From Clytia hemisphaerica (lineage: Eukaryota; Cnidaria; Hydrozoa; Leptothecata; Clytiidae): a DNA stretch of 64,000 nt. The notes under the pieces were generated by a model. It ran no database searches and was not told the origin of the DNA. It saw only the letters and a list, made by a program, of their open reading frames with translations. A program made the translations under genes and the position numbers. Below are positions 1 through 64,000 of the stretch, piece after piece (the first letter of the stretch is position 1; the number at the start of each line of letters is the position of its first letter). Location: positions 806,001 through 870,000 of the forward strand of contig CACVBU010000046.1 in assembly GCA_902728285.1 (NCBI GenBank), given 5' to 3'.

Positions 1-1109
1 CAAGATGTGACCCCTGCCCCAAGATGTGACCCGATTGCTCCAAGATGTGACCCGAAAAGCTGCCCCAAGATGTGACCCCACTTGCCCCAAAATGTGACCC
101 CAAAAAGCTGCCCTAAGATGTGACCCACTTGCCCCAAGATGTGACCACAGAAAAAATCACTGGGAAATTATAGGTTTTGGTAAATGTATTGGTGGAGTTG
201 ATGGTCCTGGTGAATATACTGGTGGATTTGATGGTTTTGGTGAATCTGCTGGTGGAATTGATGGTTCTGGTGAATCTGCTGGTGGAGTTGATAGTTCTGG
301 TGAATCTGCTGGTGGAATTGATGGTTCTGGTAAATCTGCTGGTGGATTTGATGGTTCTGGTGAACTTGCTGGTGGAGTTGATAGTTCTGGTGAATCTGCT
401 AGTGGAGTTGATGGTTCTGGTGAATCTGCTGGTAGAGTTGATGGTTCTGGTGAATCTGCTAGTGGAGTTGATGGTTCTTTTGAATCTGCTGGTGGATTTG
501 ATGGTTCTGGTGAATATGCTAGTGGAGTTAATGCTTCTGGTGAACTTGCTGGTGGAGTTGATGGTTCTGGTGAATATGCTAGTGAAATTGATGGTTCTGG
601 TGAACTTGCTGGTGAACTTGATGGTTCTGGTGAATCTGCTAGTGGAGTTGATGGTTCTGGTGAATATGCTGGTGGATTTGATGGTTTTGGTGAATCTGCT
701 GGTGGAGTGGGAAGAAACGGAATAACATCATACTACTTCATGCAACCAATTCATGATATTCGTGACTTAATACTGACGGAAGCAAATGAGTAAGCCCTGA
801 ACTAGGCAAAATTTGCCACAAGCCTTTTGTTATTTTGCAATTAGTTCCGGGTTACTTTGATCCGTATAAAAGATTGCATCATGAATACCATAAATATTTA
901 CCTTAGAGGCCAATTTTTTCATTCTCAATAGATTCGTGCCTTTCTCACGTCACTACGCAATTTTGGCTACGCCAAATAGGGTAATAAGGTAATACTCCAC
1001 CAGTACATTTACCAAAACCTATAATTTTCCAGTTATTTTTTCTGGGGTCCAATCTTGGGGCAGCTTTTCGGGTCACATCTTGGGGCAAACGGGTCACATC
1101 TTAGGGCAA
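1..1109. mobile_element. Inverted-repeat element with repeated termini (left end cut by window)
   Basis: The left end is a run of about seven copies of TGCCCCAAGATGTGACCC. The motif returns in reverse complement near 1055-1108. The match continues inward: 170-200 (GGTTTTGGTAAATGTATTGG) is the inverse of about 995-1020. Both arms therefore combine tandem terminal motifs with a unique inner part, and they enclose the 30-bp minisatellite. No protein is recognisable. The left boundary may lie outside the window. It is a non-autonomous foldback-type element of unknown superfamily. Confidence 0.6.
187..709 (+). repeat. 30-bp minisatellite, about 17 copies
   Basis: The repeat has a 30-bp unit of the form GTTGATGGTTCTGGTGAATC plus TGCTGGTGGA, with point differences between copies. 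Because 30 is divisible by 3 it leaves a long open frame reading a decapeptide rich in Leu, Val and Met. This is best read as a by-product of the repeat rather than a gene. It forms the interior of the inverted-repeat element. Confidence 0.85.
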
Positions 1110-1329
1110 AAGATTGCACGTGAATTTCGACTGACACTCCATGATAAGATGATCTTTGGAGAGAGACAGTTAAAACAAAGTCCTTTCTCTCTCACGTTTT
1201 TCTGACGATCGTCTGCTGAAGCATTAAAAATCTTTGGATACTGATATCTTATGATCTTTGGAGCACAACCAACATTTAGTTTGTCTATTGAAATTGCTGT
1301 GAATTTGTTTATTTTGTTTATTCTTCGGT

Positions 1330-2650
1330 GGTTTCGATGATTTCTTCTCGCTGATGATCATGGCAATAGGATTGAATCTCTTTGACGACAGATTCGAGAA
1401 AATTGATGAATACGTAGAGATCAGTCAATTTGTGTTGGTCTTTACCGTATAAGTTGAAGAATCGGAATTTTTGTTGCACTGGGATGATAGATACTGCCTT
1501 TGCGACGGTTTATGGATTGTCCTCAACTGTTGGTAGAAGTTCCTCAATCCTGTATGGTCGGTAATGGCGATTTGAAGTCTGTCAAACATTTCTTTCGGCT
1601 TGAGATGAGCAATGACGTAAGGGTTATCGTAATCACGCTTTACAGCTTTCAGGGCTGTCGCATAGAAGATAGAATCGGTTCCAATCGATTCAATGGATGA
1701 TCTAGCTGGTTCGTCCAGTACACTAAGCAGTCTCTCCATTCTAATAGTGTCATTAAAACTGCCTTTTAAATGAATTCTGGACTTGAGATTCTGTATAAAC
1801 ATAGCAGAAATGAAGCGAGATGAAGCATAGCAAGAGTGGAGCCCTTTTGAATGATGATGGATTATTGTATTATTGGAAAATGATGAGAAACGGTTGACTC
1901 CTTATCTTCTTCTTGGTTCTCTATATGCTCTCTCTCCAATTTAGCTTTTGGCTTGATTATTTGGAGATCTAGTTTAAACTTGTCCTCCAAAAATTGTTGT
2001 TTCAATTTGGCGTTCTCACTGGCCTTTTCATCTTAATTCCCAGCTTGTCTGATTTCGTAGAAGATGTTTTTCCTGAAGAACTGACATGACTTTTGGTCCT
2101 GGTTTGATGCTAATTCCAGGGGTATATCCTGGAAATAGGTTTTATATTGGAGAAGCTCAGATGGGCTTGGCTTTGTTTCAACTTTTGAAACAGGGTCAAC
2201 TTTTGAAACAGGGGATGGTTCAACAGAAGTTGCTTGACGCAGAAAGGGTGTTTCTAACTGTGTCGGGATAGAAGGAGGTGTTTGGTCTAGCTCATTATCG
2301 ATAAAAGAGGGGCCTGTCACGAATCGACTCAAGGAGGGTGGGGCTGAAAAAGTGTTTGGAAGTGCGAATTGGGTGTCTGGTAGACGATCTGGTAATGACA
2401 AAGTTTCGCATCTATTGGCCCAATTCCTTTGAGTAATGTGGGTAGCCATCTCTTCTAACCTTTGTTCGACTCTAGCCTGGTATTCTTCCGGTAATGTCTC
2501 ATCATTAGCCCATGCCTCAATCAATAGCTCCTCCTGACTTGCAAATTTTCTAACAGCATCATTCAACTGTCTTCCGGTCTTAAGGATTTCTTCACGAGTA
2601 GCCCAGGATTCCAGAAGCTGGTTTAAGTGACTGAGATACTTGTTGATCAA
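1330..2650 (-). pseudogene. gag: Decayed BEL/Pao-type retrotransposon gag
   Basis: Reading leftwards from 2650, a 205-aa frame holds an alpha-helical, Glu/Gln-rich N-terminal gag region and then a Pro/Ser-rich linker. A second frame at about 1880-2030 is charged and coiled-coil-like. A third frame (1802-1425) resembles the DUF1759 gag domain of BEL/Pao elements, with an LKGSFNDTIRMERLLSVL-type helix and a following KRDYDNPYVIAHL segment. Coding sense continues in another frame to about 1333. At least three frame changes separate the pieces, so it is dead. No protease, RT, RNase H, integrase or LTR pair is visible. Assignment rests on recalled family features; class I identity is likely, the exact clade less so. 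Confidence 0.6.
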
Positions 2651-2689
2651 CGAGAGATCTATCTTGGATTACACTTAAGATTCGAAGAA

Positions 2690-2860
2690 TCATGATAAAT
2701 GGTAAGATTCTATAAAACCACGGTAAATCTCGATGAATCACGATTTGAAGAACGTGGTTTTAGAAATAAAGATTTGAAGATCCTGGTTGTTGAAATGAAG
2801 AGTTGAAGAACATGGTTGTATAAATTAAGGTTTGAAACACCTCGTTTTGGTGATAATGAT
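2690..2860 (-). repeat. Imperfect ~30-bp repeats upstream of gag
   Basis: Four diverged copies of a unit like GATTTGAAGAACGTGGTT followed by an A-rich tail lie just upstream of the minus-strand gag. They may be part of the retroelement's untranslated leader. Confidence 0.5.
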
Positions 2861-2998
2861 AATGTGCATGAGGTTTACGTGATTCTTGTCATAGATAAAC
2901 TTCTTTTGGTTTTGCAATTGTTTTTGCTCGAGTGATTGTGGTATTCTGATAGTGGTGGATACTAATAAGTATTAGAAATCTTGATAATGTTGTTCTAA

Positions 2999-3204
2999 TT
3001 GATATTCATTTCTTGGTTTCTGAAGATAGCGATAATGGTGGTGTTTTATATGCTGGCGATGAATGTTCAAGTTGTTCTCATGGTAAATTTGATGGCCTTC
3101 ATGTTTTTATTGGCAGTGATAGTGGATCTGGCTAGGTCTGTTGATTCTAATAGCAATACCTTTTTTCAAGTATTTTCGAAGTTTAGTGAAAATAGTTCTG
3201 TTAA
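2999..3204 (+). other. Possible coding stretch interrupted by the TTAA transposon
   Basis: An open frame ends at the left TTAA (3201-3204). If the element and one TTAA are removed, the frame continues into 7284-7359 and reads Ser/Asp/Glu-rich sequence before a TAA stop. The right part (SDSSDEISDYSEGG) looks protein-like; the left part is hydrophobic and repetitive and less convincing. This may be a remnant of an older gene or element that was the insertion target. Confidence 0.25.
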
Positions 3205-3227
3205 AGGAAATCTAACGGCAAAAATTT
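3205..3227 (+). repeat. Left TIR of the TTAA transposon
   Basis: It begins AGGAAATCTAACGGC directly after TTAA and pairs with 7257-7279 at 21 of 23 positions. Confidence 0.85.
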
Positions 3228-3364
3228 CTTTATCCTTATTTTTTGACAGATTACAGGCCTAATTAAATAAAAAAGATTGCAAAAAGAACGAGTGCAAAAT
3301 CTTTCATATTGATTGAATTATCATTGTTTAAAATATCTCTTTATTTGAAAGTAAGAGGGTTTCG

Positions 3365-3372
3365 TGACGTCA
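3365..3372. promoter_or_regulatory. CRE-type palindrome TGACGTCA (left)
   Basis: This is a perfect TGACGTCA, 160 bp inside the left end and about 146 bp upstream of the transposase ATG. A matching site sits near the other end. CREB/ATF-family factors bind this palindrome; use in this element is inferred from position only. Confidence 0.45.
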
Positions 3373-3517
3373 GCGCTGAACTTTCATTTCGATAGAGAAA
3401 CTGTTTGTAGACAAAAATTATGGAAAGAAGATGTTTTATAGCAAAATATAATTTTGATGTACGTAGACGTAGAGATGTTTTGAGAAAAATGTAATTAGAA
3501 GAACGAACTTGAAAGAT

Positions 3518-6186
3518 ATGGTATTGTGTCAAGCTTTCGGATGTTCCAATAAATCGTCAGGGTCAAAGGCTATAAAAGGGAAATGTTTTTTCAAAATTCC
3601 TGACCCAAAGAAAGAACGTGATAGATGTTCACGATGGCTACACAACATGGGAAATGCCCAATTGACTATCAATACTTTCGAAGCTGCTCGTCATCGAGTC
3701 TTATGCAGTGACAACTTCCACTCAAAATGCTTTGAACGAGACTTGAAAGCTGAACTTTGTCCATTGTACAACACTAACGATGGACCTGCAAGGGCAAAAC
3801 GTCTCATTGATGGGGCTATACCGACAATTTTTGACCATCAGGTATACGAACAAATTAACATGGATGGAACTACAATCTCTTCAAGACAACCTAGAAAAAG
3901 AATCTCTGATATGGAGAGAGCAGATGTAAGTAGACAGTTTCCATTTAAACAACAGAAATTTTGGAAAAGTTATAAAATATGGTTTTCCAAGCCCTTTGAC
4001 AAGTCTTCCTTTTGACTTTTGACAATTTTCATCTTTAACAAGATATAAGCCTCATGTCAGGGTCAAGAGCATGGTCAACCTCGTCCCCGTGTATCCCAGG
4101 CTTTATTTATGTTACTGATTGACGCCAGAGAATATTATCTAGCGCTATCAGTAAGCATCAAAAAGCTGATAATGCGCAGGGAACGAGTTTGGAGCATGGT
4201 AAGAAAGATACTAAGACAGGGGTGTATATTGCAACAATCGATCAACACTATAAACTTGATTCTACATTTTGGTTTAAGGTTGTCAAGAAACTCCTGGTTG
4301 ACTATGAACAATCCATTGATAAGGAGAGGATCGTAAATCAAGAAAATATCGAACCATCCGATACGAACGACGCACCTGAGGAGACAGTGAATCAAAACGA
4401 AAGTCCAATTGAAAAGGAGATAGTCGAAACCAGCAGTGACGTAAGAAAAACCAATGAAGTCGGTACACAAACGGAAGATATTCTATGGCCAACTTCGTCA
4501 AGTCCTATCAAAAATGCAAGTCAAGATTCCATCTCCCAACCCGATCTCTCATTTGTTCACGATAAAGATGACCCTGATTATGAGCCTTCTGTCATCGAAA
4601 ACTCTAACCGAGAAGAGGTGAAAATCGATATTTTAAACGATGAAAAATTTGTCGTTTACGAAGGAATGCTGGATCAACTTGTTTCATGCTTACGTTGCAA
4701 GGTTTGTGCACTACCTGTCGACGAAATTAAGAAAATTAAGCTAGGAACTAGTATTCACTATAAAATCTTTTGTGACAACGAACATGTCATAATTGATTGG
4801 ATGAGCCAACCATTGATTGGGAAAATGCCTGCTTTTAATTTGTTGATTTCCGCCTCTGTATTTTTTTCTGGATCGAATTTTGAAAGCATTAGAAAACCTG
4901 TGAGCTTTTCCGGACTGAATTTTGTAAATGCTAATACCTTCTACAAGATTCAACGTGTACTTGTAATACCTAGTGTCAACCAAGTTTTCAAACAAAATAT
5001 AGAGGAAGCAAGAGCAGAAATAAAATCCAAAGCAGATCTTGAAATTGTAGGGGATGGTCGATTCGATTCACCAGGAAAATCAGCGAAGTACTGCACGTAC
5101 ACATGCCAATCACCCGAGACTAAAAAGATTATCGCCACCTCAACAGTCCAAACTTCAAAAGGCAAAGGCTCTGCGCCTCTTGAACTTGAAGGTTTTAAAA
5201 ATTGTTTGACCGATTTAGAGAGCAGTGGTTTCAAGGTTAAGAAGATAGCTACTGATAGGAACATGCAATTGGCAAAATGGCTGAGAGAAAATCGTGCCCG
5301 TATAATCAGAAAGTATGATACCTGGCATTTTTCGAAGAATATCACTTCAAAATTGAGGAAAGTGTCTAAACGAAAAGGTTGCAAAGTAATCCAAGAGTGG
5401 ATTTGACAGATCGGAAATCACCTATTTTGGTGTGCCGAAAATTGTAAGGGAGATGCTGAAACCTTGAAGCAAATGTGGAAATCTCTGTTGCACCACGTCA
5501 CAAATCGTCATCGATTTAAGAGGGCTTACCCCAAATACCCCAAGTGCTGCCATAAATCATTGAAAAGGAAGGAGACTGCACAGAAAAAATGGATCGTGAA
5601 AGATTCGGTAGCGTATGATGCATTAGAAAATGTCGTGACAGAAAGCAAAACCCTCAATGACATGGATCATCTCGTCAATCCATTACACACCGGGAGTATC
5701 GAAGTATTCCATTCGCTCGTTAATTCTTACACCCCAAAAAGATTGGAATTTGAGCTGAACGTGATGGATGCACGGGTGAAAGTAGCCGTAATTGATCACA
5801 ATAGCAACGTGGGCAGGCAGCAAGCAGTCATTACCTCCGAGCGTAAAGGATCAGGGAAAAAGGGAGAAAAACAGTGGAAAATCGTCTCTTCAAAGTTGTC
5901 AAAAGATTGGGTGGCCAAAGAGAAGAAGGAAGCAAAGTCTTACGATTTCGTGAAAACACTTTTAACTGAGGTTATAAAAAGGAAAGAAAAAGGAGAGAAG
6001 ATTGACCAAAAAGCCTCTGAATTAGCGAATAGACTCGTAAGCCCAAAAAACATTGCATTTACAGAACGTCCAGAAAGACAATTGGTTTTGGAAAAACATT
6101 TCAAAATTCCTTTTATATTATATATCTATCTATACTGTATCTTCACAAAAGATTATAAGTCTAGTTGCTCAATGAAGCTCTTTTGA
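3518..6186 (+). pseudogene. THAP-domain DDE transposase (Kolobok-like), one in-frame stop
   Basis: Exon 1 (ATG 3518 to about 3925, donor GTAAGT) encodes a THAP-type zinc module with Cys4, Cys9 and Cys63. The usual fourth ligand position reads Asn in CSDNF, with a His two residues later. Exon 2 probably starts at 4129 (acceptor GACGCCAG), which keeps phase and removes a stop at 4120. An acidic linker precedes the catalytic core: first Asp in GDGRFDSPG (codon 5053), second Asp in TDRNMQ (5254), a [C/D](2)H-type DTWH (5317-5328), and a plausible Glu in TGSIEVFHS (5701). A TGA at 5404-5406 breaks the frame, but identical-frame family sequence continues on both sides, so it is a single nonsense change. 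The C-terminus (after about 6100) looks atypical and may hide an unspotted intron. The family is known from cnidarian and fish repeats. Confidence 0.8.
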
Positions 6187-7001
6187 AACCAGTATATTTT
6201 CCACCAATAGACTCAGGGAACGTGTTTTTTATTTCTTTCACGACACAAGATGGGATCACCACTCTTTTGTCACGCCCAAGTATTTCGAAATAATGTGTCC
6301 ACGATGTGTATTGGTAATACGCAGTGTAACGATATTGCCTGTAGAAATAAAAGAAAACAAAGACTGGTTTTCTATTTGAACTCTTGCCTAGAATTGATTC
6401 AATAAATTTATTTAGAATCTTCATTTTGCTAGATTTACAAACTATTTTGATAGATTTACGAACTATTTTACGATCTATGATGTATTACACCCAATCAAAT
6501 TTACCTGTTTTTTATTTTTTTGATTCTTTTGAAAATTTTCTTATGTCTCCTTCTTGTTATAAAGGTGAACTCAAGGGCTGATGGGGTGAGAATGAAAGGT
6601 TTGAAGTCTTTGTGTTTTGTAATACAAGATATGCCTTTAAGTTTTTCTTCGAGAATACTACATTCTTTGCAACAGAGACATTCTTCTAAAGTGAAATCGG
6701 TGCCAATTACACAGTTTCTACAAGTGCACCAATGCAAGTTCTCAAGTCTACTTGACTCCAGGTCATCATTTTCCCGTTCGCTATCACTTGAAGACGAGCT
6801 TTCATCTTCCTTGTGCTTTGCTGACAGGATCGCTAGCTCTTTTTTTGAATACTCAGGTTCAAAACCATAAAACCCTCCAATAGCTTCATCTGACGTGTCT
6901 GCCTCTGATTCCGATGTGTCTAACTCCGTTTCTTCATCAGTAGAATGGTTAAAGATGTCTGAGAAATCATTTTCTTCACTTGAAGATTCACTCGACGACA
7001 T
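6161..7001 (-). CDS. P2X7 C-terminal ballast-domain protein, two exons, inside a transposon
   Basis: Exon 1 is 7001-6505, ending AACAG|GTAAAT. The intron is 6504-6339, with acceptor TTATTTCTACAG. Exon 2 is 6338-6161. Spliced length is 675 nt (224 aa) with phase preserved. The N-terminal ~80 residues are Ser/Asp/Glu-rich and disordered. Then comes the cysteine-rich ballast core: WCTCRNC, a CLCCKEC cluster, and GISCITKH. Exon 2 supplies the conserved YRYTAYYQYTSW, GRDKRVVIPSC and GGKYTGFK segments. In P2X7 this domain is cytosolic and binds zinc through its cysteines and guanine nucleotides. Here there are no channel segments, so it is a free ballast protein. The frame is open and splice sites are intact. 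It lies within the TIRs of the TTAA element, tail-to-tail with the transposase, so it is probably an accessory gene of the transposon. Its role there is unknown. Confidence 0.85.
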
Positions 7002-7131
7002 TTTGCTCTGAATTTAGAAGTCTAAATGAATGTGCTAAATGATTTTATCAAGAAACTTTTCTTTATAAAACTCACTAACAGTTTAGAGAAAAAGAGAGAA
7101 AATCTTGTTTAACAAACAAGTTGTTCAGCAA

Positions 7132-7139
7132 TGACGTCA
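7132..7139. promoter_or_regulatory. CRE-type palindrome TGACGTCA (right)
   Basis: A second perfect TGACGTCA lies 140 bp inside the right end and about 131 bp upstream of the ballast-protein ATG, mirroring the left site. A TATA-like TTTTATAAAG on the minus strand (7061-7070) lies between it and the ATG. Confidence 0.45.
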
Positions 7140-7256
7140 CACGCTTAAATCTTTAAAGGGATATAATTTCCTATTGAGTTAAAATTTTTCAACAAAATAT
7201 AGCTCATTTTAATCCCCACAGTATAATGTTTGCATAATTTCCAAAAAAATGTAGCA

Positions 7257-7279
7257 AAATTTTTGACGTTAGATCTCCT
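7257..7279 (-). repeat. Right TIR of the TTAA transposon
   Basis: In reverse complement it begins AGGAGATCTAACGTC, followed outward by TTAA at 7280-7283. Confidence 0.85.
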
Positions 7280-7359
7280 TTAAATCTGATAGTAGCGATG
7301 AAATTTCTGATTATTCTGAAGGTGGTGTTGAAGGTTTGGGTTTTAAAAGGAAACTTTAA

Positions 7360-8200
7360 ATATGCCTATTAAAGACAATTTAAATTTTGAAAAATTCAAC
7401 ACAAAAAAATTAATATATAATTGTTTTTTCTATGGAAATAATCCCCAATATTAATCACGACATCTCGATGGAGCGTGCATTTGCAATCTAACATCGTTTT
7501 ACCAGTTCTATCAAAAATGATATTAATATAAGCTTTCCTTTAACTTTCTAAATCGGTACTACTCCCAAGAGGAGAAGGAATCACAACGCTGCCAGACATT
7601 GCGACTCGCAAGACGCGAACCTTTCGACAATATCTCAACACAGCAATACTATATACAATATTCTTTAAAAAAATTGAAAAAATGAAAAAATCTAATAAAC
7701 TACTTTTTAAATGTTTTCTAACATCTAGCAGTAAAATGTACAAAATCGTGAAAATGTTGACTCCCAATAGTGCCATCCACGATATTTAATTCCTGCGAAA
7801 ACTATTTTAAACCTATTTTTTTCTTCCCGTGCAAACTTGGAATTTTGCGGCTGAGCTGAATCGCGAAATTTAATCTCTGCTAAAATTTATCCCATTAAAG
7901 TCCTCATCTATCAGCCCATTCCATCTTTGAAAAATGGTACCTGGGCACCTTACCAGGTGGTTCTCCTCACATGACATAGGTTGACCTGTAAAAAGCTACG
8001 GTTAGTTGCCAATTGAACTGTACTGGTGAAAGCTAGGGTAACTTGTAATCTCAAGACGGAAGTCAAGGAATAATAACTATACCAATAATTCTTGATTTTC
8101 TCAATGGGCTCAATCTCTCCGTCTCCCTATATACTATATACTGTATACTTTATCCTTATCTATATTATTTAATTAAAAGGGTGCAAGCTGTTTTACAGGG
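7360..8200. other. No gene seen
   Basis: AT-rich intergenic DNA. A minus-strand frame at 7540-7776 is hydrophobic and low-complexity and has no family features. Confidence 0.5.
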
Positions 8201-8208
8201 TTTAAGAC

Positions 8209-9798
8209 ATGTTTTTTTACTCTACAATAGTCCAAAAGGAAGTCAATTCAGATGATCTTGATGCGACAGCAATGGATGATATCTTTAAAAATATTTGTCC
8301 GGAAATTGATCCTCCACTTAACGGATGGGAAAGTACACCAGATGACACCGATGTCAAACAAGGGGCCCATTTACGGTCCTTAAGTGTGGACCGTAATAAA
8401 ACACAACACTGCTTCTATATTCGAGATGGTGAATTTAACGTGATCTACAACAGAATGAAAAAAAGGCTTAAAGCACTCGGTCGTACTGAGAAAGACTTCG
8501 AAGATCTGCTTCCTCCAATACGATATGGAGGATATACTAAACCTGTATCGACCTTCAGAGGAAGAGAAAAAGTCTTAAAAGAGATAAGTGACAAGGTTGA
8601 CCAGAATGAAGATCTGAAGTTGGTGATCCATGCTGTTGCTGGTACAGGTAAAAGTGAAATTGTTCGACAATACTATGAGCTAAATAGTGCAAAATTCGAA
8701 CAGAATATCCTGTGGATCAAATCAGATACTGAGGATTCACTTAATGCTTCGTTTATCGATATTGGTGAACAGCTTAGACTTGAGGTAAAGGACCAGAATG
8801 GAAGTTACAAAGGAATCAACTCTATTGTCGATTGTGTTTATCGATACCTTGATGACGTTCCAATGCTATTTGTTTTTGATGATGTCACCGACCAAAAAAA
8901 GTTGATCAAATATCTTCCGTCGTTCAAGAAGCAGACTGTCCTGATCACAAGTCAGAAGAGTGGCTGGACTCAACTAGAATTTGAATCCATTCATCTAGAA
9001 CCATTTGACGAAGCTGAAAGCAAGAAAATGATTCGCGAAAATTCAACAAAATCTTTATCTGAAGTCCAACTAAATGAAGTCGCACAATTGATTCAAGGCC
9101 ATCCATTATCGTTACAACAATTTGTTGCATTTATTAATCGAACAGACCTAGATGTGGCAGATTTCGTACAATACTTTAAAGCTGAAACTGGAAAGCCACT
9201 GTTCGAAACTCCATATGCTCATTCAGCAGTGGAAGCTATAAAAGTCAATATCGATCGTCTCGTTTCTGAAGACGTTGAAAGTCAACTCGCTGTTAAGGTG
9301 TTAAAAAGGCTGTGTTATATCGACTCAGAAGAAGTATCTATGTCAGTTGTCAAAATCATATGCCGTGACTTTCATGAGGTGGAAGTTGATTCTGCATTGT
9401 TTCTTCTACAAGAGCTTTCACTTGTTAACATACGAAACTTGGAGAGGCGATCGGGAGAGGCGATCGTAAGCATTCATTCCATGATTCGAGAAACCGTTCT
9501 CGTGATCAACAGTGGAAACGAAGAAGAACAACTGGTAAAGTGTTTAAAGAACTTTTTCCAGGAGATTGATATCGAGAAAGAACGTATTTCCATTGATCAT
9601 GCAAATTTTGGTAGAAGATTTATTTGGTATTTTATTAAACTTATTCAGTGCAAAACCGAAAGTAAAAAATTCCAAAGTATACTTGCAGATGAAATTGGAC
9701 TGATTGATAAATTAATGAGTGGGAGAAATCAGGTGATACACTCTCAGTTTTTAGGGTTTTTAGGGTTTTATATGAGACCTCTTAAGATTCTAATTTGA
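8209..9798 (+). CDS. NB-ARC (STAND) NTPase, C-terminally truncated
   Basis: The ORF is 529 aa with an in-frame TAA just before the ATG. The N-terminal ~110 residues are unassigned. From FRGREKVLKEI (about residue 115) the order is NB-ARC-like: Walker A GTGKS in AVAGTGKSE (about 142-149), Walker B LFVFDDV (220-226), VLITSQ (244-249, RNBS-B/sensor-like) and a GLPL-type GHPLSLQQ (from 297), followed by a helical winged-helix-like region. Metazoan relatives are ATP-dependent switch proteins, often ending in TPRs or other sensors, as in invertebrate innate-immune NLR-like proteins. No TPRs are present: the last ~20 residues run into a repeat. A donor-like CAG|GTGATA near 9733 could lead to further exons, so either truncation or an intron is possible. 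The ligand is unknown. Confidence 0.8.
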   Translation: MFFYSTIVQKEVNSDDLDATAMDDIFKNICPEIDPPLNGWESTPDDTDVKQGAHLRSLSVDRNKTQHCFYIRDGEFNVIYNRMKKRLKALGRTEKDFEDLLPPIRYGGYTKPVSTFRGREKVLKEISDKVDQNEDLKLVIHAVAGTGKSEIVRQYYELNSAKFEQNILWIKSDTEDSLNASFIDIGEQLRLEVKDQNGSYKGINSIVDCVYRYLDDVPMLFVFDDVTDQKKLIKYLPSFKKQTVLITSQKSGWTQLEFESIHLEPFDEAESKKMIRENSTKSLSEVQLNEVAQLIQGHPLSLQQFVAFINRTDLDVADFVQYFKAETGKPLFETPYAHSAVEAIKVNIDRLVSEDVESQLAVKVLKRLCYIDSEEVSMSVVKIICRDFHEVEVDSALFLLQELSLVNIRNLERRSGEAIVSIHSMIRETVLVINSGNEEEQLVKCLKNFFQEIDIEKERISIDHANFGRRFIWYFIKLIQCKTESKKFQSILADEIGLIDKLMSGRNQVIHSQFLGFLGFYMRPLKILI

Positions 9799-10370
9799 AG
9801 AAAGACCTTATCAGTCTGAATTCAAACCTTTTAGGTTTAGTTTTGAGACCTTAGCCGGTCTAATTTTTTTTAGATGTTAGTATATCATGAAAGGTCTGAA
9901 TTGAAACTCTTGTGTGGCCGATTGAGACCTTGCAAGGTTTTCATTCAAGCAAGGTCTTGTTCTATACACCAAAAAGGTCTCCTTTGTATTTTCGAAATAA
10001 GACCTTCATGGTCTGTTCTTGGAAACGGTCTTATTCAACACTTCTAAAGGTCTCAATCACGCGATTGAAACAAGACCTTCTTAGGTCTGCCTAATACAAG
10101 CCTTTTCAATAGACACGATAGTGAACATCCGATAGACAAGATAAAAGGGCTTTTATGGAGACCTCTAAAGGTCTCAATTTCGCGCGCTGTAAAAGGTCGC
10201 CAAAAAGGTCTCCTTCAAGACTTCTAAAGGCTCACTGGTTTGAAACAAGACCTTTTTAGGTCTGCCATCTACAAGCCTTTTCAATAGACACGATAGTGAA
10301 CATCCAATAGACACGATAAAAAGGGCTTTTATGAAGACCTCTAAAGGTCTCGATTTCACGCGCTTTAAAA
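9760..10370. repeat. AGACCT/AGGTCT palindrome-rich repeat with a 175-bp tandem duplication
   Basis: Short palindromes of the form AGACCT-N3-6-AGGTCT recur roughly every 25-40 bp. A segment from about 10071 is repeated 175 bp later (from 10246), including CAATAGACACGATAGTGAAC. It begins within the last codons of the NB-ARC ORF. Confidence 0.75.
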
Positions 10371-10373
10371 AAT

Positions 10374-12076
10374 CTAGAGCAGTGTAACGACTTCTTTCGA
10401 ATTTTCGAATGTTTCGAACGTCATTCGAAATTCGAAAAGTTCAAAATTGGAACAAAGTGCAAAAATACAATCAAAAAAATTTTGGAACCAAAAGGGTGAA
10501 GACGGTCTGAAGATAAAAAAGGTAAGTAACACAATCTTCATGTAATAAAATTTCTTAAAATCCTTTTTTTGTCAACTGGAGCTACAATCATGGTCGAAAT
10601 AGAATGAGAATTCCGGTTATTTTAACGTTTTTCAAGATTTAAAGTTCTGGCGAGAAAGTCGATTTTGGGCTATCTCTTTAACTGAATCGAATATTTCAAT
10701 TTGGGAGGGGTTGGCAGACTTCCAGGCTATATTCTGAGCCTTATTGGACTATTTTTGAACTCTTGGATCCTGAGATCCTAAGGTCCTATGTCTTAAGTCT
10801 AGTGTTAAAACTCAGAGTTAAAACTCTACCCTTCAAACCTACTTTAGAGCACTTACAAATCGATTGTGGTTTCAAAACTTCCCGGTGGATTTCCCTTTTT
10901 TCTCAAATATTACGACCATGATTGTATATATCTTACAGACTTAACAACTGTTAAGTCAGACTTCTAAACTAAGAATGTATGTATATAGTTATGGATATTA
11001 TCAACAAAAATGCTTCAATTGATTGAAAATATGAGTCTCAGACAACGACAACGTTTGAGGTGTCAAAACTAAAGAGAGATCTTAATTTTTATGAAAAATT
11101 CGAAATATTCTGGTCTGTAAAATACACATTTTTTCATCCCACCATCTCGAAACTTCACTTGAATGTTCCTGGCCTTAAAAACTAACATCTGTGAGATTTT
11201 AATGAGGTTTAGTTGGCTTTTTGCTGAGCTATAAAGAAAAACGTCAAAAAATTTTCTTGTATTTTGGGGCAGTTTTGACCGAATTTTTCAAAATAAGTGG
11301 ACTGTATATCAAAAAATAGTCGTCTAAAATCCATAAAACTTTCCACAATGCTACAACTATATCGACTACGAGCAATTAAGGCATTGACATCTATTTCATG
11401 GAAGAATTTGGCCCTGTGGGAAATTTAAAAGTTTTATTTTTTTCTTTAAATTAGATTTTTTCACAAAATTTTGATATTCGGGTCTGTAAAATACACATTA
11501 TTCGTGCTACTATCTTGAAATTTTTAACAGACAATCCTTGATGGTTTATCTAAAACCCTGCAAAGTTTTAATAGGGGTTGATATGTAGTTCATGCGATAT
11601 CTTGAAATGCAGTACCCTACTCCAAGCAAATCGGCTCCAAAAATGATTGCCACGTACCCTCGAAACACCCCCTCTGAAAAGTTATTACCCCCTGGTTAGC
11701 CTGAAAACCATCGCGATTCTCAAAATATAGATATGTTTGAACCCAAAAACAGTTTCAAACTTTTTTCACCGTCAAGGTGGTACCTCATGCCCCATATTGC
11801 CTGGACTATCTAAAATCTAAAAAATGCTTTCATATCGATACTTCGATGCCATTAGTTTAGCCTTGCCCCTTTTTGAATCATTCTCATATGCAACGGTATT
11901 TTGAGTGTCGCAAAAAACATTATTAACAATATTTCCCCTAAAACAGCCTAAAACAATGTTTTAAAAGTCTCATTTTAATTAAATTATCGTTGACATTAGT
12001 ATGAATTTATCATTCAATTTTTGCTGACTGTTTTGAATGAATAATTACCGTTGAATTTGGCTGTTCCGAAAAATTT
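10374..12076. other. Gene-free stretch with diverged repeats
   Basis: 10590-10860 is a diverged copy of 21160-21380 (shared CTTCCAGGCTATATTCTGAG and GTTAAAACTCAGAGTTAAAA). Around 11090-11620 a unit containing GTCTGTAAAATACACATT occurs twice about 370 bp apart. No coding sequence was recognised. Confidence 0.55.
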
Positions 12077-12307
12077 CCATACTGGGGGGTGGACAAACCT
12101 TTTCAAGTCAGCAACGAATTTCATTGAAATGTGTTTATACCTCCTGGAAAATAGCAAAATTAGTACTAGTATAAACTAATATAATCAGTCGTTTACCCCT
12201 CGGAAAGTTTAAGAATAGCTTTTTACTCCCTGGAAACATAAAAAACACTTCTTTAGACCTCCTTGAAATTCTTCCCGGATTATTGTCCACCCCCCCCCCC
12301 TGTATGG
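12077..12307. mobile_element. Short MITE with G/C-run termini
   Basis: The left end CCATACTGGGGGGTGGACAA is inverted at the right end (TTGTCCACC followed by a C run and TGTATGG). It spans about 230 bp with no coding capacity. Confidence 0.6.
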
Positions 12308-13799
12308 TTATAAAATGAATCTACGTCCAATTTTTGCTAACTGTGTTGAATGAATTTTGACAATTTTGTAAGTTCAAAAGTTTCAGTTTTTTTAGCAAAA
12401 TTGTTTGATGGACTGAATCGATATAAGGTCGGCTTTCTCCTTTACAATGAAAAAAAATCAACGGAAATTTCTTGTCAGTAAACTCACAACATCTTGACAA
12501 TATTTTTTTGGCCCCCCCTTAGTATAGTTTTTAAAAGCGATTCAGGTTAAATACTAGTAAACGCGAAAAAAACTTTTTTCCTCTTACAAATTTGAAAAAA
12601 ATATTTTTTAGACTTAATACCTTTTTTGGTAGTCTTTTCATTTTGATACTGAAGGTACAAAATTATAATTAAAAGTAACATCTCAATAGTGGATTTAAAA
12701 TCTATCAAAATTATCGAAATTGAAGATGAAAAATGTCTCAAGGTTTAAAAAAAAGGTTGTCAGTTATTTTAAATTTATTCAAAAATACTTTTTTATAATA
12801 AAATTTATCTTAAAGTCTTTGTTTTGTTCATTTTAATTACTAATTTTTGCAATCATTAATATATATATCGTTAAAAAAATCTTAAAAGAACAGCACACCC
12901 AAGTATTCTATCAAATTACCAGCAAAGATCTTATTCAAACCTGAAAAATTAATTTCTTATTTTTGAAAACTCTATTTCTTGGAAAAAAACTAGCGCCATA
13001 GAGGCCATCGTACTTATCGTACTTTTAACAAAATAAATTTTGAAAGATCTTTGAAATTGACTTTAGTAGGAGACGATTTTCTTTTATCGAGCTTTTTCCA
13101 CTTTTGTTGGATAAAAGCGTTGGCATAAAGCGGTGAAAAAGAAATGAAATTAACAAAGAAAAATAAATTTTTGTTGCAATTTTGCGATTACTTTTTAAAC
13201 TTGAAGAGCTTTCCATCATAACCCTAGGAACACATTTAAGATTGTTTATATGAGAATATTTTACGCATATTCAATGTACTAGACTTTAAAGCGTTTGGGT
13301 TTTATGTAATTTCACTGAAAACTGTTGAAAAATTGAATGGGTCGTTTGATACACATATTCGCTAGCAAAGATATTTTTTGTATTTGAGATTATTTATTGG
13401 AAAAAAATACATTTTAGTTTGTCAATTTCGACATTTTCATATATTATGGGCATTGCAACCTTCATGGCAAAACTGTCTTAATTTCGCATGATTTAATTAA
13501 ACAGAAAACTAGCCATAAATCTTGAACTACTCTTCAGATTGACCTTGTATTTAGAATGTAGACTCACTGGAAGCATTGAAATAGGTTGATAAAAAAATAA
13601 CTCCAATAAACATCCGGATTCAATTTTTCAATTTTTCGGTACAGGGCGATAAGCATTTCCCTTTTTTGACTGGGGCAATCTTAGCCAAATTGAGGTTTAG
13701 TATTACAAGCAGGGAGTATAAAAAGCATTAGAACAATTTGAGGCTTAAAATAAAAATAGTAGTCATAGCATCAAAAGATTTTACAGGTCTAGTTATATA

Positions 13800-13948
13800 A
13801 ATAAAACTGTACCCCGGAGAAAATTTACCACAAATTTTCCAACCCGGCGACTTTATTCAGTCAAAAATCTGCCCCGGTGAAATCCTGTTATTTTCTTATT
13901 CACCCCGGTGAGCTTTTAAACTCTACCGGGTTACTGAGACAGGGGTGT
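13800..13948. mobile_element. Diverged member or fragment of the ACACCCCTGTCTCA family
   Basis: The right end reads TACTGAGACAGGGGTGT, the terminus shared with elements at 14246, 15297 and 54656. The left end (CTGTACCCCGG) is degenerate. Confidence 0.4.
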
Positions 13949-14245
13949 TTCATAAATAAAGAAAATCTACCTTATACCCTTACTTATACTTATATACGCT
14001 TTTTGGCAGTCCGCACATTTTGATACTGGAAGATATAAAATTATATAATTAAAAGTTGTACCTAATTGGAAAAATAATCTCGAGTGTATTATTGTGGATT
14101 TAAATAGGTCAAAATTTTTGAAAATAAAGATGAAAAATGGAGTCTTAAGGTTTTGGAACAAAAGTTTATCATTTATCATGAATTTTTTGTACATTTTAAT
14201 GATCAAATTTATCTAATATTCTTTCTTTTCTTTAACTTAATTGTT

Positions 14246-14527
14246 ACACCCCTGTGTCACAGACTCGCTGGGAACCCAGCCCTACTGGAAAATTAAGCAA
14301 AAATTTCGTCCCGGTCGGAAAATATCCTTGAATTTCAGCCCCACTGGGAAATTGACTTTAATTTCATCCCCACTCGAAATTCCATGTTTAAAAATTGCAC
14401 TCCAAACCATCCCACTAGGTTTTTTAACTTTGAAACAACAGAATTTCTATCCCCATTAGGATTTCAATAGGAATTCTTATCTCCACTGAGGATTAATAGT
14501 TCCACCGGGGCTGTGAGACAGGGGGGT
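14246..14527. mobile_element. MITE, ACACCCCTGT family, 6-bp TSD
   Basis: It starts ACACCCCTGTGTCAC and ends GTGAGACAGGGGGGT. It is flanked by direct ATTGTT duplications (14240-14245 and 14528-14533). Internal short CCCCACTGG-type repeats give apparent ORFs that are not credible genes. Confidence 0.7.
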
Positions 14528-15296
14528 ATTGTTAATTTTTAATATTTGCAATCATTAATGTATATCATTAAATATTATTTTTAAGAAGACCACACCGAAC
14601 TCAAAGTAAGAAATTTTGAAAGATCTTCGAAATTGACTTAAGTAAGATACGATCTTCTTTTATCGAGCTTTTTCCACTTTTGTTGGACTAAATAGCTAGG
14701 ACACCAGTATTTTAAAGAATATATCTTAAGTTTATTGACTCTAATCACCTTTTGTAACTTTATTGAATTATTTTGGTATTCTTTCAATATTTTATTTAAT
14801 ATTTTTGGTCACTGTTTAATCAATCATCTCCTTCAGTACTTTTGCATACGGAAATTTAAGGACTTTTTCAAAGCCATGGGACGTTAACTTCAAATAAAAT
14901 TTTCTCGCCTTGACCAAATAACCAAAGTTGGTCATATTGAGGTCGTTAAAAAGCTTTTTTCATGGTCTCTCCTTTCTTTTATTAAGACCTCGGTCAAGAT
15001 TTTCAGCAGCCAAAAGAATCATTCATAAATAAAGAAGATCTACCTTATACTCTTACTTATACTTATATACGCTTTTTGACAGTCCGAACATTTTGATACT
15101 GGAAAGTTGTACCTCATTGGAAAGATAATTTCGAGTGTATTATTGTGGATTTAAATTGGTCAAAATTTTTGAAAATAAAGATGAAAAATGGAGTCTTAAG
15201 GTTTTGGAACAAAAGTTTATCATTTATCATGATTTTTTTGTACATTTTAATGATCAAATTCATCTAACATTCTTTGTTTTCTTTAACTTAATTGTT

Positions 15297-15576
15297 ACAC
15301 CCCTGTGTCACACACTCGCTGGGAACCCAGCCCCACTGGAAAATTAAGCAAAAATTTCGTCCCGGTCGGAAAATATCCTTGAATTTCAGCCCCACTGGGA
15401 AATTGACTTTAATTTCATCCCCACTCGAAATTCCATGTTTAAAAACTGCACTCCAAACCATCCCACTAGGTTTTTTAACTTTGAAACAACAGAATTTCTA
15501 TCCCCATTAGGATTTCAATAGGAATTCTTATCTCCACTGAGGAAAAAAGTTCCACCGGGGCTGTGAGACAGGGGGT
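15297..15576. mobile_element. MITE, ACACCCCTGT family, duplicated copy
   Basis: It is nearly identical to the 14246 copy and shows the same ATTGTT duplications (15291-15296 and 15577-15582), as expected if it was copied with the 1.05-kb array. Confidence 0.7.
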
Positions 15577-16382
15577 ATTGTTAATTTTTAATATTTGCAA
15601 TCATTAATGTATATCATTAAATATTATTTTTAAGAAGACCACACCGAACTCCAAGTAAGAAATTTTGAAAGATCTTCGAAATTGACTTTAGTAGGAGACG
15701 ATTTTCTTTTATCGAGCTTTTTCCACTTTTGTTGGACTAAATAGCTAGTACACCAGTATTTTAAAGAACATATTTTAAGCTTATTGACTCTAATCAACTT
15801 TTGTAACTTTATTGAATTATTTTGGTATTCTTTCAATATTTTATATAATATTTTTGGTCACTGTTTAATAAATCATCTCCTTCAGTAATTTTGCATACGG
15901 AAATTGAAGGACTTTTTCAAAGCCATGGGACGTTAACTTCAAAACCAATTTTTTCGCCTTGGCCAAATAACCAAAATTGGTAATATTGAGTTCGTTGGTA
16001 AGACCTTTTTATGATCTCTCTTTTTTCTATTAAGACCTTGGTCAAAATTTTCAGTAGCCAAAAGAATCATTCATAAAATAAAGAAGATTTACCTTATACC
16101 CTTACTTATACGCTGCTTTTTGGCAGTCTGCACATTTTGATATTGAAAAGTTCTGTCTATCTTCTCAATACTCGCTACTTTTGTGTATGAATTCCTCGAA
16201 AAAGTACATCGATAGTCGAAAGAATTGTTTTTAACTGAACGATATTTAGCTAGGCAGTACTGAAAGAGTTAATACTGTAAATAATATTGTAACTCTATAA
16301 TGACTAAATTCCAAACTTTCTAGTACAATTTAAAATTCACAAAGAAATACCTCCTCTTCACAGCCTTAATATTGATTTTTGG

Positions 16383-17690
16383 ACCTACCTGGAGGTCCTA
16401 TAAATTAACCTCTGTCCGTCCGTCCGTTCGTCCGTTCGTCCGTCCGTCTGTTACCAGCTTTTCTCAGGATTGGCTCATTAGTTTTTTCTGATTTTTTGCA
16501 CAAAGATGCGTATTAGCAATGCCCAAAACTTGGCCGAGTCTGATTTTTGAGGAAAAATCTTTTCCGGTCGAAAATGCCGGAAATATGCCGGAAATCGCCG
16601 TTTTTGCAGATTTTCATGGGACTTTTTCCTTCTATTTCGTTGTTTTTTTCACACAAAAAAAGGGTTAATAGCAATGTCCACGACCAAGCATGATTCAATT
16701 GTCAATAAAACTGATTTTTGAAGCCGGAACTTTCTAAAAATCGCCGGAACAGCCGATTTTCGCCGGAAAAACGGTATTTCTTGAATTTCTTGAGCTGTAC
16801 TTTATATTTTTTCATGAAATTTTTCACACTGATGCAAAATGTCAATACCTAAATTGTGACGAAGCTTGATTTTCGAAAAAAGTTCACTTCCGGCCGAAAA
16901 TGCCGGAAATATGCCGGAAGTCGCCGTTTTTCTAGATTTTCATTGGACTTTTTCCTTATAATTGGTTGTTTTTTCATTCAAAAACATTATTAATAGCAAT
17001 GCCCACCATCAAGCATGCTTCAATTTTCAATAAAATTTATTTTTGAAGCCGGGACTATTTTAAAAGTCGCCGGAACAACCTATTTTCGCCGGAAAGACAG
17101 TATTTCTTGAATTTATCGAGCTGTACTTTATATTTTTTTATGAAATTTTGCACACTGACGCAATATGACAATACCTAAAATGTGACGGAGCCCGATTTTC
17201 GAAAAACATTTTATCCGGCCGAAAATGCCGAAAATATGCCGTAAAAACCGGTTTTTTGACATTTTCTCGAATTTTTATTTTTATTTTTTTCTGATTTTTT
17301 GCAGAAAGATGCGTATTCGTAATGCTCAAAACATGGCCGATTTCGATTTTTGAGAAATTTTTTTTTCCGGTTGAAAATTCCGGAAATCGCTGTTTTTGCA
17401 AATTTTCATTGGATTTTTCCCTTATATTTCTATGTTTTTCACACAAAAACATTATTGATAACAATGCTCACCATCAAGCATGATTCAATTGTTAATAAAA
17501 GTGATTTTTGCGACCAGAACTTTCTATTTATTTTTTCCCTACAACCCTTCCATCTCCCTCATCAACAATCAATGATGATTTTCTTGTGTTATGCATTTTC
17601 GCTAAACGATATGTTTTCTGACTGATTTTTTTCATTTTTCTCCTTGCATTGCTATCTAACTTTCATCATCAGGTAGGTCCATTCAGCATC
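16383..17690. mobile_element. Element with GGACCTACCTG / CAGGTAGGTCC ends and CCGG-rich repeats
   Basis: The left end GGACCTACCTGGAGGTCC is inverted at about 17671 (CAGGTAGGTCC). A CGTCCGTC microsatellite follows the left end (16413-16450). Inside, a unit with GAAAATGCCGGAAATATGCC recurs near 16570, 16896, 17220 and 17370, spaced roughly 150-330 bp apart. Similar end sequences occur near 20594 and, with a base change, near 27520 and 32085. No credible coding region. Confidence 0.6.
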
Positions 17691-17851
17691 TAGCTTGTTA
17701 TCTATGGTGTTCAAAAGTATTTTACAGTACCATACTTTGTACCATTTTACTAGGAGATATTTTTAACCCATCAAACCCACTGACTTCATACGAGAGCCTG
17801 TACCGAAGGTCTGGGGACCAAGGAGAGCTGCGACCCACTTTTTTCTTAGTC

Positions 17852-18246
17852 GGTGTACACTCTTTTTTTATAAGCATACGAACAACTCGGGTCGAGGCTC
17901 AGTATACTTAGCAAAATTTCATATTTAGCCTTAATCTATGCGTAATTATATGCTTACTTAGACTTCGTTTTGTTGATTTTTCGTTGGGTTCATGGAAATT
18001 TCGAGTTTTTAAGTCGGAACATTGATTCGGCTAAAAAATTACAGTGTTTTTGTAATTTGCCACCGCTGGCGAAAATCTTTGGTCTAAGAAAGCTAAAACA
18101 GCTTTCAAAGTAAACGCTAAAAAGGTCAGCGTTTTAGAAAAGCTGCACAAGTTTTTTTGCATTTTAGCTTGGAGGTATGCTTAGCATTATGCTTATCTTT
18201 TACCGAATTTGAGCCTAAGTATGCTTACAAAAAAGAGAGTATGCAC
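17852..18246. mobile_element. Short inverted-repeat element
   Basis: TGTACACTCTTTTTTTATAA near 17854 is inverted at about 18217-18246 (GTATGCTTACAAAAAAGAGA). It spans about 390 bp and is non-coding. Confidence 0.55.
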
Positions 18247-19461
18247 ATTTGAAATCAAAAGATAATTAAAGATTTGGTGTTACGGGGTGATGGTACCCTG
18301 AGTATCAGAGGTTAAGTTTTCAAAGAAAATAGTAACCTCTGAAGACAAATAATAGAAATTTTATCGCGCATGTGTCAATCTAATCACTGTAGAAAAAATC
18401 AAGGATGAAGAGCAAATATTACCATATTAATGTCTAGCAGACTGTATCAGTATGCAGTTTACTATTTACGAATTCCCCAGAAACCTCCAAGTGTAGTTGA
18501 AATGAGTTTATTTCGAAAGAAATCTTTTACATGATCCCCAAATGTATAACAGTAATTACTAAACTTTTAATTATGGAAATGTCACTTTAATTGAATCGAA
18601 ATAATAGACAGACTTTATGTTATGATTCTCTATCACTGACTCTTTTTACAAAGCATTGATGACTTTTTGTAAGTTGTGTTTTCAACGACGGGAATAAAAA
18701 TATCGACTATGACGCTCATCCAAGATCTTGGATGGTCGTCATGGTGACTTTTGTCTTCGCTGATTGCGCGATGAATAGAATCTCGATTCGTCGGCACAGC
18801 GTAAATATATGATTTTGAGCTGTGCTTTTCACGGTAGGGTGATGGCATTTAAAGGGTTAATAATTATCCAAAGGCATAAATAAAATAAAGGCAATAAAGC
18901 AATAATCCTGATAATGTGGGGAAATCAAATAGCCTTCAATATTTCAGGGACTGACGTGACATGTGATTGAGCCTTTTTCTGACGTGAATACGTGAATTGA
19001 GTTATCAGCGTGAACGTGAAAATAAGATTTTTCCACCGTGAATTCGTGAATCGAGATTTTTAGCGTGAACGTTAAAAGCAAATCATTGTCTAAAACACAA
19101 GGAAACTCTAAAAATCTAAGACCTGAAACTATAAAGTTTTCTATAGTAGTTTGCTTAAGCCGTCAGTGGAAAAACACCCTTTAAGTTTCACCTTAGTCCA
19201 TTAAAAAATACACGCTTTTTTGCACGATCCTATCGTCTACACAAGATCACTAAAAAAGGGAATAGTTTAGGAGAGGCATGATAAATTCGGGTGGAGTAAG
19301 CAGTGGCGGAGATCTTTACAGTTTTTCTGATAGTGGATTGTTTTTATAAAGAAAAGCGTTTGTATAGCTTTTTTACTCTTTTTTTTCAAAAGTCTTTTAA
19401 TTTTAATAGTGTTGATAGTTTCTCCCAATAGATATGCTTTCATTATATTTTTTTATTTTGA
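18247..19461. other. No gene seen; short repeats
   Basis: Around 18955-19075 the words GTGAATCG/ACGTGAATTG and AGCGTGAACGT repeat irregularly. A 71-aa minus frame at 18633-18848 has no recognisable features. Confidence 0.45.
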
Positions 19462-20527
19462 CTCAGGCAAGTTAAGGCCTGTGAAAAAAATTCGATAAAT
19501 CTTGACGGCCGTGACGGCCAGTTCTTCCACCCCTTTTTATGGGAAACTTTTTCATTATTTTCACTCTTCATATTAATACCTTTCCTAAAAGTGGTGGGCC
19601 AAAAATTCTATTTCAGCCATTTTGGGGAATTTGGCAAAATACTTTTTGCTGACGTCAGCAAAAATTTGAAAGACTAATATCTCCTGGAATATTTATTGAA
19701 ATGAGCTCAATTTTTGTATGAAAGTAGACTGGATAAATGTCTTTCATTTCCAAAAAAGAAATTTTGACGTCAGCAAAAATCAGCAATTTTCGTTTTTCCT
19801 AAAGAAATGCTGATGTCATCAATTTTTTGGAAAATTTTTTTTTGGAAATAAAAGATATTTATCAACTCTACCTTCATACCAAATTTCTGTTTATTTGGAT
19901 AAATATTCCAGGAGTTTTAGCAATTTAAATTTTTGCTGACGTCATCAAAAAGTGTTTTTCTTTAATTTTCCCAAAATGGCTAAAACAGAATTTTTGGCCC
20001 AGGACTTTTTGGAAAGGTATTAATATGAGGAACATAACTCAGTAAAAATTTCATCCAGAAAAGGGGTGGAACAATTGGCCGTCACGAGTTTTTTTTGTAC
20101 ATAGGTAGGGTTCATGAATATCTTTCATTTCCAAAAAAAAATTTTTTCCTAAAAATTGACGACGTCAGCATTCTTTGAGGAAAAAAGAAAATTGCTGATT
20201 TTTGCTGATGTCATCAATTTTTTTGAATTTTTTTTTGGAAACGAGAGATATTTATACACCCTATCTTTGTACCTAATTTGAGCTCATTTGAATGAATATT
20301 TCAGGAGTTATTAGCAGTTTAGATTTTTGCTGACGTCAGCAAAAAGTGTTTTTCCTTAATTTTACCAAAATGGCTGAAACACAATTTTTGGCCCAGATCT
20401 TTTTGAAAAGTCATTATTATGACGAGTGAGAAAAACCAAAAATTTTTCCCGAAAAGGGGGTGGAATAACTTGCCGTCACGCATTATTTGATTCGTTAATT
20501 TTTTGCACAGGCCTTAACTTGCCCGAG
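19462..20527. mobile_element. Composite foldback element
   Basis: The ends CTCAGGCAAGTTAAGGCCTG and its inverse at 20507-20527 are clear TIRs. Inside, blocks containing TGACGTCAGCAAAAA, a CCAAAATGG segment and an AAGGGGTGGAA-like segment are repeated in direct and inverted order, suggesting two elements inserted or unequally recombined within one pair of ends. Non-coding. Confidence 0.6.
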
Positions 20528-21159
20528 GACCAGTTATGTCTTGTATGTGTTCCATTGGTTTAATTTTCATTGCTTTGCTTAGCTTTGATAATCAGGTAGG
20601 TCCATAAAAGTCTTTCTTAGAGTATTTCCAAAAAATCTTTTCAAGGAACAATCATTGCATATTTGACGATTGGATCCCTCCTAGAGGTGAATTCTAGCTA
20701 TTATATAGCCTAGAAACAAAATATCCGCTAGGACCCTTGTCTGATATTCCAATAGTGGATTGGAGGGTTTTCCACGCTAAAGCTCTAAAGAAGTGGGTCG
20801 ATTTCCCATCGGAGCGTAATAATTTAGCCTTTGATGTGCCGCATTCCCAGTTGGGTTCAACTAAGCTTGTGCGTAAACCTAAATATATTTCGGTTGGACC
20901 CGCCACTCCCCGAAGTCGAAGGCTGGGTTACAAGGCCTCCCGCTGCAAAAACCTCGACGCGGTCTCACAAAATTCCGTAATCTAAACCTACCAGATGCTG
21001 AGAACTTTCCCTACCTGCAGAGCTTTATTTAGCGTGTCGGATGAAAATTTCACCAAAAGTTCCACCGAGGCTGTGAGACAGGAGTGCAAAAGACTTTTTT
21101 TCTTTATTTTGATTGGAACTTGTACAGATGTGTGCAATCTACAATCTGCGTGAAAATAT
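20528..21159. other. Unassigned stretch, less AT-rich
   Basis: 20690-20990 is noticeably richer in GC than its surroundings and open in both directions (82 aa plus, 70 aa minus), but I recognise neither product. The plus frame ends in a basic Arg/Lys-rich stretch. A fragment end of the ACACCCCTGT family (GAGGCTGTGAGACAGG) lies at about 21067-21082. Confidence 0.3.
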
Positions 21160-21400
21160 ATCGAGAATTTTGGTTATTTCCTCGTTTTTCGAAATTGAAG
21201 TTCGGACGAGAAAGTCGCTTTTGGGCTATTTGTTTAATGTAATCGAATATTTCAATTTGGGAGAGCCTTATCGACTTCCAGGCTATATTCTGAGCCTTAT
21301 TGGCCCATATTTTTTGAACTTTTGGATCATCAGACCCTAGTCTAGCGTTAAAACTCAGAGTTAAAACTCTACCCTTCCAATCAAAGTTAGAGTAAAATCG
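21160..21400. repeat. Dispersed repeat, second copy of 10590-10860
   Basis: It shares GAATATTTCAATTTGGGAG, CTTCCAGGCTATATTCTGAG and the GTTAAAACTC palindrome-like block with the copy 10.5 kb to the left. Confidence 0.65.
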
Positions 21401-21604
21401 TTTGTCAGATCGTTATCTTTTAAAAGATTTCGTGGGGGTTTCCCCAGGATTGTATATTGGTAAAATCATAAAAAAGCAATTCTGTCGCTATAATGCCTAA
21501 TGGTTCCAAACTGACTCCCTCAAAAGGATCATTTTTTTGAACAATCTGACAATATTTTTAAAATTCAGTTTTTTTCGCTTCGGTTTCTCGCCAACCAATT
21601 ATCC

Positions 21605-21897
21605 CCCTCCTGAGTTTTCTTAAAAGGTCATAAACACAGATATATGTAAAGTCCAAAGGGCTAGATAGGCAACTTTAAGCTTTCTCCAGCAAACAAAATA
21701 TAGGATCTAGCATCTTAATTGTTTTCGGAGCGCGAGATCTCAAAAAAGTAGGCGGCAAACGCTATTTCGCATCTCTCAAACCAGTGAAATTGCTTGTTGT
21801 CCTATCAAATTTCCTTCACTTTTTGATAAAGGCCGCGGATCTAGCCCTTCGGACTTTACAGATCTGTGGTCATAAACTTCTTGAAAACAGAGGAGTA
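21605..21897. mobile_element. MITE with ~55-bp imperfect TIRs
   Basis: GTAAAGTCCAAAGGGCTAGA near 21646 is inverted as TCTAGCCCTTCGGACTTTAC near 21840. The match extends outward through GGTCATAAAC. It is about 290 bp long. Confidence 0.65.
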
Positions 21898-22066
21898 GTA
21901 ATAGAAATTTTTAAACATGTAAACCCTTAGTTTGACAAACCTAAAATACCTATACAATTACGTGATGATATCAAAAATTAAAAATCCTAAGTAAAATTGC
22001 TATACTTCAAAAGGTCGACGAAAAGACATCCATTATTGATTGGTTATTCAAAATGATAAACTAATG

Positions 22067-22607
22067 TCAATGTTTGAAAACAGCCATTGCAGCCTTGACT
22101 AGGTCTGGGAAGTTTGGGGATCCATACCCAGTGACAGGATCAAAGCCTTCAGTAGCACAGAAACCTTTATCGTGTGTAAGACAGCCTTCGTTGCAACCAC
22201 TGGTAACATCATAAAAAGCTTGTGGATTCTTGTAAATAAATGGGTTAAGGAATCCCATGACCGGCTTATTGGCATTAAGTCGGTGCTCGTTTACCATGCT
22301 AATGGTACCGCCGACGGATGGGGTCGAAGCGGAGGTGCCCGTGACCCCTGGAACTGGCACCCGATTATTGACGACCCAGAAATGACGACATAAAGCAGCG
22401 ATGCCAGGGTAAGCATGACCTGTTTTGTTGCGGAGATCTTTTGGTGGGACGCCTTCTGTATGCATATAGGCTGCTACTGCATCTGTTTGATATTTAGGTT
22501 GATCGAAAACATTGCTGAAACCTCCGCCGCTAATCTCGTAGGCGAATTCAGGGCCAACTGTTAAAGTGTTTGAGAATCCAGTTCCACCAACTCCAGTAAT
22601 GTAAGGA
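22067..22607 (-). CDS. TPP1: Tripeptidyl-peptidase 1 (sedolisin), terminal exon
   Basis: The exon starts after a good acceptor (GCTGGTTTTCAG, AG at 22609-22608) and ends at TGA/TAA near 22067, giving about 179 residues. It carries SPYITGVGGTGF, the ISGGGFSNVF segment, the catalytic-serine motif GTSASTP, INEHR-like MVNEHR, GFLNPFIY, two C-terminal cysteine pairs and the calcium-binding tail DPVTGYGSPNFPDL. These match the C-terminal third of TPP1, a lysosomal S53 serine-carboxyl peptidase that removes tripeptides from N-termini. The catalytic Glu and Asp lie in upstream exons, which I do not find to the right. The adjacent intron is occupied by a Penelope-like insertion. The exon is fully open, so the gene may be functional if upstream exons lie beyond the insertions. 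Confidence 0.85.
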
Positions 22608-22669
22608 CTGAAAACCAGCAAAACCAGACAATTTAATGAAATATAATAAGCAGCAAAGTCCAAATATCT

Positions 22670-23791
22670 TTCTGGTTTTTTAGTAAAAATTATATTTATA
22701 TATAATATTTCGATGTTTCAATCACATCATTATCAACTGAATGTTATAAAATGTTCACAAAGCTACCTATCTTATAATGTTGAGAAATTCTGATGTCATT
22801 ACAAAGTCATTAGAAAAGTCATAAGAAATATTATCAACTGTGAATTGAAAGATAAAAGGAAGCAATTATCAAGAGAATAATTGTAATTCCTTTGATGCTT
22901 TCAATCCACAATTGATCTCTGGAGAAAACTTTTTTATATAACATGTCTCTAAGAATATTAAATGTGACCATGACAAAGAAGAATCTACAATAGAATAATT
23001 ATCAAATACAGCATTTAGCAAATGGTCTTTCAATCCACAATTGATCTCTGGAGAAAACTTTTTTATATAAATTGTCTCTAAGAATATTAAATGTGACCAT
23101 GACAAAGAAGAATCTACAATAGAATAATTATCAAATACAGCATTTAGCAAATGGTCATCATACTCTATTGTCTCTAAATTGTCATCAATCAACGATGGCA
23201 AGTTAAACAATGAAACATAATGATAGAAATCTTGGCAGTTTTTCAAATGCAAGTTCATTGGCTGATTGTCTCGGGTACCATGCTCCTTTAAGCGAATGGA
23301 CAGACAACGGTCAGTCTTACCAATGTAGTCTTTTCCACAGCCTGGGCACGATAGCTTGTAAATTAGATTTGGCTTCTGCAATTCAGGGATTCGATCTTCG
23401 TTGGACAAAACATAGCGCTTTTCTTTGTTTTGAACTTTTTAACAAAATGAACTTTTACTCTTTGTGAAACAACGTAACTTTTGAATGCATGATCTTACCA
23501 AATTCTCACTATTTAAACCAATGTAAGGAACGTCAAAATAGACTTTAACAATATCATCCTCGTTTTGCTGCTCTTCGTTCCTTGGCGGCTTCGAACGAAA
23601 ACTTCTGACGAGCGACTTGGCAACGATAGAGGGATACCCATTCCAAGACAAGAATAGCTTCAGTTTTCTGCTCTGACCATTGAGAGCGTGTTTCGACGAG
23701 CAGATTTTAGATGCACGATATCTAGCCCAAGCTGTTTTCAACCTCCAGGGAGATTGGCTGGTAAAATAACTATACTGGCCCGTGTGTGTTG
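22670..23791 (-). pseudogene. 5'-truncated Penelope-like element (RT end plus GIY-YIG nuclease)
   Basis: Reading leftwards, 23791-23439 encodes the post-palm/thumb region of a PLE reverse transcriptase (THTGQYSYFTSQSPWRLKTA, SWNGYPS, VPYIGLNSE). After a frame change, 23408-22869 encodes the GIY-YIG nuclease with the PLE-typical CPGCGKDYIGKT, the arginine in RLKEHGTR and the catalytic Glu in IFLET. A 129-bp segment containing that Glu is duplicated in tandem. A 3' tail reaches roughly 22670 in the TPP1 intron. PLEs reverse-transcribe at nicked target DNA and are usually 5'-truncated, as here. The 5' break is exactly where the 3.2-kb direct repeat begins. Confidence 0.8.
22899..23156 (-). repeat. 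129-bp tandem duplication inside the PLE nuclease
   Basis: Two nearly identical 129-bp copies start at 22899 and 23028. Since 129 is 43 codons, the frame is kept and the LLNAVFDNYSIVDSS and EINCGLK segments are doubled. Confidence 0.9.
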
Positions 23792-26700
23792 AACCAACCA
23801 TCTACATAGTTCGGGGATGACACCTTCCAAAAAAGTGACTAAGGGGGAGGGGGTCAGAAATTTTCATTAAAAAGGGGGGATAGCAAGGAGGGGGTCGTTT
23901 AAGAAGGGGGGATTACATAAATTGTAAATTATTTTCCAGCACTGTTATGAAATTTGGTATGCATGAAAGGAAGTTCTTTATTTTCACTAAAAAGTAGTAT
24001 TATATTTGCCAGACTTAATTTTCCTTTACTGTTTCCCTTCCCTTTTTACCATAGAAAATTTAGCCCAAAACCCTTGGGGAATAGGTATTTTCAAAGCTTG
24101 AGGGGAATGCCAAGAAGGGAGGGGGGTCAGACCCCTATCCCCACTATGATCTAACATCCAACCAGCATGATCTCAAAAGCAAGAGTAGATCCACACAAAA
24201 CAAGTTACTCAGGAAAAATTGGCAATTTTTGCAAAATGAGGTGCAAGCATTGGGCTGGGGGTTTGGTGTTAAAATCTCTGACATCATGACATGGTGTTAC
24301 AAAGATACTGAAATCTACTATTTTTTATCATGGTCAGGTTATCATGGTAATCTTGCAATGATATTAAATTGATTCTTGTAAAACTGTCAGAAATAAAAAA
24401 AGTAAAATCAGATGAAGTTAAAATTTTCTCAAGCTCTAATAGCTTTCCATATAATGGTGCACTTATGATGTGGTTATATCAGTAGAATCTATAGTATATT
24501 TTCGTAAAAGAGAGGTGTACCCAAAATAGAAGCCCTAAAAGTTTGTGCATAATTAGGCTTGAAAATAATTTTGTCACAACACGCTAATTATGCAGATTTT
24601 TTATAGCGACAATAAAAGAAACCTAATAACTCGAAATAAACTCCCTCAAGGCAGGGCAAGAGACCTGGTATATGGTGTAAAACAATGTTTTTCCATCTAT
24701 TTGTTATATGCATAATATGCCCAGAGGAATGTTTAGTGCATATAACGAACCCTGTAACATAAAGCTCTATTTCATACTTTGACCACATGGTAATTATGTA
24801 TCTTTAAATATCATTTGCATCATGTAATATTCATTATTTTTTAGACCCATTACTCCTGGCTTAATTAAGATGACTTTCCTTCACAAAATTTTGTTTATTT
24901 AATTCTGATCTGTAAATCATATGGGTACCCCAATATAAGTAGCCCAATTGGGGTATCCTACCTTTTAGGAACACTCATGACATAATAGTGCAGTGGCGTA
25001 GCCAGGATTTTCAAAGTGTGTCGCAAATTTCAATTTTCAAATGGGCGGTTAGAGGGCGGTTGTTAATTTCATTAGGGCGGTGTTAAAATATAACGCCCAA
25101 ATACTTCCAAGCAACCGGGGGACGTTATGGGCTGCAGATCCCAATACCTGTGAACCCCAAACACAGGCCACGTTGCACGTGGTTAACCGGCAACTCACCA
25201 TTAGACAAGTTTACCATTTGTTGAATGGGTGGCAGAGCCACACATTTTATCGAAAATATTCAAAGAGTGAGTGTCTCGTTCGTAATAATAGCTTGTGGTT
25301 TCTAAAAGAATGATATTGCCCTTTGGGAAATTCCTTTTGTCCTAGGAAAATTCCCGGACGAAACTAAAATGGTACCGCTATACATTACTCTTTCTCATAT
25401 GTACTATTAGCCTAGAAATCTAAGCTAGTTTGATTCAGTCACTTGGATAAATCTGATGGTTAAGTTGTGACTGAATAACAACTAGCTTAGAGGGACAGTA
25501 AACTCGGTAGCTTATCAACTGACAAAAATATGAAATCACACCACACACAGAACATAATATCAAAATATTATTTAGAACTTTTTTATTTTGTCTTTTTTTC
25601 TATCTTCTGATTGGCTCTTATTGTAAGATTAGATAAACAAACTCTCCGTCTTACAGTTTATGCACTCCTTTTGTAAAATATAAAATGAAATTCTATTGTA
25701 AAGTGTGCCGATGGAGAGTGAAAGAAAAAATTTGTTCATTTTTTTCAAAAAGTTATGTTCGTGTTATATGGAAAAGTCAACAAGAGACAAATTCGTTTCT
25801 TTAGTGATAATTTTGTGATTTGACATAAAAGTATTTTGTATGATTTTTACAAAGCTCATCATAAAAATAACCTTCAACAAAATAAATAAAAATTACTTTT
25901 AGACTAGCAGGCTAAAATACCGTATACAAAACAATGTAATCAATCCCCCCTAAAAAAAACATTTTCTTGAATCTTGATCTCGTATAGCTGTCACCATAGT
26001 CATTATAATGACTATGCTGTCACTGAAAATAAGCACCGACAATTTTATGTTCTTCGAAAACGAAAGATGTCATTGTCTGTAAAATCGAGCATAAAGTCTC
26101 AAATTCATAAAACAACAAGAAACCACAACCAGTCAAAAACCAAGAACTGTCTATCATCTATCCATTACAGTATAATACAATATCATGTCATGCAATCCAA
26201 TCAGAATACAGAACTACAGCATAGGATCTGTACAAGTACTCTCTCTTATATATTGCCACATACGATAGTCAACCACAAATCTTTACTTTATTATTTGCCA
26301 TTCTGGAAACAAGCAACTTTTGCTGTCTTTACGACGAATAGCATTCTTTTTTCTTCATCAGTTCAATTCTTCCCAAAAACAAGAGAAGCACTATCAGGTC
26401 GGGATCAGGTCTTGAAAACTTTTTCTGATACAGTCGATACAGTATTCCAAATATATCTCTCGGCTCTCTCATGGTAATAGTCTCACATAATAATATAATC
26501 GAAGAAAGATCTTGCATTCAATGAGCCTCTTCTACTCGTTTTCTGATGAAATAATTATAATTTACGGTCACCGACGAGACCTCTTTTGTTCTGCTAACAA
26601 TTTAACAAAGAGGATAACAATAAATATTAAAGTCGGTAGCCGTGTCATTGTTTTTGTGCAGACGATGAAGGCCAAAGTGAAGAAAAATTTCTTATTTTAC

Positions 26701-27017
26701 GGTCCCGGAGCTGTCTTCATTTCTACCGAGCTCTACTAAGCTAAGGAATCGCAATACTGAATTTTGATTCGGTGCCGTAAATTTATTAAAATCTAAATAT
26801 CTCCGCCAATTTAAAACATCGCCGCCAATTGAAAACCGCCCATTGAAGGCGACGTGGTTTTCTAAAAAAGCCGCACGCCGCGCGTATCCGTACGAGCGCT
26901 AGTCGCCGCGCGTCGTCCTCTTACCAGCGCTTTTTATTTCTTGTCTTTCAAAAACTTTTGTTTGTCAAAAAAGGGTGTCGCTGAGTCTTCAGGAGCGACA
27001 CCCTAGTGACGCCACTG
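23792..27017. repeat. 3.2-kb direct repeat, copy 1
   Basis: It begins AACCAACCATCTACATAGTT and ends GTGACGCCACTG. Copy 2 (34197-37179) has the same start and end with very few substitutions. Copy 1 carries about 209 bp (24295-24502) absent from copy 2. The first ~1.2 kb is non-coding with G-rich runs; the remainder is a hAT-like element. Confidence 0.9.
24991..27017. mobile_element. hAT-like non-autonomous element, copy 1
   Basis: The ends are CAGTGGCGTAGCCAGG and, inverted, CAGTGGCGTCACTAGG. ATAGTG flanks it on both sides (24985-24990, 27018-27023). The right end folds into a hairpin (GGGTGTCGC/GCGACACCC). A GC-rich island sits at 26870-26930. No transposase is recognisable among the short frames. 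CAGTGGCGTA-type termini are common in animal hAT-related elements, but hAT duplications are normally 8 bp, so the class is tentative. Confidence 0.6.
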
Positions 27018-27019
27018 AT

Positions 27020-28275
27020 AGTGCATTTTAACCAAAAGCATTATAATAAACAAAAAAGAACAAACGGAATATTTTTTGAGCACAATAGAAAATAACACTT
27101 GCATTATTGATAGGTCTGATAAATGGAATATTCTTTTAATAAAATAATCAATTTATATCAAAAGGCATTCTCCTATTTTGAATAGCGAATTAAAGCCTCT
27201 AGAGATTTCTATCTATTTTCTTAGTTTTACTGCATTATAATTAGTAATTTAATTGTTTTAGATTTCAAAATCGTTTTTAAGCTCAATTTTGTTTTACAGA
27301 AATCATTTGCCTTGAATGACGTATATTATACTATACGAAATATAGCTATTTTTAAATCAAAATTTTCATCTTTTGCTTTGAATATGGCTTGATGAATTTC
27401 TCGAACTTGCTTTTATCCTTTATAATAGTGCTGTGGTGAAATACAAAAAGCTTTAAATTCCTTTAAGTAGGACAAGGTACTGAAATACAAAAAACAAGCT
27501 ACATGCTGAATGGAGCTACCTGGTACATGAAGCGTAATTAATGTTATAAGAAAATAGAAAAATGGCAACAATAGTAAGAAAATGCAAACTAAAAAATCAG
27601 AAAAAATATCAAGCTAATCACGAAAAATGTTCATTTTCCAAAATACGAAAATCTGACTTTTACAGTCGAAAAAATATCCTGGGAAAAAAGGTCTGACCCA
27701 CTTTTTAAAAGAACCTGCCCTTTGTTTGCAAAAAAATCAATAAAAACTAATGAAGCAACTCAACGTAAAGTTTAAAAAACACCATTTTGAGCACTTCTTG
27801 GCCCAAATTTACCCAAATACTGTGTAATTATTTTTTTTGAAAATTAGGCCCCATCAGATTTTAGACATTGACATTTTATATCATTGTGTAAAAAAAAAAA
27901 ACAGAAAACATAGTCAAGCAAATCCCAAGAAATGCTTATTTTCCCAACAATGACTAAAGGAAATTTCCCAAATAGAAAAATCTGATTTTGTGCAAAATTT
28001 TGGAAAAAAAACTACCTCTAGGGAACTTATTTTGGTAGGAACTAAAATTCGCCATAATTTAGAAAATTATTCAAAAAAATTCATTAATCGCGAAAATAAG
28101 TTCTTGCCAAAATTATAAATCTTAACGATTTTTTGCCACTCCTCAAAATTAGTTCCAGCCAAAATAAGTTTCTTTGAAGGTATGTTGGATGTTAAGCACA
28201 AAGTCTATCCAAAGTCCAAATTTCTAAGCATTTTTTGGCCCTTTTTGACAAAATTTCACTTTCCAGGGTTGTCGT
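27020..28275. repeat. Left arm of a giant inverted repeat
   Basis: It is inverted at about 31325-32577 with high identity over about 1.25 kb, for example GTGCATTTTAACCAAAAGC at 27022 against its complement at 32557. No coding sequence is recognised in the arm. Confidence 0.85.
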
Positions 28276-28545
28276 AGACGCAAATTTATTTTCCGTAGAC
28301 AGGCGGAAATATCTTTAATGGTCGGAAATATCATAGCGTAATGGTCGGAAATATCATTTGATGGTCGGAAATATCCAAAACTGTGAAAATTTGAAAATTT
28401 AATGGTTGGAAGTATCAGAGCGTAATGGTCGGAAATATCATTTCATGGTCGGAAATATCATTTGATGGTCGGAAATATCTTTTGATGGTCGGAAATATCC
28501 AAAACTCTAAAAATTTGAAAATTCAATGGTCGGAAATATCCCGCG
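28266..28545 (+). repeat. ATGGTCGGAAATATC array, copy 1
   Basis: About ten copies of ATGGTCGGAAATATC alternate with short linkers (ATAGCGTA, ATTTG, AAAACT). The array is preceded by GTTGTCGTAGACGCAAAT. Confidence 0.85.
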
Positions 28546-28589
28546 CTTTTAAAAATGCTTCATCAGCAAAAAGTTGTAAACAAACATAG

Positions 28590-28955
28590 TACTCTTGCCT
28601 CCCGAATAGACGGGGGGGTCCGAATAAGCAGGGGGGTAGGAAAATTTTCTAAATTCTAATAAGCGGGGGATGGAATAAGAGAGGGGGTAATTTGAAGACA
28701 GAAATTTTTTAAACTGATATCAATTTCAACAACAAAAAAAGAAACTTTAACAATTGAACACGTAAAATAAGAACCAATACTAACAAAAAGGAAGATTTTA
28801 ACAAGTTTAAGGTCTCTCTACACTGTAATAAAATATTAAATTATTCAAATTTAATTAGCGGGGGGGGGGTCTTAATAAGAGCGGGGGGATGGATTTTTTT
28901 TCATTTAACATTCAGATTCAGCGGGGGGGGGGCATCTATTCGGGAGACAAGAGTA
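28590..28955. mobile_element. MITE with TACTCTTG.CTCCCGAATAGA ends and G runs
   Basis: The left end TACTCTTGCCTCCCGAATAG is inverted at the right end with one change. G-runs of 6-11 lie inside each end. It spans 366 bp with no ORF. Confidence 0.7.
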
Positions 28956-31035
28956 GCAAAGATGGTGTTGTGTGTGCCAGACAAGCTTTTTAGGGAGAGA
29001 AAGTGGTATTGACCTTTTTATTCAAACACGGCTCTTCTTTCTTTCTTGTCTTTTTTATATCCTTTCCTCCTCTAGCCCCCACTGTAAGGGTCATATTTTG
29101 GCAAAATTTTCTCTGCATGCACTGCCAGCTGGATGTACTGCCAGCTGGATGCACTGTAAGGGTTCGATTTTGGAAGCCAAATTTTCCGCCGAACGTATGG
29201 TCGTTTTCAGATCGATCCACCGGGGATAAATCAAAGACCTTTTTATTAACCGAAAATATCTCGGGACGTGAGTAGAAGCCGTGCAAAAGATACAAACGCT
29301 CATATCATGTTTTATGGCATAAAAATATCCAGACAGAGTAAAAATACTAAAAACAAACAAACATTAACAAAAGAATACAAATACAACAAAATCATTTTAT
29401 CTCCGCTTTGTTAATGCGAGTTTTACCAGGTCTCTGTCGTCTACATCTAGGACGACTTGGTCCTGTAAATTAACTTGAATCTTTTCGGCACCAATCCTTG
29501 AATGCGCCCACACGTATACTTCTTTTGAATCAAGGTTCGATTTGATAACCAACTTTGTTGTTATAGTCGTTTTTGGGGCAAGTCGTTTTCGCTTGAGAAG
29601 AACTTTTCGTTTGTCTGGTTCTAACAGGGACGGACATTTGATACTCAACTCCACTTCGCAGTTCGTCTCGTTCCGTATTTGGAGGTGTGCCACCACTGAA
29701 TGTACGCCGACGGTCTTTGTTTCTATAACCCGACAGAAATTTCCGACCTTGAAAACATTTGAATTGAGCCGTAAAAAAAATGGGAATCCAAATCCCTCGA
29801 CACGTATCGAGTTTCAGTCCGTAGTGAGGGCGAGTGAGGGTGTGTCTTTAGGAGGACCCCAAGGACCACAACAAAAATTTACCGAGTTTTATAAAATGTA
29901 TATTAAGAATATTTCTGGTTATCGGAGTACTTACCTGAATATTCTGAGCTTTGTTCTGATCCCCTGCTGATTATGATGAAATGCTCACTTGAGTGAAAAC
30001 TTGTGCGTTCCTTCGTTCCTTGTACAGGCTTAAAGTGGACTGATTGAATTTGAGACATGTCGCATTCGAATTTATACGGATTCGAATGGAGTAACTGACA
30101 TCCGAGACAATAGGCGGCGGGGACGGCTGCTTCAAAAGGGCGCGGAAGAAAATACTAAAGATCACAGGAGGAACCGAATGAAAATATGAAGCACGATATT
30201 GTGGAAGCACGAAATTTTATTTAGAGTCCCGGGACACTACACCCATTTCAGAGACGGGGGTAATAAGACGAAAAAATGTTTCATTGAAAATGATAGAAAA
30301 AAAAACGAAATTGAAAATTTTAAAATGAAAATATGTATTATTTGATGACTTTTAACAAGAAGATGATTTTCATTCTTTAAGTCTGCGTGAATATTCTAGA
30401 TCATTAGCCTGAATAGCCCTCTTCAAACCCCCGGTTCAAATTGTCAATAGTAGCGCATGCTTGGTAGCGGTCAGTAATTTTTTTTAATATTTATGAAGAA
30501 AATAAATAATGCACGTGCAAATCAGAAAAAAAATGTTTGATACTTTACATTACAGTGAGCTGACATCACTTTGTGTGGATAAACTCATCAGTGCCAATGA
30601 CACCAAAGAACATAAAGATTGACAAGACTCCCCGATTATTAGGAAATTAGGTATGAAATCTTTCTTTTAATTCAATTGGCTTTCAGAATATTTGAACTGA
30701 AAAATTATTTCCAGCTGAAAAAGAGCAAAAAAGGACAAAATTTATGGAAAATTTCCATTTTGAAGGGTTTTTTTTCGGGAAGAATTTGGTCTAAAAGCTA
30801 AATTTTTCTCATAACGCCACAAGCAGCACATATGAAACCATATATGTTTTTTCAAAACCTCATTAAAAACTGCATCTGCATAGCCCCTTAAGGCCAACCA
30901 ATAATTTGAACGGATAATTCCAAAAAATGTTTGTACAAGGGTATATATTGACAAATTTTTTCAATGCCCCCCCCCCTCCTGGAAGACAGCGTTAAATTCG
31001 AATTTCCCACTGATTATAAAAATACAGGACAGCTC
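28956..31035. other. Centre of the palindrome; possible small exon
   Basis: 28956-29330 contains a short repeated GCCAGCTGGATG word. 30230-31030 is AT-rich with no gene. The only protein-like frame is described separately at 29400-29760. Confidence 0.4.
29400..29760 (-). CDS. Hypothetical protein or exon
   Basis: A frame open from about 29760 to the stop near 29397 encodes roughly 115 residues with balanced composition: a basic KRKVLLKRKRL patch, beta-rich VELSIKCPSLL and a C-terminal VVLDVDDRDLVKLAL. There is no convincing ATG in frame near the 5' end, so it would be a downstream exon. I do not recognise the family. It is more GC-rich than the surrounding DNA. Confidence 0.35.
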
Positions 31036-31345
31036 CTGTCTACGACGCAAATTTTTTTCCGTAGACGGGCGGAAATATCTTTAATGGTCGGAAATATCAT
31101 AGCGTAATGGTCGGAAATATCATTTGATGGTCGGAAATATCTCTTGATGGTCGGAAATATCCAAAACTGTGAAAATTTGAAAATTTAATGGTTGGAAGTA
31201 TCAGAGCGTAATGGTCGGAAATATCATTTGATGGTCGGAAATATCATTTGATGGTCGGAAATATCTTTTGATGGTCGGAAATATCCAAAACTCTAAAAAT
31301 TTGAAAATTCAATGGTCGGAAATATGCGTCTACGACAACCCTGGA
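31036..31345 (+). repeat. ATGGTCGGAAATATC array, copy 2, in an inverted-end unit
   Basis: The same 15-bp array is in the same orientation as copy 1. It is flanked by GTCTACGACGCAAAT at the left and GCGTCTACGACAAC at the right, so this copy looks like a complete unit with short inverted ends. Copy 1 keeps only the left end. Confidence 0.75.
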
Positions 31346-32577
31346 AAGTGAAATTTTGTCAAAAAGGGCCAAAAAATGCTTAGAAATTTGGACTTTGGAT
31401 AGACTTTGTGCTTAACATCCAACATACCTTCAAGGAAACTTATTTTGGCTGGAACTAATTTTGAGGAGTGGCAAAAAATCGTGAAGATTTATAATTTTGG
31501 TAAGAACTTATTTTCGCGATTAATGAATTTTTTTGAATAATTTTCTAAATTATGGCGAATTTTAGTTCCTACCAAAATAAGTTCCCTAGAGATTTTTCCA
31601 AAATTTTGCACAAAATCAGATTTTTCTATTTGGGAAATTTCCTTTAGTCATTGTTGGGAAAATAAGCATTTCTTGGGATTTGCTTGACTATGTTTTCTGT
31701 TTTTTTTTGCACAATGATATAAAATGTTAATGTCTAAAATCTGATGGGGCCTAATTTTCAAAAAAAATAATTACACAGTATTTGGGTAAATTTGGGCCAA
31801 GAAGTGCTCAAAATGGTGTTTTTTAAACTTTACGTTGAGTTGCTTCATTAGTTTTTATTGATTTTTTTGCAAACAAAGGGCAGGTTCTTTTAAAAAGTGG
31901 CTGAGACCGTTTTTCCAGGATATTTTTTCGACTGTAAAAGTCAGATTTTCGTATTTTGGAAAATGAACATTTTTCGTGATTAGCTTGATATTTTTTCTGA
32001 TTTTTTAGTTTGCATTTTCTTACTATTGTTGCCATTTTTCTATTTTCTTATAACATTAATTACGCTTCATGTACCAGGTAGCTCCATTCAGTATGTAGCT
32101 TGTTTTTTGTATTTCAGTACCTTGTCCTACTTAAAGGAATTTAAAGCTTTTTGTATTTCACCACAGCACTATTATAAAGGATAAAAGCAAGTTCGAGAAA
32201 TTCATCAAGCCATATTCAAAGCAAAAGATGAAAATTTTGATTTAAAAATAGCTATATTTCGTATAGTATAATATACGTCATTCAAGGCAAATGATTTCTG
32301 TAAAACAAAATTGAGCTTAAAAACGATTTTAAAATCTAAAACAATTAAATTACTAATTAAAATGCAGTAAAACTAAGAAAATAGATAGAAATCTCTAGAG
32401 GCTTTAATTCGCTATTCAAAATAGGAGAATGCCTTTTGATATGAATTGATTATTTTATTAAAAGAATATTCCATTTATCAGACCTATCAATAATGCAAGT
32501 GTTATTTTCTATTGTGCTCAAAAAATATTCCGTTTGTTCTTTTTTGTTTATTATAATGCTTTTGGTTAAAATGCACT
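31325..32577. repeat. Right arm of a giant inverted repeat
   Basis: It is the reverse complement of 27020-28275. Its outer edge reads TTGGTTAAAATGCACT and runs into the 3' flank of the minus-strand gene at 32683. Confidence 0.85.
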
Positions 32578-32682
32578 TGCTCAATGATGTAGTCAATGAC
32601 ATAGTTATGATGGGCTGATACTGCATGCTCATAGACTTGTCTGAAACCATGAAACTCACCTGTACCAACCATACAGCTACGG

Positions 32683-34112
32683 TCATGAAATGGAGCATAT
32701 GGGGAAAAGACTATTGGTATAGCTGAGCAAAGAAAACTGCGGAAAATGAATATTAGGAGCAAGGTCAACTATTGTCTTGTGCGCTGTGTTTCCCGTTAAA
32801 ATAGGAGGAAAGGAACCCAATAAAAAAGATTTTATTTTCAATTCTGTGGAATTTTTGTTTGACTTAGCAGATTGTATAAACTCTTCAGCTTTTTGTGGTA
32901 CATTATCTGCCTTTGGTAATTCTGAGTCCAAAAATTTTTCAAAGCTTTCAAATTGAATAGGCATATTAGCCGGCGTAATGTTTTTAAAGTACATTGATGC
33001 AAATCTTCGATATAATCTGAGAAAGAAACTGAACTGCTGATATCCCATTGGTCACTTTTTGGTAAAGCACAATTCATACCTAAAATTTCTAAGTTAGGAG
33101 CACCAGCCTCAATTTGAACCTGTTTCAAAACACCTTCCTTGGTCTTCATACTACCAATATCGGACAAATTAGTAAAACAAGAATTAGCTTCGATGCAACT
33201 TTCAGGATGATTCAGGATGTCCGGATTGGGTGAATCAATATTAGAAGTATCATTTTCAGCAGACACAGAGTCATAGAAAGAAACAGTAGCCCTGATATTC
33301 GGGATACCACTTGTGGAGGAACTATTCTCAGATGGAATTTTAGATGCAGAGGGAGCAACAGCATCACTTTGAACCTGTTTCAAAACACCTTCCTTGGTCT
33401 TCATACTACCAATATCGGACAAATTAGTAAAACAAGAATTAGCTTCGATGCAACTTTCAGGATGATTCAGGATGTCCGGATTGGGTGAATCAATAATAGA
33501 AGTATCATTTTCAGCAGACACAGAGTCATAGAAAGAAACAGTAGCCCTGATATTTGGGATACCACTTGTGGAGGAACTATTCTCAGATGGAATTCTAGAT
33601 GCAGAGGGAGCAACAGCATCACTTTGAACCTGTTTAAAAACACTTTCCCTGGTCTTCATACTACAAATATCAGACGCATTAGCAAAACTGAAATCAGCTT
33701 CGATGCAACTTGATTCAGGAGAATTGGAAGAATCAATGGAATGTGATGCCAGTGCAGAATTCAAGTGAAAAGTAGGGTGAGTTAAAATCAAATTCACAGC
33801 ATTAGAAGAATCAGGAGTTTGAGACTTGAGTTTAGTAGTTAAAATTTCCTTAAGACATATTCCAGATATTTTCATTACTTTTTCTTTTCCCCGGCGTCTA
33901 AATCTTTGATTTGTATAGGTTACTTCAATACCTTTCTTGGACAAAAGTGATTTAAATTTTTCGAGAAAGACATCTGCACTGTTTATAACTTGTTTCTGCA
34001 GAGAACAATGTTCATTGTAACTTTTCAGTAATGAATTTAAAAAAGAAAACTTCCCTTGTTGGACTTTGATGGATTCAACAAACCAGTCTTCCAAGCTTGT
34101 ATCGGATGCCAT
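32683..34112 (-). CDS. Unidentified Ser-rich protein with three 85-aa repeats, frame change near 32985
   Basis: The start ATG at 34112 has a good context (AAAATGG); an upstream in-frame ATG at 34160 is less likely. The first ~90 residues form a compact domain (SLEDWFVESIK, LLKSYNEHC, KKGIEVTYTNQRFRRRG, ISGICLK) that resembles a DNA-binding helix-turn-helix, a weak inference. It is followed by three 85-aa repeats (255-bp DNA period, starts near 33121, 33376 and 33631) rich in Ser, Asn and Asp. Frame 1 runs to 32838, but the better C-terminal sequence (KNITPANMPIQFESFEKFL) is in the -1 frame to 32683. The junction holds the heptamer TTTAAAA in register. With a -1 step the product would be 476 aa. 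An ordinary indel is equally possible. The gene starts 85 bp from direct-repeat copy 2. Confidence 0.5.
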
Positions 34113-34196
34113 TTTAGCTGAAGATGAAAAAAGATAGTTTAATATGAATATGGTTACCATTTCTAAAATTCAATATTATCTTTAAAAACCAACCAT

Positions 34197-37179
34197 CTAC
34201 ATAGTTCGGGGATGACACCTTCCAAAAAAGTGACTAAGGGGGAGGGGGTCAGAAATTTTCATTAAAAAGGGGGGATAGCAAGGAGGGGGTCGTTTAAGAA
34301 GGGGGGATTACATAAATTGTAAATTATTTCCCAGCACTGTTATGAAATTTGGTCTGCATGAAAGGAAGTTCTTTATTTTCACTAAAAAGTAGTATTATAT
34401 TTGCCAGACTTAATTTTCCTTTACTGTTTCCCTTCCCTTTTTACCATAGAAAATTTAGCCCAAAACCCTTGGGGAATAGGTATTTTCAAAGGTTGAGGGG
34501 AATGCCAAGAAGGGAGGCGGGTCGGCCCTATCCCCACTATGATCTAACATCCAACCAGCATGATCTCAAAAGCAAGAGTAGATCCACACAAAACAAGTTA
34601 CTCAGGAAAAATTGGCAATTTTTGCAAAATGAGGTGCAAGCATTGGGCTGGGGGTTTGGTGTTAAAATCTCTGATATCATGACATTTTCGTAAAAGAGAG
34701 GTGTACCCAAAATAGAAGCCCTAAAAGTTTGTGTATAATTAGGCTTGAAACTAATTTTGTCACAACACGCTAATTATGCAGATTTTTTATAGCGACAATA
34801 AAAGAAACCTATTAACTCGAAATAAACTCCCTCAAGGCAGGGCAAGAGACCTGGTATATGGTGTAAAACAATGTTTTTCCATCTATTTGTTATATGCATA
34901 ATATGCCCAGAGGAATGTTTAGTGCATATAACGAACCCTGTAACATAAAGCTCTATTTCATACTTTGACCACATGGTAATTATGTATCTTTAAATATCAT
35001 TTGCATCATGTAATATTCATTATTTTTTAGACCCATTACTCCTGGCTTAATTAAGATGACTTTCCTTCACAAAATTTTGTTTATTTAATTCTGATCTGTA
35101 AATCATATGGGTACCCCAATATAAGTAGCCCAATTGGGGTATCCTACCTTTTAGGAACACTCATGACATAATAGTGCAGTGGCGTAGCCAGGATTTTCAA
35201 GGGGTGTCGCAAATTTCAATTTTCAAATGGGCGGTTAGAGGGCGGTTGTTAATTTCATTAAGGCGGTGTTAAAATATAACGCCCAAATACTTCCAAGCAA
35301 CCGGGGGACGTTATGGGCTGCAGATCCCAATACCTGTGAACCCCAAACACAGGCCACGTTGCACGTGGTTAACCGGCAACTCACCATTAGACGAGTTTAC
35401 CATTTGTTGAATGGGTGGCAGAGCCACACATTTTATCGAAAATATTCAAAGAGTGAGTGTCTCGTTCGTAATAATAGCTTGTGGTTTCTAAAAGAATGAT
35501 ATTGCCCTTTGGGAAATTCCTTTTGTCCTAGGGAAATTCCCGGACGAAACTAAAATGGTACCGCTATACATTACTCTTTCTCATATGTACTATTAGCCTA
35601 GAAATCTAAGCTAGTTTGATTCAGTCACTTGGATAAATCTGATGGTTAAGTTGTGACTGAATAATAACTAGCTTAGAGGGACAGTAAACTCGGCAGCTTA
35701 TCAACTGACAAAAATATGAAATCACACCACACACAGAACATAATATCAAAATATTATTTAGAACTTTTTTATTTTGTCTTTTTTTCTATCTTCTGATTGG
35801 CTCTTATTGTAAGATTAGATAAACAAACTCTCCGTCTTACAGTTTATGCACTCCTTTTGTAAAATATAAAATGAAATTCTATTGTAAAGTGTGCCGATGG
35901 AGAGTGAAAGAAAAAATTTGTTCATTTTTTTCAAAAAGTTATGTTCGTGTTATATGGAAAAGTCAACAAGAGACAAATTCGTTTCTTGAGTGATAATTTT
36001 GTGATTTGACATAAAAGTATTTTGTATGATTTTTACAAAGCTCATCATAAAAATAACCTTCAACAAAATAAATAAAAATTACTTTAGACTAGCAGGCTAA
36101 AATACCGTATACAAAACAATGTAATCAATCCCCCCTAAAAAAACATTTTCTTGAATCTTGATCTCGTATAGCTGTCACTGAAAATAAGCACCGACAATTT
36201 TATGTTCTTCGAAAACGAAAGATGTCATTGTCTGTAAAATCGAGCATAAAGTCTCAAATTCATAAAACAACAAGAAACCACAACCAGTCAAAAACCAAGA
36301 ACTGTCTATCATCTATCCATTACAGTATAATACAATATCATGTCATGCAATCCAATCAGAATACAGAACTACAGCATAGGATCTGTACAAGTACTCTCTC
36401 TTATATATTGCCACATACGATAGTCAATGTTCAACCACAAATCTTTACTTTATTATTTGCCATTCTGGAAACAAGCAACTTTTGCTGTCTTTACGACGAA
36501 TAGCATTCTTTTTTCTTCATCAGTTCAATTCTTCCCAAAAACAAGAGAAGCACTATCAGGTCGGGATCAGGTCTTGAAAACTTTTTCTGATACAGTCGAT
36601 AAAGTATTCCAAATATATCTCTCGGCTCTCTCATGGTAATAGTCTCACATAATAATATAATCGAAGAAAGATCTTGCATTCAATGAGCCTCTTCTACTCG
36701 TTTTCTGATGAAATAATTATAATTTACGGTCACCGACGAGACCTCTTTTGTTCTTCTAACAATTTAACAAAGAGGATAACAATAAATATTAAAGTCGGTA
36801 GCCGTGTCATTGTTTTTGTGCAGACGATGAAGGCCAAAGTGAAGAAAAATTTCTTATTTTACGGTCCCGGAGCTGTCTTCATTTCTACCGAGCTCTACTA
36901 AGCTAAGGAATCGCAATACTGAATTTTGATTCGCTGCCGTAAATTTATTAAAATCTAAATATCTCCGCCAATTTAAAACATCGCCGCCAATTGAAAACCG
37001 CCCATTGAAGGCGACGTGGTTTTCTAAAAAAGCCGCACGCCGCGCGTATCCGTACGAGCGCTAGTCGCCGCGCGTCGTCCTCTTACCAGCACTTTTTATT
37101 TCTTGTCTTTCAAAAACTTTTGTTTGTCAAAAAAGGGTGTCGCTGAGTCTTCAGGAGCGACACCCTAGTGACGCCACTG
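34197..37179. repeat. 3.0-kb direct repeat, copy 2
   Basis: Same boundaries as copy 1 (AACCAACCATCTACATAGTT to GTGACGCCACTG), same orientation, 10.4 kb away. It lacks about 209 bp present in copy 1 at the position of 34685. It separates the divergent genes ending at 34112 (-) and starting at 37189 (+). Confidence 0.9.
35177..37179. mobile_element. hAT-like non-autonomous element, copy 2
   Basis: It is nearly identical to 24991-27017. ATAGTG precedes the left end, but the right flank is CAAAGAGTC, so no target duplication is kept on this side, unlike copy 1. Confidence 0.6.
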
Positions 37180-37188
37180 CAAAGAGTC

Positions 37189-40100
37189 ATGGGGGATCTT
37201 CTGCCTAGAAAGTGTGAAAAAGTTGTTACTGATTTTTTTGAAGTTGAGCGAAAGGGTACACGCGTTGGTTGTTACTTTTTGTGGCAGCATGACATTGTAA
37301 ATAGCTTCAGGGATAATAAGTCAATAAGAACAAAACAAGCAGTCACAATTTTTAAAGAGAAAAAGCCTTGGAAGAAATGTCTTGACGAAGAAGGACATAG
37401 GAACTGCGTTGAGTTTAAATTTTGGGAGCAACTGCATTCTAGAGAAGTTAGACGTTATCGTGAAATGGATTCTTCAAGGTCAGTGTTTGTCCCTGGAGAA
37501 GCAAAAGTTATGATAGGTGGTAAATTAGTCACATTGAATGGAGGTATCAAAAGTCTGGATCCAGTATGCACTGGTGTGGCTGTCAGTACTGGTAACCATC
37601 CTTACACGTGTGAAAATTGCTTAAATGGCCTGTTAAGAAAACGTAAAAAGAGTAAGCTTAACACCATTGAATCTAGAGTTGGAAAACCAGGCTTTAGAAC
37701 AGGCTATGCGACAAAAACAGAAGAGGCCCAAAGAGTGAAGGAAATGGAAAATGTCAATAAAGTACTTAGAAAAGAAATCAAGTTCAACAGGGTGCAAAAC
37801 GAAATGAAAACATGGGAGCGCATGATTCTTAAATCATGCTTGGATGGGGATGTCAAAAAACTGATTGTTGATTTAGCTTCTCTGATGCAGCAGGAGAATA
37901 AAAGGGACAGTATTCAAATTGAAATATTGCAGAACATTGTGGGAAAACTTAAATCAGGAGTTAATCACAAATATACTACTCTGATTAAAGATATTGCCGT
38001 CCTGTACAAGAATAAACTAGGAGTGACTAGCTACAGTGACCTTAAGGAGTTATTTTGTTTACCCAGCAAAACTTGTGTGGTACAACATTCCAAAGAAAAC
38101 AAATTGCATGTTGGCTTGAACGAGGAGGTTTTTGATAAAGCTATAGAGCTTTATGGTGGTGGCCCAGTTGTAGAAGCGTCTGATGAGGCAAGGACACTGC
38201 GTTTTTTATCTCCTGTAGTTGGAAAGAACAATGAAATTGAGCTGATTGGAAAATGTTGGGATGTTGATATTAGCAAATGGGAAGATTCGCGTATATTCTT
38301 GAAAAATGTTATAACAAAAGAAAATTCTGTGGATGAGTTCTCTGCGTTGAAGGGTTTTATAAAGGAAATGAGGTCTTCCAATACTTTTGCCAAAGACACA
38401 GCTATTCATAACTTTGTGGCTGCATCAGGTGCCTTATCAAAACCATTAGTGTTCATGTTTTGGCCAACTGCAAATTCAGGCTACTGTGCCCCTAACCTTC
38501 TTAAAATTTGGGATGTTGTCAGAAAACATTGTTTCCTTGATAACGATGGGATTTTGAGAGAGAATCCGGTTAATCTATTAGGCCACAGTACAGACAGCGC
38601 GGGCTTTCAGCTTGCGGCTGCTGTTGCACTAATGACACCGCAGTCTAAAATCATTGATGTTGGTGTAAAGTATTTAACACTTGGTGTAGGAGAGAGTAAG
38701 TTTGCAGCACCTTATTTCGGACCCCTTCCATTCATTGCTTATTTAGACTTCGATCATAATCTACGTTTGTTCCTCAAGTGTCTGAAATACACAACATTGG
38801 ACTTAAACATCTTTCCATCAAAGGCAGGCTCCTATGTTGTCACAATCAATCATTTGAAAGAGTTAAAGCAAATAGCTGACGATAGCGGTGTTTCTTGTGA
38901 CTTCAGCAACAATGATCTTTTGTTTGCTCGCTATTTAGACCAGAATAGTGATGCTGCTTTGAAGGTATTCACCTCATCGGTTGCTGATTTGCTCCAAGAA
39001 AATGTACCTGGATCTGCTGGTACTGTCTTATACATCAGAGGTGTTGTTGCACTTTTTGACCCGTTTTTAAACCCATGTTCAAACCCAATCTTGATGCAGG
39101 AAAATATTTCCAAAGGAATAACAATTTTTCGAATTTGGCGAAGGATTCTTGAATTAAAGAAAAAAAGGTTGAATGCCACAAGTGGTGCTGCAAAAAATCC
39201 ATCAAAAAGAGGAATGTTTCTTACATATGGGTGTTATAAGACAGCTGAAATCTTATTTACTGCTGCCACTTGCCACATGCTAGCAATTTTTGCTAATTTT
39301 AATCATCTTGGCCCCTCTGCTCTTTCTCCATTTAAATGTGGTACCAAAACCACAGAAAGGATTATCAGTGAACTTCAGGGGAAAACTAATAAACTCCAAT
39401 CTTTGGATGCTCAGCCCACTTTATCTGACATTTCAAGTAGATTATCTAAAGTTCAGGCAAATCAATTTTCAGAGGATAGTATTCTTGCTAGGGGTGGTAA
39501 AAAACATCAGTCTACTAACAGAAGACGATTGTCACATAAATGGAAAAATGTCGATTCAAATTCAAACTACAAATTTCCTGATTCATATGAACTGTTTAGA
39601 GATGCTCAACGGAAAGCCTTTCGATCAGGAGTAAGAAAGGGAATTGAATTGTTCAAAAATCAATGTCCTGAAGGTGCTAACTTTGTCAAGGAAAATGGAG
39701 ATTTTGGATTTTTACAATCTTTTGACAATGGCGTACCCTGTGAGAGTGAATTTGATGGGGCTTTAAATCACGGTTATGCGATAGACAAGCTAAAGAATTT
39801 AAATCCAAGTGAATTACTAACTTCCAAAGCAGAAAAGAAGGAGAAGAAAATAACTGACTATTTAAACCCTGAAGATGTGGATGAGCAAAAGAAAGCTGAC
39901 CAGGATGATAAGCTTGAAATGGAACCCAATGAACCTTCTGCAGATGAATCAATTATTGAGAGAGCCTCCGCAAAAAGTATTGAGCCATCATGCTCTGGTT
40001 GTGAGATTTTTGCAGATGAGAAATTGTCAGAAGAGGAAACAAAGAAAGTCTATGTTGAGAGCAAGAAGGCCCCAGCATTGAGTTGTAAAGCAGGTGAGAA

Positions 40101-40998
40101 ATCATCCAGTGAAGAAGCAAGGGTGGTCTCTGTTAGAAGCAAGGAGACTTCACAAAAGAATTGTGATCTTGAGAAAACTGAAGTTAAGGCTCAAGATGTA
40201 GAACTTGAACTTTCAGATGGAGAGCTCGAAGTCAAAGAAGAAGAGCGTTTGGATCAAAGGTGGTATTTAACGAGGTTAATTAGAGGGAAATTGAGCAGTG
40301 TTCATTTGAAACAGGCGTTGAAAATTCTTATTCCTAGGGAATATGTTTCCAGAGAGCGATCGCGTAGACACATTGCTTCAAAATTTTTACCAGACAGCAA
40401 AGAAATAGATGAGAATCATAATATCCTGCTTTTTCGTTTCGTTATTGCTAAAGTTGCTAACGACATCGTTGTCTGTAAGGTTGTTTCTTTGAACAACAAC
40501 GGAAAATCCATAATGAGTGCATCCAGTGATGATAAAAATGTCACCTGTCGTTTGATTCCATTAGAGGAAGTACCACAAAAGAAACATGAGTATCGTTTTT
40601 CTGAAAAAATAATTGTCAGTGATTGGTTGAAAATCTCCAACATCCTTAGTGAGATCAGTATGGATATAGGTGAAAACGCTAGCATGGTTGTCATGGAAAA
40701 GTCAAGAGAGTTAATCAGGATGGCGAGACAGACTTATACGATTGACGAAGATCGGAAAATTGCCCAAAAGTTGTCAAAGGGACTGCTTCCATCAGAATTT
40801 AAAGAGGTTGATGATGTATTTGATAAAAAGCTTGATCCAAACAGCCATCTTTACATCTATCTTGTGAAATTCAAAGGTGAAGAAGGGGAACGGGTTTGGT
40901 TGGACTCTTCATGTTTTGACAGGCCATTTCGTTACAACAAAAGAGATGGACTGAAAGTTTCTGATCCGTTGTTTGCTGTTGAAAGGCTTGAAGATTAA
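37189..40998 (+). CDS. Large transposase-like protein (unclassified, P/Kolobok-like core)
   Basis: The ORF is 1,269 aa from ATG 37189. The frame stays open upstream into the hAT-like TIR, so the 5' part may be lost. A CENC pair (Cys141, Cys144) is zinc-knuckle-like. The core has GHSTDSAG (Asp469) and YLDFDHNLRLFLKCLKY (Asp520, Asp522, His523). A D(2)H arrangement followed by basic residues recalls the second-Asp region of P, hAT and Kolobok transposases. Residues about 880-1020 are Lys/Glu/Ser-rich and disordered. The C-terminal 230 residues form another globular region with VKFKGEEGERVWLDSS. I recall similar multi-copy proteins in corals and Hydra but not a named superfamily. A peptidase-like reading frame follows directly. 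Confidence 0.7.
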   Translation: MGDLLPRKCEKVVTDFFEVERKGTRVGCYFLWQHDIVNSFRDNKSIRTKQAVTIFKEKKPWKKCLDEEGHRNCVEFKFWEQLHSREVRRYREMDSSRSVFVPGEAKVMIGGKLVTLNGGIKSLDPVCTGVAVSTGNHPYTCENCLNGLLRKRKKSKLNTIESRVGKPGFRTGYATKTEEAQRVKEMENVNKVLRKEIKFNRVQNEMKTWERMILKSCLDGDVKKLIVDLASLMQQENKRDSIQIEILQNIVGKLKSGVNHKYTTLIKDIAVLYKNKLGVTSYSDLKELFCLPSKTCVVQHSKENKLHVGLNEEVFDKAIELYGGGPVVEASDEARTLRFLSPVVGKNNEIELIGKCWDVDISKWEDSRIFLKNVITKENSVDEFSALKGFIKEMRSSNTFAKDTAIHNFVAASGALSKPLVFMFWPTANSGYCAPNLLKIWDVVRKHCFLDNDGILRENPVNLLGHSTDSAGFQLAAAVALMTPQSKIIDVGVKYLTLGVGESKFAAPYFGPLPFIAYLDFDHNLRLFLKCLKYTTLDLNIFPSKAGSYVVTINHLKELKQIADDSGVSCDFSNNDLLFARYLDQNSDAALKVFTSSVADLLQENVPGSAGTVLYIRGVVALFDPFLNPCSNPILMQENISKGITIFRIWRRILELKKKRLNATSGAAKNPSKRGMFLTYGCYKTAEILFTAATCHMLAIFANFNHLGPSALSPFKCGTKTTERIISELQGKTNKLQSLDAQPTLSDISSRLSKVQANQFSEDSILARGGKKHQSTNRRRLSHKWKNVDSNSNYKFPDSYELFRDAQRKAFRSGVRKGIELFKNQCPEGANFVKENGDFGFLQSFDNGVPCESEFDGALNHGYAIDKLKNLNPSELLTSKAEKKEKKITDYLNPEDVDEQKKADQDDKLEMEPNEPSADESIIERASAKSIEPSCSGCEIFADEKLSEEETKKVYVESKKAPALSCKAGEKSSSEEARVVSVRSKETSQKNCDLEKTEVKAQDVELELSDGELEVKEEERLDQRWYLTRLIRGKLSSVHLKQALKILIPREYVSRERSRRHIASKFLPDSKEIDENHNILLFRFVIAKVANDIVVCKVVSLNNNGKSIMSASSDDKNVTCRLIPLEEVPQKKHEYRFSEKIIVSDWLKISNILSEISMDIGENASMVVMEKSRELIRMARQTYTIDEDRKIAQKLSKGLLPSEFKEVDDVFDKKLDPNSHLYIYLVKFKGEEGERVWLDSSCFDRPFRYNKRDGLKVSDPLFAVERLED

Positions 40999-41004
40999 AA
41001 AAAA

Positions 41005-42017
41005 GTGAATGATATATCAAATTATTTTCAACGGAATTCAAAAAAGGCCAGTAAAACCAGCACTTCATCAAAAACCGAGTCTGTCCAAAAAACTGTAAAG
41101 TTAAATTCTCAACAAAAGCTTGCCGAGTTCAGAACAGCATTAGTTGTAGGAGCCAAACAGGTACAAAGTAAACGAAAATCCATCAACAAATCAGCAAAGA
41201 ACATTCCAAAAAAAACTAAAAAGATCGAATCTACAAAAAAAACCTTCATCAAAAGGCCTGTAGATACTTTTTCTGAATCAACGAAAAAAAGACTCAAAAT
41301 TTCACAATCCAGTGTTGATACATTGCAGCGATTTTCTCGTGATGCTAAGTCAACTAAGTTGCGTTCTTCTAGTGACAGAAAACAAGCTTCAGCATCAGCC
41401 GAAGAATTGATCACCCTATCAGATGAAGATAATGTTGATGAAAGCATTATTGTACCAGGTTGTGACAAGTTGCGAACTGATTATTTTGATTGGAATAGAG
41501 ATGATGATATTAGAATCTCCAGTGGTGATTTGATGTCTGGCAATATTATGAATAGGGCTAGAATCATGCTCAAAAAGCAGTTTCCTAGTTTAAGAGGGCT
41601 TCAAGAGACACTTTCCAAACTAGATTCACCAGCCATCAAATCAAAGTTCCATCCTTTCAGAGAAGATAGAATTCAGATTCACCACGATGAAGAGAATCAC
41701 TGGGTGCTTTTAAGGTCAAAAGGGCATGTTATGAAAAATATGTAAAGAATGGACATTTAGAAATTGAATATGAAAGTGTTTGTCGTCAAACAGGGGGTAA
41801 GGATTGAGGTCTTTTCGTTATAGCCTTTGCCACTGATATTGCTTTTGGTTTCAATCCAAGTAGCATTTTATACAATCAAGCTCGATTCCGACAACATTTG
41901 AAACAGTGCTTTGCATCAGAAACGATGTCTGTTTTTCCTCGTCTGTCACCAGATTCTACTGCCCCAAAAAGGACAATTCGTCACATTGTTCCACTTGAAG
42001 ATTCGGTTGTTGATTAG
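41005..42017 (+). pseudogene. Ulp1/C48-type cysteine peptidase, decayed
   Basis: The frame continues in phase after the TAA at 40996-40998. A basic Ser/Lys-rich region with a PIP-box-like ISNYF precedes the peptidase part: SSGDLMSGNIMNRARIML, KKQFPSLRGLQETL and catalytic His in EENHWVLL (41698). The frame then stops at 41743. In frame 2 the C-terminal half follows: CRQTGGKD, then TGA (41805-41807) where C48-like relatives have the nucleophile Cys in DCGLF, then GLFVIAFATDIAFGFNP to a stop at 42017. The segment expected to hold the catalytic Asp (YDSL-like) is missing. It is inactive by three independent lesions. There is no Met early in the frame, suggesting it was once fused to the upstream ORF. 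Confidence 0.7.
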
Positions 42018-42287
42018 CACTGATCTGCCAAAACTTTCGTATATCTTTACATCTGTATCTCGTCTTTTTTCGTCACAGAGTTCTAAAACTGTTTATAGGT
42101 TCGTTTAGACCTACTATACGCAAGATTGTGTACCAATATCCACGTTCTGTCAATGGTTTGAATTTTTCTTTGAATTAGTTTATGGTTAGATTTTAAAATA
42201 TTTTGATTGAATGGCAAGTGATTTCCTTGTTATGTTTTTTAGTCTTGAAATGTGTTTTGTTTCATTTAGCAGAGTCGATTGTACATG

Positions 42288-42664
42288 TTAATATACTTTT
42301 AATCGATGCTTTTGTAATTCAACCAATGTTATCATGACCTGGAATGTTTAACTACCGTCCACGAGTCCAACTGCAGTTTGCTGGATGGAGCAAGTTCCTG
42401 AATTGTGGTTTCCTGAGTACATTCTTTGTGTCATGAAATATTGGTTCTTTGTTACATTTAATAAGTATTGGTTCTGCATGTTAATGTAGTTTTAACCAAT
42501 GCTTTTGTAATTTAACCAGTGTCACCATGACTTTGAATGTATTGTTCCTGATGGTTTGACTACCAAGAATCCAACTGCAGTTTGCTGGATGAAGCAAGTT
42601 CCTGAATTGTGGTTTCCTCAGTACATTCTTTGTGTCATGAAATATTGGTTCTTTGTTACATTTT
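42288..42664. repeat. ~190-bp tandem duplication
   Basis: Two copies share CCAACTGCAGTTTGCTGGAT, GCAAGTTCCTGAATTGTGGT and TGTGTCATGAAATATTGGTT. It lies in the 3' flank of the peptidase pseudogene. Confidence 0.85.
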
Positions 42665-42669
42665 GGCAT

Positions 42670-43320
42670 CTGCTATGTATATTATGTGAATGTACTATTG
42701 ATCGATCCTTTTGAATTTATTTTTAACGTTGTTCCTGATGGTTTCTGAATCGACATTTTTTTATTCGTTTGTTTGTAATGTTTCTACTGCACAATTTTTC
42801 GGCTTCTCCTTGGTTAGCTTTGGTGAAAGGTTGTCATTCATGGACAGTTTTGTTTGATATCAGATTTGGTAGATTCTGGTTTGGTTTGGTTATTTTTGCA
42901 GATTTTGCTTTGTTTGATTGTGGTTGTTATTATATTAGCTTTTGAATTTTGCTAAATGAAAAAAGGCTCCACGGTTTTTCTCTCTCATAACTAGTTTTAT
43001 CTAAATTCTAACAAAATATGAAGGGTGACCGTTTCTTCGAGTCAGAGAGTTTTTTAATCCGAAGAGTCTGGATCATCACCGACACGATGATGATCCATAT
43101 TTAGCAAAAGGTACACAATCTTGAAAGTCGGGACCATCAGTAGGACGGAATGTTACCTTTGAAGCTTCTTATTACCTCGCCAAAATCTTTTTGGCTTCTT
43201 GTTCAAGCTTCAGTTATTAGTGCAAGCCATAGCTTTAGTTTCTTTTGCATCAAGCCAGAATTTAAAGTTTTTGGAAGCTGTTAGTATTTTGTTAAAATTT
43301 TCACTGAAGATGTTGTTGAT
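42670..43320. other. No gene seen
   Basis: T-rich spacer. A short hairpin-capable segment (GGATCATCACCGACACGATGATGATCC) lies at about 43070-43096. Confidence 0.4.
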
Positions 43321-44231
43321 TCAAGCATAGTCAATAGACAGAAAACCCTGGTCGGGAAAGCGCGGTGAGATCAAAAGGAAATCTGGTGCGGCTTTCCATC
43401 GAGTTAAACTCCCGTGTTTGAATAATCGAGACAACAACAAGAGTGCACAAAAATTTCGAACGAACTCCTCAATATGCCGCCTGTGCGCTTCATCTATTTC
43501 GTCAGCTTCGTCGTCGTCGCTGTCAAATTGTGACCTCAATAGTCGTTCATTCCCTTGCTGACATACCCAACAAAGGTCTCCCATGGGCTTGGTAATAATT
43601 ATGTTTGGTAGTTGGGATTTCCATAACTCGCTAAAAGAACTAAACCCCATAAATTCGAAGCCCTTCCCCTCACACAAGGCCTTGTATTGGTTGTGCACGC
43701 TCTCTTTCGTTTCAAACGAGGGTATCAGCAAAAGTTTAGCACCGTCATCGCGGTGGTTTGGTACGCGACCCGGAAGAGGTACAGCATTTGCGAGCGCAAA
43801 GTTTTCGATAAAATTAACGGCCATTTCTCTCGTCTCGAAACTAAAAGCATTGTGTGGACGTCGTTTGGTGTTGCCATGTACACGCGAAACTGGGCCATTC
43901 TTGTGAAAATGTTTAGACACTGATGTCAAAAGAGTTTTAGAAATGTCATAGCAAAACATGAAAAATTTCCGGAAAAAACGAGTTCCGTATAGTGAATATT
44001 GAATACTATCACCCGTTTTCGATTTTTGGGATAGAAGGAAACCCATTAACATCATATCTCTTCACTTTCATCCAATTCCAACATACTGTTCCTTAATTTA
44101 CGAATGTCTTCTTTAGAGAAGCTTTCAACACATTGCTTTCGATCAACACCCAATTTACAACTACAACCATCACGAAAAAAATTGTCTACTAATTCTTCCT
44201 CCTCAAAATCTAACATGCGTTTTTCGGCCAT
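43321..44231 (-). pseudogene. Transposon-type gene of a coral/fish repeat family, frameshifted and truncated
   Basis: ATG 44231 opens a 58-aa frame with an acidic helix and a CSCKLGVDRKQC knuckle. The frame must shift near 44055 to continue into RFFRKFFMFCYDIS, KNGPVSRVHGNTKRRPHNAF, LANAVPLPGRVPNHRDD, LLLIPSFETKESVHNQYKAL and ITKPMGDLCWVCQQGNE. It stops at 43321 just after FLSIDYA, where relatives as I recall them continue into their C-terminal domain. The region looks like the N-terminal DNA-binding half of a transposase/integrase-like family that I cannot name. The CWVC pair may bind zinc. Confidence 0.6.
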
Positions 44232-44282
44232 AGTTACACGCAGAGATTATAACAAATCAAATTTGAAATGGCGAACTCAGGC

Positions 44283-44290
44283 TATTTATA
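44283..44290 (-). promoter_or_regulatory. TATA box for the minus-strand gene
   Basis: TATAAATA on the minus strand, about 52 bp upstream of ATG 44231, predicts a very short leader. Confidence 0.45.
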
Positions 44291-44702
44291 GAGTGTGAAT
44301 TTTCCGACGTTAAAGAAAACATACAAGGCAGTCTACATTGAAAAATATATTTTCGGACGTAATAGTACGTAGTTAAAAAATTCTTACAATAATATATAAA
44401 TTTTTTCGAACGTAAAAATAGCCACTCTACTATAAAATTCGAACGTTCTGTTGCGGACTTGCACGTGACCATGAACTATGAAATGTAGAACATTCGATTA
44501 ATACATCAATATAATTCGAACGTGACGTCAAACGTAAGAGATGCCTTGGAGTTTTTACAAGATACTTCACTAATTGGTCATTTAAAGTGATAGAGATAAT
44601 GCGTACTTTAGAGAAAGATTCTTTTATTACATCTTAACGACCAACCAAATCTAATAAGAGCTTGTAAAAACTCCAGCTTATCCCAAACGTAAATCTGAAC
44701 CC

Positions 44703-44710
44703 TATAAAAG
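44703..44710 (+). promoter_or_regulatory. TATA box for the plus-strand gene
   Basis: TATAAAAG lies 119 bp upstream of ATG 44822. A start about 30 bp downstream would give a leader of about 90 nt. A TGACGTCA lies upstream at about 44523. Confidence 0.5.
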
Positions 44711-45014
44711 AGCGAAAGTGTAATCAATCGCTCTCCCGGTTTTTCACAAAACTTTACGGAACAGAAGCTTAGAAATAAGAAATCTAACCTTATTTATTAA
44801 TCTACATCTTATTCTTTCGTTATGTCAAGAAAGCCTTTAGCACAAAAATTTGCTTTGATGCATTTTGAATGCGATAATTCAATTAGTGTGGTGTTGACAA
44901 AAAGTGTGGATTGGCAGGAATTCGGCAAACTTGGCCATTGTAAAGATGGATCTAAAAGGCCGGTTGGACGTGTTTTAAAAATGGCAGGTAAGACCTCTAT
45001 CCTACATCCTATCT

Positions 45015-45335
45015 TGATCACGAGAAGTAATTTGAGCTCCCATCTCGGACCGTGCGTAAATGATCAAGTTATTCTTCTGTTCTACGCTGTTTTAACTTAG
45101 GATGAGAAGTAATTCGATGAGCAGTTCCTGGATCATTTCGAACCATGCGTAAAGAATTTGTTAGAATAGTGCAATAAAGAACAGAAGGATTGAATACGTT
45201 AAACTTAAACTACTAAAATTAAAGATCGCTACTAGTTTTCTTCACCAATCGTGCGAACCTAGCTTATAATGAGAAGTAATTCGATGAGCCGTTCCTGGAT
45301 CATTTCGAACCTTGCGTAAAGAATTTGTTAAGGGA
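45015..45335 (+). repeat. Three spaced copies of a ~65-bp word in an intron
   Basis: GAGAAGTAATTCGATGAG followed by GTTCCTGGATCATTTCGAAC and TGCGTAAAGAATTTGTTA occurs near 45105 and 45268, with a diverged copy near 45022. Confidence 0.7.
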
Positions 45336-46379
45336 ATTGGATAGAACAGAGGAATAAAACAGAACTTTCAAGGTCTATTTTTTCATTTTATTTCTAAGAA
45401 ATTTTATTAATCGACAAATTTTCTTTACTCTTTTGAGAATTCTTTTTGATTTCTTTGAAGACAAAACTTCCAAAATGGTCAAGAAGTGTTTGATGAAAAT
45501 CAAAGGAAAAAAGCTTCTGACTCCATCATTGATAGTTTGCTTGAATTATCTGTCAATTTTCAGTCTGAAAAACTAACAATCTAATCGGTCTAATCTGTAA
45601 AATTTAAGATTTTAAGAGTGATGTCCCTATTTTAACAGCAAAAATGAAGTAGTACCTGGTACTAAATATGGATGGGTGGTACTAATCAAAATTTTAGTAA
45701 AAAATTTGTTTCTATGTTCATAATAGTCACCTTAATGCTCCCTTCTCATTCCTATCAACACTAGGCTTTTAACAGACTGAGCCTTATTTTCTAATACCTT
45801 AAAGGAAGAAATTTTGGACGGGAATTTAATTTGGCGCATAGCTGAATATTTTAGGCCAAAAGTGTTATTAAATAAGCAAAAAAATATGTTTTTGGGCTTG
45901 AAAAAGCACGAATTTGGGGAGCGCGCAAAATAAATTAAATTTGGCAGAATATAATTTGACGGACAAAGGAAAAAATTAATTTTGGTGGAAACTTTATTGG
46001 GTGGATTTTGGCTAAATCCCGCAATTTTTTTTCAGCCAAATTTTCTTCTTTTAAGTAATTAATTTATAATCATCAGATGAAATTCGAAACAGAAATAAAA
46101 CCTTTTTTTTAGCCTCGAGAAATCAGCCCATAGGAGCAAGCTGTTATCCAGAAATTCAATGATCAACAGAACGAGAGGTTGAAAAGTTACAATTCGTTTT
46201 TGGTGGAAAAATTTACAATAGAAAAAGGAAGAGCCAAAGACGAGCAAAATGAGGCGAAGAACTTTTTAAAAAGGCCAAGGACCAAACCATCATACCCTCC
46301 ACTTCAGTCATCACAATCCAGAAAGAATTCACCTATGTCATCTCCAGAACCCAAAAGATCACAATCGACATCATCTCCA

Positions 46380-46505
46380 GAATCCAAGAAACCATCACCT
46401 AAAAAACCATTGCCATCGCCATCACCATCACCACCGCCAACACCATCTTCAAAACATATTAACATATCACCATCACCATCGTCATCGCCATCACCATCCC
46501 TCAAA
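46380..46505 (+). repeat. CAT/CCA trinucleotide-rich tract
   Basis: CCATCACCATC-type repeats encode the Ser/Pro-rich segment of the KDZ-like gene. Confidence 0.8.
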
Positions 46506-47229
46506 CATAAAAAACAATCTCCAAAGTCATCTCCCGAACCAAAAAAAACATCTCCAAAGCCATCTAAAATAAAATTGACAATCTAGACAAATTTGTGCGA
46601 TGCGAGAAATGAATAATCGTTTAAGTAGGCTGGAAAATTTAGTAACTACTAACAACCTCAATGACATGGATGCGTTTGTGGCAGCAGGTAACATTCGACG
46701 TACCTATCTCGATATTGTGGAAGACCCTGAAGCATTCTTTGATATTCCAGAACTGGACACACAGGACAACCAACCACCTCAGCGCCAACAATCCGTCAAC
46801 CACAACATCGAACCGACTGTAATAAGACTATAAAAGCTGTTCTCTTTGGTTTCTAGAAAAGCTGGATGGTCACTGTCCCAAGAACGTCACCAAATTTAAG
46901 TCTTAGACTGCAGAAAAATGGAAAACATTTTCATATCCCATAGCAGAAGTTTTATTTGTAGATGATGATTTTGTCGGTGATTACGAATACCACCTGATAT
47001 GGCTTACTGCACGAATCGTCGAAATACTTTTCCACCACAGGACAGGGCTTAAACAGGAAGATTTGGGAAAATTGAACAAAATATGCTGGAGAAGGCTGAT
47101 TCTAACACTGGACGAAATCATAGATTTCCTAGCTTGTAAATATAGTGTAAACTCGAACTTTACACTATATTTCAAATGGATTTGGAAAGTCCAATTTTCA
47201 ATTTGGGAAATATGTTGGAAATTTTGTGT

Positions 47230-47610
47230 TTCAACATTTTTCGACGAACTTGAAATATGATATTTACTATATTTTCAAAATTTGTAAATTTGAACTTTAC
47301 ATTTAATGAAAATGTATCGAAATATGATATTTCGACATATTTCGAAAGAGCTCGAAATATGGTGTTTACTATATTTTCTAAATTTGTAAATACGAACTTT
47401 ACATTTAATGAAAATGTCTCGAAATATGATATTTCGACATTTTTCGAACAACTTGAAATACTATGTTTACTATATTTTCAAAGTCTATAAAATACGAACT
47501 TTACAGCCTTTACATTGAATGAAAATATCTCGAAATATGATATTTCAACATTTTTCGAACAACTTGAAGTACGATGTTTAGTATGTTTTCTAAATTTGTA
47601 AATACGTTTT
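47230..47610. repeat. ~95-100-bp tandem repeat, left arm
   Basis: About four units contain TCGAAATATGATATTTCGAC and ACTATATTTTC plus AATTTGTAAATACGAACTTT. Confidence 0.8.
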
Positions 47611-47693
47611 TGTATTTTGTTTAAAGTTCGTAATCAAGTGACTAATAAAAAGTAAGGTTCATAAGAAAATATATGCATCATAGTAAAGAACTG

Positions 47694-47769
47694 AACTATT
47701 GCAAACTAGGATAAATATTCTAGCCTAACTAGGATAATTCGATAATTTATCCTAGTTTGCAATAGTCCT
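47694..47769. repeat. Short perfect-stem hairpin
   Basis: ACTATTGCAAACTAGGATAA pairs with TTATCCTAGTTTGCAATAGT, with a loop of about 30 bp; probably a miniature element. Confidence 0.75.
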
Positions 47770-48852
47770 TGACTGCTTAAGAATTTAAAGAGGCAGTCCC
47801 TGACCACAGTGAATGTCTTTTTTTGCTTCGATAACCCAAGATGAGATTTTCGCACTCGGTTAGCAAGGCGCGGGATATCAAGTCAAAAATGTCAGAATCA
47901 AAACATTGCAAATGGCGGACAAAATTCTGCTAGAGTGTCTTCAAAAAAGAGTACCTTTCTTTTGGAAATAACATATCATTACCCTTCGATATGGGATTGG
48001 ATATTTATGTGAATCGAATCAGCAATATATAGTGGACATTTTTACCAAGTTTGAGAGTATATTTCGATGGGATTGTCAAGATATTGCTAGATATACATTA
48101 GAGAGTCAAATTTGATGTAATGAGCTAGAATGATGCAAAGTTGGAAATCTCAACTTTTGTGTCTTTTCTTCATTTCCTTTTATGAATCGATCTACCACTT
48201 ATTATTTACAGTTATTAATATTGAGAAAAAGCAAATCTAAAATGAAAGATAAAAATATTTGGATGACTCAGACAACCTTTCGACAGTGGTTGAAGCTAAA
48301 AACCCAACATGGGTACGAGAGAAGGACAAACAATCACTTTGCCCTCTACCTGTTGAACGTATACGTATACCAAACCAACCAACTTTGAACTTAAAGATTT
48401 TAGAGACATTTGTTTGATATAAAGAAAACGCTACATCCCCATACCTTTGGACATTATTAAATGATTGGCAAAATGGTATATTAACATTCTATTGAGATGT
48501 GAAACTGGTCCAAGTTGAAGAATTGATGAGAAGAATGGGCAGTACAAGAAATATTTGCTTTGGAATACAAACTCTTACATGGACAATACCTCTGGAACAA
48601 GATAATGCTTGGTTCTTACATTCGTGAGGTCAGAGCAGAGGTTTTGTGGATTTTATAAACTTTTGAAACTTGTGTGACTGTTTTGGTTGTTTTCCTGACC
48701 AGATACTGTGAACTTGTATTTGATAAACGTTGCATTTTGGCTTGGAGTATGTTTTTTGTTTATGTGATAGGTTGTCCAAGAAAGCATTTTTTTGAGGTTT
48801 CCATATGTTTCGTCAAAATGTGTCAAAACCTGTCAAAGACAGCTATCTATAG

Positions 48853-49056
48853 ACAGTTACATCAATATGCCAAAAACATTTTGTTCAACCACCTTCACTT
48901 CAAGATAGGCCACCATAGAATGAACTTCGATGGAGTGCAAGGCTGAAAGCCACATGAATAGGTTCATCCTATAAAGGAAGTTCATTCTATGGTGGCCTAT
49001 CTTGAAGCGAAGGTGGTTGAACAAAATGTTTTTGGCATATTGATGTAACTGATAGA
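48853..49056. repeat. Large hairpin, ~78-bp arms
   Basis: GTTACATCAATATGCCAAAA through GATAGGCCACCATAGAATGA (48856-48923) is inverted at 48979-49050 with very few differences; the loop is about 45 bp. Confidence 0.85.
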
Positions 49057-49069
49057 CATTTTATACCGT

Positions 49070-49292
49070 GAGATCAGGTTACTTGCATCAGTGGAGTCAA
49101 ACATGCATAGCCCTCAAATGAATGACCTGTCTGGTTATTAAAGTATAACTACGCATCTCCGCTCGCAGCTCTACTCTATCATTTTTGTTTTGTATTAACT
49201 TTGTATTTTAATGACCAGCCAAGTCATTCATTTGAGGGCTATGCATGTATGTTAGCCTCTACTGATGCAAGTTACCCGATCTCATGGTAAGT
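49070..49292. repeat. Second large hairpin, ~75-bp arms
   Basis: GAGATCAGGTTACTTGCATC and CATGCATAGCCCTCAAATGA (49069-49125) are inverted at about 49222-49285. It abuts the first hairpin. Confidence 0.8.
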
Positions 49293-49299
49293 ATTTTCT

Positions 49300-50140
49300 T
49301 TTCTTAACTTTATATAATTTTAAAGAGAAGACAGGAGCCTTTATTGTTGGTGTTATTATTACAAAGCCCCTACTATATATTTTAACTCTGTCGAAGTCAT
49401 AAAAATTTGAAACCCTAGTGAGAGCTTTTTAAAATAATTTTCATGATTTTCTTGAAATTTTGATCATAAGAATTTTTTATAACAAAATCTTTCACGAGTA
49501 TTAAAAAGTGTTTCTTTTATGTATACATCTTTTTGTTCAGATTTTGTTATTTTTTTTCACGTTTATTTACTTTAGTTTCATTTTCTTTGTATGTTATTTA
49601 TTTACACAGCAGAAAACCGAAAATTCACATAATGTTCATATGGACTACATCCTTTACATTATCGGAACTAATTTTTGTGGTTCAAGTAACATTGCATTTA
49701 CAAGCAATTAATATCAGCTGGGCTTAGCAGGTATGAAAATTTAGCAAGACTAAAACTTAATTTCTATGAGGTTATTACATTTTAGCTATTTGACGTATTT
49801 TAAGGTGCCATTTTGAAACGTTTTGGTGTGATTGGTCTAAGACAAGTTTATATTTTATTATATGTTTTCATTTTATTTTTTATTTTATCTTTTTTTTAAA
49901 GAGAGTAGATATATACTGTAATATGTTTTAAATTTTTATTGCCTTAAAAAAGAAAAGTGTATTTTCACGAATTAGAAATTTTCATGAAATAGAATACTTT
50001 ATTATTAGACCCTCATTCTCTGTTTTCAAAACTCAATTGTATTGGTTGCCATTTTTGGGGAGTCTTTTAAAAAGTTGAAATTCCTATCTGTGTAGTTTTT
50101 GTAATATGGACTTTTTACAAGATTGTCATCTTACCAGATC
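49300..50140. other. AT-rich interior, no gene
   Basis: T-rich, with short overlapping frames of low complexity only. Confidence 0.4.
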
Positions 50141-50625
50141 TTAACACCTTTACAATTTCACGGGAAATATGATATTTCCATTCCCTGTAAACTTGGTAGA
50201 TATGATATTTTAATTCTCTGTAAATTTGGTAGATATGATATTTCCATTCCATGTAAATATCCGGAATGTCATCTTACCACATTTACAATTTCATAGGAAA
50301 TATGATATTTACATTCTCTGTAAATTTGGTAAATATGATATTTACATTCCCTGTAAATTTGGTAAATATGATATTTACATTCCCTGTAAATTTGGTAAAT
50401 ATGGACTTTTACCAAGATTGTAAATATGTGGAATGTCATCTTACCACATTTACAATTTCATAGGAAATATGATATTTACATTCTCTGTAAATTTGGTAAA
50501 TATGATATTTCAATTCCATGTAAATTTGGTAAATATGGACTTTTATCAAGATTGTAAATATGTGGAATGTCATCTTACCACATTTACAATTTCATAGGAA
50601 ATATGATCTTTCGAATCGCTCGAAA
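50140..50625. repeat. ~36-bp and higher-order tandem repeat, right arm
   Basis: GGTAAATATGATATTTACAT plus TCCCTGTAAATTT is repeated. A larger unit with GTGGAATGTCATCTTACCAC recurs near 50262, 50429 and 50562. Confidence 0.85.
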
Positions 50626-52220
50626 ACCCTTGAAATATAATATTTCCTATATATTTCCGACTTAGGAAATTTATAATTTCGCCCAGTGTAATGGAAGAAA
50701 ATATCGGCAAAGAGTAATGCGTGATCACTGCCCACAACGCACTCCATTTAGTCGAGGACATGATGCGTTTCAGTCATTGTGATAACTTTTGGTGTTTTGC
50801 TCCTGAAAGAGTAGTGAAGCGGTAAGAACATTGACCATTGGAAGAGATGTATGTTCACAAGCATTATGATTCGAGCCATATCTGGACGAGAGTGAAAAGC
50901 ATAGCTTGATTAATCCTTTGTGACTGCACAAAGATTTCCCTAAAGCCTGTTTAGTACAGTACAATTTAAATTACCTAACTTGAACCCTCCATAAATGATA
51001 GGTTCTTTTTTTCTTTTCAGGTACAAGGACATTCAAACAAACAACAAAAATATCGATTAAACGTTTGCAAAGACCGAAATCAAGCGTGAAATATTAGCTT
51101 TGTCCCGGCGGAAAAAGAAAATTACTTACCAGCTCGACCAAGTCCACGGGGTAAGTGTTCATAATAGAGTTTTTTTTGTCAAAGGGTTCTTCTAGAAATA
51201 TATATTTTTAGTTGATATTTGTATTTAAAGGACGATGTGAATAAGTCTACTGGGTTTAAGTGACCATCAAAGCATTCACAACATTTTTTCTTGACAAAGA
51301 TTTATTTGGGATACTGTATCGAACTGTTTCAGACATTTTCCCATTATAAATTAACTTTTCTTCAAAAAATTCCAAAATTTTGGCGTTAAATTAGGAAACT
51401 CACCATGGAGTAACTGTTTTAAATATTTTTAGATGCTCCATTAGCACAATAGTAAGTGCCAGTGTTCACATAGTAACTGCATGACCCACATTTTTGGTTG
51501 CTCAGTTCGATGCATGAAAAAATTATTAAAAGTGTTTTTTCTTTTGTATTAATTGCTTACTGAAAAGGTTTTTGGAGGATAATTTGAATTAAATATATCA
51601 CTTAGATTTAATTTCTCGGACCAGACTTGTATCGTAAACCTTTTCAATTCTCTTGGTGGACTCTTAAATTGTGACAAGACTAAATGTTCTCATAACCATA
51701 ACATATCTGTTTATCATATTGCGATGTGATACAAGAAAAGTTTGATGTTTTGGTGAAATTGTTTCACGTATGGCCAAATTCTAATTCTGTAAAATATTGA
51801 GAGATTTGTATTTTTTTTTTATTTTCACTTTTTTCCCCAGCTTGTTTCCAGTATTGAAGGGGCTCAGAAAATCCAATCGCGTTCATCGGTGCTATGTCAA
51901 TTTCTAACAACGTCCATGTGGCTGATGACGCATTAAGAGAAGCGCTGGAATCGTTAGAATCGTTGGATTTGAATGCTGACGTGTATCAGTCCTTTCGATC
52001 GTCTGATCTGTATCATCAGAGGTCCATCTTAAAAATCGGTTCCTTCGTCGTATTGTCTGGTGGTAACATTGGCAAAATTGAGGAATTCATATTTATTAAA
52101 CTGGATGATTATTCAAAGAAATTGGCCCGTTTAGAAATGTTTCCCTTTGATGGTCACACAATTAAGAACATAAAAGCAGTAAGGGGATCCGCACAACGAA
52201 ACATTGTTCCAATAGAGTAA

Positions 52221-53040
52221 GTTTTGCGCAAAGTTCTTGTATATACTGGAGAAAACGATCAATTGCTTTGTGTGGATTATGACCGTCCCACTTTCGAGTT
52301 TAATTTTAGTGCTTTACCATAAGATTTGTAACTCTAATTTTTTCAACACCGATATCGCCTTCTATATTTTATTGTCTTAGCATTTTGACTTTTAGATGAT
52401 CATTTGATAGTAAAACGAGACATTATTAATTTGCTATGGTTTTTTATAGCTTTTTTAAACAATTTTTACGATCTTGAAATCGATGGCTGCATGAGCGGTT
52501 TCCTATGGAACGAGATCTTGAAATTATATGAAGATATAAAATTGTCAGAGTGTATATAAAATGTGTTTAATTTAATAAAGATCTGGTTAGTCGGGCATGA
52601 TTACTTTGAAAACAAACGGAGTAAACGCCTGAGCGTGAAGAAAAGAAAGACACGTGTGAGGTTGGGATGGACCATGCTTCTCTTTTCCTTCACAGCAAGT
52701 CAACAAGTAATTCTTGCCCTCGGTCGGTTGAGTCTTTACAGTCCTTCTTAACGGAGCAGGTAGAAGAAGCTACTGGGCTCTGTGTCCATCGATGACTGCA
52801 TATATGCGGTTTCCGGTGGAATACCTCCGGCCAGATCGATATGTTGTTCAACATTTTTTTAGTTGAAAAGATTTATCGGTTTCAAAAACAAAAACTTTCA
52901 ATACAGCTGTGTATATATCACACAGTATTTTTATCATCATAAAACTTATTTCAAAAGAACTGACCATATAATGCACGAGGTTTCCAGTCTCAAAAGAAAC
53001 GTTGGAAATAAGCTATTAAAGGTTCAACTGTAACTAGTAA
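52221..53040. other. No clear gene
   Basis: Downstream of the last assigned KDZ-like exon. A 62-aa plus frame at 52563-52751 is basic and unassigned. Confidence 0.35.
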
Positions 53041-53044
53041 CTTA

Positions 53045-53300
53045 TAGGTTAGTCCTTCAAACTTTACATACGAACTGAAATTAATTTCAATAGTCTTAAT
53101 AATAAGCAGAGACCTATATTTGATCATTGTCGATTTCTTAATTCCCTAGACTATGACCGAACATTATTTGTTTGAAAATCAAAGCAATCTTCGCAATTTT
53201 AATTTATCTTCGACCAGTTTGTCAGGTTACTACATATATTACTGAAATTTATATTCCCTAAGTTGATAGAAAATTATTAAAACTCGTGATTTGTCTTTTC
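53045..53300. repeat. Direct repeat, copy 1 (~260 bp)
   Basis: It is nearly identical to 54188-54450: AAACTTTACATACGAACTGA through GTGATTTGTCTTTTCCCT and a C run, about 1,140 bp apart. Confidence 0.85.
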
Positions 53301-53570
53301 CCTAACCCCCCCCCCCACAATTCGACATGTAAGGTTTGGGATATTCAATTTTCCGAGGCTTTTAAGCTTGATATATCTTGAGGAGTGAAACAAATGTAGA
53401 AACCCGTGATTTGTCTTTTCCCGACCCCCCCCCCAAGTTTCAAAATGTAAGGCTTGGGATATTCAATTTTCCGAGGCTTTTTTAAGCTTGATATATCTTG
53501 AGGAGTGAAACAAATGTACAAACTCATGATTTATCTTTTCCCGACCCCTCTACGTTTCAAAATATAAGGC
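53285..53570. repeat. ~118-bp tandem repeat, about 2.5 copies
   Basis: Units of GTGATTTGTCTTTTCCC, a C run, GGATATTCAATTTTCCGAGG and GCTTGATATATCTTGAGGAG. Confidence 0.85.
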
Positions 53571-54187
53571 TTGGCATTTTCGATTTCCCGAATATCGCGA
53601 CTTCATACTTTAAGGTTTTAATTTTCCACACTCTGGATATCAGTTATCACTAAAAAGCAGTAATGGATTTCCAGAATGGGATTTTAGATGTCCCTGGTTT
53701 CCATAATTTCCCGAACTTTGAATGCAAATTTTTTGTATCAAATGTGAAATCCCAGCCGAGGACCGAATATCCCTAAGCTAGGGAATCAATAATTTTTTTT
53801 CCTGTGAAACATACGTTGGAGAAAAAGAGGTATGTAATTCGATAATCAAATATTCAATGAGTACCAATCCATGAACTTGCTTTCTTTCACTAGCCTCGCG
53901 CAATCATTCTGGCAAAGGTTTGAAGCAGAAAACCCTAATATTTCTCTGACAAGGCACGGTTTCCATCAATAGAGCACTAAATTGTACGAGAGAGATGGCT
54001 GAGGTGCATCTAGGTAATTACAATTTCATTTTAAAACTGATGGTAATGCAACGTATCAACCTTGTTTTAAAACATTAAATTTAGGTCATTTAAGTTGAAC
54101 CTGGAGTATGGACAGGCGATATCGATACTTCAAGATTATTTAACCACAATAAAACACCGCAGTTTGTTAACTATGGAGTCGATGCTA
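53571..54187. other. No gene seen
   Basis: Spacer between the direct-repeat copies; nothing recognised. Confidence 0.4.
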
Positions 54188-54450
54188 CTCAAACTTTACA
54201 TACGAACTGAAATTAATTTCAATAATATTAATAATAAGCAGAGACCTATATTTGATCATTGGCGATTTCTTAATTCCCTAGACTATGACCGAACATTATT
54301 TGTTTGAAAATCAAAGCAATCTTCGCATTTTTAATTTATCTTAGACCAGTTTGTCAGGTTACTACATACATTACTGAAATTTATATTCCCTAAGTTGATA
54401 GAAAATTTTTAAAACTCGTGATTTGTCTTTTCCCTACCAACCCCCCCCCC
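54188..54450. repeat. Direct repeat, copy 2
   Basis: Second copy of 53045-53300, ending in a C run of about 14 directly against the cysteine-rich pseudogene. Confidence 0.85.
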
Positions 54451-54457
54451 CCCCAGA

Positions 54458-55462
54458 GTGGAAGCGATTGAAAAACTACAGCAGAAAAATTGGGAAAAAG
54501 AAGCATTTTTCAGATGCAAGAAAAATTGTGTCTGTTCTGACGATGAATGTGAAGCTAAGGGACTCAATCATTATCAGTTTGTTTTGAGGTGAAAAGGTCA
54601 GTTTGCAGCAAAAATAAATGTCAGGTCAATGGAAAGAAATCAATCATGATAACACACACCCCTGTCTCAGTGCCCCGGTGGCATGATTTCAGTACATGAT
54701 TTTTTTCAGTATATGGTTTCAGTACATGATTTTTTCCTACGTCACTGCAGTAATCAAATTTTTATTGCACTCATATGTAATCATCCTAAATGGCTTGGGA
54801 ATTCAAGAACTGTTTTTTATTGTCGCTGTCTTTATTCAATTTATATCTCAATTCACAAATGAGTGCAATAAAAATTTGATTACTGCAGTGACGTAGGAAA
54901 AAATCATGTACTGAAACCATGTACTGAAAAAAATCATGTACTGAAATCATGCCACCGGGGCACTGAGACAGGGGTGTTAACACTGTCAAAGGGAGAAGTT
55001 TTCAAAGATAGTAAACGGAAACTCACTACTGAGTCTGAGTATGAAGGTGACTTTACTAGTGATGAATTCGAAAAGATGTTTTTGAAGATGCTGAAACCTC
55101 TTCTAAAGATGAGGAGACAGCGACAAATGAAAAGGTTTCAGCTAAGCTTCTTGGCACACTTTGTCCACCAACTTAAGAAGATGATGTTCTTAAAAAGTGG
55201 TACGTTGGGGTACGTTCAACAAAGAAATCCAATCAATTATGTATTCGTCGTTTAGAAATGAGATTTCTAGATGATGTCGATGGAAAGGTTGTCTCTGTTA
55301 TCCTAAATGCTTAAACCCCAAACTTGGGAAAGGAACAATGATGGACGAAGCTCCTGAAAATGCAAATGCATTCCTATTTCAGATTGAGGATATAATAGAT
55401 GGTCCAATAAAAGCTGTTCCTCCACGCAACCTAAAATGGAACATTCTTGATTATAAGTAGAT
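54458..55462 (+). pseudogene. Cysteine-rich transposon-type gene fragment split by a MITE
   Basis: The left part reads VEAIEKLQQKNWEKEAFFRC and a CxC..C cluster (KKNCVCSDDECEAKGLNHY), then in another frame VCSKNKCQVNGKKSIM. After the MITE it continues with LSKGEVFKDSKRKLTTESEY and, after frame changes, LKKWYVGVRSTKKSNQLCIR, MRFLDDVDGKVVSVIL and IDGPIKAVPPRNLKWNILDY. The ending resembles C-termini of multi-copy coral proteins as I remember them. Several stops and shifts make it dead. It could be the C-terminal part of the KDZ-like gene upstream or of a separate copy. Confidence 0.5.
54656..54977. mobile_element. Foldback MITE, ACACCCCTGTCTCAG ends, 6-bp TSD TAACAC
   Basis: The ends ACACCCCTGTCTCAGTGCCC and their inverse start a ~120-bp stem that includes ATCAAATTTTTATTGCACTC and its complement; the loop is about 70 bp. 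TAACAC is duplicated at 54650-54655 and 54978-54983. It interrupts the cysteine-rich pseudogene. Confidence 0.85.
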
Positions 55463-57170
55463 TCATGATCATTTTGAGAATACTGTAAAAATCTCTAAAA
55501 AACATGTCATTTTAGTTTATATATTTATTTTATGTTGATTTAGTTGAATTTTTTTGTGTTTCATGTCATTTGAATGATTAAAATATGACAAAGTTGATTT
55601 TAAAGTTAAGTGCTCAAATCACTTTTTTTTGGCTGGTACACCTCAAAAACTACAAAAACTTGATAACAATTAGAGGTCTAATTACTTTCTTTGACGACTA
55701 TCTATTAAAAAGACAATGATTTTTTCATATCTACAGTAAGTATAGGGTATTTAACAAGTATAGGTTTTCTGACCTTAAATTCAATTGCCTGGTCTGTAAG
55801 GCCAAAAACCTGATTTTTTGAAGCAAATTATGATAAAATTTTGAATAGATTCGAAGTTTACGGTACTTTGACGTGTCTAAAATTTATAAAGTTTAGCATT
55901 TTTTGAAAGAACATTTATAGGTGGTTGTGAAAATTTAAAAAATTCCTCAGTCAAATAGGTTTGGGGGTCCTGAGAGCAAAATATACAACTGTAGTATTTG
56001 AGGTGTATGTGTTTTTGAGGTGTATCTACTGGTAATTAAAAAGGAATTCTGACTCATTTGAAAAAGTTTCTAAATTTTACAGAACGTTTTCACAGCTATT
56101 AAAGAAGAGAAAATAATATGTAAAAAGAACACTTTGAACTTCCGAAGTGAGATCGCAGTGGAGTGAGCCTGAATTTAAAACAGATTAAAGAATCATTTGT
56201 TATTATTCTGCAGATTTGAAGTGAATGTATGGTAGAAAAGTTTGTTATAAACGTATGATAGAAAAAGGAAAAAATTCGAAGCGAGTTTTAACGAAAGGTT
56301 GTTGGTCACCAGTTCTTTGATGTGATTTGTTTTTTATTTTATTCAGGGTTTTTATTCACGGTATTTTAAAATCGGACGGTGACGGTATTTGGCCTTATTT
56401 GTTGTCATTATGCCGGCATTTGAACCTGTACAAACCGGTGTGACGGTGTTATTATTTTTTTCAAATTTCGGGATTCCGGGATTCAGCAAAAATTTTAACG
56501 CGAAAACGGTATTTCGAACCCCTACAAACCCCCCCTGAAGGAAACCCTCCACAATATCTGAACAACACTTTCCACAACATCTGAACAACGACCCTTCTAT
56601 GATGCAAGAGCAGTACTTCAAAAATCTGAACAAAAAGTTTCTTTTTGACTATATTTTCCGCAAGCAGCTGGTTCATTCAAAAACAGTTTTTCTAAGCCTC
56701 AGGTCTAATGAAAATTTGAACCATAAATTTTTACGATGTTAGAAAAATTGTATCTAAAAGAATCTTTTTTCACCTCAAATCTCCACATTCTTCTGGAGAA
56801 ATGCAAAATTATCTGCTACCCAACAGGGGCGTATCTAGGATTTATAAGATACCCTGCAAAAAAGATTCAGCTATATATAGTGATTCAGCTATATATAGTG
56901 TCTAAGGAGGGCCCACCATGGTTGGGCCCGACGGGCCAGAAATCTTTTGAATTTCGATCCTCTAGATCGGCTAAAACAGCCACCTTTTTATGCCCAATGT
57001 ACCATAAAGAGATAAAGAATTAAAATGAATTTCATTCAAACACAAAATGAAGCTGGTAAAACTAAGATAGTTAAAGGTAAAGTGTCTTAAGAACCAAAAA
57101 AGAGTGGCCTCTAAAATATGGAAAAAGAGAAGGAAAGAGAAAGGAGGTGTAAAACATTGGCAATTCATTA
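55463..57170. other. Gene-poor stretch
   Basis: No credible gene. GATTCAGCTATATATAGTG is tandemly doubled at about 56867-56901, next to GGGCCCACCATGGTTGGGCC, a short palindrome. Confidence 0.45.
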
Positions 57171-57172
57171 TA

Positions 57173-58002
57173 CCGGGTGCGCCACAAAAAAGTTTCTCTC
57201 TTTGAAACTAATTTTCTCGAAATCTAAAAATTCTAAAAGAACCATTCCTATTCAATTGAAAAGAAGGAAGATGGACTTAAATTTTGATGGGTCATTTATT
57301 AAATTCGATTCATTAGATCAAAAGTTATGCTCAATTGAATAAAAAAGTTACTTTCAGAAAGTGCTCGAAAACGTTAAAAATCGACCTATCAAATTTTTAT
57401 TATAAATTTGGCAATCACAATAGCCTTTACATGATTAAGAACATTTTTCAGTAACTAAACAAATAAATTTTGAAACTGAAGGGTCGAAAGGGTTTAGAAT
57501 CTTCATCAAAATCAATTTAATTTACTTTTACCGAAATTTTCCTCAGATTTTTGCTTCTAGACTGGATAAAGTCTATGTAAGGCTGGATCTACCTCGAAAC
57601 CTATGTTTGATGTATTTTTTTGAACTTTACCAGATTTTTTGGCCTTTTTCGATGAATTTTCTTCCTTACATTGAAATGTAACCTTCCTTCATATAACAAA
57701 AGATCATTTAAACAGCTAATTATCATTTTTAATGATTGAAACGAAAATACTGATGTATCATGTAATTATGCTTCTGTTTAATTTGATAGGTCGATTTTTA
57801 ACGTTTTCGAGCACTTTTCGAAAGTAACTTTTTTATTCAATTGAGCATAACTTTTGATATAATGAATCGGATTTAATAAATGACCCATCAAAATTTAAGT
57901 TTATTTTTCTTCATTCCAATGAAATAGGAATGGTTCTTTTAAAATTTTTAGATTTCGAGAAAATTAGTTTTAAAGAGAGAAACTTTTTTGTGGCGCACCC
58001 GG
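57173..58002. mobile_element. Mariner-like long-TIR element, TA TSD
   Basis: Ends CCGGGTGCGCCACAAAAAAG and its inverse are flanked by TA (57171-57172, 58003-58004). The TIRs are about 220 bp and fairly diverged, around a ~390-bp interior with no transposase. TA duplication and CCGGGTGCGCCAC-type ends suggest a Tc1/mariner relative; this is inferred. Confidence 0.75.
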
Positions 58003-58004
58003 TA

Positions 58005-61000
58005 TCAATGACAAAAATCATAAGTATCATGAATTTCTTTTAGAACTTTTTGAACTTGACACAAAAAAGTGAAAAATGATAGCAAAATAATACAAAAGCA
58101 CACAAAAAATTATAAATTATACAAAAATCTTTATATGGTCGTGATAATAGCAATAACAATAATAATAATATTTACCAAACTGTCCAAAATGTTTTAATAT
58201 AATTTTGATTGTTATTATGTCAAATTTATTTATCTTATTGCTGCCAAAAGATGACTTAAATAATTTCAAGCAGATTAATAATAATAGCCTTTTGCCATTT
58301 CAAATGAAAATTTAGAGAAAAAGAGCAAAACTATTTTATTCAGACTGCTCAAGAAAAGAGATTAATGTGATGCATTAAAGTAAAACTAGAATTTGTACTG
58401 AAGCTGAAATCTCTATAGTTGATTCACCTTGAAATTGGAGTCCAGCCCCATTCTGGTGTCTCGTTTGGAACTGTTTGCCAAATCAAGCAGGGAATCCTGT
58501 ACCAGGGGTAAAAAGCCCCCAATCCGAATTGAAAACAAACCATATGTCATCAGAAACTCATTTATTCATTATGTACATAATGCAGCATGTTTTATGTTTG
58601 GTATCAAAATTCAGTTGTTGTGTTATAAATTTTATACTATATATACATTATGCATCCAAATTCATTTGCATTGGCAATTACATGTCAAAATCCAATCAAG
58701 ATGTAACAAGAGATGATTTACATGACAAAAATTGATATGCAGTCTACAGGGAAAATTTTGAATCCAAAAACTTCCAAGAAACTAAATGTTAGGTACACAT
58801 CATCATTTTGATTGAATTATTCCATTCTGTTGTTTCCTTTAAGTTAAATATGGTTTCACTCATCTTATAAGCAGATTTTGTCAGTGTTTACAAAGATTTC
58901 GTACCAACCACGTGAAGGTGCAAAATAATCCATTGATCTAGGGGCTACTGGATAGTATGTTGGCAACTAACCTGAAAGTATATAATGAAGAGGGGATTAG
59001 GATCTTTGCAAGCTACACCTACATTAACAAACACAAAACAACAAAATTTAAGTCAAACCAGGTCAAACGACAACTGTACAACCAATGAAATTAATCTTAT
59101 ATAATAACCGGCTGACTCTGGCTGACTGTAATTAACCGCCAACTGCAATGCTTCATGAGCCAATCTACTAAACTTCTTGGATGGGTTTTTTTGGTTCTGA
59201 GAATAATACTTACAATTCGGGAAAAGTTCTGCACACGTGCAAGGCATCGAAGTGTATCCATCAAAGAATTGTTGCCCACAAGATGGAGAGAAATGGAACT
59301 CTACAGGCAATTTCCATTTGGAAGAGAACTAAAACAAAATGGAGAAATCATTTTTAAGATTGTCGTGCAGTTTTTATGACCTGTACTTGACTGGCAGGTG
59401 CTGGCCCGCAAACTAAACATAGTCAAATACAATCTGTTTGTGTACCTCAAAATAGTGTGCGGAAAACCCACACAGCTCTTTCTCTCCCAAGAAAATCTTT
59501 TTAACCGGCCAAAACATATTAAAAACATTAGGGTGGTCAAGGTCAGAATCACAAAATTTTCAATGTTATTTTTTTCTCTTATTTCAAAATAAAACCACAA
59601 TAGGTTGGTTGTCCCTTTGCCTCGTAAATTGCCACAAATTCATCTCCTGTCGTCAACCTTTTCTTAGCCAGAGTGATTGGCCAAACAAACAGTAGCTACG
59701 TACCCCGATTGATCCAAAATCTTATCTTGGTAGGGTCTGTTCCAGTGTGAACAATTTCATTAGTGCAAGTATGTCTCTCATTGATAGAGCAAAGAAGCAA
59801 GGAGCAAAGATTACACGGTTGGAAAAAGTTTTGAGGAAAATTTATGGTCGCCATCAAGTTTTGAGAACCTTTTTCAGTAATGCGAAAAAGTTTTCAGATT
59901 CATTACTCCACAACTAAACAACAAAAAAATTTTGGACTTGTCACTGTTTCTTTTACTAATTTACTAATTTTCATTTCTTTTTAATCGATAGAGTCGTTTT
60001 ATATTTCAATGTGTTGTATCTTTTTCTCTGTCCAGTATATTTGTAGTTTATGTCTAAGTTTGTTCAGTTTGTCTCATTTCCTAATTCGTTTCCAATGTGT
60101 ACGGCCACTCAGTTACGGGGTTCCGAACCGGGCTCTCGGTCGACCTTTCAACTTTTTCTCTTTCTTTCTGCTGTACTTCACTGTATGGTCAGAAATTTTA
60201 AACTTTTTTGTTTACAATTTGTTTTATTTTAATCCCTCTTCTCTGTTTCTTATGTACGAAATAGTGTCTGATCAACACTATTTCTTCTTTGGTAAAGATG
60301 ACGGGTGGCTCGCGGGCGCCAGAGAGTGCTTACTCTTGGTACCACACCTGACTCTAGGCTTTGTCTTCATCTTGCCATTTCCTTTTTCTTTGTATAATTG
60401 TTTGTTTGAATGTTTTGTTGTTTTGTATCATATTTGTTGGTATTGTCGGTCGAGCAATTGGGGTGTGATGATGTTTCAGCTTTTGCTGAGATTATGTTGA
60501 GGGTAGTGTTCTGATCCATGAGAGATTTTCAAACTTTTCTTAGATATAAATAGCTCATGATTGGCCATTCACTCACCACTCACTCACCACACACAACAAG
60601 TGGTTTTGTTGATTACAACAATTATGGCAAGTCATAGGCCATAGGCAGATAATATAAGTAGAGAAAGTCAGAAAGAGGGGGAAGGGACAGAGGGAAGCAG
60701 TTTTTCCTGCACTTACTGACTTATCAGATTATAATTGATAACATGCAGGCATGAAAAATAATAGAAAAAATACCACATACCTTACAGATTTGACTTTCCT
60801 TGTTGCAATGGATTTGAGAAGATAACCATAAGAAGAAAAACAAACATTGAGATGATGACCTTGATGGCAGCCCTCAGACAGTCAGATGACGAATTTGGAG
60901 AAGATCGAAAATGTGCAGGCTTCAAATTCTTCAGAATTTGCGACAAAATAGATAAAATCAGGACTGTCTATTCTGTGTTTTCTTCTCCAAGCATCTAAAG

Positions 61001-62030
61001 CTATTTGACAAGTCTTGACTTTTAACGTTTTGACACTAACAGCCATCAAATCCCGGGCAAACCCTGCATTTTGACCTCATCCAGGTCTTCCTGCAAAATT
61101 TTGCAGGGTGCAGGCCTGCAAAACGTTTTTGTACACAAAATCTAAAATACAGACTCGAATTCACGCTTCCTGTAACGCGACTTGATAAACAGTTTTCTTA
61201 TATTTACCGCGGACTTTAAGTCAGTAAAATAAATTTAATGACACAAACGAATGATCCGGAAAAACAACTCCGGGTAGGCTAAAAACAAGCTGCGACAAAA
61301 AAGACTCCGGAGCATACCCTGCGAGTGCATGTTTTGCAGGGGTGTCGCACCGCCCCTGCCCAATCAGCCTATACACAGAATGCAAGATATAAAATTTCCC
61401 TTCACTTTAGGGTAATTCAAGGTGAAACACTGAAATCTTTTATAATAATTAACGGTGAAATTTCAGCTAATCACCAAGTAATTATTGAAAGATTACAGTT
61501 TTTCACCGCCAATTCATCTAGAAGGTCAAGGTAATTGTTTTTTTCTTATGATATAGTTTGCAAATTTCATCTAAAATTTTACAACTATAAATCCTGCGAA
61601 AACACAAATTTAGTTTGAATCTTGTAAAAAAATAAACATTTATCATAATTCCTGAACCAATGATCAAAATTACTTTAAATTTAAAATGTAGGGTCACTGT
61701 GACGATTGAAATGTATTTGTAAAAAAAATTCCCCCAAAAATATGTGGTTCAAATTTTCAATTTTAGACCTGAGGCCGAGAAGGTATTTTTGACTGCAAAC
61801 CAGATGCTTTGCAAAAAATACCTACCAAATTTCTTTACTCAAATATCCTTTAAAATGATCCAAGTGGCAAACCTGTAACTGTAAAATCCCACGTAAAAAT
61901 GAATTGATTTATTCAAAATTAAAAAAAAGATAACCAAAAATATGATAGAAATTTCATACACATTTTTTTTGCATGAAAAAAATAAATATTGAATATAATA
62001 TGTCTTTATATAATGCCCTCTTGAATATAG
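58005..62030. other. Gene-poor stretch with one candidate exon
   Basis: Mostly AT-rich sequence with T-rich open frames (for example 60009-60500) lacking domain features. Repeated CCCTGCAAAA/TTTTGCAGGG words occur at 61055-61345. A possible exon is listed separately at 59214-59328. Confidence 0.4.
59214..59328 (-). other. Candidate internal exon, unknown gene
   Basis: Between acceptor TCCATTTTGTTTTAG and donor GTAAGTATT the minus strand is open and reads FSSKWKLPVEFHFSPSCGQQ and then FFDGYTSMPCTCAELFPN. Composition and splice sites are plausible; no family recognised. Confidence 0.35.
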
Positions 62031-62144
62031 TAGGGCAAAATAGCAACTATTACTAACATATAGCAGTCAATAAGAAGATGAATAAAGAAAAGTCTTTTCT
62101 TAATGACTATCTTGCTAGGAATGGTTGCTATTTTGTCCACAATA

Positions 62145-63901
62145 GCGAGGTTAAGCAAGAAGCTATCTATTACGTACGGAATCTATTACGTGAGTTTTTC
62201 GCAGGCTAGCGCCCAAATCTCAAGGCTAGCTCTGTCCCGTGAAATTTAACCTGTACGTCATAGTTTGGGGAGTGGATCTATTGCGCGAAATTCTCCAATC
62301 TCACGTAATAGATATCGATTAGGATATAAGCATGATCCAGGGAAATTTACCTTACGGAGATTGGGCTGAATCGTTTAGGATCAAAAATCACCCGAAAAAA
62401 ATGTAAACAGAAAAGAAACTTTGGTAGATTTTTTTGACTTCTGACAAGTTTGAGCTGACAGAAGAAAGTTTTTGAATCTCATCTGTGGAAACTATGTTGC
62501 ATACAAACAAAGTGAAAGAATTTATTGCTCAAAAGAAGGTCAAGATGTAAGTGTAATTAAATAACCTTGCTGACGTTTTTATCAAACCAAAACAAACAGA
62601 AAGTTTCTTTCTGGATCTTTGTGTATGTTTGTTTTTCGTCTGTTTTTTATCTTGCTTTTTTTATGCTCTCAAAGTCCAAATACATCCAAAATAACCTTTA
62701 CAATGAACAGCATGTAACCATATTTCTTTTTCATGTTTTGTAGTGTTTCTGTGGTGCCACCATCAAGTGCGAAGAAGCCAAAGTTATAATGTCACCCACC
62801 AAAGCAACAAACACGAAAAAGACTGCTCTGCCAAGCTCAAATAAATTTACCCTTCCACCCGAAGCATAACAGAAGAAATCTTTATTTATTGCTCCAATTT
62901 CAACTGCTACAACTAAGCAACGAGATTCAATTTCTGCTCTCCATCATCAACCATATATTGTACGTACAAATCAGCCTGAGTAAGAACCTGATGTCACACA
63001 ACCGCTGAACTTCAAACCGTTCTCAAAAATTATATAAAGCTCTATCTTCTGGACAACCGCTACTGCTTTAAGTTCTCAATCCTTTACTGAAAAATTTTTA
63101 TTGACTGGTCATCCTTCAACTTCTTCGACATTATGTTATAACGTTCCAGCAGAAAGTTTAGTAGTTTGATTCTAAAGAGACACCTCCCTTCCTAAAAAGG
63201 TGATATTGATATCTTGGAATGCAAAGAAGTAGAAGAAGGAACACCTGCCAGATATGAAACTCGAGACCTGGTTTGCACACTTTATTATAAGAGTGTTTTT
63301 ATTGGTAATGCTAATGGTGAAGCATTCATATAGAAATGCAGCTAAATAAGGATGACAGACTGTACACTATGCTCTTACAGATAATTTTTTCTTTATAAAT
63401 AAAGCAGTAATTTATGATTGGTACATATTTAAACTAGGAATGAAATTATGAAATTGTATATCTTTATTGCAATGTTAAGAATTCATTGAAATGATAAGTC
63501 ATAGACACATATTTTTTGTTTATAAAAATGTTGAATAAAAATAGTAAAAGTAATACAGAGAAAACTCTGACTATGCTTGTCTAGTTTTAATTTTTGTGAA
63601 AACATTTGTCTTGGGAAAAAACTTAGTAGATTAAGATTGAAAGTAAGGGGATTTTATAGACCAACCACCAACAAGAAAGCTGGAAAAGAAAGAAAGAAAA
63701 ATAAAATTTTATAAGTTGGGGCCGAAAGTGAGATACGGAAAAATAAACATTACGTCATACGTCATAGATCGCCTTTTTGCTTAACCACTTTTTTTTCTAT
63801 GCCGTGAAGATTTAGGAATCAGGCTAAAACGCCTCGGATCCAGTCTAAAAACTCACGTAATAGATTCCGTACGTAATAGATAGCTTCTTGCTTAACCTCG
63901 C
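62145..63901. mobile_element. Element with 55-bp identical TIRs, TA flanks
   Basis: GCGAGGTTAAGCAAGAAGCT and the following 35 bp recur exactly inverted at the right end. It is flanked by TA on both sides (62143-62144, 63902-63903). The 1,757-bp interior has decayed coding pieces but no recognisable transposase. Confidence 0.85.
62494..63330 (+). pseudogene. Decayed coding pieces inside the 62145 element
   Basis: A small exon starting ATG near 62494 ends VKEFIAQKKVKM before donor GTAAGTG. An acceptor TGTTTTGTAG leads into VSVVPPSSAKKPKL and a stop. Further right, KKVILISWNAKK or, in another frame, DIDILECKEVEEGTPARYET and DLVCTLYYKSVFIGNANGEA look protein-like. The family is unknown; several stops are present. 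Confidence 0.35.
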
Positions 63902-64000
63902 TAATTGAAGTTGGTGTCAACATTATTGGAAATGTTTATTATATATTTACTTTTCTATATTTAATAATTATCAAAATTATAATCAGTATATGACAACTTA

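Follow-up and report, generated by a model that had tools for sequence, protein, structure and literature searches.

The window analyzed here, a 64,000-nucleotide stretch of the Clytia hemisphaerica genome, contains a TTAA-flanked DNA transposon in which a gene with the P2X7 C-terminal signature, i.e. a ballast gene, lies next to a transposase gene. This locus raises the question as to whether the ballast gene is cargo, as the initial annotation had termed it, or a component of the transposon itself. The link between ballast genes and transposons, as well as the idea that P2X7 originated from it, is not new; the main text of Kojima & Bao 2022 (PMC9587614) describes KolX, the second protein of Kolobok elements of the Kol0 lineage, as having the ballast fold, and proposes that P2X7 stems from a fusion with KolX. 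What is new here are the Clytia families together with the counts of linkage and orientation, which provide an independent, counted test in a single genome of the 2022 proposal that the tail of P2X7 descends from a transposon gene.

Table. Features of the transposon, in window coordinates
Feature	Position	Strand	Remarks
Whole element, TTAA-flanked DNA transposon, Clytia hemisphaerica	3201-7283		4.08 kb
Left TTAA, putative target-site copy	3201..3204	.	
Left terminal inverted repeat	3205..3227	+	Starts AG (5'-RR); based also on genome-wide TIR pattern
Transposase exon 1 with THAP domain	3518..3925	+	Pfam THAP 2.8e-11; exon end per protein record P0016, GT at 3926
Transposase intron, GT...AG	3926..4278	+	P0016 joins ..MERAD to VVKKLL..
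Transposase exon 2, Mutator-like DDE core	4279..6186	+	As read in the window copy, normal end lost
Nonsense codon in transposase	5404..5406	+	Protein record P0016 ends there too
Deletion point	6106..6107	+	~45 bp missing compared with three other copies; takes away the transposase's own stop
KolX exon 2: remainder of ballast domain, seventh cysteine, stop	6161..6338	-	Pfam P2RX7_C 1.4e-8
KolX intron, GT...AG	6339..6504	-	
KolX exon 1: N-terminus (acidic, Ser-rich) and zinc cysteines one to six	6505..7001	-	Pfam P2RX7_C 1.4e-6
Right terminal inverted repeat	7257..7279	-	
Right TTAA, putative target-site copy	7280..7283	.	

The two ends (3201-3227 and 7257-7283) are 93% complementary over 27 nt, corresponding to 25/27 matches with the TTAA and to 21/23 without it, the latter being the count originally reported. 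With up to 3 mismatches allowed, a 24-nt pattern that matches both ends is confined to these two sites of the window vs. none in 100 shuffles, and the TTAA-anchored pair was matched by 0/100 Markov-resampled sequences, so that we reject a chance origin of the terminal inverted repeats (TIRs). TTAA flanks were also found at copies C134, C74 and C94. Inside the TTAA, the termini read AG...CT, in keeping with the 5'-RR...YY-3' ends that define the Kolobok superfamily according to the main text of PMC9587614. Pfam matches, open reading frames and GT-AG joins confirmed that a THAP/DDE transposase and a complete two-exon ballast gene reside within this one TIR pair in convergent orientation.

Besides the THAP domain (E 2.8e-11), the plus strand yielded a Pfam match to a Mutator-like transposase (E 1.3e-9). 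An alignment of 26 transposase relatives revealed conserved blocks GDGRxDSxG, TDR and DxWH, with D186 being invariant and D253, D274, W276 and H277 present in at least 90%. The window copy reads DTWH and HTGSIEVFHS, which fits a DDD/E transposase with C/DxxH between the second D and the E, with the E taken from sequence reading rather than from the list of conserved columns, and with a zinc finger recognized as a C/H pattern by eye. Query TM-scores were low (0.21-0.35) when the predicted structure of a relative was found to match the transposases of ISCth4, Hermes and the P element (E 6e-5 to 7e-4). As for the damage to this copy, the nonsense codon in the transposase is genuine, as judged by sense codons at the same column in the 3 other full copies aligned. 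The 26-bp overlap between the two genes is likewise present in the window, but it is specific to this damaged copy: the transposase frame continues into the ballast gene because the ~45 bp deletion near 6106 took its stop, and in copy C134 the stop codons of the two genes are 79 bp apart.

Turning to the ballast gene, the P2RX7_C matches in both minus-strand ORFs pass the Pfam cut-off, and exons 7001-6505 and 6338-6161, spliced via GT-AG, yield 224 open codons, in agreement with P0001, an annotated Clytia protein, bearing out a complete gene with an open frame. Other than P2RX7_C, no Pfam family exceeded the cut-off in either exon, including any DNA-binding or chromatin domain. All seven zinc cysteines were present in 16/16 KolX domains compared, these being the ones with both exon parts available. 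An AlphaFold model of KolX from seven sequences (pLDDT 36) was too poor for use, and the assignment of KolX rests on sequence; by its KolX content, the window element is probably of Kol0 type. Among the viral contigs scanned, there were no relatives of KolX or of the transposase, and we found no published experiment on KolX in the literature.

If a single Kolobok element had taken up a host ballast gene as cargo in a one-off capture, other copies would not be expected to share it. The genome yielded 6 copies of at least 4 kb with these TIRs, including the one in the window; both ends were recognizable in five and a single end in C907. Of these copies, 6/6 carried both genes, contrary to such a capture. 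In two further families, both genes are enclosed by their own TTAA TIRs. Among 23 sequences with a KolX match, a de novo search for TTAA TIRs led to accepted pairs for 9 (window, C134, C74, C94, C232, C823 twice, C38, C472). Pairs were rejected in the following cases: 1) C285, where the pair spans 8.1 kb, is purine-rich and does not resemble the termini of C38, a near-identical element, yet was reached by 0/100 resampled sequences; 2) C907, where the pairs are AT-rich and fall beyond the left end known for this copy; 3) C659, where the pair fits no known end. The remaining 11/23 sequences gave no de novo TTAA TIRs, with the left end of C432 lying beyond the stretch examined, and a looser search gave none for C101, C327, C22, C448, C107, C760 and C256. 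In a 3.2-kb Kolobok group of five copies (C101, C566, C128, C456, C662), 99-100% identical and recently multiplied, with the matched part stop-free in 4/5, no KolX was detected, indicating that the need for KolX in cis is not universal.

Among the best-scoring genome candidates, the only ones evaluated and thus giving lower bounds, a related transposase lies no more than 5 kb from 40 of 78 ballast loci, and every one of these 40 pairs is convergent; density alone would predict 0.2 pairs within 8 kb by chance. The count draws on three match sets in full and 16/73 rows of a fourth (those judged new or longer), with same-strand matches up to 2.5 kb apart merged into one locus. The paired groups span transposases that are only ~25-36% identical. 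No transposase was found within 8 kb of 37/78 KolX loci, six of which are short fragments of an end; a further KolX locus has a non-convergent transposase 6 kb away, and 26/67 transposase loci are without KolX; decay or missed matches may account for many of these unpaired loci. In the protein database, 6/25 transposase records are on contigs exactly equal in size to a KolX contig, an indirect sign of the same contig, vs. a mean of 0.11 and a maximum of 2 in 600 shifted controls; this comparison used 119 of the best 120 of 269 KolX matches (P0079 left out), and 1/26 transposase matches had no contig. The Kolobok group lacking KolX and the 37 loci without a transposase would be in line with a one-off capture, but the uniform convergence across such divergent transposases, together with the six copies of at least 4 kb, refutes it for the Clytia genome, and we consider it scarcely credible.

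We also compared transposase and KolX distances in 12 paired loci, which were strongly correlated (r = 0.91, permutation p 0.0002, with 54/66 pairs usable and 12 dropped for short overlap). These loci, left from 17 fetched and matched after dropping 5 near-duplicates, do not equal 12 families, as C348 and C669 are near C823 and C432b is near C448; in addition, C669 comprises the THAP part only, and some KolX rows from broken copies hold intron or frame-shifted residues. The correlation was r = 0.88 with nine loci, near-duplicates out, and r = 0.76 (p 0.014) with six. When KolX of the window copy is compared with that of the C823 and C448 families, synonymous sites are at or near saturation, with dN of 0.27 and 0.49, respectively; in the dN comparison, the KolX models of C94 and C432 stop early (frame or splice trouble). 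The two genes have diverged to matching extents among close and moderately close families, but this agreement does not extend to the most distant pairs: for the 42 pairs with transposases less than 45% identical, r was 0.13, hardly any correlation, and unbroken inheritance of the pairing from the deepest split is therefore unsupported.

This lack of correlation leaves room for several old acquisitions, in which case ballast genes would be ancient animal host genes that transposons took up secondarily, on more than one occasion. The 37 KolX loci without a transposase found would be compatible with such a history, as would the synteny claim of Rump et al., who report conservation of two linked markers in animals from sponge through to molluscs, arthropods and echinoderms. 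However, the same convergent order in 40/40 pairs speaks against it, and the Ixodes gene model of Rump et al., in which the ballast domain is linked to a THAP domain (printed TAHP), is probably how a wrongly annotated Kolobok would appear. We deem this history unlikely.

The presence of both genes in 6/6 copies, the convergent pairs, the distance correlation and the seven cysteines lead us to the conclusion that the ballast gene is a second gene of the transposon itself. Accordingly, cargo is the wrong word for a gene that belongs to the element, though one Kolobok group is without KolX, while the proposal in the initial annotation that ballast genes serve Kolobok-like transposons as accessory genes is supported in the Clytia genome. 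The window element is probably a damaged copy of a two-gene Kolobok of the Kol0 type, with the convergent KolX being a free-standing ballast protein that would act as an accessory. We surmise that the THAP domain of the transposase would bind the element ends, that the transposase would cut the element and paste it into TTAA, and that KolX may work in trans in assembly, target choice or element expression, alongside the transposase much like the convergent mudrB alongside the MuDR transposase gene. We predict with good confidence an accessory role as such, with a mudrB-like role as our best guess.

KolX may serve the element outside the transposition reaction, either by antagonizing silencing or as an expression factor, for which VANC of plant VANDAL elements is the comparison. 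The convergent second gene of unknown function in maize MuDR is consistent with this, and the open KolX frame next to a broken transposase in the window fits, albeit weakly, a role in trans; however, the lack of a DNA-binding or chromatin domain above cut-off besides P2RX7_C does not favor it, and the present results do not separate it from a transposition role. We regard it as conceivable but doubtful.

With respect to P2X7, direct matches to PDB P2X7 chains ranged from 4e-5 (window family, copy C134) to 8.5e-14 (C327 family). The C327 family was dropped as a clue to the P2X7 donor because identity to P2X7 lies at 27-34% for all KolX families compared and the tree does not resolve the placement of P2X7 (support 0.32). 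Among the guanine-nucleotide site residues of P2X7 (R546, H547, R574, R578 and K583; Rump et al.), R546 is found in 16/16 KolX domains, R578 in 14/16 (the window and C823 families have K instead), K583 in 1/16, and H547 and R574 in 0/16. That KolX might be a subunit of the Kolobok transposition machine that responds to guanine nucleotides, supplying in trans the nucleotide role built into the P element transposase, with the GDP site of P2X7 as a relic, seems to us quite improbable. An annotation as 'P2X purinoceptor 7-like' can hide a transposon gene, as exemplified by Clytia protein P0043, which bears this name and has the same sequence as KolX at C448, convergent to a Kolobok transposase.

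The ballast gene keeps recurring next to a transposase, in one orientation in 40 close pairs and across very different families. Kol0 Kolobok elements with KolX (representative Kolobok-1_XT), as described in the main text of PMC9587614, share with the window element the TTAA copies, RR..YY ends, TIRs, DDD/E with C/DxxH, and a second protein with a ballast domain and seven cysteines; that text mentions cnidarians but not Clytia, the source of the families described here. The Xenopus Kolobok (PMC6004289) likewise has a THAP and DDE transposase with an H2CH finger, called usual for the superfamily, but we found no second gene named in the main text of that paper. Maize MuDR, which belongs to a different superfamily, has the same gene layout, with convergent mudrA and mudrB for the transposase and a protein of unknown function. 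The P2X7 ballast domain (PF20478) has the seven zinc cysteines and R546 that are also found in 16/16 KolX domains; in the receptor, however, the ballast is joined to a channel, whereas KolX comprises 224 aa without a channel part. Fish Nanor and nanor-like proteins are, as is KolX, ballast-domain proteins, and Nanor is regarded in the main text of Kojima & Bao 2022 (PMC9587614) as a likely domesticated KolX.

The window corresponds to C34:806001-870000 in the Clytia hemisphaerica assembly. Its transposon measures 4,083 bp (bases 3201-7283), is bounded on both sides by TTAA, and ends in 23-nt terminal inverted repeats (TIRs) matching at 21 of 23 positions. TIR alignment and Pfam agree with the initial annotation that these repeats enclose a transposase together with a ballast-domain gene, i.e. 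a free-standing version (KolX) of the zinc-binding C-terminal domain of P2X7. All 224 codons of KolX are open after splicing; the transposase is damaged twice: a nonsense codon interrupts it at 5404-5406, and it has lost about 45 bp, its stop included. This deletion accounts for its 26-bp overlap with KolX. The transposase exons were placed by the ..MERAD / VVKKLL.. junction of P0016, a transcript-set protein record (label TCONS_00000137, presumably Clytia); this record terminates at the same nonsense codon, so the window copy, or an allele of it, is likely to be transcribed. The annotated Clytia protein P0001 is letter-for-letter the spliced KolX of the copy on contig C134. The C134, C74 and C94 copies are 99.8-99.9% identical to one another and 98.2-98.3% identical to the copy in the window (gaps not counted), suggesting recent movement of the family.

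Coordinates of the two genes of the window transposon and of related features on fetched stretches (L numbers)
Feature	Position	Strand	Basis or remark
Transposase gene, THAP + Mutator-like	inside 3201-7283	+	Pfam
Transposase exon 1	3518-3925	+	P0016 junction
Transposase exon 2	from 4279	+	P0016 junction
Ballast-domain gene (KolX), two exons	inside 3201-7283	-	Pfam
KolX exon 1	7001-6505	-	GT-AG splice
KolX exon 2	6338-6161	-	GT-AG splice
Five-copy Kolobok group	L042:1512-4741		99-100% identical, without detected KolX
Ballast gene	L036:2489-2950		no transposase found in fetched 9.95 kb
Ballast gene	L043:1797-2429		no transposase found in fetched 4 kb

The transposon lies close to an NLR-like gene (8206-9798, +; a 530-aa open frame with NB-ARC, 4.2e-10, and DZIP3-like HEPN, 2.5e-9). 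At 1425-2668 (-) a DUF1759 match (6.2e-8) and a neighbouring 211-aa frame without match presumably represent a retroelement gag region. Two frames without Pfam match resemble, by eye, what we take to be a Penelope-like GIY-YIG endonuclease (22869-23438, -, with an internal 129-bp tandem duplication, 98% matching) and the end of a sedolisin-type peptidase (22067-22717, -, with GTSASTPSVGG). A 1283-aa open frame with a 248-aa frame immediately behind it (37147-41745, +; no Pfam match) is perhaps another mobile element, and a 443-aa frame (32838-34169, -), its sole Pfam match below cut-off, holds a 255-bp tandem repeat in 2.4 copies. Tandem arrays include 17 copies of a 30-bp unit at 98-793, open in four frames among those listed; an identical 19-bp unit (2.2 copies) at 26795-26836 and 36957-36998, 10.2 kb apart and perhaps the ends of one larger repeat; and two arrays 2.8 kb apart (28304-28540 and 31070-31325) sharing a 20-bp unit and a 124-bp higher unit.

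The possibility of a one-off capture, for which the initial annotation had proposed a check, is not borne out. Allowing up to 2 mismatches, the genome contains 62 occurrences of the window family's TIR pattern (reversed pattern: 1), and TIR pairs enclose both genes at C34 (the window copy), C74, C94, C134 and C432, where the pair spans 7.3 kb; both genes are also present at C907, with one recognisable end. The remaining pairs are mostly about 0.4-1.3 kb apart, with C860, C896 and C717 among the few at 2-3.2 kb, where no transposase was among the matches listed. In some pairs all that is left of KolX is its first 33-46 codons, which fits non-autonomous copies produced by internal deletion. In two further families, C823 (two copies) and C38/C472, both genes are enclosed by the family's own TTAA TIRs, and the TIR pairs of these four loci were unmatched by any of 100 resampled sequences; at C448 and C107 a search for a TIR pair found none.

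Genome-wide, two KolX and two transposase queries yielded 78 KolX and 67 transposase loci. A transposase lies within 5 kb of 40 of the 78 KolX loci, convergent in all 40, and at 6 kb, non-convergent, from one more; density alone would predict 0.2 pairs within 8 kb. Pairing spans groups with only about 25-36% transposase identity. No transposase was found within 8 kb of 37 KolX loci, 6 of which are short end fragments, and no KolX was found for 26 of the 67 transposase loci. The ballast genes on L036 and L043 are candidates for solo or domesticated copies. A second line of evidence for linkage is that 6 of 25 transposase contigs in the protein database have the same size as a KolX contig (mean 0.11 in 600 shifted controls), four of the six measuring 1.6-5.2 kb.

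In one Kolobok group, five copies (C101, C566, C128, C456, C662) are 99-100% identical across 3.2 kb, and their transposase, with a Pfam Mutator score below cut-off, shares 48-54% identity with that of the C38 family. No KolX was detected by tblastn in the C101 stretch, and the other four copies have no KolX match within 8 kb, so KolX can be dispensable in cis, being either absent or provided in trans. The left end of this group carries AGGGGAACGG preceded by TCAA; the right end was sought and not pinned down.

KolX and transposase distances correlate across 12 paired loci (r = 0.91, p 0.0002; 54 of 66 pairs used) and across nine non-redundant loci (r = 0.88), and both trees support C448 + C432b, C22 + C107 + C514 and C594 + C25. 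Close and moderately close pairs carry this correlation; in the 42 pairs below 45% transposase identity r is 0.13, so that it says little about the deepest history of the pairing. Between the window copy and the C823 and C448 families, KolX dN is 0.27 and 0.49 with dS saturated or nearly so, and transposase dN between families is 0.2-0.4; window and C134 KolX differ at 5 synonymous and 4 non-synonymous sites, too few for inference.

Each of the 16 KolX domains compared has all seven zinc cysteines of P2X7 (477, 479, 482, 498, 499, 506, 572). Among the GDP-contact residues given by Rump et al. 2020 (PMC7016195), R546 occurs in all 16 domains and R578 in 14, the window and C823 families having lysine there; K583 is found once, H547 and R574 never. 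These alignments thus mark the zinc fold as the conserved core of KolX and leave its nucleotide site doubtful. Five KolX proteins matched PDB P2X7 chains with best E-values from 4e-5 (C134, window family) to 8.5e-14 (C327 family). Since P2X7 is about equally distant from each KolX family (27-34% identity) and its position in the KolX tree has a support of 0.32, no donor lineage can be named.

The central proposal of the initial annotation, that ballast genes may be accessory genes of Kolobok-like transposons, is right and already in print: Kojima & Bao 2022 (PMC9587614) describe a clear similarity between Kol0-lineage KolX, with its seven cysteines, and P2X7 476-595, state that animal ballast proteins had previously gone unrecognised as Kolobok parts, and derive P2X7, and likely also Nanor, from KolX. 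Stand-alone ballast genes had been described earlier by Rump et al. 2020 (PMC7016195), including an Ixodes gene model with a THAP (printed TAHP) and a ballast domain; its abstract, one results section and discussion do not mention transposons. In the searchable text of the Clytia P2X paper (PMC10620158) 'transpos' is absent and 'ballast' occurs once, within a reference. Titles and abstracts of the openly licensed literature on Kolobok with KolX, P2X7 or Clytia contain nothing on these Clytia families, and P2RX7_C together with 'transpos' was not found in that literature. What we add are the Clytia families, the counts of linkage and orientation, the parallel divergence of the two genes at moderate distance, and the group without KolX.

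By analogy with known families, the THAP domain would bind the transposon ends and the RNase H-fold core would cut and join at TTAA, with KolX most likely acting as a helper in trans. The predicted structure of a relative's transposase (mean pLDDT 80) has matches, at low TM-scores, to the transposases of ISCth4, Hermes and the P element. An insertion domain lets the P element transposase use GTP (PMC7776569); that KolX takes over this task in trans is very unlikely, since it lacks most guanine contacts. A parallel to the convergent transposase and KolX is maize MuDR, in which mudrA (transposase) and mudrB, whose function is unknown, likewise point at each other (PMC3440606).
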